A DNA stretch of 64,000 nucleotides. Origin: Shimia isoporae. Lineage in GTDB: Bacteria; Pseudomonadota; Alphaproteobacteria; Rhodobacterales; Rhodobacteraceae. Of this stretch, positions 1 to 64,000 are shown piece after piece. Location of the stretch: positions 2,170,001 through 2,234,000 of the forward strand of contig NZ_SMGR01000001.1 of assembly GCF_004346865.1 (NCBI RefSeq). The letters run 5' to 3'. How positions within the stretch are numbered: position 1 is the stretch's first letter; every line of letters starts with the position of its first letter. The notes under the pieces are model-generated. The model ran no database searches and was not told where the DNA came from. It worked only from the letters and a program-made list of their open reading frames with translations. The position numbers and the translations under genes were made by a program.

Positions 1-1
1 T

Positions 2-52
2 TGTTTTGACGAAGAACTGCCTGAGAGCGCTGCAAACGCTGCGCTAGGCTAA
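2..52 (+). CDS. cobS: C-terminal end of cobaltochelatase subunit CobS (partial)
   Basis: Only the last 16 codons and a TAA stop are inside the window; the gene begins to the left. The visible tail reads CFDEELPESAANAALG, which resembles CobS C-termini as I remember them. CobS is the AAA+ ATPase that, with CobT and CobN, inserts cobalt into hydrogenobyrinate diamide in aerobic cobalamin synthesis. cobT lies about 1 kb downstream on the same strand, and this pairing is usual in alphaproteobacteria. The identification rests on a short tail plus context. A terminator follows directly, so cobT has its own promoter or depends on read-through. Confidence 0.65.
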   Translation, partial: CFDEELPESAANAALG

Positions 53-76
53 TCACAGGTCTCCTGAAAGATTTGA

Positions 77-105
77 GCCGCTCCGGTTTCGGAGCGGCTT
101 TTTTT
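77..105 (+). terminator. Rho-independent terminator after cobS
   Basis: A perfect 9-bp stem, GCCGCTCCG (77-85) with CGGAGCGGC (90-98), closes a 4-base loop and is followed by seven T residues (99-105). It starts 25 bases after the cobS stop. This is the clearest intrinsic terminator in the window. Confidence 0.93.
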
Positions 106-382
106 GTTGCGCAATCGTATGTTCAGCTCCCGACCCCAACTGCGCGCTTGATGGTGCGGCCATGGTTTGTCCTGTGATCGATGCGCGGCATGTGCACGTG
201 GACTTTCTTGCGAAACTGGCCCTCAGGCCAGGCCCGCTGGGTTCTCGAGGCTGGCGATCTCTTGAACAATTTGCCCCACCACCTGCGCCAGAGCACGCAA
301 TGGCGATATATTTTAGATATGTTTTTGCTATCTTTTGTATATACAGTATTGACCAGCGCAAAAAGCGTCATAAAGTTGTTAC

Positions 383-784
383 ATGACAAGAGCAGCCCTC
401 CCGAATATCTGCGGCGCGGCCCTGCTTTGTGCAACTGGCGCCGCAGTCGCCCTTCCCGTTTGGCCACATGAACAGGCCGAGGTCTTCGCAACCTGCTCGG
501 GACGCATGTCCGCACTGACCACCCATCAGCGCGCGACCCGCAGCCCAGAGGCCGAAACCAACGCCGAACTGGTGGACACGTTTGATTTGATGCTGGAAGC
601 GATCTTGCCCGACGCTGTCCCTGACGATGGACCAAAGCTGTCTACACAGTGGCGCGCCCGCGGGTGGTCCCAGATTGCAAGCCTGCTGGCTGATGCCGCC
701 TACAGCTTTGATGACCGACGCGCAGAACGGGCGACGCAAATGATCGAAACACACATCAAGAGCTGCCGGGACTTGGTCCTGTAG
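383..784 (+). CDS. Small exported protein of unknown function between cobS and cobT
   Basis: A 133-residue protein with an N-terminal hydrophobic stretch (about residues 4-24, rich in Ala, Leu and Cys) that looks like a signal peptide, followed by a mainly helical, polar body. Cys38 and Cys127 flank the mature part and could form a disulfide. The segment CSGRMSALTTHQ (from Cys38) resembles small conserved Rhodobacteraceae proteins as I recall them, but no function is known to me. There is no strong ribosome binding site before the ATG. The 277 bases upstream (106-382) are locally AT-rich near 300-360 and contain no recognisable gene; a promoter is likely there. A weak bulged hairpin (785-805) follows the stop. 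Confidence 0.7.
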   Translation: MTRAALPNICGAALLCATGAAVALPVWPHEQAEVFATCSGRMSALTTHQRATRSPEAETNAELVDTFDLMLEAILPDAVPDDGPKLSTQWRARGWSQIASLLADAAYSFDDRRAERATQMIETHIKSCRDLVL

Positions 785-1036
785 GGCTTCACCTCTGCGT
801 GAGCCTGTTATTTGTGGCAGTTGCGCCTTTGGCTGACTTGTCCGACGCTCTCCTCACGGGCAATGAAGGTCATGTGTTTTCCCCAGTATGAGTGCATCGC
901 CCGAGGCGGGGATGGAGCGTTCGCGGCTCTCCCCGCCCCTCGCTTTCCAACGTCGGGCAAAATCTGTCGTGATACTGCTATGACGCAGCGGATTCACGCC
1001 TTGCACAGGGGACGCATCCCGTGATTTACAAATCCC

Positions 1037-2911
1037 ATGAGCACCAAGTCCGACAACCCCGCTGATCCGTTCAAAAAGGCGCTGGCCGAAGCCACCAAAG
1101 TGATGGCGGATGACCCCGAACTGTCGATCACCTACACGGTGGATCCATCGGGTGTCTCGGGCGACTCCATGCGCCTGCCTCAAGTGACCCGTCGCATGAG
1201 CCGTGACGAAGTTTTGCTGGCCCGTGGAACGGCAGATGCACTTGCGATGCAACGCAAGTACCACGACATCAACACCCACATGCGCTATGCGCCCGGTCAG
1301 GGCATTGCACGTGATCTGTACGAAGCCATGGAAACCGCTCGATGCGAAGCCATGGGCGCTCGCGACATGCCCGGTACCGCATCCAACATCGATGTGAAGA
1401 TCAGCCATGAAGCCAATGGGCGCGGCTATGGCGAGATGACATCAACTGAGGAAGCGCCTCTGGCTGTTGCAGCCGGGTACCTCATCCGTCATCTGGCGAC
1501 AGGACGGGATCTTCCCCGCTCTGCCGCAAACGTCATGAACCTGTGGCGCGGCTATATCGAGCAGAGCGCCGGAGAGCATCTCGAAGACATCCAGGAATTG
1601 CTGAGTGACCAGCAAAGTTTTGCGAAATTCGCCCGCCAGATCATCGAGGATCTCGGTTATGGCGATCAGCTTGGCGACGACCCTGACGAAATTGACGATC
1701 AGGAAGACGACGCAGAAGAACAGGCCGAGGAACAGGAAGATCCCGATAGCCAGGGTCAGGACGATTCTGAAGAAGAAGACGCCGAAGCCAGCCCCGAGCA
1801 GGCGCAGGAAGAACAGCAGGACATGTCCGAAGCCCAGGTCACGATGGATGACATGGCCGAAGACGAGATGTCGGACGAAGCGGAAATGCCAGACGGCGAA
1901 GCGCCTCTTGATCCGCCGCCGCCGCCCCCTGTGTCTGACGCCGACCCAGACTACTTGGTTTATGACGGCGAACACGACGAGGAAATCGCTGCTGAGGAAC
2001 TTGCCGAGCCGGCGGAGCTTGAACGGTTGCGAGCCTATCTCGACCAACAGCTTGAGCCGCTGAAAGGTGCGGTAAGCCGCCTTGCCAACAAGTTGCAACG
2101 TCGCCTGCAAGCCCAGCAGAACCGCAGTTGGGAGTTCGATCGGGAGGAAGGTATTCTGGACGCAGGGCGTCTGGCGCGTGTTGTTGCAAACCCGACAACG
2201 CCACTGAGTTTCAAGATCGAAAAAGACACCGAATTCCGAGACACTGTTGTGACCCTGCTGTTGGACAACTCCGGTTCGATGCGCGGCCGGCCGATCTCGA
2301 TCGCCGCGATCTGTGCCGATGTTTTGGCTCGCACACTGGAACGCTGCAATGTGAAGGTCGAAATCCTCGGCTTCACGACACGTGCATGGAAAGGCGGCCT
2401 TGCGCGGGAGAAGTGGCTGAACGAAGGGCGCCCTCAGCAACCGGGCCGTCTGAACGACCTTCGTCACATCATCTACAAGCAGGCAGATGCGCCTTGGCGT
2501 CGGGTCCGTCCCAATCTCGGCCTGATGATGAAAGAAGGTTTGCTTAAGGAAAATATCGACGGAGAGGCGCTGGAATGGGCCCACCGCCGGATGATCGCGC
2601 GCCCCGAGCAGCGCAAGATCCTGATGGTGATTTCCGATGGTGCACCCGTGGATGACAGTACGCTGTCCGTGAACCCTGCAAACTACCTCGAAAAACACCT
2701 GCGTGATGTCATCGCAATGGTCGAGAAGCGAAAGCAGGTGGAACTTCTGGCTATCGGTATCGGCCATGACGTGACGCGCTATTATGATCGCGCGGTCACC
2801 ATCACCGACGTAGAACAACTTGCAGGCGCGATGACCGAGCAATTGGCCGCTTTGTTTGACAGCGATCCACGTGCACGGGCGCGCGTTATGGGCATGCGCA
2901 GGGCAAGCTGA
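1037..2911 (+). CDS. cobT: Cobaltochelatase subunit CobT
   Basis: A 624-residue protein with the CobT layout: an N-terminal helical domain, a long acidic Glu/Asp/Gln-rich linker (about residues 215-300, ending in a run of seven prolines), and a C-terminal von Willebrand factor A domain with the MIDAS motif DNSGSM. CobT forms the hexameric chaperone-like complex with CobS that drives CobN in ATP-dependent cobalt insertion into hydrogenobyrinic acid a,c-diamide. Length matches the family. The stop codon overlaps the start of dtd by one base (TGATG), so the two are probably translated together. The start has no good Shine-Dalgarno sequence. The stretch 785-1036 before it holds no convincing gene. 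Confidence 0.95.
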
Positions 2912-3348
2912 TGCGCGCCTTGCTGCAACGCGTTTCTCAGGCCTCCGTAACTGTCGACCAAGAGGTCGTGGGGCAATGTGGGCCGGGGCTTCTGGTGCTG
3001 GTCTGCGCGATGCAGGGCGATACCGAAACAAATGCTGAGAAACTGGCGGCAAAAGTTGCCAAATGCCGGATATTTCACGACGACGCCGGTAAAATGAACC
3101 GCTCGGTTGCAGACGTCGGAGGCAGTGCTTTGGTGGTGAGCCAGTTCACCTTGGCTGCCGATACACGGTCTGGAAATCGTCCGGGATTCTCGACTGCCGC
3201 AGCGCCGGAGGACGGCAAACGGCTTTATGAGTATTTCTCCGACCAGCTTGCCGCTCAACGCGTCCCTGTCGAGACAGGGCGCTTTGGCGCGGACATGAAG
3301 GTCGCACTGGTGAACGATGGGCCCGTGACCATCTGGATGGACGTCTGA
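2911..3348 (+). CDS. dtd: D-aminoacyl-tRNA deacylase Dtd
   Basis: A 145-residue protein of the usual Dtd length that starts [13 protein letters not shown] and carries both signature motifs: SQFTL around residue 79 and the GP-containing NDGPVT near the C-terminus. The enzyme hydrolyses D-aminoacyl-tRNAs, and glycine mischarged on tRNA-Ala, using the tRNA 2'-OH rather than a protein side chain. Its ATG overlaps the cobT stop, which suggests translational coupling with no obvious functional link to cobalamin. Confidence 0.95.
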
Positions 3349-3362
3349 ACCGGATGTAACCG

Positions 3363-3392
3363 GGCTGCACCGTTACAGGCGCAGCCTTATTT
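3363..3392. terminator. Possible terminator between dtd and glpK
   Basis: Inverted repeat GGCTGC (3363-3368) and GCAGCC (3381-3386) followed by TTATTT, in the 48-base gap between the convergent dtd and glpK genes. The stem is only 6 bp with a 12-base loop, so the call is tentative. Confidence 0.4.
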
Positions 3393-3396
3393 AAAG

Positions 3397-4887
3397 TTAG
3401 TCGGTCATCGACAGTGTGGCAGCGATGGCTTTTTTCCACCCCGCATACCGCCGCTCACGCCAGGCCTCGCCGCGCGCAGGCACAAACTGGGTGTCCTTCT
3501 CCCAGCTTGCTGCAAACTCGTCCATGCCCGGATAGACGCCTATTTGCATTCCAGCCAGCCACGCCGCCCCTTTTGCCGTGCTTTCCGCAACGACGGGACG
3601 ATCAACCGCCGCGCCGAGAATGTCTGACAGGAACTGCATAGCCCAGCTTGATGCGGTCATGCCGCCATCAACGCGCAGAACGGTATCGCCACCGAACTCA
3701 AAATCCGCATGCATGGCTTCAAGCAGATCCCGTGTTTGGAAACCAACGCTCTCCAGCGCGGCCTTGGACATCTCTGCGGGACCAGAGTTGCGTGACAACC
3801 CAAACACAGCGCCGCGTGCATTCGGGTTCCAGTACGGGGCGCCAAGACCGGTAAATGCAGGTACAAGAATGAGTTCCTGACCTTCGTCCGATTTTTCCGC
3901 CAGCGGCTCTGTTTCCGCCGCATCGCGGATGATCCCCAGCCCATCTCGCAGCCACTGCACCACGGCACCAGCAATAAAAATCGCCCCTTCAAGCGCGTAG
4001 GTCGGCTTGCCATCGAGTTGATACGCGATGGTGGTCAAAAGCCGGTTCTGAGAGGTCACTGGCGTTTCGCCGGTGTTGAGCAATGCGAAACAGCCAGTGC
4101 CATAAGTCGACTTCAGCATGCCGGGCGAAAAACAGGCCTGCCCGATTGTGGCCGCCTGCTGGTCTCCTGCCACGCCACGGATCGGAATGGCAACGCCAAA
4201 CAGATCTGCGTCGGTTTCGCCAAAGTCCGCTGCGCAGTCCTTGACCTCTGGAAGCATTGCCATCGGGATGCCAAGAAGCGCGCAAATCTCCGCACTCCAC
4301 TCCCCTGCATGGATGTCATAGATCAGTGTACGCGCGGCGTTGGTGGCGTCGGTGGCGTGGACCCGTCCCCCCGTCAGCTTCCAGATCAGGTAGCTGTCCA
4401 CGGTGCCAAAGAGCAGTTCTCCCGCCTCAGCGCGTGACCGCGCGCCGTCGACGTTGTCTAGAATCCATTTGATCTTGGTACCGGAGAAATAGGGATCGAG
4501 TAAAAGCCCGGTTTTGGCCTGCACCAGATCAGCATGCCCGTCCGCTTTGAGGTTTTCGCAAGTTTCCGCGGTCCGGCGGTCCTGCCAGACGATGGCTTTG
4601 TAGACAGGCTCACCGGTGACCTTATCCCAAACCAACGTGGTTTCGCGTTGGTTCGTTATGCCGATCGCCGCGATATCCCGTGCAGCCAGTTTGGCGCGCG
4701 CAAGCGCACCGGAGCAAGTTTCAACTGTCGTCACCCAGATATCGGCCGGATCATGCTCGACCCATCCGGACTGTGGGAAATGTTGTTCAAACTCAAGCTG
4801 CGCACTCGCCACAGGGCGTATATCGCCATCAAATACAATGGCCCGGCTCGATGTGGTGCCCTGATCAATCGCGAGAATATAGGTCAC
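3397..4887 (-). CDS. glpK: Glycerol kinase
   Basis: FGGY-family kinase that phosphorylates glycerol to sn-glycerol 3-phosphate with ATP. It begins [20 protein letters not shown] after the initiator, the classic phosphate-1 motif of GlpK, and contains [15 protein letters not shown] and the RVDGGMTAS adenosine-binding segment near the C-terminus. I chose a GTG start at 4887, giving 496 residues, because a good Shine-Dalgarno (AGGGAGGAC) lies 4-12 bases upstream; an in-frame ATG at 4911 would add eight residues but has no such site. No glpF, glpD or glpR is adjacent, so the gene appears to stand alone, with the acyl-CoA synthetase upstream on the same strand separated by a terminator. Confidence 0.95.
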
Positions 4888-4951
4888 GGTGTCCTCCCTA
4901 CGAAACGTCAATTCTGCTTGGATTGCACAGTAGGCGTCGCTTTTTCGGAGA

Positions 4952-4988
4952 ACAACAAAGAAGGGCGCAGCCAGCTGCCGCGCCCTTC
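4952..4988 (-). terminator. Terminator after the acyl-CoA synthetase gene
   Basis: A 9-bp perfect stem (GAAGGGCGC at 4960-4968 with GCGCCCTTC at 4980-4988). Read on the minus strand it is followed by the T-rich TTTGTTGTT. It sits between the end of the acyl-CoA synthetase gene and the glpK start, so it separates the two transcripts. Confidence 0.7.
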
Positions 4989-5029
4989 GATTATTTTCGG
5001 TTATGTGCGATTTTGGTCGCAGCGAAGAT

Positions 5030-6934
5030 TTATGCGTTTTCCTTCGCGGCCTGATCGGCCCATTCCCACGGACGAACGAAGCTCCCCAGAACCTTGGAGA
5101 CTTCTTCGTCGGTTGCGTCGCCGTTGTTGGTCAGCTGCGCCACCAGACCCCGTTTCTTGTCGTCCAGTACCGATGTCACACGCACCGGCACGCCTTCTTT
5201 TTCCAGAGCCGCGTTGTAGATGCGGGTAATCGCGGATTTACGAAGGTCCGGCTTGAAGATTTTGCCAACGGCCGTTTTCGGCAGTTCTGGCATGATCTCG
5301 ATGAATTTCGGATGTGCCGCGCGCTCGTGTACGTGCACCTTGGCGTGGTTCATCAGCTCTGCCTGAGTGACAGACGCCCCCTCAACCAGCTCGACATAGG
5401 CACAAGGCACTTCGCCTGCGTGGGCATCGGGCTGACCAATGGCGCCTGCGAAGGCGACGTCGTGGTGCGCCAACAACGCCTCTTCGATTTCAGCAGGGTC
5501 GATGTTGTGACCACCACGGATGATCAGGTCCTTGGCACGACCAGTGATCCAGAGATAGCCTTCGTCGTCGATGCGACCAAGGTCACCCGTACGAAGGTAC
5601 TTTTCATGGTGATAGAGGTCCACATTCTTGTCGGCCTCGGTGTAGGTGTTGCCGGCATAGACGCCCGGGTTGGAAATGCAGATTTCGCCCACTTCATCTG
5701 TGGCGCATTCGACGGGGCCGTCTGGCGTATTGTTGAAGATACGCACGTCAGTGTAGGGGAACGGAATCCCGACAGATCCGACTTTCTTGTTACCTGTCGG
5801 CGGGTTACACGACACAAGGCAGGTCGCCTCCGTCAGGCCGTAGCCTTCGACAATGTCCACACCACAGGTGCTTTCGAAGCGTTTGAACAGTTCGAGCGGC
5901 ATCGGCGCGGAACCGGAGAAAGCCGTTTTCACGGTGGAGATATCGGCATCCACAGGACGCTGCATCAGCGCGGAAACAGCCGTCGGCACAGTGATAATGA
6001 AGGAAATCTTCCAGCGTTCGATCAGTTTCCAGAAATTGTCGAACACACCGTCCCCGCGGTACCCCTGCGGGGTCGGGAACACAACATGCGCGCCGGACTT
6101 GATGGCAGCCTGCATAATGACGTGAACAGCAAATACGTGGAAAAGTGGCAGCGGACACATGATGTTGTCCTGCTCCGAGAAGAGCAGTTCATGCCCCAGC
6201 CAGCCATTGTAGATCATGCCGGAATAAAGGTGTTGAGCCACTTTCGGCATACCAGTCGTACCACCAGTGTGGAAATAGGCGGCGACACGGTCCTTACCGC
6301 TGTCCGCAAAGTCCAGAGTCTTGTTCTGTTTGCGGGTCTCTTTTGTGTAGTCCAGATAGTCCGCATGCAAGGGACCTTCGACCTTGGGACGGATCAGGGG
6401 CACAATCCAGGATTTTGGCGGCGTGAGGTACCGGTTCAGATCCACCTCGAGAACCGTATGCACATGCGGGGCGTGGCGCACGGCCTCTGCCACTTTCTGG
6501 GCAATGTCGGTCTTGGGGAACGGCTTGAGAGTCACAACCACCTTAGCGTCGGTTTCGCGCAGGATCGCGCCGATCTGCTCAGGTTCCAGCAGCGGGTTGA
6601 TCGGGTTTGCGATCCCCGCGATCATACCACCAAGCAGGGTTGTCAGCGTTTCCGATGCGTTGGGAAGAACATAGGCGATTGTGTCGCCCTCGTTCACGCC
6701 AAGATCGCGGAACAGATTGGCCGCCTGAACGGACTGTTCCAGCAGTTCTTTCCAGCTCAGGGTTTCCGCCTTGTCCTTGGGACCGGACAGCAGCTGATAG
6801 CTGGCTGCCGGACGCTCCGGGAATTTGGCTGCGGTCTGCGACAGCATTTCGAAAACCGTTTTGGGCAGATCGCGGTCTGCATAAGGCATCTGTGCCTCGA
6901 TCGCCTTTAGGTCGGCTGCCGTTTCAAAAGTCAT
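5030..6934 (-). CDS. AMP-forming acyl-CoA synthetase
   Basis: A 634-residue member of the ANL adenylate-forming superfamily. It has the phosphate-binding P-loop [10 protein letters not shown], the GYGLTEAT motif, [21 protein letters not shown], and a C-terminal lysine region ([11 protein letters not shown]). It activates a carboxylic acid to acyl-AMP and then acyl-CoA. The length and insertions fit fatty-acyl or branched or aryl acid ligases, but the substrate cannot be read. The ATG at 6934 is preceded by GGGGGGAGAG; the longer open frame to 7057 lacks such a site and has an unusual composition. Transcribed alone, with a terminator behind it. Confidence 0.85.
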
Positions 6935-7124
6935 GGATGTCTCTCCCCCCATCTGATCGTTGGTGTGCCCGCGCCCCATGTTTCTTGCGGGTTCGGGGCA
7001 AACAACACAATGCTGCCTGCCTTTGGCCAGACAAAACCTAAGGTCAACTTGACCCAAACGTTACGTCAAATAAAGGGGAAGGACCACGCGGACGGGTCAA
7101 GTTTTTCGTATTTTGCGTTTTCGT

Positions 7125-8918
7125 TCAATCCGCTCCGGCGGTGAACTGTAGTTTCGCAAGTTTCGCGTACAATCCACCCTCCGCCACCAATGCGTCATGC
7201 TTGCCCTGCGCGACAATGCGGCCTTCTTCCATGACGATAATGCGGTCGGCTTTTTTGACGGTAGCCAAACGGTGCGCAACAATGATCGTCGTGCGATCCT
7301 GCGCCAACTCATCCACGGCAGCCTGCACCAACCGTTCGCTTTCTGCGTCCAGCGCCGAGGTCGCTTCATCCAGCAATAGCACCGGGGCGTCGCGCAAAAT
7401 GGCGCGTGCGATTGCGATGCGTTGCTTCTGTCCACCCGACAGCATAACGCCACGCTCTCCCAGGGGACTGTTGTAGCCTTCAGGCAGCTTCTCGATAAAT
7501 TCATGCGCTGCAGCTGCCTTTGCCGCGGCCTCGACCTCCGCGTCAGAGGCCTCAGGACGGCCAAAACGGATGTTTTCACGCGCACTGTTGGCAAAGATAA
7601 CAGGATCTTGCGGGACAAGAGCCAAGTGTTTGCGGAAGTCTTCCCGTCGCATGGTTTCCAGAGCCACGCCATCCAGTTTCACAGAACCCGAAATCGGGTC
7701 GTAAAACCGCTGAATCATCTGGATTACAGTTGTTTTCCCTGCGCCGGACGGACCGACCAGAGCAACGGTTTCACCGGGCTGTATTGTCAGGTCCACGGCA
7801 TCCAGCGCCGATTGGTTGGGGCGCGAGGGATAGTGGAACGAAACACTGTCAAAAGTAATCTCGCCCTTCACCGGCGAGGGCAATTGAGCAACGGAGACAG
7901 GGTCAGTCACGCGGTCTACTGCATTGAGCAATTCGACCAGTCGTTCGGTTGCGCCAGCGGCTCGTTGCAACTCGCTCCAGATTTCGCTGAGTGCGCCAAC
8001 AGCTCCCGCCACCATCACCGAATAGATCACGAATTGCACCAGCACACCCACGCTCATGCCCCCCGCGCGCACATCGCGGGCGCCCATCCAGAGCACAACA
8101 ACAACGCCGGTGAAAATCAGAAAGATCACGATCATGGTCAGCAGCGCACGGGTATTGATGCGTCGCATTGCCGCCCGAAGGCTCAGGTCCGTCACACGAC
8201 CAAAAGCGCTTTTGGACTGCGCCTCATGCGTGAAGGCTTGCACGGTCTGCACCGACAGCAAAGCCTCTGACGCATTGCCGGAGCTTTCCGCGATCCAATC
8301 CTGATTTTCCCGGCTCAGGACCCGCAGTCTGCGACCTAGCACCGCGATCGGCACAATAACCAAAGGCACCACCAGTAGAACCATCATCGTAAGCTTGGTT
8401 GAGGTCAGTAGCATCAAAACCAAACCACCCAGGAAAAGCAGCATATTGCGAAGGGCGATTGAAACCGACGAGCCGATCACAGATTGAATGACCGTGGTGT
8501 CCGTCGTGATCCGGCTGAGAACCTCGCCAGTCATAACCCCTTCAAAGAACGTGGGGCTCATTCCGATCATTCGGTTAAACACCGCCTTTCGGATGTCGGC
8601 GACAACAAGTTCACCCAAGCGTGTTACCAGCAGATAGCGCAGCGCAGTGCCCACAGCGAGCAACGCAGCAAACCCGAGAGCGGCGAGGAAATACTTGTCC
8701 AGCAGCGCATCAGATTCGGTGCCAAAGTTGTCTACCACGCGCCGAACAGCCATCGGCAACGCCAGAGAGACTGTCGCCGTCAGCGTCAAAGCCAGAAGTG
8801 CCAGCACGATCTGCAGGCGATAAGGCCGCATAAACGGAGCCAAACCTCGCAGGGCACCCATATTTTTGCTTTTCTCGCGTTCCTGCTCGCTGTGCGTCGG
8901 CTGCGGTTGATCGGCCAT
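7125..8918 (-). CDS. ABC exporter, fused permease and ATPase (ABCB/MsbA type)
   Basis: A 597-residue half-transporter: a six-helix transmembrane domain (about residues 30-320) fused to a nucleotide-binding domain with Walker A GPSGAGKTT, signature LSGGQKQRIAIARA, Walker B VLLLDEATSALD and a switch histidine in VAHRL. It would work as a homodimer exporting a lipid or hydrophobic compound from the inner membrane. The start at 8918 follows a GGGGGC stretch; an upstream extension to 9023 has no support. No neighbour indicates its substrate. Related roseobacter proteins are usually annotated only as multidrug or lipid exporters. Confidence 0.88.
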   Translation of the reverse strand: MADQPQPTHSEQEREKSKNMGALRGLAPFMRPYRLQIVLALLALTLTATVSLALPMAVRRVVDNFGTESDALLDKYFLAALGFAALLAVGTALRYLLVTRLGELVVADIRKAVFNRMIGMSPTFFEGVMTGEVLSRITTDTTVIQSVIGSSVSIALRNMLLFLGGLVLMLLTSTKLTMMVLLVVPLVIVPIAVLGRRLRVLSRENQDWIAESSGNASEALLSVQTVQAFTHEAQSKSAFGRVTDLSLRAAMRRINTRALLTMIVIFLIFTGVVVVLWMGARDVRAGGMSVGVLVQFVIYSVMVAGAVGALSEIWSELQRAAGATERLVELLNAVDRVTDPVSVAQLPSPVKGEITFDSVSFHYPSRPNQSALDAVDLTIQPGETVALVGPSGAGKTTVIQMIQRFYDPISGSVKLDGVALETMRREDFRKHLALVPQDPVIFANSARENIRFGRPEASDAEVEAAAKAAAAHEFIEKLPEGYNSPLGERGVMLSGGQKQRIAIARAILRDAPVLLLDEATSALDAESERLVQAAVDELAQDRTTIIVAHRLATVKKADRIIVMEEGRIVAQGKHDALVAEGGLYAKLAKLQFTAGAD

Positions 8919-9067
8919 TAAAAGCCCCCTGAATTTCGTTATCCTGTTAGTGGCAACGCTATCGTTCAGGGTCAAGCAATCAGTGCAAAGCAGCCGAGGA
9001 CAACCTATCCAAATCACGCGCAAAATAACGCCTTTAGCGGATGATCTTCATGCTTTTAGGGAAACCA

Positions 9068-9141
9068 TGGAGCGGGTAGCGGGAATCGAACCCGCACCTT
9101 AAGCTTGGAAGGCTCTTATGATACCATTTCACCATACCCGC
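9068..9141 (-). tRNA. tRNA-Gly (anticodon TCC)
   Basis: Read on the minus strand the gene starts GCGGGTA (9141-9135) and ends TACCCGC (9078-9072), a perfect 7-bp acceptor stem. The anticodon loop CTTCCAA contains TCC, and the T arm GCGGGTTCGATTCCCGC is complete. The 3' CCA is encoded (9070-9068) after the discriminator T. It reads GGA and GGG glycine codons. Confidence 0.95.
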
Positions 9142-9239
9142 TCACGGTCCGGTTGATGTATTTCAGCCGTTCGGGGAGGTCAAGTGGGCAGAGCGCGAAA
9201 TCTGAAAGGTTCTTCTGGCTCTGAGATCTTGCTGACCGC

Positions 9240-9383
9240 TTAGAGCCAGATCCATTCGAAGACAGACAAAATAAGAAACACCGGCACTGACACGATCGCG
9301 GCCACCAGAACAGCGGCGGCGAGCGTGACTTTAGGCCCTTTGGCCGTGAGACCGTATACGGAAGATTGCTCAGAATTTTTCAT
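9240..9383 (-). CDS. 47-residue single-span membrane protein, unknown
   Basis: A short frame, ATG at 9383 to TAA at 9240. The N-terminal 18 residues are polar, followed by one long hydrophobic segment (about residues 19-45, rich in Ala, Val, Ile and Leu) and an aromatic end WIWL. It lies between tRNA-Gly and a divergent acyltransferase gene. Codon choice looks like that of the neighbours and the hydrophobic layout is not random, but there is no strong ribosome binding site and I do not recognise a family. Confidence 0.5.
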   Translation of the reverse strand: MKNSEQSSVYGLTAKGPKVTLAAAVLVAAIVSVPVFLILSVFEWIWL

Positions 9384-9429
9384 GATTCCATTAACCATGA
9401 TTTAGGTTTCCGATGCGTTAATACACGTC

Positions 9430-10308
9430 ATGTTTGATGTGTCCCCTATCCGCGTTTGTACGCCTCTCAACCAAAGTGCCGAGTACGGCAACGCACTCGC
9501 TCTTGTCGGAGCCCACACCGGTCGCCTCGCCGATGGCACGCTTGTCTTGCGCCGAAAATTTCGCGGCCTGCCGGTCGCGATGCTGCCCCGCGCGAAGGTT
9601 CACCGCGAAACCCTGAAGGGCTTGGTCAGAACCGCCGACCTGCACCGCCAACTGCTTGTCATTACACCAGACCATCCATCACCATGGTTGTCTGAACTCG
9701 GGGCCGTCCCTTTCATGACCCCAATTTACATCGCGAAACTTGATCTGACGGGCGACCTGCGCGCGACGATGCACCAGAAGTGGCGCAATCGCCTTGTGAA
9801 TGCAGAACAACAGAATCTGCGTGTCACCCGCCAAAACCTTCCGGAAAAACCGGATCAATGGCTGTTGGAGATGGACAGAAAACAACAACAGACACGCGGA
9901 TACGCGGCCTGGCCAGAGGCGCTGACACTGGCCTACGCCCAAGCAAATCGTGGCGATGCAAAACTCTTCACAGCGTTTGATGGCAGGGAGCCTGTGGCAG
10001 CGATGCTGATCTTGCGTCACGGCGAAAGCGCCACCTATCACATCAGCCACACGACCGAAGCCGGGCGTGCCGCAAGCGCGCACAACCTGTTGCTGTGGGA
10101 AGCGATGCAATGGCTGACGACAAAAGGCGTCTCATCGCTCGATCTCGGGCACATCGATACAGACAAAGCCCCGGGGCTTGCCCGTTTCAAACTTGGCGCA
10201 GGCGCTACGTTGCATCCTTTGGGCGGCACATGGTTATGGTGGCCGCCCCTCGGAAACGCGCTAACACCGCTGAAGTACTTCGCTCCGCGTGAAATGCGCG
10301 TTATGTAA
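9430..10308 (+). CDS. GNAT/FemAB-like acyltransferase
   Basis: A 292-residue protein resembling the FemAB-type branch of the GNAT fold: two similar halves, the second containing KLFTAFDGREPVAAMLILRHG followed by HNLLLWEAMQWL and SLDLGHIDT, which match the acetyl-CoA or aminoacyl-binding core of this group. Proteins of this kind transfer an acyl or aminoacyl group to an amine; the acceptor here is unknown. The gene stands alone and its 3' end overlaps that of the convergent kynU by eight bases. Confidence 0.65.
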   Translation: MFDVSPIRVCTPLNQSAEYGNALALVGAHTGRLADGTLVLRRKFRGLPVAMLPRAKVHRETLKGLVRTADLHRQLLVITPDHPSPWLSELGAVPFMTPIYIAKLDLTGDLRATMHQKWRNRLVNAEQQNLRVTRQNLPEKPDQWLLEMDRKQQQTRGYAAWPEALTLAYAQANRGDAKLFTAFDGREPVAAMLILRHGESATYHISHTTEAGRAASAHNLLLWEAMQWLTTKGVSSLDLGHIDTDKAPGLARFKLGAGATLHPLGGTWLWWPPLGNALTPLKYFAPREMRVM

Positions 10309-11494
10309 CGCGGCTTTTGACCTGATATTTCGGGTCCCGCCAAAGTTCGTCACGCATCACATTTTCGATAATTTCCGCAGCTGCGACCACGTCCGCATCA
10401 TCAAGGTACAGCGGAGTGAAACCAAACCGCATTATGTCTGGCGCCCTGAAATCGCCAATCACGCCCCGGTCAATCACTGCCTGCATTGCCGCGTAGCCAT
10501 GCTCAAAAGCGAAACTCACTTGCGAACCCCGTTCGGCAGGATCACGGGGGCTTGCGAGCGTCAACTGGGGGCAGCGCGCTTCGACTTCGGCAATGAACAA
10601 CTCGGACAAACGCTGGGAGGCCGCGCGCAAATCGACCATGTCCACCCCGTCCCATGCTTTCAAAGCTTCTTGCAAAACCGATAGCTGCAAAATCGGCGGC
10701 GTACCGACCCGCATCCTTTCTGTTGCAGAAGCGGGGCGGTAGTTGAGTTCCATGGCAAAAGGAGCATCGTGTCCCAACCACCCCGACAGCGCAGGTTCGA
10801 TGGCTTCGACAATATCGGGGCGCACGTAAATAAAGGCTGGCGCGCCCGGGCCGCCGTTCAGGTATTTGTAGGTACAGCCCACCGCAAACTCGGCGCCGCT
10901 GGCGGCAAGGTCGACCGGCACAGCCCCAGCCGAATGCGCGAGATCCCAGATCATGACGGCGCCCATATCATGGGCGCGTTTGGTGATCGCAGACATATCG
11001 TGCATCCGACCGGTACGGTAGTCGACTTGCGTCAGCATCACCACAGCAACATCTTCGGTTATGGCTTCGGCCACGTCCTCAGGCGCGGGCGTGCGCAACT
11101 CATATCCCTGATCCAGCGTTTTGATCAGCCCTTCCGCCATATAGAGGTCGGATGGGAAATTGCCGTTGTCGCTCAGGATCACCTTGCGGTCGGGACGCAT
11201 CTTCAAAGCCGCCGCCAAGGCCTGGTAGACCTTGATCGACAAAGTGTCGCCCGTCGCAACGGATCCTGCCGGAGCCCCCAGCAAGCCTGCCAAAGTGTCA
11301 CCGACAACTTGCGGCAGGGCCATCCAGCCAGCAGTATTCCAGGCTTTGATCAGTTGTGTGCCCCATTCCTCGGCAATGGTTTTTTGTGCACGTTCAACAG
11401 CGCCTTTTGGCAATACGCCAAGTGAATTTCCGTCCAGATAGATCACACCCTCCGGCACATCAAAAAGCTCTTTACGGGGAAGGGAAACGCCCAT
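10301..11494 (-). CDS. kynU: Kynureninase
   Basis: A 397-residue PLP enzyme (fold type I) that cleaves kynurenine to anthranilate and alanine. It has FPSDLYM, the aspartate segment WDLAHSAGA, and the PLP-lysine motif CTYKYLNGGPG, all typical of KynU, and GTPPILQLS near the substrate site. The ATG at 11494 lies two bases after the kynA stop, with GGAGAC inside the kynA tail as ribosome binding site; an in-frame ATG at 11521 overlaps kynA and is less likely. Last gene of the MarR-kynA-kynU operon. No kynurenine formamidase gene (kynB) is next to it. Confidence 0.95.
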   Translation of the reverse strand: MGVSLPRKELFDVPEGVIYLDGNSLGVLPKGAVERAQKTIAEEWGTQLIKAWNTAGWMALPQVVGDTLAGLLGAPAGSVATGDTLSIKVYQALAAALKMRPDRKVILSDNGNFPSDLYMAEGLIKTLDQGYELRTPAPEDVAEAITEDVAVVMLTQVDYRTGRMHDMSAITKRAHDMGAVMIWDLAHSAGAVPVDLAASGAEFAVGCTYKYLNGGPGAPAFIYVRPDIVEAIEPALSGWLGHDAPFAMELNYRPASATERMRVGTPPILQLSVLQEALKAWDGVDMVDLRAASQRLSELFIAEVEARCPQLTLASPRDPAERGSQVSFAFEHGYAAMQAVIDRGVIGDFRAPDIMRFGFTPLYLDDADVVAAAEIIENVMRDELWRDPKYQVKSRVT

Positions 11495-11496
11495 GC

Positions 11497-12330
11497 TCAC
11501 AAGTCTCCGCGCAGGTGCCAAAGTTCGGGGAAGAGTTCCACATCCAGCATCCTGCGCAGGTACTGGACGCCCGACGTTCCGCCGGTGCCCCGTTTGAAGC
11601 CGATCACCCGTTCAACCGTGGTGACGTGGTTAAACCGCCATCGGCGGAAATAGTCTTCTAGGTCCACGAGTTTCTCGCCCAGCTCGTACAGACGCCAATG
11701 GGTGTCTACATCCTCGTATACCTTCTTCCAGCGGGACTGCACTGCGGGAACAGCCGAATGCGGGCTCATCAATTGGGGAGGTGGAAGCGCGCTGTCATCG
11801 CCGTCGAGAGACACGAACAGAAATCGGATCACTTCGTCGTAAAAGCTCGGGCGTGCCAGTTCCGCCTCCAATGCTGCAACCATATCCGGTCGATGCGCAT
11901 GAGGTTTGAGCATGTTCGGATTTCGGTTTCCCAGAACGTATTCGATCAGCCTGTATTGATGGCTCTGGAAACCCGAGGACGGGCCGAGCGCCTCGCGAAA
12001 TGTCGTATAGTCGGCGGGCGTCATCGTCCGCAGCACATCCCAGGCAGAATTCAACTGTTCGAAAATTCTGCTAACGCGGGCCAGCATCTTGAACATATGC
12101 GTGAGATCTCCGGCGATAAGAGCCTCCCGCGCAGCGCTCAGTTCGTGCAGGGCGAGCTTCATCCACAACTCACTGGTCTGATGCTGAATGATAAACAGCA
12201 TTTCGTCATGCGCCGTGCTTTGCGGATGTTGCTGGCTCAGAATGCCATCTAGGCGCAGGTAGTCGCCATACGACATGGCATCAGCGTAAGACATTTTCGC
12301 GCCGTCCGAAGCCGGATCATAAGCAGCCAT
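11497..12330 (-). CDS. kynA: Tryptophan 2,3-dioxygenase
   Basis: A 277-residue heme enzyme that opens the indole ring of L-tryptophan to N-formylkynurenine. Family landmarks are present: [16 protein letters not shown] near the N-terminus, [19 protein letters not shown] with the distal-pocket histidine, [12 protein letters not shown], and the proximal-histidine region [24 protein letters not shown] split across residues 228-251. It sits three bases after the MarR gene and two before kynU, so the three form one transcript for tryptophan catabolism to anthranilate. Confidence 0.96.
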
Positions 12331-12333
12331 TTT

Positions 12334-12840
12334 TCATTCCCCCCGTTGCGCCAAAGCGCCGAACTCATCTGTGTCGAGTGCATCAATCAGCCTGTCCAGG
12401 CGCAAGATCATGCCTTCGACGTCATCCAGATTCAGATTACCCAGCATTTCGTTGATCCAGCTTTCATAGATCCGCGCCAGGACGGCAAAGGCTCCCTGCC
12501 CTTTCTCCGTCAACACAACCCGCGACGCCCTCCGGTCGTCAGGCACTGCCACTCGTTCCGCCAGACCCTCCTCCGCCAGTTTGTCGACGATGCCGGTGAC
12601 GTTTCCCGCTGAAACCCGCAAGCGGTCTGAGATTTCGCTCATCCGCAGTCCCTCAGGTGCGGCCGACAGTTCGGCCATCACATCAAACCTTGGGAGGGTA
12701 CTGTCGCAGTCACGACGCAACCGCCGACGCAGTTCATCTTCGATCACTGACGCTGATTTTTGCAATTTTTGCCAGAGCACGAGACGCGTGCGCGACAGCG
12801 CGGCATCTGGGTGCAAGGCGGCGTCCTGCGACGAATCCAT
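12334..12840 (-). CDS. MarR-family regulator, likely controlling the kynurenine operon
   Basis: A 168-residue winged-helix regulator. The recognition part (SEISDRLRVSAGNVTGIVDKLAEEGLAERV) is the MarR helix-turn-helix, split here at SAGNVTGIVDKL, and the wing residues DDRRASRVVLTEKGQ follow. The ATG at 12840 is preceded by GAGGAGAGAG; the longer frame to 12888 would run into the operator. It is the first gene of the kyn operon, which suggests an autorepressor that senses tryptophan, kynurenine or anthranilate. Two palindromes just upstream (12884-12909) are the probable binding sites. Confidence 0.88.
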   Translation of the reverse strand: MDSSQDAALHPDAALSRTRLVLWQKLQKSASVIEDELRRRLRRDCDSTLPRFDVMAELSAAPEGLRMSEISDRLRVSAGNVTGIVDKLAEEGLAERVAVPDDRRASRVVLTEKGQGAFAVLARIYESWINEMLGNLNLDDVEGMILRLDRLIDALDTDEFGALAQRGE

Positions 12841-12883
12841 GTCTCTCTCCTCGCGACAATGGGTAGCCGCCAAGCACAATTCC

Positions 12884-12909
12884 TTCAAGCATGAAATTTC
12901 AAGCTTGAA
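12884..12909. promoter_or_regulatory. Tandem palindromic operators upstream of the MarR-kyn operon
   Basis: TTCAAGCTTGAA (12898-12909) is a perfect 12-bp palindrome. TTCAAGCATGAA (12884-12895) is the same sequence with one base changed. Their centres are 14 bp apart. They lie 44-69 bases before the MarR start codon, where an autorepressor would block the promoter. Binding by this MarR protein is inferred from position and symmetry. Confidence 0.72.
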
Positions 12910-12929
12910 GTAAAAAGCCGAACCGCACG

Positions 12930-12961
12930 AAAAAAGGCGCTCCGGATTGACCGGAACGCCT
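12930..12961 (-). terminator. Terminator of the nap operon
   Basis: On the minus strand, an 11-bp stem with one mismatch (12935-12945 pairing with 12951-12961, loop of 5) is followed by six T residues (12935-12930). It begins 24 bases after the napC stop. Confidence 0.85.
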
Positions 12962-12984
12962 TTCGCCAGAAATGAGAGCCTGCG

Positions 12985-13698
12985 TCAGTTGGTGCTCAGA
13001 TGATCACGCAACTCCGACTTGGCTGTGGCCACGTCCTTGCCTTCAGGCAGCGGGATGTCGCCATTTGCAGCCAGTTCGTCCACGACCTCGCGGTACTTGT
13101 CCAGATAATTTTCCGGCAGTTTGTGCGCGATGCCCTGGTGACAATCAATGCAGGTCTTGCCTTCGTCGATTGCTGTCTGGTGCGACGCCGCCGCGCGGTT
13201 CTCCTGAATGGTGAAGTCCATATATTCGAATTTGTGGCAGTTGCGGCATTCACGACTATCGCTCTGCTTCATCTTGGCCCAACTCAGGCTGGCCATGTGC
13301 AAGCGATGCGCTTGGTATTTCTCCTCGGTATTAATGGTACCGACAAGATGGTGATAGACGTCTTTTGACGCCATGATCTTGGCCTTGATCTTGTGCTGCC
13401 ATTCTTTGGGAACGTGGCAGTCCGGACAAGTCGCACGCACACCCGAGTGGTTATTGTAGTGCACCGTGTCCTGATACTCGACGAAGTTCCGCTCCATCGA
13501 ATGGCACGAGATACAGAACTTCTCGGTGTTGGTAAGCTCCAAAGCCCAGTGGAAGCTACCCCAGAACAGGATGCCCGCCACGAAGCCACCCACCAGCAGG
13601 GTACCAAGAGACCAGGCCGACGTCGGCGACCAAAGGGCGGTCCAGACCCTCCGGATGAAACCCGGCTTTTTGCCGGTGTTGTTGTCTTGATCAGACAT
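12985..13698 (-). CDS. napC: NapC, membrane-anchored tetraheme cytochrome c
   Basis: A 237-residue NapC/NirT-family protein: a single N-terminal membrane helix (about residues 28-50) and a periplasmic part with four CXXCH heme sites (CISCH, CPDCH, CRNCH, CIDCH). It takes electrons from the quinol pool and passes them to NapAB. The family-typical MASKDVYHHL segment lies between hemes 2 and 3. Last gene of napFDAGHBC, with a strong terminator behind it. Confidence 0.96.
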   Translation of the reverse strand: MSDQDNNTGKKPGFIRRVWTALWSPTSAWSLGTLLVGGFVAGILFWGSFHWALELTNTEKFCISCHSMERNFVEYQDTVHYNNHSGVRATCPDCHVPKEWQHKIKAKIMASKDVYHHLVGTINTEEKYQAHRLHMASLSWAKMKQSDSRECRNCHKFEYMDFTIQENRAAASHQTAIDEGKTCIDCHQGIAHKLPENYLDKYREVVDELAANGDIPLPEGKDVATAKSELRDHLSTN

Positions 13699-13721
13699 TA
13701 GTCAAATCCTCCTTTGGACCG

Positions 13722-14162
13722 TCAGTTGGAAGACGGAGTGAAGTCGTTGTCGACCAGCGCAGGCGAATTTGCCTGAGGCACGTGGCACTGGTTACAGAAC
13801 CAGCGGGTGCCGGCGACCGCGTCAAGCTGATTGCCTTCACGGTCAAGGTAATGGGTCATCGACAATGTCGGCGCCCCACGGTCGCCCGCGTTTGTCCAGT
13901 CGTGACACTGTAGGCATTGGTTTGCATTCAAATCGATCTGATACTGCGCGATGGAATGCGGGATGAGCGGCGGCTGCTGACGATAGTTGCGGCTGAACCG
14001 GCCCGACGTATCCTGCTTCTGGACTTCGTCGATATAGTTCACCTCATCGATTTCACCGGGCCGCAATGCGGAAACACCGCCCGACTGTTGGGCAACCACA
14101 AATGTGCCGCTGATCACGACAACAAAGGCAGCCAGCAGGCTGATAATGTTCTGTTTTTTCAT
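13722..14162 (-). CDS. napB: NapB, diheme cytochrome c subunit of nitrate reductase
   Basis: A 146-residue protein with a signal peptide (hydrophobic residues about 6-24, ending near AQQ) and two CXXCH heme sites, CLQCH and CNQCH. It has the NapB-specific segment RSYRQQPPLIPHSI-like RNYRQQPPLIPHSI. It is the small periplasmic electron-transfer subunit that binds NapA. Located between napH and napC. Confidence 0.95.
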   Translation of the reverse strand: MKKQNIISLLAAFVVVISGTFVVAQQSGGVSALRPGEIDEVNYIDEVQKQDTSGRFSRNYRQQPPLIPHSIAQYQIDLNANQCLQCHDWTNAGDRGAPTLSMTHYLDREGNQLDAVAGTRWFCNQCHVPQANSPALVDNDFTPSSN

Positions 14163-14183
14163 GACTCTCTCTCCGATTCTGGC

Positions 14184-15104
14184 TTAGGCGGCTTCGCCGA
14201 TCTTTCTTGTTTGTTTGGGTCTCGCCCGCACACGCCCCGGCGCGGGCGTGTCGTCGAAACGGTTGGTAAAATGGAACACATCGACCGAGCACACATCGAT
14301 GCATCGGCCGCAATTGGTGCAATCCGGTGACAGGATTAGCGGGGTGTCTTCGTCTTTCCCGCGCAGGGCCGGAGTGATCACATGGATCTCCGGACACACC
14401 GCGAAACAATCCATACAATCGTCACAGGCCGCGCGTTTCTCGGCGCTGACCCGCAACAGCGACCTGTTGCCCAGCAACCCATAGAAAGCACCGACCGGAC
14501 AGATGTGACTGCACCATCCACGGCGGGCGACAAAAAGGTCAAAGAGGAAAACCGCCACCACGAAAGTCCACGCGAAACCCACGCCGAAAATCAGGCCGCG
14601 ATGGAGCATGGAAATCGGGTTCACCAGTTCCCAGGCCACGGCGCCGGACAGCGCGGACACCACCAAAACCATGGCCATCACGAAATAGCGGGTGTTTTTC
14701 TTAGGCTGCCAACCCTTGGGCAGGTCGAGGCGGCGATGCGCCCAGGCGGCCGTGTCGGTCACAGCATTTATCGGACATACCCAGCTACAATACATCCGGC
14801 CGCCGATCAGCGCATAAACAGCCGCAACAATTAGCGCACCAATCAGCGCGGTCATTTCCGGCCAGTGTCCCGCAACCATGCCCTGCAAAAGGATAAAGGG
14901 ATCTGTCAGGGGCAGAACCTCAAAGGTCAGAGAGCCGCTCAAATTTCCTTTGACCCACCAGATGCCAAACCACGGCCCAAGCAAGAACAGCGATAAAAAG
15001 AAGGTTTGCGACAGGCGGCGCAGGATCAGGTATTTGTGCGCGCGGATCAGCCCCTTGTCACGGATCGCTTCGTGCCCGACCGGCAGATGGGTTTTCACGC
15101 TCAT
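14184..15104 (-). CDS. napH: NapH, membrane iron-sulfur quinol dehydrogenase
   Basis: A 306-residue inner-membrane protein with four predicted membrane helices, the conserved cysteine-proline motifs CPINA and CPVGAFYG at helix ends, and two C-terminal [4Fe-4S] sites ([12 protein letters not shown] and [11 protein letters not shown]). With NapG it forms a second quinol-oxidising route to NapAB. Its start overlaps the napG stop by four bases. Confidence 0.95.
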
Positions 15105-15940
15105 TGCCCTGCCCCCTCTGCGGTCGGCAGTTTGAACGTGGGCTGAAACGCTCCTTCAGCTTCAAACCCGCCCGGAGCAGCAAGGTTGTCGGTGCCGCTT
15201 CCCGGCAAACGGTCCGGCAGATCGATAATTTCGTCTACCAGCGGGTTGTTCTCCTCCCACCCCAGTTTGTAGTGCTCGGCGCTTGGCGCACGGGCGACAC
15301 GGATCGGCAGCACCTTGATCGCCGCCTCATCCGGAAGGACACAGGATTTCTCGCATTTGCCGCAGCCCGTACATTTGTCAGAATGCACGGTGGGCATGAA
15401 AATCGCGTGGTGGCCCGACCGCTCGTTGTGGCGTCGCTCCAGAGTGATCGCCTCATCAATCAAAGGGCAGACACGATAGCAGACGTCGCAGCGCAACCCC
15501 AGCGCATTGAGGCAGGTTTCCTGATCGATCAAAACCGCAAGCCCCATGCGGGCGTCATCAATGTCGGTCAGGCCTTTGTCCAGAGCGCCTGTCGGACAGG
15601 CCGCGACACACGGAATGTCATCACACATCTCGCAAGGTATGTCGCGCGCAGTGAAAAACGGCGTGCCAGTCGCAGCGCCATCTACACCAAGCTCGGCAAG
15701 AACCAGCGTATCATAGGGGCAATCTCGCACGCACAATCCGCACCGGATGCAGGACGCGAGGAAGTCATTTTCGGGCAAAGCACCCGGTGGCCGAATGGCA
15801 CGGTCAGGCAGCGCGCGCGCATCCTGAACCATCCACATCAACCCCATGCCCGCCACAGCACAGCCCGCAGTCCCGCGCGCCGCATCCTGAAGGAAGCGAC
15901 GGCGGGCCGGGTCCATTTTCTGTGCCGGTTTGGCGGACAT
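15101..15940 (-). CDS. napG: NapG, periplasmic iron-sulfur protein
   Basis: A 279-residue protein with a twin-arginine signal ([11 protein letters not shown]) and four [4Fe-4S] cysteine clusters: [35 protein letters not shown] and [11 protein letters not shown]. NapG transfers electrons from NapH towards NapC or NapB. Its presence with napC gives the cell two quinol-oxidising modules for one nitrate reductase. Confidence 0.95.
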
Positions 15941-15978
15941 TGGCTTGGCTTTCTGGCTGAGCCTAAAGGCCGAGCGCG

Positions 15979-18468
15979 TTACGCGCGCTCAACCGTGCAG
16001 GCACATTTCTTGAAGTCCGTCTCTTTGGAGAGCGGGCAAGTCGCATCGAGTGTCAGCTTGTTGATCAGCTGGCCTTCGTCGAACCACGGCACAAACACGA
16101 CACCGCGTGGCATCTTGTTGCGGCCGCGGGTTTCCACACGACTGTGCATCTCGCCCCGACGGGTGGAAATCACGATCTCCTGACCACGGCGCAAGCCTTT
16201 TTCCTTCGCATCATCCGGGTGCATGAACACCACTGCATATGGGAAGGACCGGTGCAACTCGGGCACGCGGCGTGTCATCGAACCGGAGTGCCAATGCTCA
16301 AGCACACGACCAGTGACCAGCCACAGAGGATATTCCTCATCCGGGCTTTCTGCAGGCGGCTCGTAAGGCGCGAAGATGATCTTCGCCTTGCCGTCCTTGT
16401 TACCATAGAAGCGGACACCTTCGCCTTCCGGAACATAGGGGTCATAACCCTCGCGGAAACGGTAGAGAGTCTCCTGACCGTCCACGACCGGCCACCGCAA
16501 GCCACGGGCGTTGTGATAGACATCAAAGTCCGCCAGATCGTGCGCCTTGCCGCGACCGAAGGTAGCGTATTCTTCAAAGAGACCTTTCTGGACATAGAAA
16601 CCGAAATGCTCGGATTCGTCGTTGGCAAAGCCTTCCGCCGTTTCGCTGAGCGGGAACTTGTCCACCTGACCGTTGGCGTAGAGCACTTCAAACAGCGACT
16701 TGCCTTTGAATTCCGGATTGGCATCCAGAATTTCCGCCGGCCACACTTCGTCGGTGGTGAAGCGTTTGGAGAATTCCATCAGCTGCCACAAATCCGATTT
16801 TGCCTGACCCGGTGCATCGACCTGCTGGCGCCAGAATTGGGTCCGGCGCTCCGCGTTGCCATACGCACCCTCTTTTTCCACCCACATCGCGGTCGGAAGG
16901 ATCAGGTCGGCAGCCAGAGCAGTGACAGTCGGATAGGGATCCGAAACAACAATGAAGTTGTCGGGGTTACGGTAACCCGGGTAACCTTCTTCGTTGATAT
17001 TCGGGGCGGCCTGCATGTTGTTGTTGCACTGCACCCAGTAGGCGTTGATTTTGCTGTCCTTCAGATCGCGGTTCTGCTGGACCGCGTGCGAACCGACTTT
17101 GGCATTCAGGATACCCGACGGAATTTTCCATTTCTTTTCGGAAATGGCGCGGTGCTCATCATTGCCAACCACCATGTCGGCCGGCAGCCGGTGCGCAAAG
17201 GTACCAACCTCGCGGGCCGTACCACATGCCGAAGGCTGACCGGTCAACGAGAACGGCGAGTTACCCGGCTCGGAGATTTTGCCGACCAGCAGGTGGACGT
17301 TGTACATCAGGCCGTTCACCCAGGACCCACGTGTGTGCTGGTTGAAACCCATCGTCCAAAGCGACATCACCTTGCGGTTCGGATCGGCATATTGCTGCGC
17401 AAGGCGCAAAAGCTGGCTTTCAGGAACACCGGAAAGCTCACTGACCTTCTCGACGGTGTACTCGCTCACATGCTCTTTGAAAGCTTCGAAATCGATGCTT
17501 TCCAATTTGCCGTTGTTCGGGTTGGCCGCAGCCTGCTGAAGCGGGTGCTCGTCACGCAGGCCATAACCGATATCGGTCGTGGCTTTGGTGAAGTTCACAT
17601 GTTTGTTCACGAAGTCCCAGTTCACCGCATCAGTCTGGATGATGTAGTTCGCGATGAAGTTCAGGATCGCGAGGTCAGTTTGCGGCGTAAAGATCATGCC
17701 GTTGTCGGCCAGTTCGAACGAACGGTGCTCAAAGGTCGAAAGAACGTGCACCTGTGCACCCGGCTTGGTCAGGCGCGTGTCGGTGAGGCGCGACCACAGG
17801 ATGGGGTGCATCTCGGCCATGTTGGAGCCCCACAGCACAAAGGTATCCGCATGCTCCAGATCGTCATAGCACCCCATCGGTTCGTCGATGCCGAAGGCGC
17901 GCATGAAACCGACCACGGCCGACGCCATACAGTGACGCGCGTTGGGGTCGATGTTGTTGGACAGGAAGCCCGCTTTCATCAGCTTGGCAGCGGCGTAGCC
18001 TTCCCAGACCGTCCATTGGCCGGAGCCGAACATGCCGATGCCGGTCGGGCCTTTTTCCTTGAGTGCTTCCTTGAATTTCAACGCCATCACGTCGAAAGCC
18101 TCGTCCCAGCTCACCGGGGTGAATTCGCCGTTCTTGTCATAGACGCCGTTCGACTTGCGCAGCATTGGCGCGGTCAGGCGATCTTCGCCGTACATGATCT
18201 TGGACAGGAAGTAGCCTTTGATGCAGTTGAGGCCACGGTTCACCGGCGCTTTGGGGTCGCCTTGCGTTGCGACAACACGTCCTTCCTTGGTGCCCACCAG
18301 AACCGAACAGCCCGTACCGCAGAAGCGGCAAGGCGCTTTGTCCCAGCGGATGTCGGGCGTGCCGGCCTGCGCTTTGGCGTCCTGTGGCATCGTGATGCCG
18401 GCGGCCGAAGCCGTCGCGGCGGCGGCGGTGGCCTTCAGAAAAGTACGACGAGACGTTGGCAGAGTCAT
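15979..18468 (-). CDS. napA: NapA, catalytic subunit of periplasmic nitrate reductase
   Basis: An 829-residue molybdopterin enzyme with a twin-arginine signal ([12 protein letters not shown]). Cys47, Cys50, Cys54 and Cys82 bind the [4Fe-4S] cluster; Cys180 in [10 protein letters not shown] is the expected molybdenum ligand. It carries bis-MGD and reduces nitrate to nitrite in the periplasm. Length and motifs match NapA rather than the assimilatory NasA: a Tat signal is present and napB and napD are linked. Nitrate reduction of this kind usually serves redox balancing or the first step of denitrification. Confidence 0.97.
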
Positions 18469-18482
18469 AAGCTAGTCCTCCT

Positions 18483-18743
18483 TTAGAGCGGTTGCGATGC
18501 GGTCGCATCCGCGCCGCTGGGTTCGAAATGGTGATAGGTGAGCGTGACGGAGATCACGCCGGGAATATTGTGCATGTCCATGATCTGTTCGGAGGCCAGC
18601 TTGCCCTCGACATCTTCAATGGTCACAACCATGCGCCCGTCTTCGACGGCATGGACTTCGCCACCTTCTGTGGCTTCTATGGCGGCTTTCACCGCGTCGA
18701 CCTTATCCGGTGACGCGTGAACCAGGCATCCGCATATGTTCAT
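18483..18743 (-). CDS. napD: NapD, chaperone for NapA maturation
   Basis: An 86-residue protein starting MNICGCLVHASPDK, with the ferredoxin-like fold pattern of NapD (HASPDKVDAVKAAIEA and GKLASEQIMDMHNIPGVI). It binds the NapA Tat signal and holds export until the cofactor is inserted. The ATG at 18743 lies inside the 3' end of napF, so the genes overlap by 41 bases in different frames. A longer open frame to 18788 is not supported. Confidence 0.92.
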   Translation of the reverse strand: MNICGCLVHASPDKVDAVKAAIEATEGGEVHAVEDGRMVVTIEDVEGKLASEQIMDMHNIPGVISVTLTYHHFEPSGADATASQPL

Positions 18744-19314
18744 TCTCGATACTCGCTGGCTGATGGTTGCTGGCGGCGGGGAGATCATGATTGCCCTGAT
18801 CTACCTGCAAGGGTTGCTCAAAGCTGATTGCCCCGGCAGGGCACGATGAAGCACAGGCCCCGCAGCCTGTGCAGCTTTCAATGTTGATAAGAGGTTCCGA
18901 GCGACCTCCGGTTTTCAACTGGAACCGGATCGCGCGCTCGTCGCAGTGGTCTTCGCAGGCCCGGCAGGCGATTGCTTGCATAGAAAGGCAGCTATCGCCC
19001 ACCGTGGCGCGCCAGTCCCACCCGGTTGCGGGCAAAATCGCACCGGCGTCACAGACGTCGGCACAGGTCCCGCAGAAAGTACATTCACGGCTGGACAAAT
19101 CCACAATTGGGAAGCCGTCCTCGTCGCCAGTGATAATCGCTTGAGGGCACGCGGCGGCGCAGTCTCCGCAGTGCGTACAGGTCTCGGTAAAGGCAGACAC
19201 ATCTATCGCGCCCGGCGGACGCATCACGTCGGTGTGCTCAAACTGTCCCTTTAGGAACGACCGCCGTGCCGGCGAATGCGGACTTGCTGCCCTCACGTCT
19301 CTTAGACCTTGCAT
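18703..19314 (-). CDS. napF: NapF, ferredoxin-type iron-sulfur protein
   Basis: A 203-residue cytoplasmic protein with three clear [4Fe-4S] motifs (CTHCGDCAAACP, CTFCGTCADVCD, CTGCGACASSCP) and a fourth, looser one around CRACEDHCD. NapF interacts with NapA before export and is thought to help cofactor loading. First gene of the nap operon. The C-terminal extension after the last cluster is rich in Gln, Asn and His and overlaps napD. napE and napK are absent from this cluster. Confidence 0.93.
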   Translation of the reverse strand: MQGLRDVRAASPHSPARRSFLKGQFEHTDVMRPPGAIDVSAFTETCTHCGDCAAACPQAIITGDEDGFPIVDLSSRECTFCGTCADVCDAGAILPATGWDWRATVGDSCLSMQAIACRACEDHCDERAIRFQLKTGGRSEPLINIESCTGCGACASSCPAGAISFEQPLQVDQGNHDLPAASNHQPASIENEHMRMPGSRVTG

Positions 19315-19343
19315 AAAATTTTTAGTCCGATGTTAAGACTAGT

Positions 19344-19710
19344 TCGTAACGTAAGATTTGGCCCTAATTCTTGATCCAGATCATGAACCAAGTTTTTGAT
19401 TTCGCGAAACGCTTTTTTGCCTGAGCGCAAAAAGTGATCTCAAATCCGCGACCTGAATCTTGGCATCTTGCTGCGACAGCAAACAAAAAAACCTGAACCA
19501 GCTTTCTGCGTACAAGCCAAAATCACATAGCTCTAGGCCTGTCGCACCGTGCCATTCTACCCGATGCTAACGACCTGATTTCTTGGTCCGATTATGCACA
19601 TGCAGAATATTACGTTACGAGCGATCCAAAAATTTCCGGTGTTACGTAACTTAATTCTTGCATCGAATCAGGTGCGCGACTACCTCCGAATCACGGTCAG
19701 TTACGCGAAC
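19344..19710. promoter_or_regulatory. Shared nap/paa intergenic region with repeated TTACG motifs
   Basis: The 426 bases between napF and paaJ hold no gene that I can support. Besides the FNR-like box, a motif recurs: TCGTAACGTAA (19344-19354), its exact reverse complement TTACGTTACGA (19610-19620), the perfect palindrome GTTACGTAAC (19641-19650) and GTTACGCGAAC (19700-19710). The three copies nearest paaJ lie 31-131 bases before its start codon, so they are good candidates for binding sites that control paaJABCDE. The binding protein is unknown. Confidence 0.5.
19371..19384. promoter_or_regulatory. Candidate FNR/FnrL-type box upstream of napF
   Basis: TTGATCCAGATCAT matches the FNR consensus TTGAT-N4-ATCAA at 9 of 10 positions. 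Its centre is 63 bases before the napF start codon, so an RNA start 41.5 bases downstream would leave a leader of about 22 bases. That is the right geometry for activation of nap under low oxygen. Inferred from sequence only. Confidence 0.68.
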
Positions 19711-19740
19711 AGGACCGCAGATCGACCCTGAGGAGGAAAT

Positions 19741-20946
19741 ATGACCCAAGCTTTCATCTGTGACGCGACCCGGACACCGATCGGTCGCTATGGCGGTGCG
19801 CTCTCTTCCGTGAGAACGGATGATCTCGCTGCGCTGCCGATTGCCGCGCTCATGACGCGCAATCCACAGGTCGACTGGTCCAGCTTGGATGATGTGATTT
19901 ACGGATCGGCAAATCAGGCCGGAGAGGACAATCGCAATGTGGCGCGTATGGCGGCTCTGCTCGCAGGCTTGCCCACCGATGTTCCGGGTGCCACCATCAA
20001 CCGCCTATGTGCCTCGGGACTGGATGCGGTCGGCATGGCGTCTCGGGCAATCCGCGCAGGCGATCAGGACATGCTCATCGCTGGCGGGGTGGAAAGCATG
20101 AGCCGGGCGCCCTTTGTTATGGGCAAAGCCACCACCGCTTTCTCCCGCGCGGCGGAAGTCTTTGATACCACCATCGGCTGGCGCTTCATCAATAAGAAGA
20201 TGAAGGCCCAGTATGGCGTGGACAGCATGCCGCAAACCGCCGACAACGTTGCCGCTGACTACAACATCAACCGCGAAGACCAAGATGCTTTTGCTGCTCG
20301 CAGCCAGGCCCGCTGGGCCGCTGCGCAGGAAGCAGGCCTGCTCGCAGATGAAATCACCCCTGTGACCATCCCGCAGCGCAAAGGCGATGACATTGTTGTC
20401 ACAACCGATGAACATCCCCGCCCCGGCACTGGCATCGACAAGTTGGCCAAACTCCGCGGTGTGAATGGTCCGGACCTGACGGTCACGGCGGGCAATGCTT
20501 CCGGCGTAAACGACGGCGCAGCCGCGCTTCTGATCGCCAGCGAAAACGCCGCCTCAAAGAACGGGCTCGCTCCGATGGCCCGCATCGTCGGTATGGCCTC
20601 TGCTGGCGTCGAACCGCGGATTATGGGCATTGGCCCGGTGCCCGCGACCCGTAAAGCACTGGATCGTGCCGGCCTCACCATCGAACAGATGGATGTGATA
20701 GAATTGAACGAAGCTTTCGCCGCTCAGGGACTGGCATCCCTGAGAGAACTCGGGGTGGCAGATGACGCGGCACACGTAAACCCCAACGGCGGCGCCATCG
20801 CTCTTGGCCACCCGCTCGGAATGTCCGGCGCGCGCCTTGTGATGACGGCCGCTTATCAGCTCAAGCGCACCGGCGGCCGCTACGCGCTCTGCACCATGTG
20901 TGTCGGTGTCGGCCAAGGCGCAGCCCTGATTTTGGAGCGGGTGTAA
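19741..20946 (+). CDS. paaJ: 3-oxoadipyl-CoA / 3-oxo-5,6-dehydrosuberyl-CoA thiolase
   Basis: A 401-residue thiolase of the PaaJ/PcaF type: nucleophile cysteine in [12 protein letters not shown], the histidine motif [20 protein letters not shown], and the second catalytic cysteine in [24 protein letters not shown] is typical of this subgroup. It releases acetyl-CoA or succinyl-CoA in the last steps of phenylacetate (and possibly protocatechuate) breakdown. It opens the paa operon with a strong ribosome binding site (GAGGAGG), 28 bases before paaA. From sequence alone PcaF cannot be excluded, but the context favours PaaJ. Confidence 0.88.
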
Positions 20947-20974
20947 ACCCGTCCCCCAGTAGGAGGAGACCCAA

Positions 20975-21952
20975 ATGTATGCACAGATGATCAAGTCCGA
21001 GGCGTCCAAGGATGACCCCGAGAAACTCGCCGAGTTTCAGAAGAAAATCGACGCGGACATCAAGGTCGAGCCGTGCGACTGGATGCCTGAAGGCTACCGC
21101 AAAACCCTGATCCGTCAGATCGGCCAGCACGCGCATTCCGAAATCGTGGGCCAGCTGCCAGAAGGCAACTGGATCACCCGCGCGCCCACGCTGGAGCGCA
21201 AGATGATCCTTCTCGCCAAGGTCCAGGATGAGGCCGGCCATGGTCTCTACCTCTATGCCGCCGCCGAAACGCTGGGCGTCAGCCGCGACGAGCTGACCGA
21301 GATGCTTTTGGATGGCCGGATGAAATACTCCTCCATCTTCAACTACCCGACGCTGAACTGGGCCGACATCGGCGCCGTCGGCTGGCTGGTCGACGGCGCG
21401 GCGATCATGAACCAAGTGCCGCTTCAGCGCACATCCTACGGCCCCTACTCGCGCGCCATGATCCGCATCTGCAAGGAAGAGAGCTTTCACCAGCGTCAGG
21501 GCTACGACATCATGATGAAGATGGCGCAAGGCACTGAGGCGCAAAAGAAAATGGCGCAGGATGCGCTCAACCGCCTCTGGTATCCGTCTCTGATGATGTT
21601 CGGTCCCTCTGATGCCGAGTCCGTGCACTCCACCCAGAACATGGCGTGGAAAATCAAGATGAACACCAATGACGAGCTGCGCCAGAAGTTCGTCGACCAG
21701 ACCGTGCCACAGGCAGAGTATCTCGGGCTGACCATCCCTGACGAGAACCTGACGTGGAACGAAGAAAAGGGCGGCTACGACTACTCTGATCCGGACTGGA
21801 CCGAATTCTTCAACGTGCTCAAAGGCAACGGCCCCTGCAACACCGACCGCATGGAAGCCCGCAACAAGGCGTGGGACGACGGCAAATGGGTGCGCGATGG
21901 CCTGCTGGCCCACGCAGAAAAAAAACGCGCCGCCAAGACAGCTGCGGAATAA
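20975..21952 (+). CDS. paaA: PaaA, catalytic subunit of phenylacetyl-CoA epoxidase
   Basis: A 325-residue ferritin-like diiron protein. The two iron-binding helices show E-x-x-H patterns: KVQDEAGHG and [11 protein letters not shown]. With PaaB, PaaC and PaaE it forms the multicomponent monooxygenase that turns phenylacetyl-CoA into its ring-1,2-epoxide. Preceded by GGAGGAG. In known operons paaB follows directly; here a DUF1877 gene lies in between. Confidence 0.97.
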
Positions 21953-21962
21953 GGACGCTACA

Positions 21963-22421
21963 ATGAGCATGACAATGCAAATCTTTGCGGTGCCTGAAGA
22001 CCAGCTGTCTGCGGAGCAGGTGAACAGTTTTCTGCGAAAAAACCTTTACGGCGAGAATGCTCTGGAATTGGAGAAAGAGTGGGCCGCTCTTGACCACATG
22101 CTGCCAAACTTTGGCAAAAGCGCGTATTCAGCGCTTAGAAGCGGCATCCCAATCGGCGACGACTGGGGCTATGGCCCCGCATTGGCGATAAATTCGAATG
22201 AAGCGAAAGCCTTTCTGGAGCAAGTCCAAGCCATTTCGAAGGACGAATTCGCTCAGAATTTCAGCTTCGACGACTTGGCCCAAAACGACGTCTATCCGCC
22301 GATTTGGGACCGAAAAGACCCTGATGACAAACACTTCGTTGTTGAGACGTACCAACAGCTTCGTGAGTTCACAAAAGAAGCCGTCGATAACGGCCAAGCT
22401 TTGCTCACCGTTATTTTGTAA
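21963..22421 (+). CDS. DUF1877 (YfbM-like) protein inserted between paaA and paaB
   Basis: A 152-residue protein starting MSMTMQIFAVPEDQLS. The order of landmarks, LEKEWAALDHML, then IPIGDDWGYGPALAI, then NDVYPPIWD and a C-terminal YQQLREFTKEAVDNGQALL, fits the DUF1877 family, whose function is unknown. It starts 10 bases after the paaA stop and ends 11 bases before paaB, so it is part of the transcript. Its base composition is visibly less GC-rich than paaA and paaC, which suggests later insertion into the operon without disrupting it. Confidence 0.78.
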   Translation: MSMTMQIFAVPEDQLSAEQVNSFLRKNLYGENALELEKEWAALDHMLPNFGKSAYSALRSGIPIGDDWGYGPALAINSNEAKAFLEQVQAISKDEFAQNFSFDDLAQNDVYPPIWDRKDPDDKHFVVETYQQLREFTKEAVDNGQALLTVIL

Positions 22422-22432
22422 GGAAGCCCAAC

Positions 22433-22717
22433 ATGTCCAAAGAATGGCCCCTCTGGGAAATATTCATTCGCGGCCAGCACGGCCTGAGCCACCGTCACGT
22501 CGGTAGTTTGCACGCGCCGGATGCTGAAATGGCGATCAAAAACGCCCGCGACGTCTACACCCGCCGCAACGAAGGCGTGTCGATCTGGGTGGTCGAGGCC
22601 AACAACATTTCCGCGTCCTCGCCAAGCGAAAAAGGCCCGCTCTACGAGCCCTCGGAGTCCAAGATCTACCGCCATCCGACCTTTTTCGACATCCCGGACG
22701 AAGTGGGGCACATGTGA
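22433..22717 (+). CDS. paaB: PaaB, subunit of phenylacetyl-CoA epoxidase
   Basis: A 94-residue protein with the PaaB hallmarks WPLWEIFIRGQHGLSHRHVGSL (split here after HGLS), DAEMAIKNARDVYTRRNEGVSIWVV and a C-terminal YRHPTFFDIPDEVGHM. It bridges the catalytic PaaA-PaaC dimers and is needed for activity with the reductase PaaE. Its stop overlaps the paaC start (TGATG). Confidence 0.96.
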   Translation: MSKEWPLWEIFIRGQHGLSHRHVGSLHAPDAEMAIKNARDVYTRRNEGVSIWVVEANNISASSPSEKGPLYEPSESKIYRHPTFFDIPDEVGHM

Positions 22718-23481
22718 TGGCAAACGTGGACAAGGAAATGCTTGTGCAGTTCCTGCTGCGCATGGGCGACAACAGCCTTATTCTCGGGCACCGCGTCTCC
22801 GAATGGTGCGGCCACGCGCCGGTGCTGGAAGAAGACATCGCGCTGGCAAACACCGCCCTAGACCTAATTGGCCAGACACAGCTCTGGCTTGGCTATGCCG
22901 CCGAGGTAATGGGCGACAAGACCGCCGACGATCTGGCCTTTTTGCGCGACGTCTGGGACTTCCGCAACATTCTGCTGGTGGAGCTGCCCAACGGCGATTT
23001 TGGCCAGACGCTCATGCGCCAGTTCCTGTTTGACGCCTACCAATCGATCTTGCTGCCGCGTCTCGCCAAATCCAGCGACCTGCAAGTCGCGGAGATCGCC
23101 GAAAAAGCCAGCAAGGAAGCCGCCTACCACGTCGAGCGCTCCGCTGACACGGTGGTTGGCCTTGGAGATGGCACCGAGGAAAGCCACGCCCGTATGCAGA
23201 CCGCCCTCGACAAGCTCTGGCCCTACGTCGGCGAGATGTTTGCCACCGACGCCGTCGACGCGGCAATGGCGACAGCAGGCATTGCGCCCGATCCCGCCAC
23301 ACTGCGGGCCGAGTATGACGCGCTGATCGGCAAAGTTTTTGCAGAGGCCACGCTGAAAATCCCCGAAGGCGATTTCGCCCATCTTGGCGGCCGCACCGGC
23401 AAGACCCACACCGAACACCTCGGCCACCTGCTGACGCAGATGCAATGGCTGCAACGCGCCTATCCTGGGGCCAGCTGGTAA
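22717..23481 (+). CDS. paaC: PaaC, structural subunit of phenylacetyl-CoA epoxidase
   Basis: A 254-residue ferritin-like protein that pairs with PaaA but lacks the full diiron ligand set. It has the family segments LGHRVSEWCGHAPVLEEDIAL (split at APVL), DLIGQTQLWLGYA and KEAAYHVERSADTVVGLGDGT. The ATG at 22717 uses the last base of the paaB stop; a GTG at 22714 is in frame but less likely. It is followed by a palindromic repeat before paaD. Confidence 0.96.
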   Translation: MANVDKEMLVQFLLRMGDNSLILGHRVSEWCGHAPVLEEDIALANTALDLIGQTQLWLGYAAEVMGDKTADDLAFLRDVWDFRNILLVELPNGDFGQTLMRQFLFDAYQSILLPRLAKSSDLQVAEIAEKASKEAAYHVERSADTVVGLGDGTEESHARMQTALDKLWPYVGEMFATDAVDAAMATAGIAPDPATLRAEYDALIGKVFAEATLKIPEGDFAHLGGRTGKTHTEHLGHLLTQMQWLQRAYPGASW

Positions 23482-23511
23482 CTCGATGCTGTCGTCGCGA
23501 TCAATCACGAA

Positions 23512-23574
23512 GGGCGGCGCCCGACCGCGGGCGGAAGCGAAGCGCCCGCCCGGTGGGGCGGTTGGGCGCTGCCC
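23512..23574. repeat. GC-rich palindromic (REP-like) element between paaC and paaD
   Basis: Outer arms of 15 bases, GGGCGGCGCCCGACC (23512-23526) and GGTTGGGCGCTGCCC (23560-23574), pair with two mismatches. An inner perfect 7-bp stem, GCGGGCG (23527-23533) with CGCCCGC (23543-23549), closes a 9-base loop. It fills most of the 120-base gap inside the operon. The shape is that of dispersed extragenic palindromes seen in roseobacter genomes. Only one copy was noticed in this window. Confidence 0.7.
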
Positions 23575-23601
23575 GGCGTGCCGCCGTGCGGGAGAGTTAT
23601 G

Positions 23602-24063
23602 ATGACCCTGCCCTCCACCGAAACTGTCTGGAACTGGCTCAACACCGTGCCTGATCCCGAGATCCCGGTTATTTCCCTCACCGACCTCGGCATCATCCGG
23701 GACGTAGCCTACGAGGGCGACACCTTGATCGTTACTGTCACGCCGACCTACTCGGGGTGTCCGGCAACCAGCATCATCAATCTCGACATCGAAACCGCCC
23801 TGCGCGGCCACGGCATTGAGCATCTCGAACTGCGTCGCCAACTCAGCCCTGCGTGGACCACCGACTGGATGACCACCGAAGGCCGCGCCAAGCTCGAAAA
23901 ATACGGCATCGCTCCACCACAGCCTGCCGGCGGTCCGGAAAAGTGCCCGCGTTGCGGCAGCCAACACGTTGAGAAACTGAGCCAGTTCGGCTCCACCCCC
24001 TGTAAGGCACAATGGCGCTGTACCGCCTGCCTTGAACCCTTTGACTATTTCAAGTGCATCTGA
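23602..24063 (+). CDS. paaD: PaaD, MIP18/DUF59-type iron-sulfur assembly protein
   Basis: A 153-residue protein. The N-terminal half is a MIP18 domain (VPDPEIPVISLTDLGIIRDV and TPTYSGCPAT with the conserved cysteine). The C-terminal half carries a four-cysteine metal site, CPRCGS and CTAC, with further Cys residues near the end. PaaD is thought to help assemble or repair the iron-sulfur or diiron centre of the epoxidase. ATGs occur at 23599 and 23602; the second has better spacing from GGAGAG. Confidence 0.93.
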   Translation: MTLPSTETVWNWLNTVPDPEIPVISLTDLGIIRDVAYEGDTLIVTVTPTYSGCPATSIINLDIETALRGHGIEHLELRRQLSPAWTTDWMTTEGRAKLEKYGIAPPQPAGGPEKCPRCGSQHVEKLSQFGSTPCKAQWRCTACLEPFDYFKCI

Positions 24064-24076
24064 GGAGAGACCCCAC

Positions 24077-25147
24077 ATGGCGCGCTTTCACGACCTCGAA
24101 GTCACCGATATCCGCAAAACCATCCGCGACGCCGTGGTGGTCACGCTGGCGCCGGTTAATGGTGCAGCGGAGCATTTCGACTTCATCCAAGGCCAGTACC
24201 TGACATTCAAACGCGACTTCGACGGCGAGGAACTTCGCCGCTCCTATTCGATCTGTGCCGGAAAGGATGACGGTGTTCTGCAAGTCGGCATAAAGCGTGT
24301 GGATGGCGGCGCCTTTTCGACATGGGCAAACGAAGACCTCAAGGTCGGTGACACCGTGCAGGCCATGCCACCCATGGGGGGCTTTTACACGGAACTGAAT
24401 TCCGCCGCGGAAAAGCACTATCTCGGCTTTGCCGGCGGCTCCGGCATCACACCGGTTCTGTCCCTGATCAAAACGACGCTGGCCCGCGAACCCCAGAGTT
24501 CGTTCACCTTGATCTACGCCAACAAAGGCGTGCACACGATTATGTTCCGCGACGAACTGGAAGATCTCAAGAATCTGCACATGGGGCGATTCAACGTGAT
24601 CCATGTGCTGGAAAGCGATGCACAGGAAATCGACCTTTTTACCGGCTTGGTGACCGCGGAGAAATGCGCGCAACTGTTTGCCACTGGCTGGATCGACATC
24701 ACGGCAATTGACACCGCTTTTATTTGTGGCCCCGAGCCCATGATGCTCGGCATCGCCCAGGCATTGAAGGACCACGGCCTTTCAGACGAGCAAATCAAAT
24801 TCGAACTCTTCGCCTCGTCCCAGCCTGGACGGGCCAAACGCAAAGCGGCATCTTCGGGTACCTCCGCAAAGGCAGTCACGGCCCGCATCACGCTTGACGG
24901 CGCGACACAGTCCGTGGAACTCGACCGCAACACCACGATACTTGATGCCGCGATAGGACAAAACTTGGACGCGCCCTTCGCCTGCAAAGCGGGCGTTTGC
25001 TCGACCTGCCGGTGCCGCGTGATCGAGGGCGAAGTGGAGATGGAAACCAACCACGCGCTCGAAGACTACGAAGTCGAAAAAGGCTACATCCTGAGTTGCC
25101 AGTCTTACCCGGTCACGGATCGGGTCGTAGTGGACTACGACCAGTAA
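24077..25147 (+). CDS. paaE: PaaE, NADPH reductase of phenylacetyl-CoA epoxidase
   Basis: A 356-residue three-domain reductase. FAD domain: RRSYSICAG. NAD(P) domain: GFAGGSGITPVLSLI and the FICGPEPMM motif. C-terminal plant-type [2Fe-2S] ferredoxin: CKAGVCSTCRC and a distal Cys in ILSCQSYP. It passes electrons from NADPH to PaaA. The start at 24077 follows GAGGAGAG directly after paaD; the longer frame from 24032 overlaps paaD and is rejected. Confidence 0.97.
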   Translation: MARFHDLEVTDIRKTIRDAVVVTLAPVNGAAEHFDFIQGQYLTFKRDFDGEELRRSYSICAGKDDGVLQVGIKRVDGGAFSTWANEDLKVGDTVQAMPPMGGFYTELNSAAEKHYLGFAGGSGITPVLSLIKTTLAREPQSSFTLIYANKGVHTIMFRDELEDLKNLHMGRFNVIHVLESDAQEIDLFTGLVTAEKCAQLFATGWIDITAIDTAFICGPEPMMLGIAQALKDHGLSDEQIKFELFASSQPGRAKRKAASSGTSAKAVTARITLDGATQSVELDRNTTILDAAIGQNLDAPFACKAGVCSTCRCRVIEGEVEMETNHALEDYEVEKGYILSCQSYPVTDRVVVDYDQ

Positions 25148-25153
25148 TCATCC

Positions 25154-25651
25154 TTACAAAACCGGCTCGTCAGGCGCCGGTCCGGGTTCATCCGGAGCCG
25201 GCCCTGGATCAGGTGTAGGAGTTGGTGTAGGTGACGGGGTGGGCGTCGGCGTTGTAACAGGCGTCGGATCAGAAGTTGTCGTCACTGTCGGGGTCGCCGC
25301 TGGCGTGACAGGAGCAGTCTTTTTGACATTGTTTGTCAGACCGAGACCGGCACCGAAGTCCACTTCTCCCGCGTTGAAGTCATATCCAACACTCAGGTCT
25401 ATGTAAAAATCTTCATCAAGGTAAGCGACGCCAGCGTTCGGACGCCAGCTGTTGCTTCGCAACTTATAATCCAGCCCGATGGCAAACGCGCCCCTTTCGG
25501 CTTCGTCGTCGGAAAAGACCCTCACACCAACAGCCACATCGCCTCCAAAAATGAAGCTGATTCCAAATCCGAACGCTGTGTCTGCTTTTGATGCTGTTGG
25601 CAAAACGCCAAGCGACGCGACCGCAAAGGCCGCTACAGTTCTACTAATCAT
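25154..25651 (-). CDS. Exported protein with threonine-proline-rich C-terminal tail
   Basis: A 165-residue protein: a signal peptide (MISRTVAAFAVASLGVLPTASKA), then about 95 residues of alternating short beta-like, Gly-rich segments (GFGISFIFGGDVAVGVRVF, LDYKLRSNSW, LSVGYDFNAGEVDFGAGLGL) that suggest a small outer-membrane-type barrel or sheet, then a low-complexity tail of about 50 residues with many Thr-Pro, Asp-Pro and Gly-Pro pairs. The tail could span peptidoglycan or the cell surface. Function unknown. It converges with paaE six bases away, so it is not part of the paa operon. The start at 25651 was chosen for the signal peptide; the frame is open further upstream. Confidence 0.68.
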   Translation of the reverse strand: MISRTVAAFAVASLGVLPTASKADTAFGFGISFIFGGDVAVGVRVFSDDEAERGAFAIGLDYKLRSNSWRPNAGVAYLDEDFYIDLSVGYDFNAGEVDFGAGLGLTNNVKKTAPVTPAATPTVTTTSDPTPVTTPTPTPSPTPTPTPDPGPAPDEPGPAPDEPVL

Positions 25652-25824
25652 CTTGTCACCAATACTTACTGTAATGCCTGCAAAATAAGGATTTTGGAGC
25701 ATGGAGCAAAGAAAATCTGCTTTGGCGGATATTGCCCGATAATCCCAAGTCGTTGGCAGACCCGCCTCTTGCCATTTCGTCAAAGTGTCGCGAACAAAGG
25801 CGGGCACAATCTGAAAGCCCTTAA

Positions 25825-26280
25825 ATGCGCACACTTGCAGACCGAATTCGCCACATGATCCTGTTCGAAGGCATCGCCTTGACGCTGCTTGTCATCGGCG
25901 CGGCGTTTTTCTCCACGTTCGACCTGAAGATGTTTGGCGCATTTGGTCTGATGATGAGTGCTTTGGCGATGTTCTGGAACCTGATCTTCAACTGGGTTTT
26001 TGATTTGTGGGATCGCCGCGTCCGCAATTTTGCGCCGCGTACGCCGCTGCTGCGTGCGGCACACGCCGTTCTGTTTGAGGCTGGCCTGCTGATTGCCGGA
26101 ACGGTGTTTGCGATGTGGTGGCTGGAACTGTCGCTTTGGCATGCCTTCGTGCTGGATGTCGGCTTGTCGCTCTTCTTCGTGATCTATGCCTATATTTTCA
26201 ACTGGACCTACGACGTGGTCTTTCCCCCACCTCACATGCGGGAAAAAACAGAAAAGGCCGAAGGTTTCCCTTCAGCCTGA
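25825..26280 (+). CDS. PACE-family efflux transporter
   Basis: A 151-residue membrane protein with four helices arranged as two repeats of the bacterial transmembrane pair domain: FWNLIFNWVFDLWDR in the first half and IYAYIFNWTYDVVFP in the second. AceI/PACE proteins export biocides such as chlorhexidine and short diamines by proton antiport. Glu15 in HMILFEGIALTLL matches the glutamate that is conserved in the first helix of the family. It stands alone; its natural substrate is unknown. Confidence 0.88.
   Translation: MRTLADRIRHMILFEGIALTLLVIGAAFFSTFDLKMFGAFGLMMSALAMFWNLIFNWVFDLWDRRVRNFAPRTPLLRAAHAVLFEAGLLIAGTVFAMWWLELSLWHAFVLDVGLSLFFVIYAYIFNWTYDVVFPPPHMREKTEKAEGFPSA
26240..26277 (-). terminator. 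Terminator of the TetR-paaK-paaI transcript
   Basis: On the minus strand, GGCTGAAGG and CCTTCGGCC (26277-26269 and 26264-26256) form a 9-bp stem with one G-T pair and a 4-base loop, followed by TTTTCTGTTTTTT. It lies inside the 3' end of the convergent PACE gene, so the terminator also encodes the C-terminus of that protein. Confidence 0.72.
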
Positions 26281-26307
26281 CCCGAAAAACATTTCTGTTT
26301 TAGCGAC

Positions 26308-26904
26308 TTAGAGGCCGCGCACACCGCCAAGAACAATGTCGGTCACCAAAAGCGCATACGCCTCGCGGTCATCGCGGGACGCCCCGCGCTGCCACATGTA
26401 GTAGGTGTTGAGCATCCCGAAGATCGACATCGTCGTGCCGCGCAGCTTTACGAGATCGAAGACAAATACTTCCTGTCCGTTGCGCTCGACCACATCGCTT
26501 ACAAACGCGACCAACTCGCGCTGAATCTTCTTCAGCTCACCCTGCTGCTCGGGCGGCAGGTTGGTGATGTTGTTGGATTGGACCCGGTGAATTTCATCCG
26601 ACCCTTCATAGGCCATCAGGATTTCGCGGATGACACGGTACAGCGCCTCTTCCGGCGCCATATCATGCAACTCCAGCCCGCAAACCTGATCACGCAAACC
26701 TGTCAGATAGGTCGCCAGCGCGTCAAACAGGATCGCTTCCTTGCTGTCGTAATAGTGATAGATATTGGCCTTGGAAATCCCGCACGCCTCAGCCAGCTTG
26801 GCCATGGAAACGCGGTCGTATCCTTCGGAGGCGAACATCTTGGCCGCAGTGTCCAGAATATGGCTGCGCTTCTGATCGTGATCTTTAGCAATGGTACGCG
26901 CCAC
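26308..26904 (-). CDS. paaR: TetR-family regulator, probable phenylacetate repressor PaaR
   Basis: A 198-residue TetR protein. The helix-turn-helix MAKLAEACGISKANIYHYYDSKE is canonical (residues about 34-56, split here at SKANIYHYY), and the rest is the helical ligand domain. It follows paaK by three bases, so it is co-transcribed with paaK and paaI, which implies feedback control. By analogy with PaaR in other proteobacteria it should respond to phenylacetyl-CoA and bind the palindrome between paaI and paaZ. The role is inferred from context. Confidence 0.82.
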   Translation of the reverse strand: MARTIAKDHDQKRSHILDTAAKMFASEGYDRVSMAKLAEACGISKANIYHYYDSKEAILFDALATYLTGLRDQVCGLELHDMAPEEALYRVIREILMAYEGSDEIHRVQSNNITNLPPEQQGELKKIQRELVAFVSDVVERNGQEVFVFDLVKLRGTTMSIFGMLNTYYMWQRGASRDDREAYALLVTDIVLGGVRGL

Positions 26905-26907
26905 AGC

Positions 26908-28233
26908 TCACTCCTTGTCTCGACTTTGAACGTCACGGTTGTCGACGACTCGCCGCGCCTTTCCTTGGCTGCGCTCGACGTCGCCTGAATCTCCCACGAT
27001 GATTTCGGTGGAAATGCCTACAATATCTTTAATGCGTTTACTTAACATGCGAGCTATCGCGGACTTGGAAAGGTTATTGGCAGCTTCTGGCAAAGACTCG
27101 ACGTGAATTCTCATACCGTCCATGTGCCCCGCCTTAAAAAGTTCGATCTGGTAGTAGGGAGCGAGGCCTCCGGTGGCCAAAACCTGCTCCTCGATCTGAC
27201 TTGGGAAAACGTTCACGCCCCGCAAAATGATCATGTCGTCGCTGCGACCGGTGATCTTGGCCATCCGGCGCATCGATCGCGCCGTGCCCGGCAACAGCTT
27301 GGTCAGGTCGCGGGTACGATAGCGGATCATCGGCAGGCCTTCTTTGGTCAGCGTGGTAAAGACCAGTTCTCCTTCCTGCCCGTCCTCCAGCACCTCACCG
27401 GTCTGCGGGTCGATGATCTCGGGATAGAAATGGTCTTCCCAAATAACCGGACCGTCCTTGGTTTCCACACATTCATTGGCCACTCCTGGCCCCATGATTT
27501 CGCTCAGTCCGTAGATGTCCACCGCATGCATATCGAACGCGCTCTCGACTTCCTTGCGCATGCTGTCAGTCCACGGTTCCGCACCGAACACTCCGACTGA
27601 AAGGGAACTGTCGCGCGGATCAAGACCGGCTTTGTGGAACGCTTCCAGAATGTTGAGCATATATGACGGCGTCACCATAATACCGTCGGGTTTGAAATCG
27701 GTGATCAGGCCGACCTGCTTCTCTGTTTGACCGCCAGACATCGGAACGACCGTCGCACCAAGACGCTCAATCCCGTAGTGCGCACCGAGACCACCGGTGA
27801 AAAGTCCATAACCGTAGGCGTTGTGGATCAAATCGCCCCTGCGCAACCCCGACGCCCGCAAGCTGCGCGCCATTAGGTCAGACCAATTGTCGATGTCTTT
27901 TGCAGTGTACCCCACAACCGTGGGCTTGCCGGTGGTACCGGAGCTGGCATGCAATCGGATAATCTCTTCGCGTGGCACAGCCAAAAGGCCAAACGGGTAG
28001 TTCGCGCGCAGATCATCTTTGTAGGTGAAAGGAAACTTGGACAGATCAGCGAGGGTTTTAAGATCGTCTGGATGAACGCCTGCGGCGTCAAAGCGCTCCT
28101 TGTACATTGGCACATTGTCATAGGCGTGGCGCAGGGACCATTTCAGCCGCTCCAACTGCAATCCGCGGATTTCATCCACCGAGGCGATCTCGATTGGTTC
28201 AAGTTCCTCGCGCCGTGGTGACAGGTCTTTCAT
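26908..28233 (-). CDS. paaK: Phenylacetate-CoA ligase
   Basis: A 441-residue adenylating enzyme with the PaaK P-loop LHASSGTTGKPTVVGYT, the AYGYGLFTGG motif, YGLSEIMGPGVANEC, and the C-terminal GRSDDMIILRGVNVFPSQIE hinge. It makes phenylacetyl-CoA from phenylacetate, ATP and CoA and so supplies the substrate of PaaABCE. The ATG at 28233 is preceded by GGGGAGGA; the extension to 28305 overlaps paaI and is rejected. Confidence 0.97.
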   Translation of the reverse strand: MKDLSPRREELEPIEIASVDEIRGLQLERLKWSLRHAYDNVPMYKERFDAAGVHPDDLKTLADLSKFPFTYKDDLRANYPFGLLAVPREEIIRLHASSGTTGKPTVVGYTAKDIDNWSDLMARSLRASGLRRGDLIHNAYGYGLFTGGLGAHYGIERLGATVVPMSGGQTEKQVGLITDFKPDGIMVTPSYMLNILEAFHKAGLDPRDSSLSVGVFGAEPWTDSMRKEVESAFDMHAVDIYGLSEIMGPGVANECVETKDGPVIWEDHFYPEIIDPQTGEVLEDGQEGELVFTTLTKEGLPMIRYRTRDLTKLLPGTARSMRRMAKITGRSDDMIILRGVNVFPSQIEEQVLATGGLAPYYQIELFKAGHMDGMRIHVESLPEAANNLSKSAIARMLSKRIKDIVGISTEIIVGDSGDVERSQGKARRVVDNRDVQSRDKE

Positions 28234-28261
28234 TGGCGCAATCCTCCCCAAGTTTGCGACT

Positions 28262-28696
28262 TCATTCCTCAAACAACTGACCACGGATCGCGCGGCTTGC
28301 GCCACGAAATTCCGCGATCACGACGGCATCCTGATTGGTCACCGTCACATCATACAATCCGCTCCGTCCGTTCAGGTTGATCTCGCGCGCATGCGCCGTC
28401 AGCTCATCCCCTTCCCGCGCCGGCGCGAGGTAACTGATCTGGTTGTGCTGGGCGACCGTGGCCTGGTTGCGGCTATTGCAGGCAAAAGCAAAGGCGCTGT
28501 CTGCCAGCGTGAACGTCATTCCACCATGACAAATGCCATGCCCATTACAGAAGTCAGGTTTCACAGTCATCCGTAGGGTTGCTTGGCCTTCACCGACCTC
28601 GACAATTTCCATGCCGAGAAACTGGCTTGCCCGATCAGGTCCCCACATCGCCTTAGCAGATCGCTCCGCCCGCTCCTGCGCTGTCATTGTCGCCAT
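28262..28696 (-). CDS. paaI: PaaI, hydroxyphenylacetyl-CoA thioesterase
   Basis: A 144-residue hot-dog fold thioesterase. The active-site stretch NGHGICHGGMTFTLADSAFA (residues 46-65) is the PaaI signature. It hydrolyses dead-end CoA esters to free CoA when the pathway is blocked. Start chosen at 28696, next to GGAGGATAGC. First gene of the leftward paaI-paaK-paaR transcript, opposite paaZ. Confidence 0.95.
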   Translation of the reverse strand: MATMTAQERAERSAKAMWGPDRASQFLGMEIVEVGEGQATLRMTVKPDFCNGHGICHGGMTFTLADSAFAFACNSRNQATVAQHNQISYLAPAREGDELTAHAREINLNGRSGLYDVTVTNQDAVVIAEFRGASRAIRGQLFEE

Positions 28697-28729
28697 GCTA
28701 TCCTCCCGACACCGGTTTGGCGCACTTGC

Positions 28730-28751
28730 ATTGACCGACCGGTTGGTCAAT
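28730..28751. promoter_or_regulatory. Palindromic operator in the paaI-paaZ divergent promoter
   Basis: A 22-bp inverted repeat centred between 28740 and 28741. Left arm ATTGACCGACC, right arm GGTTGGTCAAT; 10 of 11 positions pair. Such ACCGACCGGT-type sites are typical TetR-family operators. It lies 34 bases before paaI and 42 before paaZ, so one bound dimer could control both directions. The TetR gene in the paaI transcript is the obvious candidate binder. Confidence 0.78.
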
Positions 28752-28792
28752 AAATGCGCAACTCGGCTGAGTCGTCAAGGGGAGAGCACGAC

Positions 28793-30823
28793 ATGACCAT
28801 TCAAAACGTTTCCAGCTTTGCCAAAGGCGCTTGGGTGGCGCCGGCAGAAGGAGCGCGCACCATCGCTTCTGCGATTACCGGCGAAGTGATCGCCACAGCA
28901 GGCAACGACGCCCTCGACGTGCAAGGCATGCTTGACTACGCGCGCGAAATTGGTGGTCCGGCCTTGCGCAAGATGACGTTTCATGATCGCGCCCGAATGC
29001 TTAAAGCACTGGCATTGCACCTCCGCGAGCACCGCGACGCGATGTACAGTCTCTCCTTCAATACCGGCGCGACACAGGCCGATCACCTGATCGACATCGA
29101 CGGCGGCATTGGCACGATGCTGGTTTTTGCATCCAAAGGCCGCAAGGAAATGCCAGACAGTCAGGTCTATGTGGATGGCGAGATCGAGCACCTGTCGCGC
29201 AATGGCACTTTTCTGGGTCAGCATATCTGTACGCCACTTCAGGGCGTCGCGGTACATATCAACGCATTCAACTTCCCGGTCTGGGGGATGCTTGAAAAAC
29301 TCGCTCCGACCCTTCTGGCTGGTGTGCCAGCCATCGTGAAACCGGCAACATCTTCCTGCTATGTCACCGAACTTGCCGTTAAAGTCATGGTTGAAAGCAA
29401 CATCCTGCCGGATGGCGCCCTGCAACTGGTGACCGGCGGTCTGGGAGACATGCTGGATCATCTCACATGTCAGGACGCGGTTGCATTCACCGGCTCAGCG
29501 GACACTGCTCTGAAACTGCGCTCCAATCCTGAAATCCTCGGCAACTCGGTGCGCTTCACCGCCGAAGCCGACAGCCTCAATGCGTCCATTCTCGGACCCG
29601 ACGCTGTTCCCGGCACACCGGAGTTTGACCTATTCATAAAGGAAGTCAGCCGCGAGATGACCACAAAGGCGGGCCAGAAATGCACTGCCATCCGTCGCAT
29701 CATCACGCCCGAGGCCACAACCGAAGCCGTGATCGAGGCGCTCTCGACGCGCCTTGCCAAAACCGTCATTGGAGACCCGAGGCTGGAAACCACCCGCATG
29801 GGGGCATTGGTGTCTGGTGGTCAAAAGGCTGACGTATTGGAAAAAGCCGCGCTTCTGGCGTCCGAGGCCGAACGTGTCTTTGGTGATCCCGACACTTTGA
29901 CAGTCGAGGGTGCCGACGCTGACAAAGGCGCCTTTGTTCCGCCGATGCTGTTTCATTGCGGCGATCCCGACGCCGCTCAACATGTTCATGACAGCGAGGC
30001 TTTCGGCCCTGTCAGCACCGTCATGGGCTATCGAGATCTGGAACACGCTATTGCGCTGGCCAACCGCGGCAAAGGGTCTCTCGTGGCTTCCGTCATCACG
30101 CATGACGCCGAGGTTGCCCGCGAAGTCGCCATGGGCGCTGGCGCGTTCCACGGACGTCTGTATTTTAACAACCGTGACAGTATGAAAGAAAGCACCGGCC
30201 ACGGCTCGCCCCTGCCGCACATGGTGCACGGCGGGCCCGGTCGTGCAGGCGGTGGCGAAGAGCTTGGCGGCATTCGCGCCGTGAAACACTTCATGCAGCG
30301 CACGGCCATTCAGGGCAGCCCCGACATCCTGACCGGCGTCACCGGTCAATGGGTGCCCGGCAGCACTGAAACAGATGCGGGAGCGCACCCGTTCACACGT
30401 CGTTTTGGCGAACTCGCTGTTGGTGAAACGATGCACACCGCCTCGCGCACGGTAACGCTGGAAGACATTGAACACTTCGCCAACTTCACGGGCGACACTT
30501 TCTACGCGCACATGGATGACGCCGCTGCAAAACGGAACCCGTTCTTCCCGGGGCGCGTGGCGCACGGCTATCTTCTTCTGTCCTTTGCCGCCGGTTTGTT
30601 TGTTGAACCCAACGAAGGCCCCGTTCTGGCCAACACCGGTCTTGATGGTCTGCGCTTCATGAAGCCGGTTTCAGCCGGCGACGCGATCAAAGTCCGGCTG
30701 ACCGTCAAGAAAAAGACCAAGCGCAACGACGAATACGGCGAGGTCCGCTGGCACGTCACCCTGACCAATCAGGACGATGAGCAAGTCGCGGAATATGAAC
30801 TGCTAACGATGAACGCCTTCTAA
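28793..30823 (+). CDS. paaZ: PaaZ, oxepin-CoA hydrolase / semialdehyde dehydrogenase
   Basis: A 676-residue fusion. Residues 1 to about 520 are an aldehyde dehydrogenase (HINAFNFPVWG, catalytic Cys region TKAGQKCTAIRRI, FTGSADTALKLR). The C-terminal part (about 540-676) is a MaoC-type hot-dog hydratase with the segment FANFTGDTFYAHMDDAAA containing the catalytic Asp and His. It opens the oxepin-CoA ring and oxidises the semialdehyde to 3-oxo-5,6-dehydrosuberyl-CoA, which PaaJ then cleaves. paaF, paaG and paaH are not in the window and must lie elsewhere. Confidence 0.96.
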   Translation: MTIQNVSSFAKGAWVAPAEGARTIASAITGEVIATAGNDALDVQGMLDYAREIGGPALRKMTFHDRARMLKALALHLREHRDAMYSLSFNTGATQADHLIDIDGGIGTMLVFASKGRKEMPDSQVYVDGEIEHLSRNGTFLGQHICTPLQGVAVHINAFNFPVWGMLEKLAPTLLAGVPAIVKPATSSCYVTELAVKVMVESNILPDGALQLVTGGLGDMLDHLTCQDAVAFTGSADTALKLRSNPEILGNSVRFTAEADSLNASILGPDAVPGTPEFDLFIKEVSREMTTKAGQKCTAIRRIITPEATTEAVIEALSTRLAKTVIGDPRLETTRMGALVSGGQKADVLEKAALLASEAERVFGDPDTLTVEGADADKGAFVPPMLFHCGDPDAAQHVHDSEAFGPVSTVMGYRDLEHAIALANRGKGSLVASVITHDAEVAREVAMGAGAFHGRLYFNNRDSMKESTGHGSPLPHMVHGGPGRAGGGEELGGIRAVKHFMQRTAIQGSPDILTGVTGQWVPGSTETDAGAHPFTRRFGELAVGETMHTASRTVTLEDIEHFANFTGDTFYAHMDDAAAKRNPFFPGRVAHGYLLLSFAAGLFVEPNEGPVLANTGLDGLRFMKPVSAGDAIKVRLTVKKKTKRNDEYGEVRWHVTLTNQDDEQVAEYELLTMNAF

Positions 30824-30831
30824 AGTCCACA

Positions 30832-30859
30832 GCCCGGGACTCACTGTCAGGCCCCGGGC
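30832..30859. terminator. Hairpin after paaZ
   Basis: GCCCGGG (30832-30838) and CCCGGGC (30853-30859) form a perfect 7-bp stem nine bases after the paaZ stop. There is no T-tract, so it may protect the RNA end or need a cofactor rather than act as an intrinsic terminator. Confidence 0.35.
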
Positions 30860-30959
30860 CTCACCTGCTCTCTCGCAGGGATGACCCCACGGTCATCTTA
30901 CTGGTTTTCGCGCGTTTTTGCCGTTACTCAAGAGCCACTCTGACAACCGGACGCTCGCC

Positions 30960-32003
30960 ATGCCTGTAACGCTGACCAAACTCTCTGACCTCGCCGCATT
31001 GCCCTTCGACGAGATCATCGACGTCCGCTCTCCAGCCGAGTACGCCGAAGATCAAATCCCGGGCGCAATCTCTTTGCCAGCGCTCTCAAACGAAGAACGG
31101 GCCCGTGTTGGCACCATCTACGTTCAGGACGATCCTTTCAAAGCTCGCAAGATCGGCGCCGCGCTTGTGTCCCGCAATGTCGCGACACATCTCGAAGGAT
31201 CGCTTGCGGACCGTGAAGGTGGCTGGAAACCGTTGGTCTATTGCTGGCGCGGAGGTCAGCGTTCGGGGTCCGTAGCGATCATTCTCAAGCAAATCGGTTG
31301 GCGCGCCGACACGGTTGATGGTGGCTACCAGAGCTATCGCCGCATGGTGGCCAAGGCGCTCTATGATTCAGACATGCCCTGCCCCATTGTGGTTATTGAC
31401 GGCGGTACCGGAACGGCCAAAACCAGACTGCTGCATCACATCGCAGATCAGGGCGGCCAAACCCTTGACCTCGAAGCCATGGCGGAGCATCGCGGGTCAC
31501 TCTTTGGACCTTTGGGTGATACGCAACCAAGCCAGAAAGCCTTTGAAAGTCGCCTTGCAATGGGCATGGCCAAACTCACCCCCGAGCGTCCGGTCTATGT
31601 GGAGGCAGAAAGTTCCAAGATCGGCCGCCTGATCATTCCCCCCACGCTATGGCAAGCCATGATCCAGGCCCCGAACCTGCGCATCACAGCCCCCCTGAAA
31701 GACCGCGCCGCACACACTCTGACCGCCTATCCGGATATGCTAGAAAACGGCGACAAGCTGGATGCTGTTCTTGAACAGATGACGCGCTATCACGGGCACG
31801 GGCTGGTTGCCGACTGGCGCACACTGGCCGCAGAGGGCAATTATCATGCGTTGGCAACCCAACTCATAGAAACTCACTACGACCCGCGCTATACCCGCAT
31901 TTCGCGCGCGCAGGCGCCTGAAGCGCAGCCGATCGACTTGCCTGATCTGTCCGAAGAAACGCTGGCCACCACGGCAGCCACCATCATTGCGTCAGAACAA
32001 TAG
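30960..32003 (+). CDS. mnmH: tRNA 2-selenouridine synthase
   Basis: A 347-residue protein with an N-terminal rhodanese domain (active Cys95 in VYCWRGGQRSGS) and a C-terminal P-loop domain (GGTGTAKT, residues 148-155). MnmH (SelU, YbbB) replaces sulfur by selenium at the wobble 2-thiouridine of Lys, Glu and Gln tRNAs through a geranylated intermediate, using selenophosphate from SelD. The start at 30960 is chosen because the upstream extension begins with TTG and is short; the ribosome binding site is weak. Its 3' end overlaps convergent selD by 20 bases. Confidence 0.94.
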   Translation: MPVTLTKLSDLAALPFDEIIDVRSPAEYAEDQIPGAISLPALSNEERARVGTIYVQDDPFKARKIGAALVSRNVATHLEGSLADREGGWKPLVYCWRGGQRSGSVAIILKQIGWRADTVDGGYQSYRRMVAKALYDSDMPCPIVVIDGGTGTAKTRLLHHIADQGGQTLDLEAMAEHRGSLFGPLGDTQPSQKAFESRLAMGMAKLTPERPVYVEAESSKIGRLIIPPTLWQAMIQAPNLRITAPLKDRAAHTLTAYPDMLENGDKLDAVLEQMTRYHGHGLVADWRTLAAEGNYHALATQLIETHYDPRYTRISRAQAPEAQPIDLPDLSEETLATTAATIIASEQ

Positions 32004-34164
32004 TGGCGTCCCCCGCGACCAGCCGTCCAATCACAGCTGCATCGTGTCCCAACGCCCGCAATTCGGTGACCAGATCTGTTGCATCTGTGGCATTCACAGC
32101 GGCAAGCAACCCACCCGCCGTTTGTGGATCATGAAGCAAAACCGCCTTCGCGCTGTCTGGCCCGAAAACCGGCGCCGCATCCAGATTGCTTTGATAGATC
32201 GTGCTACGATGACCGGCAGCCGCGAGCGCCTCGGCACCTGCATAGGTCGGAACGGACGCCAAATCGAGTTCGGCGGCAACTCCGGAGGCGCGGCAGATTG
32301 CCATCAGGTGACCCGCCAGACCGAAGCCGGTAACGTCGGTCATGGCGTGCGCATCTTGCAAGACACCGGCAGCATCGCTTTGCGGTACGGCCATACGCGC
32401 CAGCATCTCGGCGACATCACGCCCACGCGCCTTGCCTTGCATTTCCGCAGCCAGCACAGTGCCCGACCCGATAGGCCGCGTCAGTATCAAGGCGTCCCCT
32501 ACCTGCGCGCCCGCAATTGTGATCGCTGAGCGGTCCAGAAGCCCCGTCAAGGTCAAGCCGATGGTCATCTCGGCGCCCATCGTCGAATGCCCGCCGACGA
32601 TCTCGGCACCCGCCCCTTTCAGCACATCGCCGGCTTCCCGCAGAATCTCTGCCATCGTTCGAGCTTGAAGTGGTTCCGCCATGCGCGGCAGGATGATTGA
32701 CAAAAGTGCGGCCTGCGGAGTGGCACCCATAGCCCAGATATCGCCCAGTGCGTGTACTGCCACAATCCGGGCCATCAGGCCCGGGTCTTCGTTAAATCCG
32801 CGCAGGTGATCCGTCGTCATGACCTGCTCTTTTTCGCCGATGGACAGCACCGCCGCGTCATCCCCCGGACCGGACAGCACATCCGCGCGCCCCAGCGACG
32901 GCATCCCCTGCAACGCCTTTGCAAGGGTGCCTGCGCCCACCTTGGAACCACAACCTCCACACATAGGCTGTTTGTCGAGCTGTCCGTCTGCGATCTCTCG
33001 CGGCACCTTTGGTTGGGGCATTGACGGCAAGCGATCAAACTTGCGCATGAACTTCCGGTCGATATGGTTTTTCCACCGCCACAATGGCGCTTTGAGACCA
33101 GTCCCAGAAAATGTCTTGCCGTACTTGGCTGCCAGAGCACGTTTGCCGCCCAAGGACACCAATTTGAGATAGTCTTCTTGCGGTTTGAAAGAGCGCATCC
33201 TCCGCCCGGTCAACGCCGCTTTGAGGTTGTGCTTCAACACCGGCGCAGCACGCACGGCAAAGACACCAGCCTTGGGGCGCGGTGTATCCGTCAGTTCGGC
33301 GCAATCACCAACGGCAAACAGATCGTCATATCCTTCGGCCTGCAACGTCTGAGACACCCGTACAAAGCCGCCGTCCGTAAGAGGCAGCGTCGAATTCGCC
33401 AGCCAGGGATGGGCAAACCCGCCTGCGGCGCCAACCGAAAACCGGCTGGCAACCTGTCGCCCATCCGCAAGCAGGACGCGGTCCCGAGTGACACCGACAA
33501 CGCTTGCATCTGTGAGCACTTTGACACCCATTCGTGCCATGGCTTTTTGCAAAGGTTCCTCCGCGCCCGGCGTTTGCGGCGTAATCTTTTCCGACGCCTC
33601 AATCAGGGTGATCTTCGGCACCGCGCCTTTCACTTTGAGCGCATGCCCCATGGCCAATGCCAGCTCCACGCCGGCTATTCCGCCCCCGATCACAGCCACT
33701 TCCGGCGCGAGGTCGTTTTCCACAGCCTCCAGAAACGCCGCCCATTTCCTGGCATATCGATCAAGGGGCTTTGCCCCGATACCATACTCGGCAAACCCGT
33801 CGATAAACGGCAAATCACCGTGGATACCAACGTCAAGGGACGCCACATCATACCCGATCTCGCCCCGCCCCATGACGGTGACGGTTTTGGCGACAGGGTC
33901 AATGGAGGTCGCGGGCGCCATGATCAACCGCGCTCCTGCGAAACGGGCAAGCTTGACCAGATCGATCTCAAGGTCTTCGCGCGAGTAGTGACCCGCGATG
34001 TGTCCCGGAAGCATGCCGGAGTATGGCGCCGTCGGCCCGGGATTAATCAGGGTAAGACGCGCGCCAGCAAGTGGTTTCATGCCCCACATGCGCAGCACCA
34101 GCGCATGCGCATGTCCGCCGCCGACAAGAACAAGATCGCGCGTCAGTGGGTGTGGGCTATGCAT
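31984..34164 (-). CDS. selD: Selenide, water dikinase fused to an FAD-dependent oxidoreductase
   Basis: A 726-residue two-part protein. Residues 1 to about 390 are a NADH-dehydrogenase-like flavoprotein (LVLVGGGHAHALVL dinucleotide site, AVIGGGIAGVELAL second site, DLFAVGDCAEL). Residues about 395-726 are SelD, with MCGGCGSKVG holding Cys402, Cys405 and Lys408 and with GPGDDAAVL and DPQTAGGLL. SelD makes selenophosphate from selenide and ATP; the flavin part probably delivers reduced selenium. The catalytic site has Cys, not selenocysteine. selA and selB were not seen, and mnmH is the direct neighbour, so the product here serves at least tRNA selenation. Confidence 0.95.
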   Translation of the reverse strand: MHSPHPLTRDLVLVGGGHAHALVLRMWGMKPLAGARLTLINPGPTAPYSGMLPGHIAGHYSREDLEIDLVKLARFAGARLIMAPATSIDPVAKTVTVMGRGEIGYDVASLDVGIHGDLPFIDGFAEYGIGAKPLDRYARKWAAFLEAVENDLAPEVAVIGGGIAGVELALAMGHALKVKGAVPKITLIEASEKITPQTPGAEEPLQKAMARMGVKVLTDASVVGVTRDRVLLADGRQVASRFSVGAAGGFAHPWLANSTLPLTDGGFVRVSQTLQAEGYDDLFAVGDCAELTDTPRPKAGVFAVRAAPVLKHNLKAALTGRRMRSFKPQEDYLKLVSLGGKRALAAKYGKTFSGTGLKAPLWRWKNHIDRKFMRKFDRLPSMPQPKVPREIADGQLDKQPMCGGCGSKVGAGTLAKALQGMPSLGRADVLSGPGDDAAVLSIGEKEQVMTTDHLRGFNEDPGLMARIVAVHALGDIWAMGATPQAALLSIILPRMAEPLQARTMAEILREAGDVLKGAGAEIVGGHSTMGAEMTIGLTLTGLLDRSAITIAGAQVGDALILTRPIGSGTVLAAEMQGKARGRDVAEMLARMAVPQSDAAGVLQDAHAMTDVTGFGLAGHLMAICRASGVAAELDLASVPTYAGAEALAAAGHRSTIYQSNLDAAPVFGPDSAKAVLLHDPQTAGGLLAAVNATDATDLVTELRALGHDAAVIGRLVAGDATIVLTQ

Positions 34165-34271
34165 GGATAAGGTCCGCAGAAGAGAGCTTTCTTCCGGAGT
34201 ACCCCATCACAGAGGCGCCGCCAAGTTCAGCACGTACCGTGGATGCGCAACAGACCTGCCGCAAAGCCGGA

Positions 34272-34658
34272 TCAAATGAGATCGCGTTCCTCGAACACGC
34301 GACGCGCCACGCGGAAACACTCCAAGCCTTGCGGCACACCGCAATAAATCGCCACCACATGAATGATGGCCCGCACCTCTTCAACAGAGACGCCATTGTT
34401 CAGCGCGCCTTTGAGGTGGGTCTCCCACTCCGCCATTTTTCCCAGAGCGCCAATCATACTGAGGTTCATCATCGACCGTGTCTTTGCATCGATCACGTCA
34501 TCGCCCCAGCCAAAGCCCCAGCACCAGGCGGTCATCGCTTCCTGAAACGGCCGCGTAAAATCATCCGCTGCTGCGAGGTTTTTCTCCACGTACTCCGCGC
34601 CCAAAGTTGCTTTGCGCTGTTCCAACCCAATCAGGAAAAGATCCTCATCAAAACTCAT
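34272..34658 (-). CDS. Carboxymuconolactone decarboxylase-like (AhpD-fold) protein
   Basis: A 128-residue helical protein of the CMD family: LNLSMIGALGKMAEWETHL-like NLSMIGALGKMAEWETHLKG and GVSVEEVRAIIHVVAIYCGVPQG. The CXXC pair of AhpD is absent (one Cys in IYCG), so it is closer to 4-carboxymuconolactone decarboxylase than to a peroxide-reducing AhpD. It is the last gene of the RpiR-headed operon, and its ATG overlaps the aldehyde dehydrogenase stop (ATGA). It might decarboxylate or isomerise a ring-derived acid, but that is inference. Confidence 0.8.
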   Translation of the reverse strand: MSFDEDLFLIGLEQRKATLGAEYVEKNLAAADDFTRPFQEAMTAWCWGFGWGDDVIDAKTRSMMNLSMIGALGKMAEWETHLKGALNNGVSVEEVRAIIHVVAIYCGVPQGLECFRVARRVFEERDLI

Positions 34659-36106
34659 GCCCCGCCTCCCAGCTTGATCGCCACATTTTTGGTCTGCACA
34701 TAATTCCAGAGCGCCTCGCGCCCCTTTTCGCGGCCATAGCCGGATTTTCCATATCCGCCGAACGGCGTCTCGACTCCGCCGGCGTACCATTCGTTCACAA
34801 ACACCTGCCCCGCGCGAACATCCCGTGCCGCACGCATCGCCCTATCGGTGTCGCGCGTGAAAACACCGCCAACAAGGCCATAGTCGGTGCCATTCGCGAT
34901 CTCGACGGCTTCGGCTTCGCTGGCAAACGGCAAGACCGAAAGAACCGGACCAAACACCTCTTGCTGTGCGATTTCCATGTCCCCCGTGACCCCACTCAAA
35001 ACAGTAGGCTCCATGAAGGCGCCGGCGCGATTGAGCGCCCTTCCGCCGGTCACCACGCGTGCGCCTTGCTCCTGAGCACGGCTGACCATGTGCACGGCGC
35101 GGTCTCTCTGGCCTTCGCTCACCATCGCACCCATATTTGCGCCGAATTCCGGGCTCTCCTCCCCGGGCCGCACGATCAGGCCGCTCGCGATTTTTGCGGC
35201 GCGTTCGACCAGTTCATCATGGCGGCTCTCGTGCACGATCACTCTGGACATGGCAGAGCAAACCTGCCCCGCATTGAAGAAAATCCCCCAGCGAATGTCG
35301 GTTTCGAATGCCTCCAGATCCGCGTCTTCATGCACGATCGCCGCTGACTTGCCGCCAAGTTCAAGCACGCAGGGCACGACGTTGGCGGCCGCAGCCGTGG
35401 CAATGGCAATGCCGGTCTGAACAGAGCCGGTGAACACGATCTGGTTCACGTCCGGATGCCCTGCCAAAGCGGCCCCTGCATCGCGCCCTAGGCCGCAAAG
35501 CACGTTCACCGCGCCGTTCGGAAGTCCGACATGCTCGGCCGCTTTCGCAAACCATGCATTCGTCAAAGGTGTCAGTTCGGGCGACTTGATGACGCAAGCG
35601 TTTCCCGTCGCGAGCGCTGCTGACAACGAACGTGCGGTCATCTCCACCGGATAGTTCCAGGGAATGATCTGTGCCGAAACGCCCATCGGCTCGTAAGTGG
35701 TGAAATCAAAATAGCCGGCGCCCAGCGGAATTGACCGGCCTTCCACCGTTTCAGCCTGATTTCCATAGTATTCGAAGTACCGCGCAGCGCCTTCAATTTC
35801 GATCCGGCTTTCCCAGAGCGGCTTGCCCTGCTCCGCCGTAAGGACCGGTGCGATCTCGTCGAGATTCTCCAGCAGATACCGCCCCATCGCCTGCACCATG
35901 CGCCCGCGCTCGACAGGGCGCAAGTCGCGCAAGGCGCCAGACCGATGCACCCGCCTCGCAGCTTGGACAGCTTTGTCGACATCCCCAGCATCCGCCAGTG
36001 CATGTTCAGCTATCTGCTCCGAAGTGGCGGGATCTTGCACCGCGATCCGGCCTGCACCGCCGTCGACCCACGCACCGTCGATAAAATTCTGCCAGTAGCT
36101 TTTCAT
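34655..36106 (-). CDS. NAD(P)-dependent aldehyde dehydrogenase
   Basis: A 483-residue enzyme with every expected landmark: IIPWNYPVEM, FTGSVQTG, the glutamate motif VLELGGKSA, the nucleophile region FFNAGQVCSAMSR with its Cys, and EVFGPVLSV. It resembles betaine-aldehyde and aminoaldehyde dehydrogenases in size and motifs. It overlaps the gene on each side by four bases (ATGA), so it is made with the sulfotransferase-like and CMD-like proteins. Its position after a Rieske oxygenase suggests oxidation of an aldehyde released by ring or methyl-group oxidation. Confidence 0.9.
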   Translation of the reverse strand: MKSYWQNFIDGAWVDGGAGRIAVQDPATSEQIAEHALADAGDVDKAVQAARRVHRSGALRDLRPVERGRMVQAMGRYLLENLDEIAPVLTAEQGKPLWESRIEIEGAARYFEYYGNQAETVEGRSIPLGAGYFDFTTYEPMGVSAQIIPWNYPVEMTARSLSAALATGNACVIKSPELTPLTNAWFAKAAEHVGLPNGAVNVLCGLGRDAGAALAGHPDVNQIVFTGSVQTGIAIATAAAANVVPCVLELGGKSAAIVHEDADLEAFETDIRWGIFFNAGQVCSAMSRVIVHESRHDELVERAAKIASGLIVRPGEESPEFGANMGAMVSEGQRDRAVHMVSRAQEQGARVVTGGRALNRAGAFMEPTVLSGVTGDMEIAQQEVFGPVLSVLPFASEAEAVEIANGTDYGLVGGVFTRDTDRAMRAARDVRAGQVFVNEWYAGGVETPFGGYGKSGYGREKGREALWNYVQTKNVAIKLGGGA

Positions 36107-36855
36107 GCCTTTTCCTCAGGTCTCAGCCGATGCGCAAACATTCGGTCATAGTGTGGTTTCATGCGACGGTGCACCGCGTGCACTCGCTCCGGCAGGTCCG
36201 CGAGCGACACATAGCGTCGCGGCTGCGCAACAAGTCCGGTGGACTTCGCCAAATTCGAGTGGAAAGACCCACCATCCCACCAACTGTGTGCAGAAGGATC
36301 CCCGCCAGCTTCCCAGCTTAGTGCTTCGGGCTTAAATGGGAGCCCGACGGCTGCACAGAACGCCTCGGTCATACCCTCGGGATTTTCAAGCAAATCGTCA
36401 CTGTCGATCACAGGCGGCGGCGATCCATTGAGCGCCCACAACAAATCGAACAGGGCCCGCTGCTCGGGAAACCCAACCTCGCCTTCGTGAAAATCCGGCC
36501 ATTTGTCGGCCATCGAAGTGATGGTCTTTGCCGGATCACGGATCAGAAAAGCATGGGTAAAATGGCCAAGAAACTCGAAGTCCCACATGTGGCTGATGTA
36601 GTGCGGAAAGTCCTTGAGAAAGACGGGGCCATTTTGGGCCAACGCCTGAATGTCAGCCCAGACACTTTCAAGCGTGAGGCCAGGTGTCACAACCTCGCCT
36701 TCCTTGTACCTGTGCCAAAGTGGTTCTTCGCCTTGATACCAAGCCTCTCCAAACGGCTCGTGCAGACACTCCAGATCGCCCCTCTGGCGCATCATCCACT
36801 CAAACGCGGTAGAGGTCGATCTGGGCACAGCCCATAAAGCAACGATTTTATGCAT
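36103..36855 (-). CDS. Sulfotransferase-like P-loop protein
   Basis: A 250-residue protein that starts MHKIVALWAVPRSTSTAFEW; VPRSTSTAF is the PAPS 5'-phosphosulfate-binding loop of the sulfotransferase superfamily. HAFLIRDPAKTITSM matches the 3'-phosphate-binding segment (Arg-Asp-Pro followed by Ser). True sulfotransferases move sulfate from PAPS to a hydroxyl or amine; some relatives have other or unknown roles. It overlaps the racemase-like gene by eight bases and aldehyde dehydrogenase by four. A sulfotransferase within a small-molecule catabolic operon is unexpected. Confidence 0.75.
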   Translation of the reverse strand: MHKIVALWAVPRSTSTAFEWMMRQRGDLECLHEPFGEAWYQGEEPLWHRYKEGEVVTPGLTLESVWADIQALAQNGPVFLKDFPHYISHMWDFEFLGHFTHAFLIRDPAKTITSMADKWPDFHEGEVGFPEQRALFDLLWALNGSPPPVIDSDDLLENPEGMTEAFCAAVGLPFKPEALSWEAGGDPSAHSWWDGGSFHSNLAKSTGLVAQPRRYVSLADLPERVHAVHRRMKPHYDRMFAHRLRPEEKA

Positions 36856-37687
36856 TTAGGCTCTCCAGCAAAGTCCCGCGCGCTATTGTCGGCGCCAGCC
36901 CGAGGCTCTTGAAAACGCGCCAATAAAGCGCGGTGTCATGCCCCACGACCGGCTTGCCAAGTCGCGCTTCCAGCATCCTTGTCAAATGCAGAGGACGCTC
37001 TGGCAATCCATTGGCACCACTGCGAAAATTACACATGCCGTTTATCAGGTAAGCATCTGCTTCAGGCGCCTGTTCGGCCACATAATCAAAGGATTTCGCG
37101 GCAAGATTGCCTTCAAACACCCAACGGCAGTCGTTCACATCTTCTTGGCTGTCAAACCAACCTTGGTCATGAAAATTACCGGCCCAGAGAACGTCAAACC
37201 CCGCTTCTTCAAGAAACCGGACTGTACCCTGCCACCAAGCTGGCCAATGATAGGCGGCATTCAGCGCAACTTTCTCGACATTGAGAGCCCGCAGGGCCTC
37301 CACCATCGCATATCCCGCCATGTGAAAATGAAGGTCGAAGCGTTCTGACAAGGCTTCGCAATGTGCACGAACCCCTTCCACACCGAGGCCGCTGGCATGC
37401 ACCCAATTCGACCCGACTTGCGCCGCCACATCTGCGCCATTTCGCGCACTCAAGTGGCAGAAATCCTCCATCATCGAGAAGTTGGCTTTGCGCTGATCCA
37501 GCCCGTGCACATAGTCCGGCACATGCAGCATCCAGCCGTGCACCCCGACACTGTCGGGCGCCATCCGCAGGAAATCACTTGGCGCAGCATCATAGTCAAA
37601 CGGAGGACAGGTGAACGTCACCTGATGCTGGAACAGTTTGTGCTCCTCGCGCCAGTTTTCCGGCATCATCATGTCCCGCTCACCCAT
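36848..37687 (-). CDS. Asp/Glu racemase-superfamily enzyme (AMDase or maleate-isomerase-like)
   Basis: A 279-residue protein whose C-terminal part (NGMCNFRSG, then MLEARLGKPVVGHDTALYWRVFKSLG) matches the maleate isomerase/arylmalonate decarboxylase branch. Family members use one or two catalytic cysteines. The second is present (Cys219); at the place of the first the sequence reads AAQVGSNWVHASG, with Gly92 rather than Cys. Loss of the first with retention of the second is the pattern of arylmalonate decarboxylase. A decarboxylase, isomerase or hydrolytic role remains possible. The gene overlaps both neighbours by eight bases. Confidence 0.75.
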   Translation of the reverse strand: MGERDMMMPENWREEHKLFQHQVTFTCPPFDYDAAPSDFLRMAPDSVGVHGWMLHVPDYVHGLDQRKANFSMMEDFCHLSARNGADVAAQVGSNWVHASGLGVEGVRAHCEALSERFDLHFHMAGYAMVEALRALNVEKVALNAAYHWPAWWQGTVRFLEEAGFDVLWAGNFHDQGWFDSQEDVNDCRWVFEGNLAAKSFDYVAEQAPEADAYLINGMCNFRSGANGLPERPLHLTRMLEARLGKPVVGHDTALYWRVFKSLGLAPTIARGTLLESLNA

Positions 37688-38771
37688 CCACTGCCTCGCG
37701 CATCCATTGCTGCAACCGCCGGATGGAATGTTCGCTCATCACGCCGCATGCAGGATCCAGCACCAGCGGACCGGGAACATATCCGCGTGATTGCAATCCG
37801 CGCTGAACGGACTCAACCAATTCGATGTCCTCGGCAACGGTGGTTTCCCGATCCTGCACCGCCAACTTGCGAATGACGTCACTTTCTTCACCTTCAACGG
37901 TGTACCAACCGCGCCAGACCGTGCATTGGTCCACCGCCTCAGCCCGCCAGTGATAGGTATTCAGCACGTTGCCCGGATAACACTGGAACGAAAACATCGG
38001 CCAAAGAAACCAGCTCTGATAGTCCCCTGCATGCGGCACGGACATATCGATGGGGTAAGTCATTTTCTCAAGGCTCTGGCACTCGGTCACATGACGCAGG
38101 ACGTACCCTCCACCGGCGTCTGGCTGAATATCGTAGGTTTCCGGCTTAACCACCCCTTCGGCAAAAGTCGGGTGGTTGGTCGGGCAGTGGTAACACTCCG
38201 AATAGTTTTCAACAGAGACCTTCCAGTTGCAGTTTTCGGGGCATTCAACCCACTCCACGGGCGCAAGTTCGCGCACATGGGGCACATATTCCGCAATCTC
38301 AGCCCGAACACCCGGATACCACTCGTCCATCGGAGCAGCATCTTTGTCGAGGTTTACAAACAGGAACCCAAGAAAATCCTCGCAGCGTACTTCGGTCAGA
38401 CACACCTTGGCCCGATCAAACCCCGGTACGGATTTGATATTCGGGCCAGCCCGCAACCCGCCGGTAAGCTCGTAGGTCCACTGGTGATAGGGGCAGACGA
38501 CCACGCGGGTGCTGCCGGTGCCCTCGACCAACTGATGCGCCCGATGCTGGCACACATTGTAGAAAACGCGCACGACCATATCGCGTCCGCGAATGGCAAA
38601 AAGGCTCTCCCCGGCAATCTCGAAAGCGAAATAGGCCCCAACCTCGGGGATTTGGCTGACATGCCCGGCAAATTGCCACGTTCGGGACAGCAAGCCTTGC
38701 TTCTCTGCCTCGTAAACCTCTGGCGCCGTGTAATACCGCGCCTCCAGCGAGCGTGTCAGTGCCTCTGTCAT
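37680..38771 (-). CDS. Rieske oxygenase alpha subunit of the quaternary-amine type
   Basis: A 363-residue ring-hydroxylating oxygenase. Rieske [2Fe-2S] ligands are Cys74, His76, Cys93 and His96 (CQH and CPYH). The mononuclear iron site has His195, His200 and probably Asp315. The bridging residue is Glu192 in ENYSECYHC; carnitine and glycine-betaine oxygenases have Glu here, whereas most arene dioxygenases have Asp. So the substrate is probably a quaternary or N-methylated amine, which would lose a methyl as formaldehyde or be hydroxylated. No reductase gene is nearby; the electron donor must be encoded elsewhere. Overlaps the RpiR gene by four bases. Confidence 0.87.
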   Translation of the reverse strand: MTEALTRSLEARYYTAPEVYEAEKQGLLSRTWQFAGHVSQIPEVGAYFAFEIAGESLFAIRGRDMVVRVFYNVCQHRAHQLVEGTGSTRVVVCPYHQWTYELTGGLRAGPNIKSVPGFDRAKVCLTEVRCEDFLGFLFVNLDKDAAPMDEWYPGVRAEIAEYVPHVRELAPVEWVECPENCNWKVSVENYSECYHCPTNHPTFAEGVVKPETYDIQPDAGGGYVLRHVTECQSLEKMTYPIDMSVPHAGDYQSWFLWPMFSFQCYPGNVLNTYHWRAEAVDQCTVWRGWYTVEGEESDVIRKLAVQDRETTVAEDIELVESVQRGLQSRGYVPGPLVLDPACGVMSEHSIRRLQQWMREAVDG

Positions 38772-39655
38772 GTCGCCTCGTCCTTGTAGATGCCAAGCTG
38801 GTGCCGGCGGGCGTGGAATTTTTCCACCCGCTCAACGATCTCCGGTGTCGCGACCGCGATCACAAAACTGAGCAGGGTTTCAAGCAGTGCGATGGTGCTG
38901 ACCGAACTCGGGAAAAACTGAGGGGTATCTGCTGCGACCACAAACCCGTGGTCCGCCCCGCGAATGATCGGACTGGCAAGGCTGTCGGAGATCCCCACCA
39001 CGGTCATGCCTTGTTCTTTGGCAATCTGTACTGCCTCGACGACCTCGGTCCGATAGGGCTTACAGGTAATGGCAATCAGCACATCGCGGCTGTCCGCCCA
39101 GGCCAGATCGTCGACCGCCGTAGAGCCCGGGCGCGGGATCGCATTGAACTGCGTCATCCCTGTGGAGGCCAAATAGGTAAAGTTTCGCGCGTTGGAATTG
39201 TTCACGCCCACGCCAAGGGTGTAGACGGTGCGCGAATTCCAGATCGCCTCCGCCGCCTCGCGCAGCGCATCTTCAGAAACACCCGCAAAGGTTTCTTCTA
39301 TGTTGCGGATCGCCGCGCCGACCATATCGGCATAAAGCCCGCCCAGCCCTCCGGACTGACGCACTTCCTGCAACCAGCGCGCCCGATCCGGAAATCCGAC
39401 GTGCCCCTCGCGAATCGCCTCCTTGAACGGCTCGCGAAAATCCTCGTACCCCTCAAAGCCAACCTGCCGCGCCATGCGCACAAAGGTATTGGGTTTCACC
39501 TCCGCGAATTCCGCGATTTCGCGCACGGTCGAAACCCCAACAGAATTAGGGTTTTCAAGCACATAGCGCGCAGCTTTTTGCGCCTCGGGCGTGAGGTTGT
39601 CCCACTCCCCGCTCAGGCGCTCCAAAACGGTATTTGATACATCTGTGTCATTCAT
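38768..39655 (-). CDS. RpiR/MurR-family transcriptional regulator
   Basis: A 295-residue regulator: an N-terminal helix-turn-helix (TVREIAEFAEVKPNTFVRMARQ) and a C-terminal SIS sugar-isomerase fold (about residues 115-260, with VYTLGVGVNNSNARNFTYLAS and DVLIAITCKPYRTEVV). SIS domains usually sense phosphosugars, but RpiR proteins in roseobacters also sit with amine catabolism genes. The ATG at 39655 leaves a 68-base divergent promoter; longer frames to 39730 would overlap the flavoprotein gene. It heads the leftward operon and probably controls both directions through the inverted repeat at 39666-39709. Confidence 0.9.
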   Translation of the reverse strand: MNDTDVSNTVLERLSGEWDNLTPEAQKAARYVLENPNSVGVSTVREIAEFAEVKPNTFVRMARQVGFEGYEDFREPFKEAIREGHVGFPDRARWLQEVRQSGGLGGLYADMVGAAIRNIEETFAGVSEDALREAAEAIWNSRTVYTLGVGVNNSNARNFTYLASTGMTQFNAIPRPGSTAVDDLAWADSRDVLIAITCKPYRTEVVEAVQIAKEQGMTVVGISDSLASPIIRGADHGFVVAADTPQFFPSSVSTIALLETLLSFVIAVATPEIVERVEKFHARRHQLGIYKDEAT

Positions 39656-39665
39656 GATTGACGAC

Positions 39666-39709
39666 GGTACAGATGATTGCATAGCTTGCCAAGAGCAAAC
39701 ATCTGTACC
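39666..39709. promoter_or_regulatory. Long inverted repeat between the RpiR and DMGDH-like genes
   Basis: GGTACAGATG (39666-39675) and CATCTGTACC (39700-39709) are perfect inverted copies separated by 24 bases. The centres are 34 bp apart, about three helical turns, so two regulator dimers could bind the same DNA face. A partial copy, ACATCTGTGTC, lies just inside the RpiR coding start (39640-39650). The repeat fills the 68-base divergent promoter. Confidence 0.77.
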
Positions 39710-39723
39710 GAGCGAGTCGTAAA

Positions 39724-42183
39724 ATGGCACAAAAAGATCTCCCCTCTCACGCCCGTGTTGTGATCGTTGGCGGCGGCGTCATGGGTGTCGGACTGGCCTA
39801 TCATCTGGGTCACGAAGGCTGGGGCGCGGACACGGTCCTTCTGGAAAAGGCTGAACTAACGTCCGGATCGACCTGGCATGCCGCAGGTCAGATTACGCAC
39901 TCGACATCGTCCTTCTCGCTTGGCAAATGCGTCGATTACAACATCGATCTCTACTCCGGTGCGCTGGAGCGGGAAACGGGCCAACCCGTGACATGGCACG
40001 GCTGCGGGTCGTTCCGCCTCGCGTACACAGACGACGAAATGGATTGGTTACGACACACACTGGCCGTGGGCCGCAGCCTTGGCTTCAACATTGAATTGGT
40101 CGATCCGGCTTTCGTCGCAACCAAGCACCCTTTCTATAATCTCGAGGGGGTAAAAGGAGCTCTATATACTCCGGATGACGGTCACGTTGACCCGACAAAC
40201 GTGACGATGTCGATGGCCGCCGGCGCCCGTGCAAAGGGTGTACAAATCTTCCGCCACACCCGAGCCACCAAAATAACTCAAGCGCACAATGGTGAATGGA
40301 TCGTGGAAACCGAGCGCGGCACCATCACCTGTGAACATGTGGTCAACGCGGGCGGCACCTATGCGCGTCAAATGGGCGAGTGGTCCGGCCTTCAACTGCC
40401 CATGACCTCAATGACGCACCACTACTTTGTGACAGAACCGGTTCCCGAATTTGCCAATCTCGACCGTGAACTGCCTGTCATTCGCGATGACAAGAAAGTG
40501 TCCGGCTACATCCGCATGGAACAACAACGCGGCCTTATCGGGATCTACGAAAAGGAAAACCCCAATTCGGTCTGGCACGACGAGTGCCCTTGGGAATACG
40601 AAAACTGGCTGTTTGATGCAGACTATGACCGTGTCATGCCGTGGCTTGAGGAAAGCCTCAACCGGATGCCGATTTTCGCCGAACTCGGAATCACGCGCGA
40701 AGTCCACGGCGCCATCAGCCACCCGCCGGACGGCAATCCGCTGGTTGGCCCTGCCCCGGGTGTGCGTAATTACTGGTGCTGCTGCGGCACTCAAATCGGC
40801 ATCGGCTGGGGCCCCGGTCTGACACGAGAACTCGCCCGCTGGATGGTGCACGGTTCGGCTGACATCTCCATGCGCGACTATGACCCTCGCCGCTTCGGCG
40901 ACTACGCCACCAAAGACTGGCAGGTGATCAAGGCACGGGAAGACTACTGCCTCCGTCACGAAATCCCTTTCCCGCATTTCAACCGGCTTGCAGGCAGACC
41001 GGTCAAACCTTCCCCGCTCTATGAGACTTTGAACTCCAAAGGCGCGGTGCACGAAGAAGTCTATGGCCACGAACGCCCCCGCTGGTTCGCGCGCAACGGC
41101 GTCGCACAAGAAGACCACTACGGTTTCGGGCGTACACCGGTGCACGATATGGTCGCTTTGGAATGCAAGGCTGTGCGCGAGGCCGCCGGCATCATGGACA
41201 TCTCGGCTTTCACCAAGGTCGAAGTCACCGGCCCCGATGCCGAGAAGCTTCTCGATTACCTGTGTGCCAATCGCCTGCCGCAAAAGACAGGCGGCATCGC
41301 CCTGACACATATGCTCAACCGCGCGGGTCGGATCGAACTGGAATGCACTGTCGTGAAACTTGCGGACGCGCGGTACTACCTCGTCTGCGCCGCGTTCTTC
41401 GAACAACGCTTGCTCGATCACATCGCGGCCCATCAACACAGCCACAACATCACCACCATCAACCGCTCCAACGACTGGTGCGCCCTTTCCCTGAATGGCC
41501 CCCGCAGCCGGGACATCATGGCCGCCTGTACTGACGCCCCGCTCGACAACGCAAGCTTCCGATGGCTGTCCGCCCAAAAAATTACCCTTGCCGGACATCC
41601 GGTGTGGGCTTTCCGGATGTCCTATGCCGGCGAACTGGGATGGGAACTGCACATGGAACGCGCGGCAACGCTCCCGGTCTACGAAGCCCTTTCCGCCGCT
41701 GGCGATGCCCATGGTCTTACGGACTACGGCAGTTTCACCATGAACGCCCTGCGCATGGAGAAAGGTTTCAAAGGCGCAGGCGAACTGACCAATGAAGTCA
41801 CACTGGCCGAAGCCGATGTTTTGCGGTTTGCCCGCACCGACAAAGACTATCTCGGCAAGGAAAAAACTCTGAACAGCGACGCCATGCCTTGGGTCTGCGC
41901 CTATCTGGAAATCGAGCCAGATGGCGCACATGACGGCCACGGTGGCGAAGCCGTTTTGCTCGACGACACGGTCGTTGGCTCGACCGCGTCGGTTGCTTAC
42001 GGCCATACCGTCGGCAAAATCCTCGCATTCGCCTATCTCAAACCCGCGGCAGCACAGCCCGGCACAAACCTGTCGGTCCTGATAGCGGGCCTGACGCGGA
42101 CCGCCCGCGTTTTGGCCGAGCCGATCTATGATCCCATGTCCACATTGCCGCGCACCGACGCGCAGCCACGCGCGGCCGAATAA
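39724..42183 (+). CDS. Dimethylglycine/sarcosine dehydrogenase-like flavoprotein with GcvT domain
   Basis: An 819-residue fusion. The N-terminal part (1 to about 400) is a DAO-type flavoprotein with VVIVGGGVMGVGLAYHLG and the motif GSTWHAAGQ, where His52 is the usual covalent FAD attachment site. A linker domain follows, then a GcvT-like aminomethyl-transferase domain (about 430-800) with FRMSYAGELGWELHME. Enzymes of this kind oxidise an N-methyl group and pass the one-carbon unit to tetrahydrofolate. Dimethylglycine, sarcosine, N-methylproline or N-methylglutamate are all possible. It begins the rightward transcript from the shared RpiR promoter. Confidence 0.88.
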   Translation: MAQKDLPSHARVVIVGGGVMGVGLAYHLGHEGWGADTVLLEKAELTSGSTWHAAGQITHSTSSFSLGKCVDYNIDLYSGALERETGQPVTWHGCGSFRLAYTDDEMDWLRHTLAVGRSLGFNIELVDPAFVATKHPFYNLEGVKGALYTPDDGHVDPTNVTMSMAAGARAKGVQIFRHTRATKITQAHNGEWIVETERGTITCEHVVNAGGTYARQMGEWSGLQLPMTSMTHHYFVTEPVPEFANLDRELPVIRDDKKVSGYIRMEQQRGLIGIYEKENPNSVWHDECPWEYENWLFDADYDRVMPWLEESLNRMPIFAELGITREVHGAISHPPDGNPLVGPAPGVRNYWCCCGTQIGIGWGPGLTRELARWMVHGSADISMRDYDPRRFGDYATKDWQVIKAREDYCLRHEIPFPHFNRLAGRPVKPSPLYETLNSKGAVHEEVYGHERPRWFARNGVAQEDHYGFGRTPVHDMVALECKAVREAAGIMDISAFTKVEVTGPDAEKLLDYLCANRLPQKTGGIALTHMLNRAGRIELECTVVKLADARYYLVCAAFFEQRLLDHIAAHQHSHNITTINRSNDWCALSLNGPRSRDIMAACTDAPLDNASFRWLSAQKITLAGHPVWAFRMSYAGELGWELHMERAATLPVYEALSAAGDAHGLTDYGSFTMNALRMEKGFKGAGELTNEVTLAEADVLRFARTDKDYLGKEKTLNSDAMPWVCAYLEIEPDGAHDGHGGEAVLLDDTVVGSTASVAYGHTVGKILAFAYLKPAAAQPGTNLSVLIAGLTRTARVLAEPIYDPMSTLPRTDAQPRAAE

Positions 42184-42287
42184 GGAGACGACGTCCAACT
42201 TCTTTTGCAAAAAACAGATTGGAGGTGTCACACTAGGTGCGACAAAGACCGCCCCTCCATTTCGATCCCAACATAGGACCGACCAAG

Positions 42288-43370
42288 ATGACCATACCGA
42301 CCACCATGAACGCCATGATACTCACCGGGCACGGGGACCTGGAAATGTACGAATGGCGCACTGACTGGCCTGTCCCGACTCCGGCTTCAGATCAGGTTCT
42401 GGTGCGTGTTGGCGCCTGCGGTCTCAACAATACCGATGTGAATACGCGCGTGGGCTGGTACTCCAAAGCCATCTCGGGGGCAACGGACGCTGCCACCGAT
42501 GCTACTCCGGACGAAGATGACCCCACATGGGGCGGCGCACCGATCACCTTTCCGAGGATCCAAGGCGCAGACGTTTGCGGCGAAATCGTTGCTGTCGGCG
42601 CTGACATCAGTCCAGATCGCATTGGCGAACGCATCATCACCGACAACTGGCTGCGCGATCCTGACGATCTGCTGAACATGAACAAAACCGGCTACTTCGG
42701 GTCGGAAATGGATGGTGGCTACGCGGAATACACCGTCCTGCCTGCACGCAACGCTCTGTCCGTCAAATCAGCACTCTCTGACGCGGAACTGGCAACCTTT
42801 TCCTGCTCCTATTCAACCGCCGAAGGCATGCTTGAACGGGCCAAGGTCACGGCCGCCGACACCGTCCTCATTCCGGGTGCATCAGGGGGCGTGGGTGGCG
42901 CACTTGTGCAACTGGCAAAACGCCGTGGCGCCCGCGTTGTCGCGCTGGCGTCCGAAGCCAAACACGGCGACGTGGCCGCACTCGGAGCCGACATCGTCCT
43001 GCCGCGCGCGCCGGACAATATCCGCAAAGCGCTGGGAGACGAGAAAATCACAGTGCTCGCCGACGTCGTTGGTGGGCCTAACTGGCCGACGCTAGTGGAT
43101 GTTCTTGAAAGAGGGGGGCGCTTGACCACCTCCGGTGCCATCGCCGGTCCGATGGTCGATCTGGATTTGCGCACGCTCTATCTGCGCGATCTGACTTTCA
43201 CAGGATCCACTATCATTGATCTCGAGGTCACTCCAAACCTGATCCGCTACATTGAGGCCGGCGATATCAAACCCGCACTTGCCGCCACCTATCCGTTGGA
43301 AGAGCTGCGTGACGCGCAGGCTGCCTTCATCGAGAAAAAACACACCGGCAACATCGTGGTCGTACCGTGA
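42288..43370 (+). CDS. Zinc-type alcohol dehydrogenase / quinone oxidoreductase (MDR family)
   Basis: A 360-residue medium-chain dehydrogenase/reductase. The catalytic domain includes GACGLNNTDVNTR and IQGADVCGEIVAVG; the cofactor domain has PGASGGVGGALVQLAKRRGARVVAL, a typical NADP(H) site. The structural-zinc cysteine cluster is missing, which points to the quinone-oxidoreductase side of the family. An insertion (about residues 65-85) rich in Asp, Ala and Thr occurs before the active-site loop. It is not recognisably AcuI (acryloyl-CoA reductase). Its last codons overlap the dddQ-like start (GTGA). Confidence 0.82.
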   Translation: MTIPTTMNAMILTGHGDLEMYEWRTDWPVPTPASDQVLVRVGACGLNNTDVNTRVGWYSKAISGATDAATDATPDEDDPTWGGAPITFPRIQGADVCGEIVAVGADISPDRIGERIITDNWLRDPDDLLNMNKTGYFGSEMDGGYAEYTVLPARNALSVKSALSDAELATFSCSYSTAEGMLERAKVTAADTVLIPGASGGVGGALVQLAKRRGARVVALASEAKHGDVAALGADIVLPRAPDNIRKALGDEKITVLADVVGGPNWPTLVDVLERGGRLTTSGAIAGPMVDLDLRTLYLRDLTFTGSTIIDLEVTPNLIRYIEAGDIKPALAATYPLEELRDAQAAFIEKKHTGNIVVVP

Positions 43371-43963
43371 CACGGCAGGTGTGGGATACGCTTCTTCAGG
43401 AAGTCAGAAAGACACATGAAGCGCATGTGGACCTGCGGTCTTTCTGCGCGTTCCCCACCGACATTATCCCGCAAGACGTGGCGCCATTCCACATTCCGGC
43501 AGCGGACCTATTCACATCAGAAAACGACTTGGCAGACGCGAAGCAACCTGCACTTTGGAACGCCTTGCGATTGGCATCTCCGCATGCACGGTGGCGGGAA
43601 ACCTACAAGGACACGGACATTGGGGACGATTTTATGTCCCGCTTTGGATGCTACTGCATTATCGGTGACGGCGGCGCCTTCTCCAGTCGGCAAATGTGGG
43701 CTTGGATGGTCTACATGCCTGCCGAATTGCCTTACCCATTCCACGAGCACCCCGGCGAGGAAATCTATCTTGTGATCGCCGGATCGGCGACCTTTCACGC
43801 ACACGGAAAACCTGCTCGCACCTGTGCGCCGGGTGACACGGTTTTTCACGCCGCCAACCAACCGCATGCGACCGACACGCACAGTCGCCCATTGTTGGCT
43901 CTGGTCCTGTGGCGCAACGGCTTTGACAGCCCGCCTGTTCTCACTCCGACGGAGACGACATGA
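43367..43963 (+). CDS. dddQ: DddQ-like cupin DMSP lyase
   Basis: A 198-residue single-cupin protein. The metal-site pattern is Tyr123, His126, His128, Glu132, Tyr134 and His167 (YPFHEHPGEEIY and NQPHATDT). With a shift of three or four positions it matches the Tyr120, His125, Glu129, Tyr131, His163 set I recall for characterised DddQ. WRETYKDTDIGDDFMSRFG and PLLALVLWR also fit the DddQ/DddL family, and DddQ proteins are about 190-200 residues long. The reaction would be DMSP to DMS plus acrylate. Start is GTG overlapping the previous stop. The DMSP-lyase-like superfamily also has members of unproven activity, so substrate remains inferred. Confidence 0.78.
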   Translation: MTRQVWDTLLQEVRKTHEAHVDLRSFCAFPTDIIPQDVAPFHIPAADLFTSENDLADAKQPALWNALRLASPHARWRETYKDTDIGDDFMSRFGCYCIIGDGGAFSSRQMWAWMVYMPAELPYPFHEHPGEEIYLVIAGSATFHAHGKPARTCAPGDTVFHAANQPHATDTHSRPLLALVLWRNGFDSPPVLTPTETT

Positions 43964-44364
43964 CTGAATCCACAGATGTTTCCGACCTCATCACAGCCCT
44001 GCCGGAACAGCCCCGCAGCGCGATGCTCAACCTGCGTGCACTCATTCACGCAACAGCAACAGAAACCGGAGTCGCAGTTGAGGAAGCTCTCAAATGGGGA
44101 CAGCCCAGCTTTGCGCCCCCCAAGCGGATCGGCACGCCAATCCGGCTGAACTGGTCTCAGAAAACGCCGGACCGCATCGACCTGCTTGTGCATTGCCAGA
44201 CAACACTGGTCAGTGACTGGCGCGCACTCTTTCCCGAGTTTTCCTACGACGGAAGCCGCGCGCTCCACATCCCGCTGGATCGGGAGATCAGCAAGGACGC
44301 GCTTTCGGTTCTGATCGCCAGTGCGCTGACCTATCGGAAAAAAGCAAAAGCGGGCGAAACATGA
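43960..44364 (+). CDS. DUF1801 domain protein
   Basis: A 134-residue protein of the DUF1801 (YdhG-like) family: SAMLNLRALIHATATETG, then EALKWGQPSFAPPK and a C-terminal positively charged helix. The family has a fold related to bacterial iron-binding and SMUG-like small proteins and no firm function. Its ATG overlaps the dddQ-like stop (ATGA), so it is translated with that gene. It ends the rightward transcript; a convergent gene ends 38 bases further on. Confidence 0.8.
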   Translation: MTESTDVSDLITALPEQPRSAMLNLRALIHATATETGVAVEEALKWGQPSFAPPKRIGTPIRLNWSQKTPDRIDLLVHCQTTLVSDWRALFPEFSYDGSRALHIPLDREISKDALSVLIASALTYRKKAKAGET

Positions 44365-44402
44365 CCTGCGCCGCCCGCTTCCCTGACTTGTCCGACAAGG
44401 GC

Positions 44403-44840
44403 CTACCCCTGCGCCACTTCCGGTTCAGGAAGCGCGACGGCATAGAGAGGATCCTGTGCATCGTTGACCTGCGTCACAACCTGCGGGCACCGATGGCATG
44501 CCGGCGCACCTTCCTGCCGATACCATCGGCAGGTCTTGCGGACCGCGCAAGGCGGCAGGCCGTCGACCGTCGGTTCCAAAGACCGCGCAATGCGGGTGGC
44601 CAATTGGCACGCCCCGTCGGAAAAATGGGTGCATTTGCTGCTCACGCAGGGGGCCGCGAACCGGTAAACCAATGTGGGAGGAACATTACCGGTCGCGTCC
44701 AGCACCGCATCGCTGACCGCAAGCGTGGCATTGAGGTACCTCAACTCCGCGCTGTCACCATCGCGTTCAACGACACCAAGCACCTGCGCCCCGTCCATGT
44801 CCGGTTGGGACGATGGACAGGTCAGAGTGTCATCCGTCAA
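44403..44840 (-). CDS. Cysteine-rich conserved protein, unknown
   Basis: A 145-residue protein with a compact cluster of cysteines in its second half: Cys65, Cys70, Cys78, Cys98, Cys104, Cys115 and Cys118, in the order CVSSKC, GAC, CAVRKTC and ACHRC. The spacing suggests a zinc or iron-sulfur site. I recall similar CRWYRQEG-ACxxCP patterns in uncharacterised bacterial proteins but no function. The N-terminal half is acidic. Its start overlaps the stop of the next gene to the right on the same strand by four bases, so the pair is co-expressed. Confidence 0.62.
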   Translation of the reverse strand: MTDDTLTCPSSQPDMDGAQVLGVVERDGDSAELRYLNATLAVSDAVLDATGNVPPTLVYRFAAPCVSSKCTHFSDGACQLATRIARSLEPTVDGLPPCAVRKTCRWYRQEGAPACHRCPQVVTQVNDAQDPLYAVALPEPEVAQG

Positions 44841-45163
44841 AACAACTCTCGCATAATGATCGGCTCCACCGGGAAAAATCCGGCTGTAACGCCGCCATCA
44901 AAAACGCGCACGCTCGGTCTGGCACCCTCGGCGACAGGCCCCATCATCGACGCAATTTTCTTGGACGCATCCAACATCTGTACCGCATCAAACCGGTCAA
45001 ATACGGGATCGCGCCAAATTAGGCCCACAGTCCCGATGTCGGGGAAAATGCCGATGTCGACACCGGCGCCGAGTTCCTTCATGCGACTGCCCAGCACTTC
45101 ATGCGCCGCCTTTTCGGCGACGGCGGTAAGTTCTTCAACAGAAATGGAATTCGCTCGTTTCAT
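44837..45163 (-). CDS. Hypothetical protein, partner of the cysteine-rich protein
   Basis: A 108-residue protein starting MKRANSISVEELTAVAEKAA, with a helical N-terminus and a beta-rich, Gly-containing C-terminus (GIFPDIGTVGLIWRDPVFDRF, split at IGTVG; GVTAGFFPVEP). No Cys, no signal peptide, no membrane segment. I do not recognise a family. The ATG at 45163 follows GGAGAG; the in-frame ATG at 45175 is less well placed. It leads a two-gene leftward transcript with the cysteine-rich protein. About 145 bases of AT-rich divergent promoter separate it from the enolase-superfamily genes. Confidence 0.6.
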   Translation of the reverse strand: MKRANSISVEELTAVAEKAAHEVLGSRMKELGAGVDIGIFPDIGTVGLIWRDPVFDRFDAVQMLDASKKIASMMGPVAEGARPSVRVFDGGVTAGFFPVEPIIMRELF

Positions 45164-45307
45164 AATACTCTCCAAACAAAAAAACTATAAAAATAAGGCC
45201 TCGCACCAACGTGCGGAAACGGCGCGAAACCAAGCAGAACTTAGCACAAATCGACTTTTTTCTAAAGGTAAGGGTCTCCTCCAGACCGCGCCGAACGAGG
45301 TGCGCGT

Positions 45308-46420
45308 ATGAAAATCACCCGTATCCGAATTTACAAAACACCCTTGCCCTACGTTGACGGAAGCTATGGTTGGGGTGCCGGAAATGCCATCGAAACAGCA
45401 ATCGCCTCAGTGGTTGTGATCGATACCAACGCAGGTCTTCAGGGATGCGGCGAGTTCACGCCTTGTGGCGAAAACTACATGGTGGCCCACTCAGAAGGGG
45501 TTGAGGCGCTTGCTAAACTGGTCGCTCCAAAGCTGCTGGGTGCGGACCCGCGGCAACTGGGGCAGATCGAGCAAATTCTGGACAACACCGTGCAAGGCCA
45601 CGGCTATGCCAAAGCGCCCTTCGATGCCGCCTGTTGGGACATTCTCGGCAAGGCGAGTACCCAACCTGTCTGGATGCTGCTCGGAGGCAAGCTCACGGAG
45701 GGAGCTCCAATGTACCGGGTGGCGCCCCAGAGGTCGCGCGAGGAAACCATCGCCGAACTCGACCGCCACCGGGCCAATGGCTATCGCCAGTTCCAGATCA
45801 AAGTCGGATCTGACTGGGCCACCGATATCGAACGCATCCGCGCCACTGTGCCGCTTTTGAAACCGGGCGAAAAGGCCATGGCCGACGCCAATCAGGGTTG
45901 GCGCGTGGACAATGCCATAAGGGTGGCCCGAGCAACGTGTGATTTGGATTACATTCTTGAGCAGCCGTGCCGCACTTACGAGGAATGTCAGCAGGTTCGC
46001 CGGGTTGCCACTCAGCCGATGAAACTTGATGAATGCCTGACCGGCATGCACGTAGCCCAACGCATCGTCGCAGATCGAGGGGCCGAAGTCTGTTGCCTGA
46101 AACTCTCCAACCTCGGCGGTCTGACCAAAGCCCGCCGCGTGCGCGACTACCTGGTCGAAAACCGCATCCCTGTGGTGGCCGAAGACACCTGGGGCGGCGA
46201 AATTTCGTCCTCGGTGGTGGCCCACTTCGCTGCCTCAACGCCGCCGGAATACCTGCAAAACACAACCGACCTGATGAACTACAACACCCGCTCCACCGGC
46301 ATCGGCGGTCCCGTTGCAAGGGATGGAAAACTCTACGCCCCCGACCTACCGGGTCTTGGCGTCGATCCCGATTTTGATAGCCTCGGCACAGCCGTAGCTA
46401 CATTTGAGACGCCAACGTGA
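45308..46420 (+). CDS. Enolase-superfamily enzyme, MLE subgroup (paralogue 1)
   Basis: A 370-residue mandelate racemase/muconate lactonising family enzyme. Metal ligands Asp193, Glu218 and Asp241 and the two acid-base lysines Lys165 (FQIKVG) and Lys265 (CLKLSNLGG) are all visible. This double-lysine arrangement allows racemisation, epimerisation or dehydration alpha to a carboxylate. It resembles roseobacter hydroxyproline-betaine epimerase (HpbD) and cis-3-hydroxyproline dehydratase-type enzymes, but specificity loops differ. It starts the coupled rightward operon; its stop overlaps the NADAR gene (GTGA). Confidence 0.85.
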   Translation: MKITRIRIYKTPLPYVDGSYGWGAGNAIETAIASVVVIDTNAGLQGCGEFTPCGENYMVAHSEGVEALAKLVAPKLLGADPRQLGQIEQILDNTVQGHGYAKAPFDAACWDILGKASTQPVWMLLGGKLTEGAPMYRVAPQRSREETIAELDRHRANGYRQFQIKVGSDWATDIERIRATVPLLKPGEKAMADANQGWRVDNAIRVARATCDLDYILEQPCRTYEECQQVRRVATQPMKLDECLTGMHVAQRIVADRGAEVCCLKLSNLGGLTKARRVRDYLVENRIPVVAEDTWGGEISSSVVAHFAASTPPEYLQNTTDLMNYNTRSTGIGGPVARDGKLYAPDLPGLGVDPDFDSLGTAVATFETPT

Positions 46421-47019
46421 GTACACCAAAGTACAATCAGCAGTGGGCTATTGACGCCGCTCGCCACCCCAAAACCAAGTTCCTTTTCTTCTGGAGCCAC
46501 AAAGGCCGTGCAGACCAGGCCTCACCGGCCGTGTTCAGCCAATGGTTCCCCGCTGGTTTCTCCCATCGCGGCATTCGATATGACACAGCAGAACATTGGA
46601 TGATGGCGGAGAAAGCCCGCCTGTTTGGCGACACAGCGACCGAAGCCCAAATCCTTGGCGCCAAAGACAACCCCGGTAAAGCCAAAGCGCTCGGGCGTCA
46701 GGTCGCTGACTTCGACGGCACCATTTGGGATCGTGAGTCCTACGGCATCGTCTTGCGCGGCTGCATCCTGAAATTTCGCAAAAACACGGACCTAGGCAGA
46801 TACCTTCAGACCACGGGGAGCAAAATACTCGTCGAAGCAAGCCCGATGGACCCAATTTGGGGTATCGGGCTGGGCAAGGACGATCCGGCAGCCTCCGATC
46901 CCTCCAAATGGCAAGGTGGCAATCTTTTGGGCTTCGCCTTGATGGAGGCACGCGACCGACTCCGCGACGGCGATTTTTCCGATCTTCCAGAATTGGCAGA
47001 GGACACAGAGCCACAATGA
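46417..47019 (+). CDS. NADAR (YbiA-like) domain protein
   Basis: A 200-residue protein with the NADAR pattern throughout: FFWSHKG, FSQWFPAGF, TAEHWMMAEKARLFGD, PGKAKALGRQV, then TTGSKILVEASPMDPIWGIG and GGNLLGFALMEARD. E. coli YbiA is an N-glycosidase acting on reactive riboflavin-pathway intermediates, and NADAR proteins elsewhere act on ADP-ribosylated molecules. It starts with GTG overlapping the first enolase-like gene and ends by overlapping the second (ATGA), so it is embedded between two paralogous catabolic genes. No DarT-like toxin gene is adjacent. Confidence 0.88.
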   Translation: MSTPKYNQQWAIDAARHPKTKFLFFWSHKGRADQASPAVFSQWFPAGFSHRGIRYDTAEHWMMAEKARLFGDTATEAQILGAKDNPGKAKALGRQVADFDGTIWDRESYGIVLRGCILKFRKNTDLGRYLQTTGSKILVEASPMDPIWGIGLGKDDPAASDPSKWQGGNLLGFALMEARDRLRDGDFSDLPELAEDTEPQ

Positions 47020-48131
47020 AAATCACCCGCATCACTGTCTTCCACAAAGACTTGCCGCTCGAGCACCCCTACTGGCTCTCCGGCGGGCGCCTCAAGTTCG
47101 AGGTGCTGGACGCCACATTTGTGCGCATCGACACGGATGCGGGGATCACGGGCTGGGGCGAAGGCACACCGTGGGGGCACACTTATGTGCCAGCCCACGG
47201 GCCCGGCATCCGCGCAGGCATCCAGACAATCGCCCCTTTCCTGACTGGGCTGGACCCGCGCCGCGTGCTCGATGTCGAACGCGCCATGGACCTCGCTCTG
47301 CCCGGCCATCTTTACGCAAAATCCCCGATTGATATGGCCTGCTGGGACATCGCCGGACAGGCCGCAGGCTTGCCAATAGCCGATTTGATGGGCGGTGGAT
47401 CCCGCACGCCCCGCCCGATCGCAAGCTCTGTCGGCGCAAAAACTGTCGACGAAACCCGCGCCGTCATGGATCGCTACCGCCAGCGCGGCTATGTCGCCCA
47501 TTCCGTCAAAATCGGAGGAGACGTAGAACGAGATATCGCGCGTATCCGGGATGTCGAAAGCATCCGGCGCGAGGGCGAAATCGTGCTGTATGATGTAAAC
47601 CGCGGCTGGACGCGACAACAGGCTTTGCGAGTCATGCGGGCAACCGAAGATCTGCACGTGATGTTCGAACAACCCGGCGAAACGCTGGACGACATTGCTG
47701 CTATTCGCCCCCTCCATAGTGCTCCTGTGTCCGTCGACGAATCCCTCGTAACGTTGCAGGACGCCGCCCGCATCGCACGCGATGGGCTGGCTGAGGTATT
47801 TGGCATCAAGCTCAATCGCGTCGGGGGGCTGACAAAGGCCGCCCGCATGCGGGACATAGCACTGGCGCACGGCATCGACATGTTTGTCATGGCGACCGGC
47901 GGATCGGTTCTGGCCGATACAGAAGCCCTGCACCTCGCCGCAACCATCCCGGATCATGCCTGCCACGCGGTCTGGGCCTGCCAGGACATGCTGACCGTCG
48001 ACATCGCGGGCGGGCGCGGCCCCCGCAACCAAGACGGACATTTGCACTTGCCGGAAACGCCGGGCCTTGGGGTCCATCCGGATGAGGAGGCCCTCGGCCC
48101 GCCCGTTGCAACGTACGAGGCCACCGCATGA
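47016..48131 (+). CDS. Enolase-superfamily enzyme, MLE subgroup (paralogue 2)
   Basis: A 371-residue paralogue with the same catalytic layout and numbering: Lys165 (SVKIGG), Asp193 (LYDVNRGW), Glu218, Asp241 (VDESL) and Lys265 (GIKLNRVGG). The sequence around the N-terminal capping domain (LEHPYWLSGGRLKFEV) differs from the other two copies, as expected for a different substrate. The most HpbD- or hydroxyproline-dehydratase-like of the three by eye. The ATG at 47016 overlaps the NADAR stop; the upstream open frame to 46857 is a shadow. Confidence 0.85.
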   Translation: MKITRITVFHKDLPLEHPYWLSGGRLKFEVLDATFVRIDTDAGITGWGEGTPWGHTYVPAHGPGIRAGIQTIAPFLTGLDPRRVLDVERAMDLALPGHLYAKSPIDMACWDIAGQAAGLPIADLMGGGSRTPRPIASSVGAKTVDETRAVMDRYRQRGYVAHSVKIGGDVERDIARIRDVESIRREGEIVLYDVNRGWTRQQALRVMRATEDLHVMFEQPGETLDDIAAIRPLHSAPVSVDESLVTLQDAARIARDGLAEVFGIKLNRVGGLTKAARMRDIALAHGIDMFVMATGGSVLADTEALHLAATIPDHACHAVWACQDMLTVDIAGGRGPRNQDGHLHLPETPGLGVHPDEEALGPPVATYEATA

Positions 48132-49231
48132 AACTCACCCGCGTCTCTGTCTGGCAGGTGCCGCTGACCAGTCACGAAACATACTACATGGCGGACGGAA
48201 AAACCTGCGATACGGTAACAACGACCGTGGTCCGCTTGGACACGGACACGGGGCTCTCCGGTTGGGGCGAAGTCTGCCCGATTCCGCATTATTTGCCCGC
48301 ATATTCCGGCGGTGTGGTCCCTGCCATTCAGGAAATGGTCCCGGTGCTTCTAGGAGCCAGCCCAATTGGTCCGGAAGCCCTGATGGAGCGGCTCAACAAA
48401 CACCTCCTTGGCCACGATTATGCAAAATCCGCAGTCGACACAGCGCTTTGGGACTTAACCGCACAGGCCGCGGGCCTGCCGCTCTATGCGCTGCTTGGTG
48501 GGCGTGCTGTCAAGGACATGCCGCTTTATCATTCCGTCACCTGCATCGCACCCGAAGAAATGGCCCGCATTGCCAAGGACGCCTTTGCGCAGGGCATGCG
48601 CCAGTTTCAGGTCAAACTCGGCGCCGATGCCAACTGGGAAGCCGATGTTGCGCGCCTCATTCAGGTGCGCGAGGCAGTTGGTCAGGGACCGCTGGTCTAT
48701 GGGGATTGGAACTGCGGCGCGGACGCACTGACGGCCACACGGGTCGGGCGCGCGGTGAGCCACCTCGACATCATGCTGGAACAGCCCTGCGCAACCATCG
48801 AAGAATGCGCCCATGTGCGCAAAGCAACGGGCTTGCCGATGAAGCTTGATGAAAGCGCAAGGGACATCGATAGCCTGATCGCCGGCCATCAGGCTGGCTG
48901 CATGGACGCCGCGGCGCTGAAACTTTCAAAAATGGGGGGCTTGTCCGCCATGCGCCGGTGCCGCGATCTTTGTCTGACGCTCGGAACGCAGATGTGCATC
49001 GAAGACACTTGGGGCAGCGACATCACCACTGCCGCGCTTCTGCATCTTGCAGCCAGCACACCGCAGCGGGGGATCATGAACACGTGCGATCTGTCACACT
49101 ATGTTGGCCCACGGCTTGCACCTGACGGTCCAACCCGCAGTCAGGGGCGCATCGCCCCACCCGAAAGTGCGGGTTTGGGCGTCACTCCGGACTCCGCCGC
49201 ACTTGGCCAGCCAACCGCTATTTTCGACTAA
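48128..49231 (+). CDS. Enolase-superfamily enzyme, MLE subgroup (paralogue 3)
   Basis: A 367-residue paralogue: Lys163 (FQVKLG), Asp193 (YGDWN), Glu218 (LEQPC), Asp241 (LDESA) and Lys265 (ALKLSKMGG). Its N-terminal specificity segment (TSHETYYMADGKTCDTV) differs from both others. Overlaps paralogue 2 by four bases (ATGA), so three paralogues are made from one message. Aminotransferase follows 11 bases later. Confidence 0.85.
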   Translation: MKLTRVSVWQVPLTSHETYYMADGKTCDTVTTTVVRLDTDTGLSGWGEVCPIPHYLPAYSGGVVPAIQEMVPVLLGASPIGPEALMERLNKHLLGHDYAKSAVDTALWDLTAQAAGLPLYALLGGRAVKDMPLYHSVTCIAPEEMARIAKDAFAQGMRQFQVKLGADANWEADVARLIQVREAVGQGPLVYGDWNCGADALTATRVGRAVSHLDIMLEQPCATIEECAHVRKATGLPMKLDESARDIDSLIAGHQAGCMDAAALKLSKMGGLSAMRRCRDLCLTLGTQMCIEDTWGSDITTAALLHLAASTPQRGIMNTCDLSHYVGPRLAPDGPTRSQGRIAPPESAGLGVTPDSAALGQPTAIFD

Positions 49232-49242
49232 GGACGCATCCA

Positions 49243-50601
49243 ATGAACGAGCTTCCAAACATGTTCCCGACCGATGATCCAGACTGGGTCAAAGACATGC
49301 ACGCTGACCATTACCTGCAAAGCTGGTCTCCGCAGGGCAACCGCCCTCGCGTGATCACCGGAGCGCAGGGATCGTGGTTCTGGGACAGCGACGGGAAACG
49401 GTATCTGGATTTCCAAAGCCAACTGGTCAATGCAAACCTCGGCCACCAGCACCCGAAGATCGTGCAAGCGATCAAGGATCAGGCCGACAAGCTTTGCTAC
49501 ATCGGACCCGCAATGGGCAGCGATGTACGTTCGGAACTTGCCGCGCTGATGGTCGACATCACGCCAAGCGACATCACGTCGACCTTTTTCACAACCGGCG
49601 GCGCGGCCGCCAACGAGATGGCCGTGCGTCTGGCCCGCCACTACACGGGCCGCCACAAAATTATCGCGCGATACCGCAGCTACCATGGCGCGACCGGCGG
49701 CACGTTGTCACTTACCGGTGACCCCCGGCACCATCTGACCCGCGCGGACATGCCTGGTGTCGTGCGCATGCTCGATCCTTATCTCTATCGCTTGCCCACC
49801 GGACACACCGACCCTGCCAACTGTCCCGTTGCGAAAGGGGGGCCGCATCTCGAAGAGTTGCTGATGTACGAAGACCCCAACACGGTTGCTGCGGTCATCC
49901 TTGAACCGGTCGTCGGCACCAACGGCATCATCGTGCCGCCTGATGGCTACATGCAGTCGATCCGCGAGACCTGCTCCAAATACGGCATCCTGCTGATTGC
50001 TGATGAGGTCATGGCCGGCTTCGGGCGCACCGGAAAATGGTTCGCCGTCGATCACTGGGGGGTAACACCCGACATCCTGACCTCAGCCAAAGGGATCAAC
50101 TCGGGCTATGTGCCGCTGGGCACCATGTCGGTCACAACGGAAATCCATGACTGGCTCCGGACCCGTGCCTTGCCCGGTGGCCTGACATACGCCGGCCATC
50201 CGCTGGCCTGCGCCTCCGGTGTGGCCGCGATCCGTGCAATGCAGGACGAAGATACCCTCACTCACGCGACCAAAATGGGGCACCTGTTGCGTGCCGAACT
50301 CTCGAAACTTGCAGAGCGCCACCCCTCTGTTGGCGACATTCGCGGACTGGGCATGTTCAACGGTATTGAGCTGGTGAAAGATCGCACGACCAAGGAACCG
50401 CTCGTACCCTTTGCCGCCAAGGGAGAAGCCGCAAAACCGATGAGCGATATGATGGCCTTTGCCATGAATGAAGGTCTCTATTTGAGCTTCTTCTCGAACG
50501 TGATCCGGCTCACTCCGCCTTTGAACATCTCCGAGGAAGACCTATTGCACGGCCTCTCCATTCTGGACCGGACTTTGGAGATCGCGGACGCCGCGCGTTG
50601 A
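49243..50601 (+). CDS. Class III (omega-type) aminotransferase
   Basis: A 452-residue PLP enzyme. The subgroup-II landmarks are present: FFTTGGAAANEMAVRLAR, YRSYHGATGGTLSLTG, LIADEVMAGFGRTGKW with the PLP-binding Asp, and the Schiff-base lysine in TSAKGINSGYVPLG. Relatives act on beta-alanine, taurine, GABA or other omega-amino acids. It ends the enolase-superfamily operon and could take or give the amino group of an intermediate made there. The exact amine is unknown. Confidence 0.88.
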   Translation: MNELPNMFPTDDPDWVKDMHADHYLQSWSPQGNRPRVITGAQGSWFWDSDGKRYLDFQSQLVNANLGHQHPKIVQAIKDQADKLCYIGPAMGSDVRSELAALMVDITPSDITSTFFTTGGAAANEMAVRLARHYTGRHKIIARYRSYHGATGGTLSLTGDPRHHLTRADMPGVVRMLDPYLYRLPTGHTDPANCPVAKGGPHLEELLMYEDPNTVAAVILEPVVGTNGIIVPPDGYMQSIRETCSKYGILLIADEVMAGFGRTGKWFAVDHWGVTPDILTSAKGINSGYVPLGTMSVTTEIHDWLRTRALPGGLTYAGHPLACASGVAAIRAMQDEDTLTHATKMGHLLRAELSKLAERHPSVGDIRGLGMFNGIELVKDRTTKEPLVPFAAKGEAAKPMSDMMAFAMNEGLYLSFFSNVIRLTPPLNISEEDLLHGLSILDRTLEIADAAR

Positions 50602-50703
50602 CGGTGCTAGCCTGCTTGGCTCCTCCCGCAATCTGCAATGGATTAACCGACGCAATACCGACGCATTACTGACGGAATGCAGACTGACGATTCACCCCAA
50701 AAA

Positions 50704-51522
50704 TCAGGTGGTGAGCTGCGTTTCGCAAACATTTTCGGTCAGCGCCGACATGACTTCAGCCACAACAAAGGCAGCGATAACTTCCGGGCGCTTGTCAGCA
50801 CTTCCCGCCCCACCGATCGGACAGATCAGGTCTTCGGACCGTACGCCGTCCTGTGTCTTTGCGAAGCTGTCAAACTTCGCCCGCTTGGTTGCCGACCCAA
50901 TCATACCAACATAGGCCGCATCGCCGCGAGCCAGCGCTTCGGAGGCCAACAAGAAATCGAGCGCGTGATCATGGGTCAGGACGATAAACGCACTGTAGGC
51001 CGGCGCCTCTCTGACCACGGATTCTGGTAATGCGGTCAGAGACTTACCCACATTCGCGTCGCTCATGGAGAGTTCCACCTCACGGCTGTCCACCAGTTCG
51101 CAAGCCACCGGCAAATGCTGAAACTGTTTTGCCAAAGCCCGCCCCACATGGCCCGCGCCCAGCACGTAAACCCTCGGCACGGCTGCTGCGTCTTCCGCCG
51201 CCCGTGCCTGCGCCGCGTCCCGAGCACCCGCGTCCATCACGGTCAGGCCAACCTCGACCCGCCCGCCACAGCATTGCCCGATCTCCGGCCCGAGCGGCAC
51301 ATCCATCACCGCTGAAACCTGCTCCGATTTCAACAACTTACGCGCCTCATCCAGCGCCATGTACTCCAGCTGACCGCCACCAATTGTGCCTGCCATGCCA
51401 GTGGAGGACACATACATAACCGCGCCAGCATCTCTCGGCGACGAACCACGAACACGGGTGATTTCCACCTGTACAACGGGGTCCTCACTCCGCAAGAACG
51501 CGATGATGGCCGCAGGACTCAT
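50704..51522 (-). CDS. xdhC: XdhC, molybdenum cofactor insertase for xanthine dehydrogenase
   Basis: A 272-residue XdhC/CoxI protein. Conserved VQVEITRVRGSSPRDAGAVM and GGGQLEYMALDEA at the N-terminus, CCGGRVEVGL in the middle, and a C-terminal Rossmann domain VYVLGAGHVGRAL. It binds sulfurated molybdopterin and hands it to XdhB. The ATG overlaps the xdhB stop by four bases; the open frame extends upstream into xdhB but without support. Confidence 0.93.
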   Translation of the reverse strand: MSPAAIIAFLRSEDPVVQVEITRVRGSSPRDAGAVMYVSSTGMAGTIGGGQLEYMALDEARKLLKSEQVSAVMDVPLGPEIGQCCGGRVEVGLTVMDAGARDAAQARAAEDAAAVPRVYVLGAGHVGRALAKQFQHLPVACELVDSREVELSMSDANVGKSLTALPESVVREAPAYSAFIVLTHDHALDFLLASEALARGDAAYVGMIGSATKRAKFDSFAKTQDGVRSEDLICPIGGAGSADKRPEVIAAFVVAEVMSALTENVCETQLTT

Positions 51523-53834
51523 CCGCGCAGCCGCTCTACGGCCATCAGAACCCGCTCTGGCGTTGCCGGCGCATCCAGTCGGGGGCATTCGCGATATTCG
51601 TTGACCGACGCAACAGCCATGCCCAGCGCCTCGAATACACAGACGGGCAACATGAACGGAGGCTCGCCAACGGCCTTGGAGCGCTTGATCGTCAACTCAC
51701 GGTTCTCCGACCAATCCGCCAGATTTACATTGAATTCCCGCGGGATATCACCCGCCAGGGGAATTTTGTAGGTGCTCGGCGCATGGGTCCGCAGGCGTCC
51801 GGCGTCGTCCCACCAAAGCTCTTCCGAAGTCAGCCAGCCCATGCCCTGAACAAAAGCGCCCTCGACCTGACCTTTGTCCAGAACAGGGTTCAGGGACTTA
51901 CCGACATCGTGCAGAACATCTGCTCGGTCCACGCGATACTCGCCGGTCAATGTATCCACCGAAACTTCCGCGACAGCAGCACCATAGGCGTAGTAGTAGA
52001 ACGGGCGCCCTTGCCCTTTTTCGCGGTCCCAATGGATTTTCGGCGTCTTATAGAAGCCGGCAGCAGACAACTGCACACGCGCCATGTAAGCTTTTGAAAT
52101 AAAATCGCTAAAGGAGAATTCTTGATCTCCGACACGCACGGTATTCGGTGCAAAAGTCACCGCATCTTCGTCGACACCCCAAGCTTCCGCCGCCCAGGTC
52201 ACAAGCCGCGCCTTGATCTGTTCACAGGCATCCAGCGCCGCCATCCCATTCAGGTCGGTACCGGACGACGCCGCGGTGGCCGATGTATTGGGAACCTTTT
52301 CAGTTGTTGTTTTGGTGATCTTTATGTGGCCGATATCGACCTGAAACGCATCCGCAACCACCTGTGCAATTTTGGTGTTGAGCCCCTGCCCCATCTCGGT
52401 CCCGCCATGATTGAGCATAATCGATCCGTCGTTGTAGACATGCACCAAGGCACCCGCCTGATTGTACCACGTCGCGGTAAAGCTGATGCCGAATTTCACC
52501 GGCGTCAGAGCAATGCCTTTCCGGATGATGCCCCCCTTGGCATTGTGCTCAAGCACCGCCCGACGGCGCGCATGATACCCGGAGTCTTTCTCCAACTCTT
52601 CCACCAAACGACCAATGACGTTGTCCTCAACCTGCTGATGGTATGGCGTGATGTTGCGGTCCGTCTGACCATAAAAGTTCGCCTTTCGCACTTCCAAGGG
52701 GTCTTTACCAAGCGCATAGGCAATCTCTTCGATCATCCGCTCCGCACCAACAACTCCTTGCGGGCCACCAAAGCCGCGGAAGGCAGTGTTTGACACCGTG
52801 TTTGTCTTCATTGGCCGGCTCTGCAATCGCACATGCGGATAGAAATAGGCATTGTCCGCGTGAAACAGCGCGCGGTCAGTCACGGGTCCGGACAAGTCCG
52901 AGGCCCAGCCACAGCGCGCCGCAAACTGGGCGTCAACGGCACTGATCCGGCCGTCGCCATCAAAGGCCACATCATAGTCCACGACAAAATCATGCCGCTT
53001 GCCGGTGCTTTCCATATCCTGATCACGGTCAGGACGAATTTTCACAGGTCGCTTCAGACGTTTCGCTGCCAAGGCGGCCAGCGCTGCGAACTGGTTCATC
53101 TGGCTTTCCTTGCCACCAAATCCACCGCCCATACGACGCACATTTACCACCACTGCATTATTCGGCACGCCAAGCACATGCGCCACCATGTGCTGTGCTT
53201 CGCTCGGGTGCTGCGTCGAACAGTGTACGATAACGTCGTCATCTTCGCCCGGCATCGCAAAAGCGATATGGCCTTCAAGGTACATGTGATCCTGCCCACC
53301 TATACGCATCTGCCCGGCAATTCGGTGTTCGGCCTCAGCTTGTCCCTGCAGCACGTCTCCGCGCTGTAGCGTCATCGGCGGCGTAACATCTGGGTATCCT
53401 TTGGAAATGGCCTCATCGGCCTCAATGACGTGGTCCAGTGTATCATAGTCGATCTGCGCCAGCGCGGCAGCGCGTCTGGCCTGATCACGTGTTTCCGCAA
53501 CTACGGCAAAGACGACCTGCCCCCAGAACTCAACCGTGTCCTCGGCAAACAGAGGCTCATCATGCCGGCCCGTGGGACTAACATCATTCACTCCCGGCAC
53601 ATCCTTGGCGGTCAGGACCTCGACCACGCCCAAAGCGGCTCGGACGGCGCTCAGGTCCATCGATACAATCCGGCCGTGCGCCACTGTCGAAGTGCCGAAA
53701 TAGGCATGGAGTGTTCCGATAGGTTCCGCGATGTCATCGGTATAGTCAGCTGCACCGGTCACGTGTTTTGCGGCGCTGTCGTGGATCAGGTCGCGGTGCA
53801 CGCCGCCCTTGATGGAAACGGTCTCTTTCATCAC
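51519..53834 (-). CDS. xdhB: XdhB, molybdopterin-binding subunit of xanthine dehydrogenase
   Basis: A 771-residue large subunit with GTLHAYFGTSTVAHG, the molybdopterin motif MGGGFGGKESQMNQFAALAA (split at ESQ), ENTAFRGFGGPQG-like NTAFRGFGGPQGV with the substrate-stabilising Arg, and the catalytic glutamate motif VGEPPFML near the C-terminus. It hydroxylates hypoxanthine and xanthine to urate. Overlaps xdhA and xdhC by four bases each. Confidence 0.97.
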   Translation of the reverse strand: MMKETVSIKGGVHRDLIHDSAAKHVTGAADYTDDIAEPIGTLHAYFGTSTVAHGRIVSMDLSAVRAALGVVEVLTAKDVPGVNDVSPTGRHDEPLFAEDTVEFWGQVVFAVVAETRDQARRAAALAQIDYDTLDHVIEADEAISKGYPDVTPPMTLQRGDVLQGQAEAEHRIAGQMRIGGQDHMYLEGHIAFAMPGEDDDVIVHCSTQHPSEAQHMVAHVLGVPNNAVVVNVRRMGGGFGGKESQMNQFAALAALAAKRLKRPVKIRPDRDQDMESTGKRHDFVVDYDVAFDGDGRISAVDAQFAARCGWASDLSGPVTDRALFHADNAYFYPHVRLQSRPMKTNTVSNTAFRGFGGPQGVVGAERMIEEIAYALGKDPLEVRKANFYGQTDRNITPYHQQVEDNVIGRLVEELEKDSGYHARRRAVLEHNAKGGIIRKGIALTPVKFGISFTATWYNQAGALVHVYNDGSIMLNHGGTEMGQGLNTKIAQVVADAFQVDIGHIKITKTTTEKVPNTSATAASSGTDLNGMAALDACEQIKARLVTWAAEAWGVDEDAVTFAPNTVRVGDQEFSFSDFISKAYMARVQLSAAGFYKTPKIHWDREKGQGRPFYYYAYGAAVAEVSVDTLTGEYRVDRADVLHDVGKSLNPVLDKGQVEGAFVQGMGWLTSEELWWDDAGRLRTHAPSTYKIPLAGDIPREFNVNLADWSENRELTIKRSKAVGEPPFMLPVCVFEALGMAVASVNEYRECPRLDAPATPERVLMAVERLRG

Positions 53835-55300
53835 ACGCCCTCCGCAGTCAGCCGGGCCTCAGCGCCTGACTGTTCGAGCCAAAATCGTCTGAACAGGTTC
53901 TGCGCCACTTTCATGCGATACTCCGCCGTTGCGCGCATGTCGTTCAAAGGTTGGAAATCTTCGGGAAGCTTCGCCGCAGCCGCGAGCATTGTCTGCTCAG
54001 ACCATGGTTTTCCAATCAGGGCCGCCTCGGCGTTTCCGGCTCTTTTGGGTGTGGCTGCCATGCCACCAAATGCCAAAACTGCAGAGATGATCACGCCGTC
54101 TTTAACATCCACTTTCATCCCTACGGCCACCGAGGAAATATCTTCCTCGCGGCGTTTGGAAATCTTGTAAGCAGCATGATGACCGTGGGAAATGCGCGGT
54201 ACCGAGATACTCTCGACGAACTCGCTCTCTGCCAAATCCTGTTTTCCATAGGCAACAAAGAAATCCTGGATCGGCATCTCCCGCCGGGAATTGCCTTTGC
54301 GCAGCGTGATCGATGCCCCCAACGCAATCAGCACAGGCGGCGTGTCACCAATTGGCGATCCGTTGGCAATGTTACCGCCAATCGTCCCCATGTTGCGAAC
54401 CTGCCATCCGGCGATGCGATCCCAATACTCGCTAAGATGCGGATAGTGTTCGGCAATCACGTGCTGCGCCTCGGAATAGGTCACACCCGCGCCCATAGTG
54501 ATCGCATCAGCGCCAACTTCGATCCGCTTCAAATCTTCGAGGTTGCCAACAAACACGGCCGGAGAAAGCCGTTTCAAAAACTTGGTCACCCATAGCCCAA
54601 CATCGGTGCTTCCGGCCACAATGGTTGCCTGCGGGTTTTCCTGAAGCACTTCTGCCAAATCGTCCGCATTCGCCGGAAGGATCGCACGGCTGCCATCTCT
54701 GGCCACCTCCACACGTGCCCCATCCCGCAACGCCTGCAGCTTTGCTGTCACAGCGTCACGTTCACTGGTCAGATGTTCCGAAGAAGGCGTTCCGAAATCC
54801 GTCACGGCTTGAGCCGCGCGGATGATCGGTGCATAGCCCGTGCATCGGCAAAGGTTCCCCTGCAATGCGGTTTCAACTTGCTGAACCGTCGGCCGTTCAT
54901 GGGCCATCCACAAAGCATACAACGACATCACAATCCCCGGTGTGCAGAAGCCGCACTGGCTTCCGTGGTGCTCGACCATGGCCTCCTGCACGGGGCCCAG
55001 CCGTCCGTTTGGCCCGCCAAGATATTCAATTGTCACAACGTGACAGCCCTCCAGCGATGCCAGAAACCGGATGCAGGCATTGACGGTCTCGTATTTCAAT
55101 CCATTGGGCGTCAACCGCCCGACCATCACTGTGCACGCGCCGCAGTCCCCCTCTGCACAGCCTTCTTTGGTTCCGGTAAGGCGCTGGTCGATCCGCAAGA
55201 AATCAAGAAGCGTGTCATCCGCCCCCACATCGGTGAGACGCATCTCGCGATCATTGAGATAAAATCGGATCTCGTTGCGGATCCCTACGGCCTGCATCAT
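53831..55300 (-). CDS. xdhA: XdhA, iron-sulfur and FAD subunit of xanthine dehydrogenase
   Basis: A 489-residue subunit: N-terminal [2Fe-2S] ferredoxin (CAEGDCGACTV), a second [2Fe-2S] helical domain (CGFCTPGIVMS and CRCTGY), and an FAD domain (TIVAGSTDVGLWVTK and NMGTIGGNIANGSPIGD). It passes electrons from the molybdenum site to NAD. The start at 55300 (or 55297) follows AGGGA; the open frame runs on to 55354 without support. First gene of the xdhABC operon, opposite the LysR gene. Confidence 0.96.
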   Translation of the reverse strand: MMQAVGIRNEIRFYLNDREMRLTDVGADDTLLDFLRIDQRLTGTKEGCAEGDCGACTVMVGRLTPNGLKYETVNACIRFLASLEGCHVVTIEYLGGPNGRLGPVQEAMVEHHGSQCGFCTPGIVMSLYALWMAHERPTVQQVETALQGNLCRCTGYAPIIRAAQAVTDFGTPSSEHLTSERDAVTAKLQALRDGARVEVARDGSRAILPANADDLAEVLQENPQATIVAGSTDVGLWVTKFLKRLSPAVFVGNLEDLKRIEVGADAITMGAGVTYSEAQHVIAEHYPHLSEYWDRIAGWQVRNMGTIGGNIANGSPIGDTPPVLIALGASITLRKGNSRREMPIQDFFVAYGKQDLAESEFVESISVPRISHGHHAAYKISKRREEDISSVAVGMKVDVKDGVIISAVLAFGGMAATPKRAGNAEAALIGKPWSEQTMLAAAAKLPEDFQPLNDMRATAEYRMKVAQNLFRRFWLEQSGAEARLTAEGV

Positions 55301-55365
55301 TGGCTGTTCCCTGTGAATTTGCTGGCATGCATCGGCGCCGGTTGCGCCTTTCACTATAGTCTAAA

Positions 55366-55460
55366 GCGCCCCGAAGGGGCGATGATACGCGGCATTTCGC
55401 AAATCTATTTCAATAAATGATTGAAAATACCCCCCTGTTTCATTGCTAATATGCGTGAAA
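55366..55460. promoter_or_regulatory. LysR-type operator and hairpin in the xdhA promoter region
   Basis: TTTCAAT-AAATG-ATTGAAA (55408-55426) is a perfect 19-bp inverted repeat with the T-N11-A spacing of LysR sites. A weaker pair, TTTCA (55438-55442) and TGAAA (55456-55460), follows towards the regulator gene, as expected for recognition and activation sites. Nearer xdhA, CGCCCC (55367-55372) and GGGGCG (55376-55381) form a tight 6-bp hairpin that could influence transcription or RNA stability. Binding protein inferred from position. Confidence 0.68.
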
Positions 55461-55499
55461 TAGAGGCAAACTGCCTGCAAATCGCGATGGAGAGTGACC

Positions 55500-56402
55500 A
55501 TGCCCTATCTGGAAAGTCTGCGCGTGTTCGTACGTGTTGTCGAACTCGGTTCCATCACCTCGGGCGGGCGCGACCTGCGCCTGACACCAGCGGTTGCTTC
55601 AAATCGCATCAAGGAGCTTGAGAGCCGGCTTGGCGCACGCCTGTTCAACCGCACAACGCGCAACCTATCGCCAACAGAGGTCGGCAAAGTCTTTTACGAC
55701 CACGCGCGCAAAGTGATTGTTGCTCTTGAGGAGGCCGAAGCCGTAGTTGCAGACTTTTCAGACCATCCGCGCGGCACCATTCGCGTCACCGCCCCTCTTG
55801 GCGTCGGCCGCAGGATCATAGCTCCGCTGATCCCGGCGTTTTCAGACATGTACCCTGACGTCGATGTGCGCCTGCGACTGTCCGACCGCAAAGTCGATTT
55901 GCTCGAAGACGGGCTCGACGTGGCCTTTGTGCTCGGCGAGCTCAAAGACAGCAATTTCAAACTTCGCAAAATAGCAGACTGCGACAGAGTTCTCGTTGCA
56001 TCACCAGACTATTTGGCACGGAAAGGCACACCGCAATCGCCGGACGACCTTTTGAAAAACCACAATTGTCTCCTGTTGCGGTTCCCGCGCTCGCCAGAAT
56101 ACTTCTGGACGCTTCAAACTGAAAAGGGCCCCCGCAAGATCGAGGCCAAAGGGCGGTTTGACGCGGATGACGGGGATGTCCTGACCCAATGGGCTCTCGA
56201 AGGCGCAGGCATCGCAAACAAGGTGCGCTTTGACGTAGCACAGCATTTGGAAAACGGTGAGTTGGTGGAGGTACTTGCCGATACACCGCCTGTGCCGGCC
56301 GCCTTCGGTTGCCTCTATCCCCACCGCAAGTTCCAGGATCCGAAAATCCGGCTGTTTGTAGATTTCATGAGTGGTGAAAGCCGGCAGCGCATAGCGATCT
56401 AG
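55500..56402 (+). CDS. LysR-family transcriptional regulator
   Basis: A 300-residue LysR protein. N-terminal winged helix: LRVFVRVVELGSITSGGRDL and LTPAVASNRIKELESRLGARLFNRTTRNL (split at NRIKELE). The remainder is the two-lobed ligand domain of the aryl/CrgA subgroup. The ATG at 55500 has GGAG at 55490; a GTG at 55494 is in frame. Divergent from xdhABC, which it probably controls. It ends four bases into the convergent GGDEF gene. Confidence 0.88.
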   Translation: MPYLESLRVFVRVVELGSITSGGRDLRLTPAVASNRIKELESRLGARLFNRTTRNLSPTEVGKVFYDHARKVIVALEEAEAVVADFSDHPRGTIRVTAPLGVGRRIIAPLIPAFSDMYPDVDVRLRLSDRKVDLLEDGLDVAFVLGELKDSNFKLRKIADCDRVLVASPDYLARKGTPQSPDDLLKNHNCLLLRFPRSPEYFWTLQTEKGPRKIEAKGRFDADDGDVLTQWALEGAGIANKVRFDVAQHLENGELVEVLADTPPVPAAFGCLYPHRKFQDPKIRLFVDFMSGESRQRIAI

Positions 56403-57403
56403 CTCGCCAAAGGGCCGCTCTCTTTCAACTGCGGATCAAACACTGTGTAAGTCGAACGCCCCGCATGTTTGGATGCATAGAGCGCCGTATCCGCTTCGGC
56501 CAGTAGCGTATCCATGTCCGTGTCATTGCTGCCTTGGTAGACAGAAATACCGACGCTTGCAGATACCTTGCAGATCGCGTCCTGAAACGGCACCGGCGTT
56601 TCGATTTCCGAAATGATCCGGTCGGCAATGCGCCCAAGAATGTCGAGATCGGTGGTGCCATTGAACACCAGCACAAACTCGTCGCCACCAACGCGTGCAA
56701 CACAGTCTTCTTCGCGGCTGGATTCCACCAAAACCCGCGCGACGTGCTGCAAAACCGCGTCGCCCGCAGCATGGCCGCGCGTGTCATTGACCTCTTTGAA
56801 GAAGTCGAGATCCACCTGCATCAGGCCAAACGCAGTACAATCGTTCACCATCCGCGGCAGGATATGCTCGAGCGCACGACGGTTCTTCAAACCGGTCAGC
56901 GTATCTGTAAACGCCTGCTCTTCGGCGGCAATCATTGCGCCTTGCAAGCGCAGGTTCAGCTTTCGCGATGCTTCCATCGCAGCGGATTTCGCCTCGACCA
57001 GATAAAGCATTTCTATGGTCAGATCTGTTGCCGCGAAATCCGCAGCATTCAGGTCGTAGTCGCTGACCGCGTCGAGAATGGAAATGCCGAACCCGAGGTT
57101 CACCATCGCGCCATTCTCGCTTGGCATTGGTACCAGAACACCCTTCAATCCGGTCTGCGGCGCGGTTCGCTTGCGCAGGTGCAGCTTTTGCCCTGCTGTG
57201 CGTATAAGTCCGTCCATATCGGTGATGCGCTTGGGGCGGCTCAACTCGAAAACGGTCAAAAACGGCTGTCCTGCGAGCGACATGTCCGGGTACAGTTTCT
57301 GCAACGTAGGACCCGCGTGCGTAATCACGCCTTGGCCATCCAATTGCACATGCATCGGACACAATACGTCCAACATATGCAACATATCATCCGTTACCGT
57401 CAT
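56399..57403 (-). CDS. Diguanylate cyclase with N-terminal H-NOX-associated (HNOBA-like) domain
   Basis: A 334-residue protein. The N-terminal part (1 to about 120; CPMHVQLDGQGVITHAGPTL, FLTVFELSRPK, LRKRTAPQTGLKG) matches the PAS-like H-NOX-associated domain. A coiled linker (about 125-160) follows, then a GGDEF domain with TDTLTGLKNRRALE, the active motif VGGDEFV and an intact inhibitory site RxxD (REED, five residues before). It would make cyclic di-GMP and be inhibited by it. The gene follows the H-NOX-like gene by 12 bases, so the pair forms a sensor-effector operon. Confidence 0.9.
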   Translation of the reverse strand: MTVTDDMLHMLDVLCPMHVQLDGQGVITHAGPTLQKLYPDMSLAGQPFLTVFELSRPKRITDMDGLIRTAGQKLHLRKRTAPQTGLKGVLVPMPSENGAMVNLGFGISILDAVSDYDLNAADFAATDLTIEMLYLVEAKSAAMEASRKLNLRLQGAMIAAEEQAFTDTLTGLKNRRALEHILPRMVNDCTAFGLMQVDLDFFKEVNDTRGHAAGDAVLQHVARVLVESSREEDCVARVGGDEFVLVFNGTTDLDILGRIADRIISEIETPVPFQDAICKVSASVGISVYQGSNDTDMDTLLAEADTALYASKHAGRSTYTVFDPQLKESGPLAS

Positions 57404-57415
57404 CTCCGCACCATC

Positions 57416-58003
57416 CTACTCAGCACGCGCGCCGAGATCGAACTCGCGGCCGCTTGCAAAGGCGGTTTCGATCAGGGTGATGTCAATGATTTCCACGCCG
57501 TCCTCGACACCGCTATGCTCAAGAAACACAAGCGCACCATAGTCGTCCGCCATCGTTCTGAGAACCCCGATGATCACGTGACCGAATCCGGCGTGCTCAT
57601 AGGTGCATCGCAAGCTCAGCTTTTCAGGGCTGTGTTCTTCAAGCTCCAACCCGGGAATCGTGAGATCGTCGACGGCCAGACGTGCCCGTTCCGGCAGGTC
57701 GTCAAGCGAATGCAAAAACTCGACAAAATTCACGCCTCCGAACCGCAACAGGCGCCTCAGCGCTTCAACATTCGGGTGAGACACGAGATATGTGCCAAGG
57801 TCTTCGAGCACTGTTTCTTCGGGGACTCCCAGAGACTTGGCAGTTGATGCCACAAGACTGGTTGTGATGCTGTCCTCATAGTGCAGCATCGCCTCGAAAT
57901 CGATAATTTCGACTCCGGCCATTCGGGTCACGTCGACCCAACGACGTTGCCCATAGCTATCGCGCACAAAACACTGAATGGCTCTGTTAATCAGACCATG
58001 CAT
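57416..58003 (-). CDS. H-NOX-like protein lacking the heme-binding residues
   Basis: A 195-residue protein of the H-NOX family: MHGLINRAIQCFV, the segment EALRRLLRFGGVNFVEFLHSL, and GFGHVIIGVLRTMADDYG. In heme-binding H-NOX and soluble guanylate cyclase the proximal His lies in LDxLH; here it is LDDLP (Pro104). The heme-propionate motif YxSxR reads CTYEH (Cys133, Tyr135, His137). All four residues are changed. It may sense something else or bind heme differently. I recall the same LDDLP form in other rhodobacteria, so it could be a clade feature. Coupled with the GGDEF gene downstream. Confidence 0.87.
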   Translation of the reverse strand: MHGLINRAIQCFVRDSYGQRRWVDVTRMAGVEIIDFEAMLHYEDSITTSLVASTAKSLGVPEETVLEDLGTYLVSHPNVEALRRLLRFGGVNFVEFLHSLDDLPERARLAVDDLTIPGLELEEHSPEKLSLRCTYEHAGFGHVIIGVLRTMADDYGALVFLEHSGVEDGVEIIDITLIETAFASGREFDLGARAE

Positions 58004-58067
58004 CTGCTTACCCCAATTCGTCCTGCAATGATAAAGCCACAGGAGCCTTAAGAAAGTCCGAACATCG

Positions 58068-59792
58068 CTAGTCGACCGGTAATAATTCGTATTCCCCTAT
58101 CCAAATAGAGTTCAAACGCGACGGTGCAATTTCGAAATCACCTTCAACGAGGCGCTGAATTTGTCCCGAACTTATGTCGGCCACACCGGAACTGAGGTCG
58201 AGGCTCTGGAACTCAAGTTGCCCGCGATGCTCTTTCCCCAACCAACCTCTCCAGTTGTTTCCACTTATTGTCGGGCGGAGCAGGATCGCCTGACGGCCTT
58301 CAAAGCCGCGATCAAAATTGCCGAAAATCCACACGCATCGCTCGGCTGCGGCCTCTCCGCAGACCCTAAGCGATTCAATCTCCCAATCGGACATTCCATC
58401 AAAATCGCTTGGCTGGAGCTGCTCGCCCTTCGGCAAAACCGCGACAACCTTTAACAAGGCCGTAATTTGGGCAGACCTTGTGTCCTGAGGGTCGGCCTCC
58501 TTGCCTTCCAATTCACGCGTCGCAGCGGCAGCCAAATCGGCATCCTCGGATTGAGCCAAGATGCTCAAGCCAGCCTGTCCCGGACGCCCCCAATCATTGC
58601 GCATCTCCCAGACCGGCACGTCGTAGTACGGCGTCGTTCCGGCCTCGGCACGGGCAACCTGATCGTTCGTCGAAATCCGTTCCGCATTCAGCACAGGCGA
58701 CAGCCATAATGCGAACAAAACCAATGAGGATAAAGCGATCCATACGTTCGCTTTGCAGACGCGGACCATCCATCCCCGACCCATTATGACCGCGGCGGGA
58801 TAAGCAACCGCATAAAGCATAACAACAAACGCTATCATCGCCGCGACAAGGCGGGGCGGTGTCCATCCGTATTGCGCCACCCGCAACCAGATCGCATAGG
58901 CAGCCAGGCCAGCTATGACCGGCAAAAGCATTGCCAGCGCGCCTGTCGCAAGTTGCATCCAGCGCACGTCTATCGCGTCCGCATCTCCACGATCCAGAGC
59001 GATAGAGACGAGCGAAATCATCACAAGGGCCACCGTCAATAGCGTTGCGGCACGGCTCAGACTTCCGAACAGTTGATCCGGTCCTTGCAAAACCGCAGCC
59101 ACGGCAAAGATCGCAACGACAACCAGCACCACTGGCACCAACATGCGCAGCATACGAAGCAAGAGATAAGGGGACAGGTATTGGCGCAATTCGTGTACGA
59201 CCGACAGGCCCAGCCCCAGCGCAAACCCGAGAAAACCCCAACGGAACGGATCGTTGCGCAACAGTTCTTCGATGACCGTAATACCTACAATGTCCAGCAG
59301 TTCGTGCGACAGGTAGGCGACGGCGAACAGAACACCTGCAAACAACCAACCGGCGCTATAGCGCACCAGAATGCTCCAACTGGTATCGAACAGGCATCCA
59401 TAGTCCGTAAGACTTTCATGCTGCACCATTCTCACAGCAGCAAAAGGCGTAGCCACAAACAGAAATACAAGCCAGACCGCCAGAGGATGCCCGGCGCTGC
59501 TCAGGTCTTCGATGCTGTCAAACCGGAGGCCAGACATTGTGACAAGGACTGCTCCCGCAACCGCCAAAAGGATCGCAGGAACCGCGGCCCGTGCTACGCG
59601 ATGCGGACCGCTCAGGCCCAACAAAACGGCGAAGAAGCCGCTTACAGTGGCAACCAACGCCAGATAGGCGTGCGGGTTGGTGATGATATCCGGTGCTTTC
59701 TCACCCAAAGCCCACAAACTTAGCCCGGCGACGGCCCCGATGATGGCCATCTCGGCGCGCCCCGCCATGGTCCGTCCATCTTCGCTATGCAT
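58068..59792 (-). CDS. DUF4153 family membrane protein
   Basis: A 574-residue polytopic protein with about 11-12 hydrophobic helices in the first 370 residues and a hydrophilic C-terminal domain of about 200 residues that contains two Cys (VCGEAAAERCVW). Length, topology and the segment LFDTSWSILVRYSAGWLFAGV fit DUF4153, a family of unknown function. The ATG at 59792 follows GGGAGAAGG. It is separated by about 70 bases from the MttB-family gene upstream on the same strand. No hint of substrate. Confidence 0.75.
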   Translation of the reverse strand: MHSEDGRTMAGRAEMAIIGAVAGLSLWALGEKAPDIITNPHAYLALVATVSGFFAVLLGLSGPHRVARAAVPAILLAVAGAVLVTMSGLRFDSIEDLSSAGHPLAVWLVFLFVATPFAAVRMVQHESLTDYGCLFDTSWSILVRYSAGWLFAGVLFAVAYLSHELLDIVGITVIEELLRNDPFRWGFLGFALGLGLSVVHELRQYLSPYLLLRMLRMLVPVVLVVVAIFAVAAVLQGPDQLFGSLSRAATLLTVALVMISLVSIALDRGDADAIDVRWMQLATGALAMLLPVIAGLAAYAIWLRVAQYGWTPPRLVAAMIAFVVMLYAVAYPAAVIMGRGWMVRVCKANVWIALSSLVLFALWLSPVLNAERISTNDQVARAEAGTTPYYDVPVWEMRNDWGRPGQAGLSILAQSEDADLAAAATRELEGKEADPQDTRSAQITALLKVVAVLPKGEQLQPSDFDGMSDWEIESLRVCGEAAAERCVWIFGNFDRGFEGRQAILLRPTISGNNWRGWLGKEHRGQLEFQSLDLSSGVADISSGQIQRLVEGDFEIAPSRLNSIWIGEYELLPVD

Positions 59793-59861
59793 CTGCCTTC
59801 TCCCGCAACTCCGCGCAATTTTATCGCGAAACTGCTTGAAAAAACAACGCGGTGTATTGGC

Positions 59862-61439
59862 TCAGAAGTCAGTCGGTGCGCCGCCTTCCTCTTTGCGCTT
59901 GGCCACAAAGGCCGCAAGTTCATCTCGGATAGCAGGATCGATCGGTGGCGCTTCGAAATTGGTGATGATTTCTTTGTAGATGTGGTGCGCCCGCTCGGGG
60001 GTCCACACCCCGCCCGCCGCTTCCCACGCCTCAAAGTTTCGCCAGTCGGAGGCAAACGGTTGATAAAAGGCGGTGGTGTACCGATCCTGCGTATGCTGGA
60101 TACCAAAGAAATGCCCGGCGCTACCAACATCCTTGATCGCATCAATCGCAATTTCGTCCGGCCCTGTAGCCCAGACTTCAGGCTCCATATAGCGCTGGAT
60201 CATCTGGATAACTTCACAATCCATGATGAACTTTTCCGGGCTGGCGATCAGCCCGCCCTCAAGCCAACCAGCCGCATGGTAAACCATGTTGGCACCTGAT
60301 TGCACGGCGCTCCAAAGGCTGTTGGAGGTTTCCCACATTGCCTGTCCGTCCGGCACATTGGCCGCGCAGACCCCGCTTGCCCGCATGGGAAGGTCATAGA
60401 ACCGCGCCATCTGCCCTGTCATCTGCGTGGCCCGCATATATTCCGGAGTGCCAAAAGCTGGCGCTCCGGATTTCATGTCCACATTGGAGGTGAACGTTCC
60501 GATCGCACAGGCCGCTCCCGGCCGGATGTACTGCGCGAGCGCCACCGCGCACAGAGCTTCGGCAAGCGACTGTGCAACCGCGCCGGACATCGTGACCGGC
60601 GCCATTGCACCAGCCAGTGTGAACGGCGTAACAACGAGCCCCTGATTTCGCCGCGCCATGCGCATCCATCCATCCATCATCGGCTCATCGTGTTTGAGAG
60701 GCGACGTGGAATTGATGTTGGTGTAAATCTTGGGGCTTTCCTCAAATTCCTCGTGGCTCCAGCCACCGGAAATCCGGACCATTTCCATGGCATCTTCAAC
60801 GCGTTCCTTGCCGAGCGAATAGGTGTGCGGAACCTTGTCGGTCAGCGTCAGCTTGTCATACATCACGTCGAGGTGGCGCACCGAGGCGTGAATATCCTGC
60901 GGCTCCACCGGATAACCGCCAACAAAATGGATGCAATTGAAATACTGGCTCAGCTTGAAAAGGTTGGCGCACATCTCACGCGTACCGGGCACCTTGCGGC
61001 CCAATTCCATGTCCCAATAGTTCGGCGGACTTGAGACGTTTCCAAACAGGATATGCTTGTCGCCCATTGTGATAGTGTGCGCTGGGTTGCGCGGTGTCAG
61101 TGTCCAGCTTGATGGTGCCTTGGCCACCATCTCCATGACAAAGTCGCGACCCATCCGAACGGTATCACCTTCGACGATGCAGCCAGCCTCTTTCAGAATG
61201 TCGCGCGCTTCAGCGTTGTAAAACTCAATACCGATCTCTTCGAGAATGCGCATCGATCCATCGTGAACCGCTTGCACACCTTCCTCGGTGAGCGGTTCCG
61301 TCGGGCGATCCATGTTGACCGGCAACCGCCAAGGCATCTGATCGATTACTCCGGCCTTGATCCGACGTGCGGCGTTGCCGGCTCTACCGCCACCGCGCCG
61401 TCTGCGTCCGCCCGTATCTCCTGCGGTTGTGTCTGTCAT
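59862..61439 (-). CDS. MttB-family (trimethylamine methyltransferase-like) protein without pyrrolysine
   Basis: A 525-residue COG5598-type TIM-barrel protein. Features: a basic N-terminus (RRRRGGGRAGNAARR), GSMRILEEIGIEFYN, NVSSPPNYWDMELGR, GGYPVEPQDIHAS and GANMVYHAAGWLEGGL. Archaeal MttB uses pyrrolysine at an in-frame amber codon; there is none here, so this is the non-Pyl type, whose characterised members demethylate glycine betaine, carnitine or proline betaine with a corrinoid protein. No corrinoid-protein gene is adjacent. Strong ribosome binding site (GGAGGCGATC). The region 61440-61652 upstream holds no gene that I can support. Confidence 0.85.
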   Translation of the reverse strand: MTDTTAGDTGGRRRRGGGRAGNAARRIKAGVIDQMPWRLPVNMDRPTEPLTEEGVQAVHDGSMRILEEIGIEFYNAEARDILKEAGCIVEGDTVRMGRDFVMEMVAKAPSSWTLTPRNPAHTITMGDKHILFGNVSSPPNYWDMELGRKVPGTREMCANLFKLSQYFNCIHFVGGYPVEPQDIHASVRHLDVMYDKLTLTDKVPHTYSLGKERVEDAMEMVRISGGWSHEEFEESPKIYTNINSTSPLKHDEPMMDGWMRMARRNQGLVVTPFTLAGAMAPVTMSGAVAQSLAEALCAVALAQYIRPGAACAIGTFTSNVDMKSGAPAFGTPEYMRATQMTGQMARFYDLPMRASGVCAANVPDGQAMWETSNSLWSAVQSGANMVYHAAGWLEGGLIASPEKFIMDCEVIQMIQRYMEPEVWATGPDEIAIDAIKDVGSAGHFFGIQHTQDRYTTAFYQPFASDWRNFEAWEAAGGVWTPERAHHIYKEIITNFEAPPIDPAIRDELAAFVAKRKEEGGAPTDF

Positions 61440-61652
61440 GATCGCCTCCTATCGCCGGATGCGTCCCACAAAAGCGCGAGATGAACGCTGAGTCTGCGTG
61501 AATGCGACAGAACTTGTCGTTTTCCCGCCCCCGCGCTTTCAGCAACACTGAAGGCGTCCTCTGCTGAACACACAAGTGGCGAAAGATCACGCCAAAGATC
61601 CGAAGCCCAGAAAAGCTCGGGACGTTCCAAAGTTAGTTCGAGAAATGGAAGT

Positions 61653-62354
61653 TCAGGCAGTCAGCCAATCGGTGATGTGCCCGATGTCGGGCAACACGAC
61701 GTCCGCATATGGCGCCAGCTCTTCGGTCAAGGCCACACCGGTCAGAACTGCAACGGTTTGCATCCCCGCACGGCGACCGGCAATCAGGTCGTGCGTGCTG
61801 TCGCCCACCATCACCACCCGCTCAGGCGCCAACTCAAGTTTATCAGCAAACGCCAGGAGCGGTTCAGGATCGGGCTTCGCACCATAACCGCTGTCAAAGC
61901 CGGCAATGAAGTCGAAAAGACCGCTTACTCCGGCACCGTCAAGTTGGGCTTGGGCGGAAAACTCGCTGTCGTTCGTCATAACGCCAAGCTTCAGTCCCTT
62001 TGCGCGCAGCCCCGACAAGTAGGGCGAAAGCGGCACCGCTGGCACAAGCGGCGCTCGCGCCGCATCCTGCGCCATCTTTATTTCGATCGCGTCGACATCT
62101 GCCCCCGGCACAACGGCCGCTACGGCTTCAGCTGCCTCTCGGTTCGTGCCGGCTATGACAAAACTGTCCGGACGAAACTGCTTCGCGGTCAGGTCAAAAG
62201 CGAGTGCCTCGGCGATCCGGTCAGCCAAGGCGCTGTCCCCCGCCGCGAAGCCGTGAATCGCATCGAATGCCCAAGCATTCCACGTCGCAGCGAAATCAAA
62301 CAAAGTGCCGTCTTTGTCGAAGAGTAATCCGTCCGCCCGCATCGTGTTCTTCAT
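61653..62354 (-). CDS. HAD-family phosphatase (phosphoglycolate-phosphatase-like)
   Basis: A 233-residue haloacid-dehalogenase hydrolase. Motif I is DKDGTLFDF (nucleophile Asp plus acid Asp), motif II LGVMTNDSE, motif III Lys in GAKPDPEPLL, motif IV VVMVGDSTHDL. Cap domain of type C1. It hydrolyses a small phosphate ester; phosphoglycolate is the usual guess. Two possible starts, 62354 and 62342, with only weak ribosome binding sites; I give the longer. Confidence 0.85.
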   Translation of the reverse strand: MKNTMRADGLLFDKDGTLFDFAATWNAWAFDAIHGFAAGDSALADRIAEALAFDLTAKQFRPDSFVIAGTNREAAEAVAAVVPGADVDAIEIKMAQDAARAPLVPAVPLSPYLSGLRAKGLKLGVMTNDSEFSAQAQLDGAGVSGLFDFIAGFDSGYGAKPDPEPLLAFADKLELAPERVVMVGDSTHDLIAGRRAGMQTVAVLTGVALTEELAPYADVVLPDIGHITDWLTA

Positions 62355-62426
62355 CCCCGAAATTACTGAGCGCGACCTTGCCCGAGGTCGATGTTTGACA
62401 CAAGCGCAAGAGTTGATGAATGGCCT

Positions 62427-62711
62427 TCAGGTCCAGTGCATCCGAGCAGACCCTAACAGAACATGCGCCGCCATAAGCGGCTGGTCATAACCGACGCCCT
62501 TCGTATCGCAGAACGCCACCACCCAAGCATCATCCATCGTTAAGAATTCAAGCACAGACCCGAGAAAGTCTGCCTCGCCAGCCCGGGCACGCAAATCGTC
62601 CACGGACGCACCTGTTGCGCCCATAAACACCGGCAATACCTCATCATTGTTGACAAGCCAAGTCAGCGCATCCAGCGCCAGAGTTTCCGCTGCCTCATGC
62701 GATAGCGTCAT
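62427..62711 (-). CDS. DUF3572 family protein
   Basis: A 94-residue protein that starts MTLSHEAAETLALDALTWL and has the family-typical LPVFMGATGASVDDLRARA, FLGSVLEFLTMDDAWVVAFC and GYDQPLMAAHVLLG. Function unknown; it is conserved in alphaproteobacteria and, as I recall, often found next to a PleD-like gene, as here (82 bases, divergent). Confidence 0.88.
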   Translation of the reverse strand: MTLSHEAAETLALDALTWLVNNDEVLPVFMGATGASVDDLRARAGEADFLGSVLEFLTMDDAWVVAFCDTKGVGYDQPLMAAHVLLGSARMHWT

Positions 62712-62793
62712 TTTTTATCACTTTCGAAAGCTTTTCTTAACCTTTGTGGCCGCAAGGTTAACGCAAACAAATTGCGAGTAACCAGGTCCCGTT

Positions 62794-64000
62794 ATGACAG
62801 GTCATCTTTTGGTCGTCGATAGCATTGCAGCCAACCGGTGCGTGCTGAAAGCCAAGCTTTCCGCAAGCTTTCTCGACATCCGTCAGGCAGAATGCGGACA
62901 GGAGGCCTTGTCCATGATCGCGGAAACGCCGCCTGATCTCGTCATCGCCGGGGGCGACCTGACAGACATGACCCGCGAAACCTTCTGCCTCCGTCACAAA
63001 TCCGGCGGCCAGAGCGCGGCGCCGCCCCTCATCGTCGTCGGGCCACACCTTTCTCGCGACCAGCGGCTGTCTGCAATGCGGTCCGGCGCGGATGACGTGC
63101 TTGTATCCCCTTTGAAAGACGCCCCTTTTCTGGCCCGCATACGCTGTCTTTTGCGTGCGCGAGAGACCGTACAGGGCCTTCGCTTGCAAGAATCCGCTGC
63201 CAGAATTCCAGGTCTGCACGAAGAGACCACGAGCTTTGACGCGCCATCTTCAGTTGTGTTTGCGGCGCAAGACGGCAGTGATGCGCTGAGGTGGAGCTCT
63301 TTCCTGAAACCTCTCGTGCCATACAGAATGCGCGCACTCCCCATTGGAGACGCGGTCCGGACGATGTCGCTGTATGCAAACCCTGATTGCTTTGTGATCG
63401 GTGTCCAAACAAATGCGCCAGAGGAAGCTCTTCGCTTTCTTGCCGAAATCCGCGCCCGTTCCACCACCAGAAACTCAGCTGTTCTGATGGTACTTGACCG
63501 CGAGGACGATTCTACGCGCGTCAACGCTTTGGATCTGGGGGCAAACGATGTCATGGCTGGCTGCTTCGATCCCGAAGAAGCGGCTGTCCGACTGGCTGCA
63601 ATACTTGCCCGCAAGCGGTTGACGGACCGGCTTTCAAAATCCGTGGAAGCCGGACTGAATGCAGCCGTCACCGATCCGCTGACCGGGCTCTATAACCGTC
63701 GTTACGCCCTCCCTCAACTCGAACGCATAGCTCACCACGCCCAAGCCACTGGTCACGACTTTGCAGTGATGATGGCTGATCTCGACCACTTCAAAACGGT
63801 CAACGACAAATTCGGACATGCCGCCGGTGATGTTGTGCTTGCAGAAGTCGCTCGCCGCTTGCGCAGCCAAATGGGTGCCGGTGACCTAATTGCGCGCATC
63901 GGCGGGGAAGAATTTCTGATCGTTATGCACAACACCAGCGCTCAGGACGCGACGCAAATGGCGCACCGCCTGCGCGATGTTGTCAGAAGTACCCCGGTCT
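62794..64000 (+). CDS. PleD-like diguanylate cyclase, partial at window end
   Basis: 402 codons are visible. Order: receiver domain 1 (1 to about 120), receiver-like domain 2 (about 145-275), GGDEF domain (from about 290) with TDPLTGLYNRRYAL and the active motif IGGEEF (GGEEF at 370-374). In domain 1 the phospho-acceptor Asp53 of PleD is Gly53 (DLVIAGGDLTDM), the conserved Lys is Ser105 and one acidic-pocket Asp is Ser10. The inhibitory RxxD site before GGEEF reads GAGD. So regulation by phosphorylation and by product may be lost, while the active site is intact. The 3' end lies beyond the window. Confidence 0.88.
   Translation, partial: MTGHLLVVDSIAANRCVLKAKLSASFLDIRQAECGQEALSMIAETPPDLVIAGGDLTDMTRETFCLRHKSGGQSAAPPLIVVGPHLSRDQRLSAMRSGADDVLVSPLKDAPFLARIRCLLRARETVQGLRLQESAARIPGLHEETTSFDAPSSVVFAAQDGSDALRWSSFLKPLVPYRMRALPIGDAVRTMSLYANPDCFVIGVQTNAPEEALRFLAEIRARSTTRNSAVLMVLDREDDSTRVNALDLGANDVMAGCFDPEEAAVRLAAILARKRLTDRLSKSVEAGLNAAVTDPLTGLYNRRYALPQLERIAHHAQATGHDFAVMMADLDHFKTVNDKFGHAAGDVVLAEVARRLRSQMGAGDLIARIGGEEFLIVMHNTSAQDATQMAHRLRDVVRSTPV

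Follow-up and report, generated by a model that had tools for sequence, protein, structure and literature searches.

The described systems nearest to the locus considered here are the glycine betaine-dimethylglycine route (GbcA, DMGDH), the carnitine monooxygenase CntA/YeaW, and a branch of the enolase superfamily that includes hydroxyproline-betaine epimerase and proline-betaine racemase (PMC5144071). DddQ, a well-studied marine DMS-producing enzyme, belongs with them; PMC5395565 gives as its criteria a cupin motif 1 with two His, one Glu and two Tyr and a motif 2 with a His, places its Km in the millimolar range, and reports that a dddQ mutant of R. pomeroyi makes 97% less DMS and that dddQ is induced by DMSP. 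The open-access literature, judged by titles and abstract openings, does not describe the combination of genes set out below; part of the neighbourhood may be shown in Todd et al. 2011, on DddQ.

The window is a stretch of 64,000 nucleotides from Shimia isoporae. An earlier note, made from its letters alone, had pointed to six leftward genes with overlaps of 4 to 8 bases facing a DMGDH-like gene, and both this layout (overlaps of 4, 4, 8, 8 and 4 bases from the CMD gene to the RpiR gene) and all the gene families that it named are found, the latter by Pfam domain matches. The locus extends rightward beyond the end described then, to 50601 (about 50.6 kb), and this right arm adds an alcohol dehydrogenase, a cupin of DMSP-lyase type, three enolase-superfamily enzymes and a class-III aminotransferase:

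34272..34658, minus strand: CMD (PcaC-like) protein, 128 aa; PF02627, 61.7 bits
34655..36106, minus strand: aldehyde dehydrogenase, 483 aa; PF00171, 514.8 bits
36103..36855, minus strand: sulfotransferase (Sulfotransfer_5), 250 aa, accessory module; PF19798, 80.8 bits
36848..37687, minus strand: AMDase-like protein, 279 aa, accessory module; PF17645, 32.7 bits, cut-off 25.9
37680..38771, minus strand: Rieske oxygenase alpha subunit; Rieske and Ring_hydroxyl_A domains; PDB 6y8j
38768..39655, minus strand: RpiR/MurR-family regulator, 295 aa; PF01418 (HTH_6) and PF01380 (SIS)
39656..39723, no strand: divergent promoter region; conserved stretch before the RpiR ATG
39724..42183, plus strand: DMGDH-like FAD enzyme with GcvT folate domain, 819 aa; DAO, FAO_M and GCV_T
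42288..43370, plus strand: zinc/quinone-type alcohol dehydrogenase; PF08240 and PF00107
43367..43963, plus strand: DddQ-type DMSP-lyase-family cupin; PF16867, 67 bits
45308..46420, plus strand: enolase-superfamily enzyme 1; PDB 2rdx, 683 bits
47016..48131, plus strand: enolase-superfamily enzyme 2; PDB 3eez, 775 bits
48128..49231, plus strand: enolase-superfamily enzyme 3; PDB 4mgg, 280 bits
49243..50601, plus strand: class-III aminotransferase; PF00202

None of the locus enzymes scores above the cut-off of any named equivalog model, and so no pathway step is assigned. It is moderately likely that the genes form a modular locus for the catabolism of an amino-acid osmolyte of betaine type, N-methylated and probably quaternary. 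Of the N-methylated ring or betaine compound proposed earlier, the betaine-type N-methyl compound is supported and the ring is not required. The support comes from the Rieske protein being nearest, among solved structures, to carnitine monooxygenase and the flavoprotein being DMGDH-like, from the place of the enolases in the subgroup of hydroxyproline and betaine epimerases, and from the GbdR-like regulator (273.7 bits, cut-off 480) that adjoins a copy of the locus on a Mesorhizobium plasmid.

It comes also from the survey of relatives. Among 37 independently sampled Rieske loci of genus representatives, the DMGDH-like partner is present in 35 and divergent in all 35 of these, facing RpiR and Rieske genes; contig ends truncate the remaining two. 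Five loci of Silicimonas and Boseongicola without a DMGDH orthologue hold an FAD enzyme in the same arm, and the one tested is nearest to the glycine oxidase and N-methyltryptophan oxidase models. A gene of the GFA (formaldehyde-activating) family, PF04828, follows the Rieske gene in many relatives; clustering places members of this family in 32 of 80 loci. The core, that is Rieske, DMGDH-like enzyme, an enolase, aminotransferase, CMD protein and mostly RpiR, is carried by four plasmids, and one of two kinds of class-III aminotransferase occupies the same place there and in relatives. The Mesorhizobium copy has in addition ETF genes and a ferredoxin reductase of Rieske type (309.5 bits against a cut-off of 450). 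Against the betaine reading stand the equivalog scores below cut-off mentioned above; the Ruegeria plasmid copy is moreover without RpiR and aldehyde dehydrogenase, no transporter is constantly linked to the locus, and the CMD protein (PcaC model 113.8 bits, below the cut-off of 155.7) and the alcohol dehydrogenase fit no clear step of a pathway. TRAP-like genes beside two of the loci (L093 and L069) are putative, guessed from size and order.

The CMD gene is found in 27 of the 37 Rieske loci, the alcohol dehydrogenase in 21, the enolase 3 type, the one most often assigned at the locus, in 26 (at least 45% identity) and a GSA-like class-III aminotransferase in 23. Only six of the fetched stretches include the AMDase-like and sulfotransferase genes and 31 do not, so that the six-gene set, which the earlier note had taken as one unit to be searched for, is rejected as a fixed one; four of those 31 genomes carry the AMDase-like gene elsewhere. 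Such a modular cluster is present in many marine bacteria and probably serves to degrade a methylated nitrogen compound.

Gene families, synteny, co-occurrence, conserved active-site residues and the conserved stretch upstream of RpiR are observed; the substrate, the order of reactions and all the activities are inferred. In the scheme that we propose, the Rieske oxygenase would strip the first N-methyl group as formaldehyde, in keeping with the GFA gene that comes after it in many relatives, and tetrahydrofolate would receive further N-methyl groups through the DMGDH-like enzyme. The carbon skeleton would be epimerised or dehydrated beside the carboxylate by the enolase-superfamily enzymes, the aminotransferase would act on the freed primary amine, and the aldehyde dehydrogenase would oxidise an aldehyde. 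The last has conserved C283 and E249 (33 rows), and its nearest NCBIfam model is BADH (409.7 bits, below the cut-off of 668.6).

Translation of RpiR probably starts at residue 26 (M26) of the longest frame: the protein then has 295 aa, the length most often found in relatives (24 of 59 cluster members), and the ATGAATGA start is likewise conserved. The divergent genes are therefore 68 bp apart. Alignment of 70 upstream regions, two longer ones being excluded, gives directly before the RpiR ATG the consensus CTcGACAggc.TAatcg.ACA.aTgTACCATCGTCAATC (capitals above 80%, small letters above 50%), from which the window's own sequence deviates in the left part. This conserved stretch adds to the support for the betaine reading and makes control of the locus by RpiR plausible; as first gene of the left operon, RpiR is the probable regulator of both arms, acting at the 68-bp promoter. 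CATCTGTACC occurs twice there in inverted orientation (39700-39709, plus strand; 39666-39675, minus strand). No operator is claimed, as comparison of the aligned regions found no palindrome common to all and CATNTGTACC, with at most one mismatch, is not enriched in the window (8 observed, mean of 7.17 expected). The usual signal of RpiR regulators is a sugar phosphate, which counts against the betaine reading.

The Rieske protein has its CxH...CxxH motif at C74, H76, C93 and H96; these residues, the bridging Glu192, which lies three positions before His195, and also His195, His200 and Asp315 are each found in at least 97% of the 68 rows of the alignment. The bridging Glu that had been noticed at first sight is thus borne out. 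Its best PDB match is carnitine monooxygenase 6y8j (E 1.6e-58, residues 12-355, 202 bits), which has a bridging Glu of its own. CntA/YeaW share with it the Rieske centre and the mononuclear iron site over a nearly full-length match, and with CntA the closest PDB relative, one may ask whether the enzyme instead cleaves a C-N bond, freeing trimethylamine and an aldehyde that the aldehyde dehydrogenase then oxidises; in three of the plasmid copies (L183, L184 and L185) that gene comes directly after the Rieske gene. Identity to CntA/YeaW is however about 32%, no CntB-type reductase is adjacent in the window, aldehyde dehydrogenase (at least 45%) is absent from the fetched stretch of 18 of the 37 Rieske loci, and it is left unexplained why the locus has in addition a DMGDH-like partner almost throughout, enolases and an aminotransferase, all of which makes C-N cleavage very unlikely. 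Of three PF00970 matches in the genome, none lies within 34272-50601 and one is about 10 kb to the left, inside the window; the lack of a dedicated Rieske reductase at this locus also counts against the betaine reading.

Enolases 1, 2 and 3 have conserved pairs of catalytic lysines at K165/K265, K164/K264 and K163/K265, and all three score with the model of cis-3-hydroxyproline dehydratase (391, 311 and 329 bits). They match also PDB 4mgg, 4e8g and 2pmq/4h2h, and with Trp319 conserved in enolase 2 and the betaine-acting enzymes of the same branch, the substrate could be proline betaine or hydroxyproline betaine, racemised or epimerised by the enolases and demethylated by the Rieske and DMGDH-like enzymes. 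None of the three enolases reaches the cut-off of 500, though, and the Rieske protein is nearer to carnitine monooxygenase than to the stachydrine demethylase Stc2 (3vca), which it matches with 133 bits and only over residues 8-233. The aminotransferase, which in the window exceeds the cut-off for subfamily PRK06062 (555 bits against 472) and in many relatives is replaced in position by the GSA-aminomutase-like class-III enzyme, could do little with a cyclic secondary amine and so argues against a cyclic amine as end product. Proline betaine, among the candidates named at the outset, is thus rather unlikely. Homarine and trigonelline, named with it, are both marine N-methyl acids, and R. pomeroyi assimilates homarine quickly (PMC12817926); catabolism of their rings here is nevertheless scarcely credible, because a homarine pathway is already in print with Mgd said to participate in it (a 2026 paper, as cited in PMC13390433) and no obvious opener of a pyridinium ring is among the locus enzymes. 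Within the betaine-osmolyte reading, our best guess, a tentative one, is an acyclic betaine that bears a hydroxyl, like carnitine or isoserine betaine.

The window cupin matches PDB 5cu1 (E 4.4e-55, 190 bits) and the DddQ structure 4la2 (E 1.5e-30, 110 bits), and its Y123, H126, H128, E132, Y134 and H167, conserved in 31 rows, would in our assignment be the motif residues of DddQ. The cupin of the Ruegeria locus is the orthologue of the crystallised DddQ (4la2/5jso; 311.6 bits with 4la2, 192 of 192 residues), and its gene is tied by 4-base overlaps to those of the DMGDH-like enzyme and a betaine-type enolase, opposite the Rieske operon. On account of this operon position DddQ may natively serve in a betaine-type pathway, perhaps as an optional lyase, and the context makes such a role testable. 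The orthology, together with the mutant phenotype and the induction by DMSP cited above, could be turned round to make this a locus for DMSP or another sulfonium compound, with the cupin as key enzyme and the rest handling related zwitterions. That is decidedly unlikely: the cupin is absent from the fetched stretch of 25 of the 37 Rieske loci (contig ends truncate some of these) and was not found in the four plasmid stretches, and the adjoining alcohol dehydrogenase is not AcuI (37.8 bits, cut-off 440).

The genes for the AMDase-like protein and the sulfotransferase do not belong to the core but make up an accessory pair. They are neighbours in 80 of 80 loci, and every genome in which they were seen has a Rieske gene as well (11 of 11, compared with 38 of 198 overall), including those where the pair is not linked to it. 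Eight of the 80 are without a Rieske match in the fetched stretch; seven of these were followed (L047, L055, L074, with only 1.2 kb available before the AMDase gene, L076, L086, L093 and L121; L113, which starts 0.4 kb before the gene, was excluded), and all seven genomes have a Rieske relative elsewhere (52-78% identity), three of them not independent, as they share Rieske coordinates with members of the family survey (G203, G240 and G146). A function of the pair apart from the Rieske pathway is rejected on this ground. The pair would be an optional extension dependent on the betaine pathway, to which the locus ties two uncharacterised proteins. The sulfotransferase has the fold of PAPS-dependent enzymes and conserved R12, S13, S15, K81, R106 and S114, of which R12, S13, S15 and R106, S114 are nucleotide-binding loop residues; its AF2 model (mean pLDDT 86.8) matches sulfotransferases (3ap3, Foldseek E 4.7e-6), with TM-scores of only 0.40-0.55 over 19 rows at E of at most 0.001. 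A paralogue elsewhere in the genome adjoins class-IV aminotransferase and dTDP-sugar genes and is uninformative on substrate. The AMDase-like protein, with C110 and C219 conserved, has a model (mean pLDDT 88.4) that matches 4ix1, AMDase and maleate isomerase (E 1.7e-12 to 3dg9, 3.0e-12 to 4fq5).

With the glycine betaine-dimethylglycine route the locus shares the logic of a Rieske enzyme and a DMGDH with GcvT domain (4pab, E 1.2e-144), and the GbdR-like regulator of the Mesorhizobium copy is a further likeness; it differs in its extra carbon-skeleton enzymes, in a Rieske protein far below the GbcA cut-off (153 bits against 670), and in a DMGDH-like enzyme that belongs to a set of nine full-length paralogues in the genome and has 33-36% identity to the remaining eight. 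The enolases are of the same subgroup as hydroxyproline-betaine epimerase and cis-3-hydroxyproline dehydratase by PDB and NCBIfam matches, with both lysines conserved, but are below the equivalog cut-off and are three paralogues in one locus, which gives a context to relatives of 2rdx and 3eez, structures whose molecule names carry no specific function. DddQ is matched in family and conserved residues, but the cupin here is embedded in a nitrogen-type catabolic operon in which it is optional. The AMDase-like protein has the fold and Pfam family of arylmalonate decarboxylase and maleate isomerase, but is about 20% identical to AMDase structures, scores 26.6 bits against a cut-off of 225 with the arylmalonate decarboxylase model NF052327, and has as closest solved relative 4ix1, a hypothetical protein. 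The sulfotransferase shares its fold with the ST domains of curacin and olefin synthases (TM-scores, normalised by query length, of 0.53 and 0.55), though at 14-16% identity and as a stand-alone protein with an AMDase-like partner. As a conjecture that we consider quite unlikely as a whole, the pair could be a sulfo-activated elimination unit, in which a sulfate ester is formed on a hydroxyl of a betaine intermediate and an alpha-proton or decarboxylative elimination, driven by the AMDase-like enzyme, then releases sulfate, while DddQ-type cupins would natively use a nitrogen betaine or derivative, with DMSP as a side or secondary substrate; such a unit would be a catabolic counterpart to the logic of olefin synthase and retinol dehydratase.

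Sequential N-demethylation, then carbon-skeleton work, transamination and aldehyde oxidation, is, judged from sequence, the best fit for the locus around the Rieske gene. The six leftward genes claimed in the earlier note (RpiR, Rieske, AMDase-like, sulfotransferase, ALDH and CMD) and the facing flavoprotein are all borne out; the overlaps among the six, put at 4-8 bases, measure 4, 4, 8, 8 and 4, and the bridging Glu noticed in the Rieske protein is Glu192, which, like both metal sites, is retained by at least 97% of the 68 sequences aligned. RpiR probably starts later than its longest ORF implies: 295 aa is the commonest length among relatives (24/59), and the ATG at that position is conserved in their alignment. 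Given this start, the divergent arms are 68 bp apart. Judged by eye from their sequences, two genes left of the locus are selenide-kinase-like and rhodanese-type. Rightward the locus extends past the limits first given to it, to 50601, followed by XdhC and molybdopterin enzyme genes.

Genes of the rightward arm, in order
39724-42183, + strand, DMGDH-like flavoprotein (FAD and GcvT)
42288-43370, + strand, alcohol dehydrogenase (ADH)
43367-43963, + strand, DMSP-lyase-family (DddQ-type) cupin, with a 4-base overlap after ADH
43960-44364, DUF1801 gene, overlapping the cupin gene by 4 bases
45308-46420, + strand, enolase 1
46417-47019, NADAR-domain gene (PF08719), between enolases 1 and 2 with a 4-base overlap on each side
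47016-48131, + strand, enolase 2
48128-49231, + strand, enolase 3, which a 4-base overlap adds to the chain from enolase 1
49243-50601, + strand, class-III aminotransferase

The motif CATCTGTACC, present twice in the divergent promoter, has a third exact copy at 44975-44984, between the cupin gene and enolase 1.

In the proposed route the Rieske enzyme would demethylate first, with the methyl released as formaldehyde, the DMGDH-like enzyme would next move an N-methyl onto folate, the enolases would do the carbon-skeleton work, and transamination and aldehyde oxidation would complete the sequence. This division of labour is supported because Silicimonas/Boseongicola copies have the right arm without a DMGDH orthologue and carry instead a glycine/N-methyltryptophan-oxidase-like gene (a protein cluster of five loci, with L049 the member tested), and because class-III aminotransferases of two different kinds share one position. 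The genome of the window has nine full-length DMGDH+GcvT-type genes, the other eight 33-36% identical to that of the locus, and they are a large, mostly unassigned demethylase family. Among Roseovarius loci (L045, L046, L052 and others), several have right of CMD a gene that by eye reads as BKACE-type (a cluster of eight loci). BKACE-type enzymes take part in carnitine breakdown.

Among 198 genomes drawn evenly from the family, one per genus and independently of the AMDase-like gene, 38 have a Rieske orthologue (E <= 1e-100), giving 37 loci besides that of the window. Within fetched stretches of 3.7-20 kb the DMGDH-like gene is at 35 of the 37, always in divergent layout (35/35), and the two exceptions (L258, L261) are both located at contig ends. 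With a threshold of 45% identity RpiR is found in 34, and another two have it at 36-37%; counts for the others are CMD 27, enolase 3 26, GSA-like aminotransferase 23, ADH 21, ALDH 19, enolase 2 18, cupin at any identity 12, enolase 1 9 and GFA, the formaldehyde-activating family (PF04828), 8. For the six leftward genes as a set, whose neighbourhood the earlier note had proposed searching, RpiR, Rieske and often CMD recur, but the AMDase-like gene is in the fetched stretch of just 6 of the 37 loci, with the sulfotransferase in the same 6.

The core also occurs on plasmids of Ruegeria SCSIO 43209, Roseovarius THAF8, Sulfitobacter SK012 and Mesorhizobium 131-2-5, all with Rieske, DMGDH-like, enolase (type 1, 2 or 3), class-III aminotransferase and CMD genes; RpiR and ALDH are on three, the Ruegeria plasmid being without both. 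Searches of the four fetched stretches with tblastn found no cupin, AMDase-like, sulfotransferase or GFA genes. In the Mesorhizobium copy there are also ETF genes, a GbdR-like regulator scoring 273.7 bits against a cut-off of 480, and a ferredoxin reductase of Rieske type that scores 309.5 bits with the HcaD model (cut-off 450). The Ruegeria locus (L182, 14276-24694) adjoins a phn C-P lyase operon. A fifth plasmid match (Leisingera, 39% identity) has no such neighbours.

Another sample was picked by the AMDase-like gene in one scan that gave 167 encoding stretches, of which the best 80 were analysed. In all 80 the sulfotransferase gene is immediately downstream on the same strand (gap -5 to 168 bases), and a Rieske match is present in 72. 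Full-length homologues, in counts that are minima because contig ends cut many loci, number 67 for Rieske, 57 for DMGDH-like, 55 for CMD and 31 for the cupin at any identity and, at 55% identity or more, 60 for RpiR, 55 for ADH and 32 for ALDH.

Eleven of the 198 genus representatives carry the AMDase-like gene (E <= 1e-50), all among the 38 with Rieske (hypergeometric p 3.5e-9, or 1.8e-8 minus the genome of the window, relatedness not corrected). Within the genus a Rieske of at least 70% identity is in 11 of 25 genomes, and an AMDase-like gene of at least 76% in 6, all among those 11 (p 0.0026). In 4 of the 11 genus representatives (G137, G146, G203, G240) the gene is either on a different contig from Rieske or over 1 Mb away from it. 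In seven genomes the stretch fetched around the gene shows no Rieske, and all seven have a Rieske relative elsewhere, though three of them are also among those four and so are not independent. Rieske is thus also present where the pair is unlinked, and therefore the AMDase-like and sulfotransferase pair seems to depend on the pathway of the locus, linked or not. Distant AMDase-like homologues (21-32% identity) occur in G048, G057 and G087. In L076, 7662-11558, from a Granulosicoccaceae MAG, BhcC-like, enolase-3-like, AMDase-like and sulfotransferase genes are in a row, the pair coming after both the BhcC-like gene, a D-hydroxyaspartate-aldolase relative (176 bits; cut-off 690), and the enolase-3-like gene. 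In L239 (G162:C123:16501-31340) three AMDase-like and two GFA matches are consecutive between the Rieske and sulfotransferase genes.

The modelled AMDase-like protein has the fold of AMDase and maleate isomerase, and its closest match is the hypothetical protein 4ix1, in which, unlike the protein of the window, the segment around C219 is deleted. C110 and C219 are conserved in alignment, and C219, by position only, we take to be roughly at the place of the catalytic Cys188 of AMDase. The sulfotransferase retains the nucleotide-loop residues in alignment and its model matches sulfotransferases; tyrosylprotein sulfotransferases are top by E-value, and by TM-score, among 19 matches with E up to 0.001, an olefin-synthase domain (0.55) and a curacin domain (0.53) lead.

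Of 23 further cupin loci in the family sample with at least 107 bits, 16 are within 1.5 kb of locus-type ADH, DMGDH-like or enolase genes and 7 are not; re-reading of six of the latter over 16.6-20 kb (the seventh, L149, was left out) found no locus gene above 30% identity except the cupins. Among six weaker loci (L156-L161, 78-96 bits), L159 is beside ADH and enolase genes and L156 beside a CMD gene. Rieske is in 16 of the 24 genomes with a cupin of at least 107 bits (p 4.3e-8, without correction for relatedness). Overlaps of 4 bases link the enolase, cupin, ADH and DMGDH-like genes of Ruegeria arenilitoris (L088), whose cupin is matched along all 192 residues by the DddQ crystal structures 4la2 and 5jso (311.6 bits).

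In the portion of the open-access literature searched, nothing was found that describes this set of genes, how modular it is, the pair's dependence on the locus or the DddQ link; each single gene family is already known. A review (PMC5395565) gives DddQ a Km of 22 mM and reports that an R. pomeroyi dddQ mutant makes 97% less DMS and that DMSP induces dddQ. Both the locus and these published data are compatible with a DddQ that has DMSP among its substrates and whose pathway partner is different.
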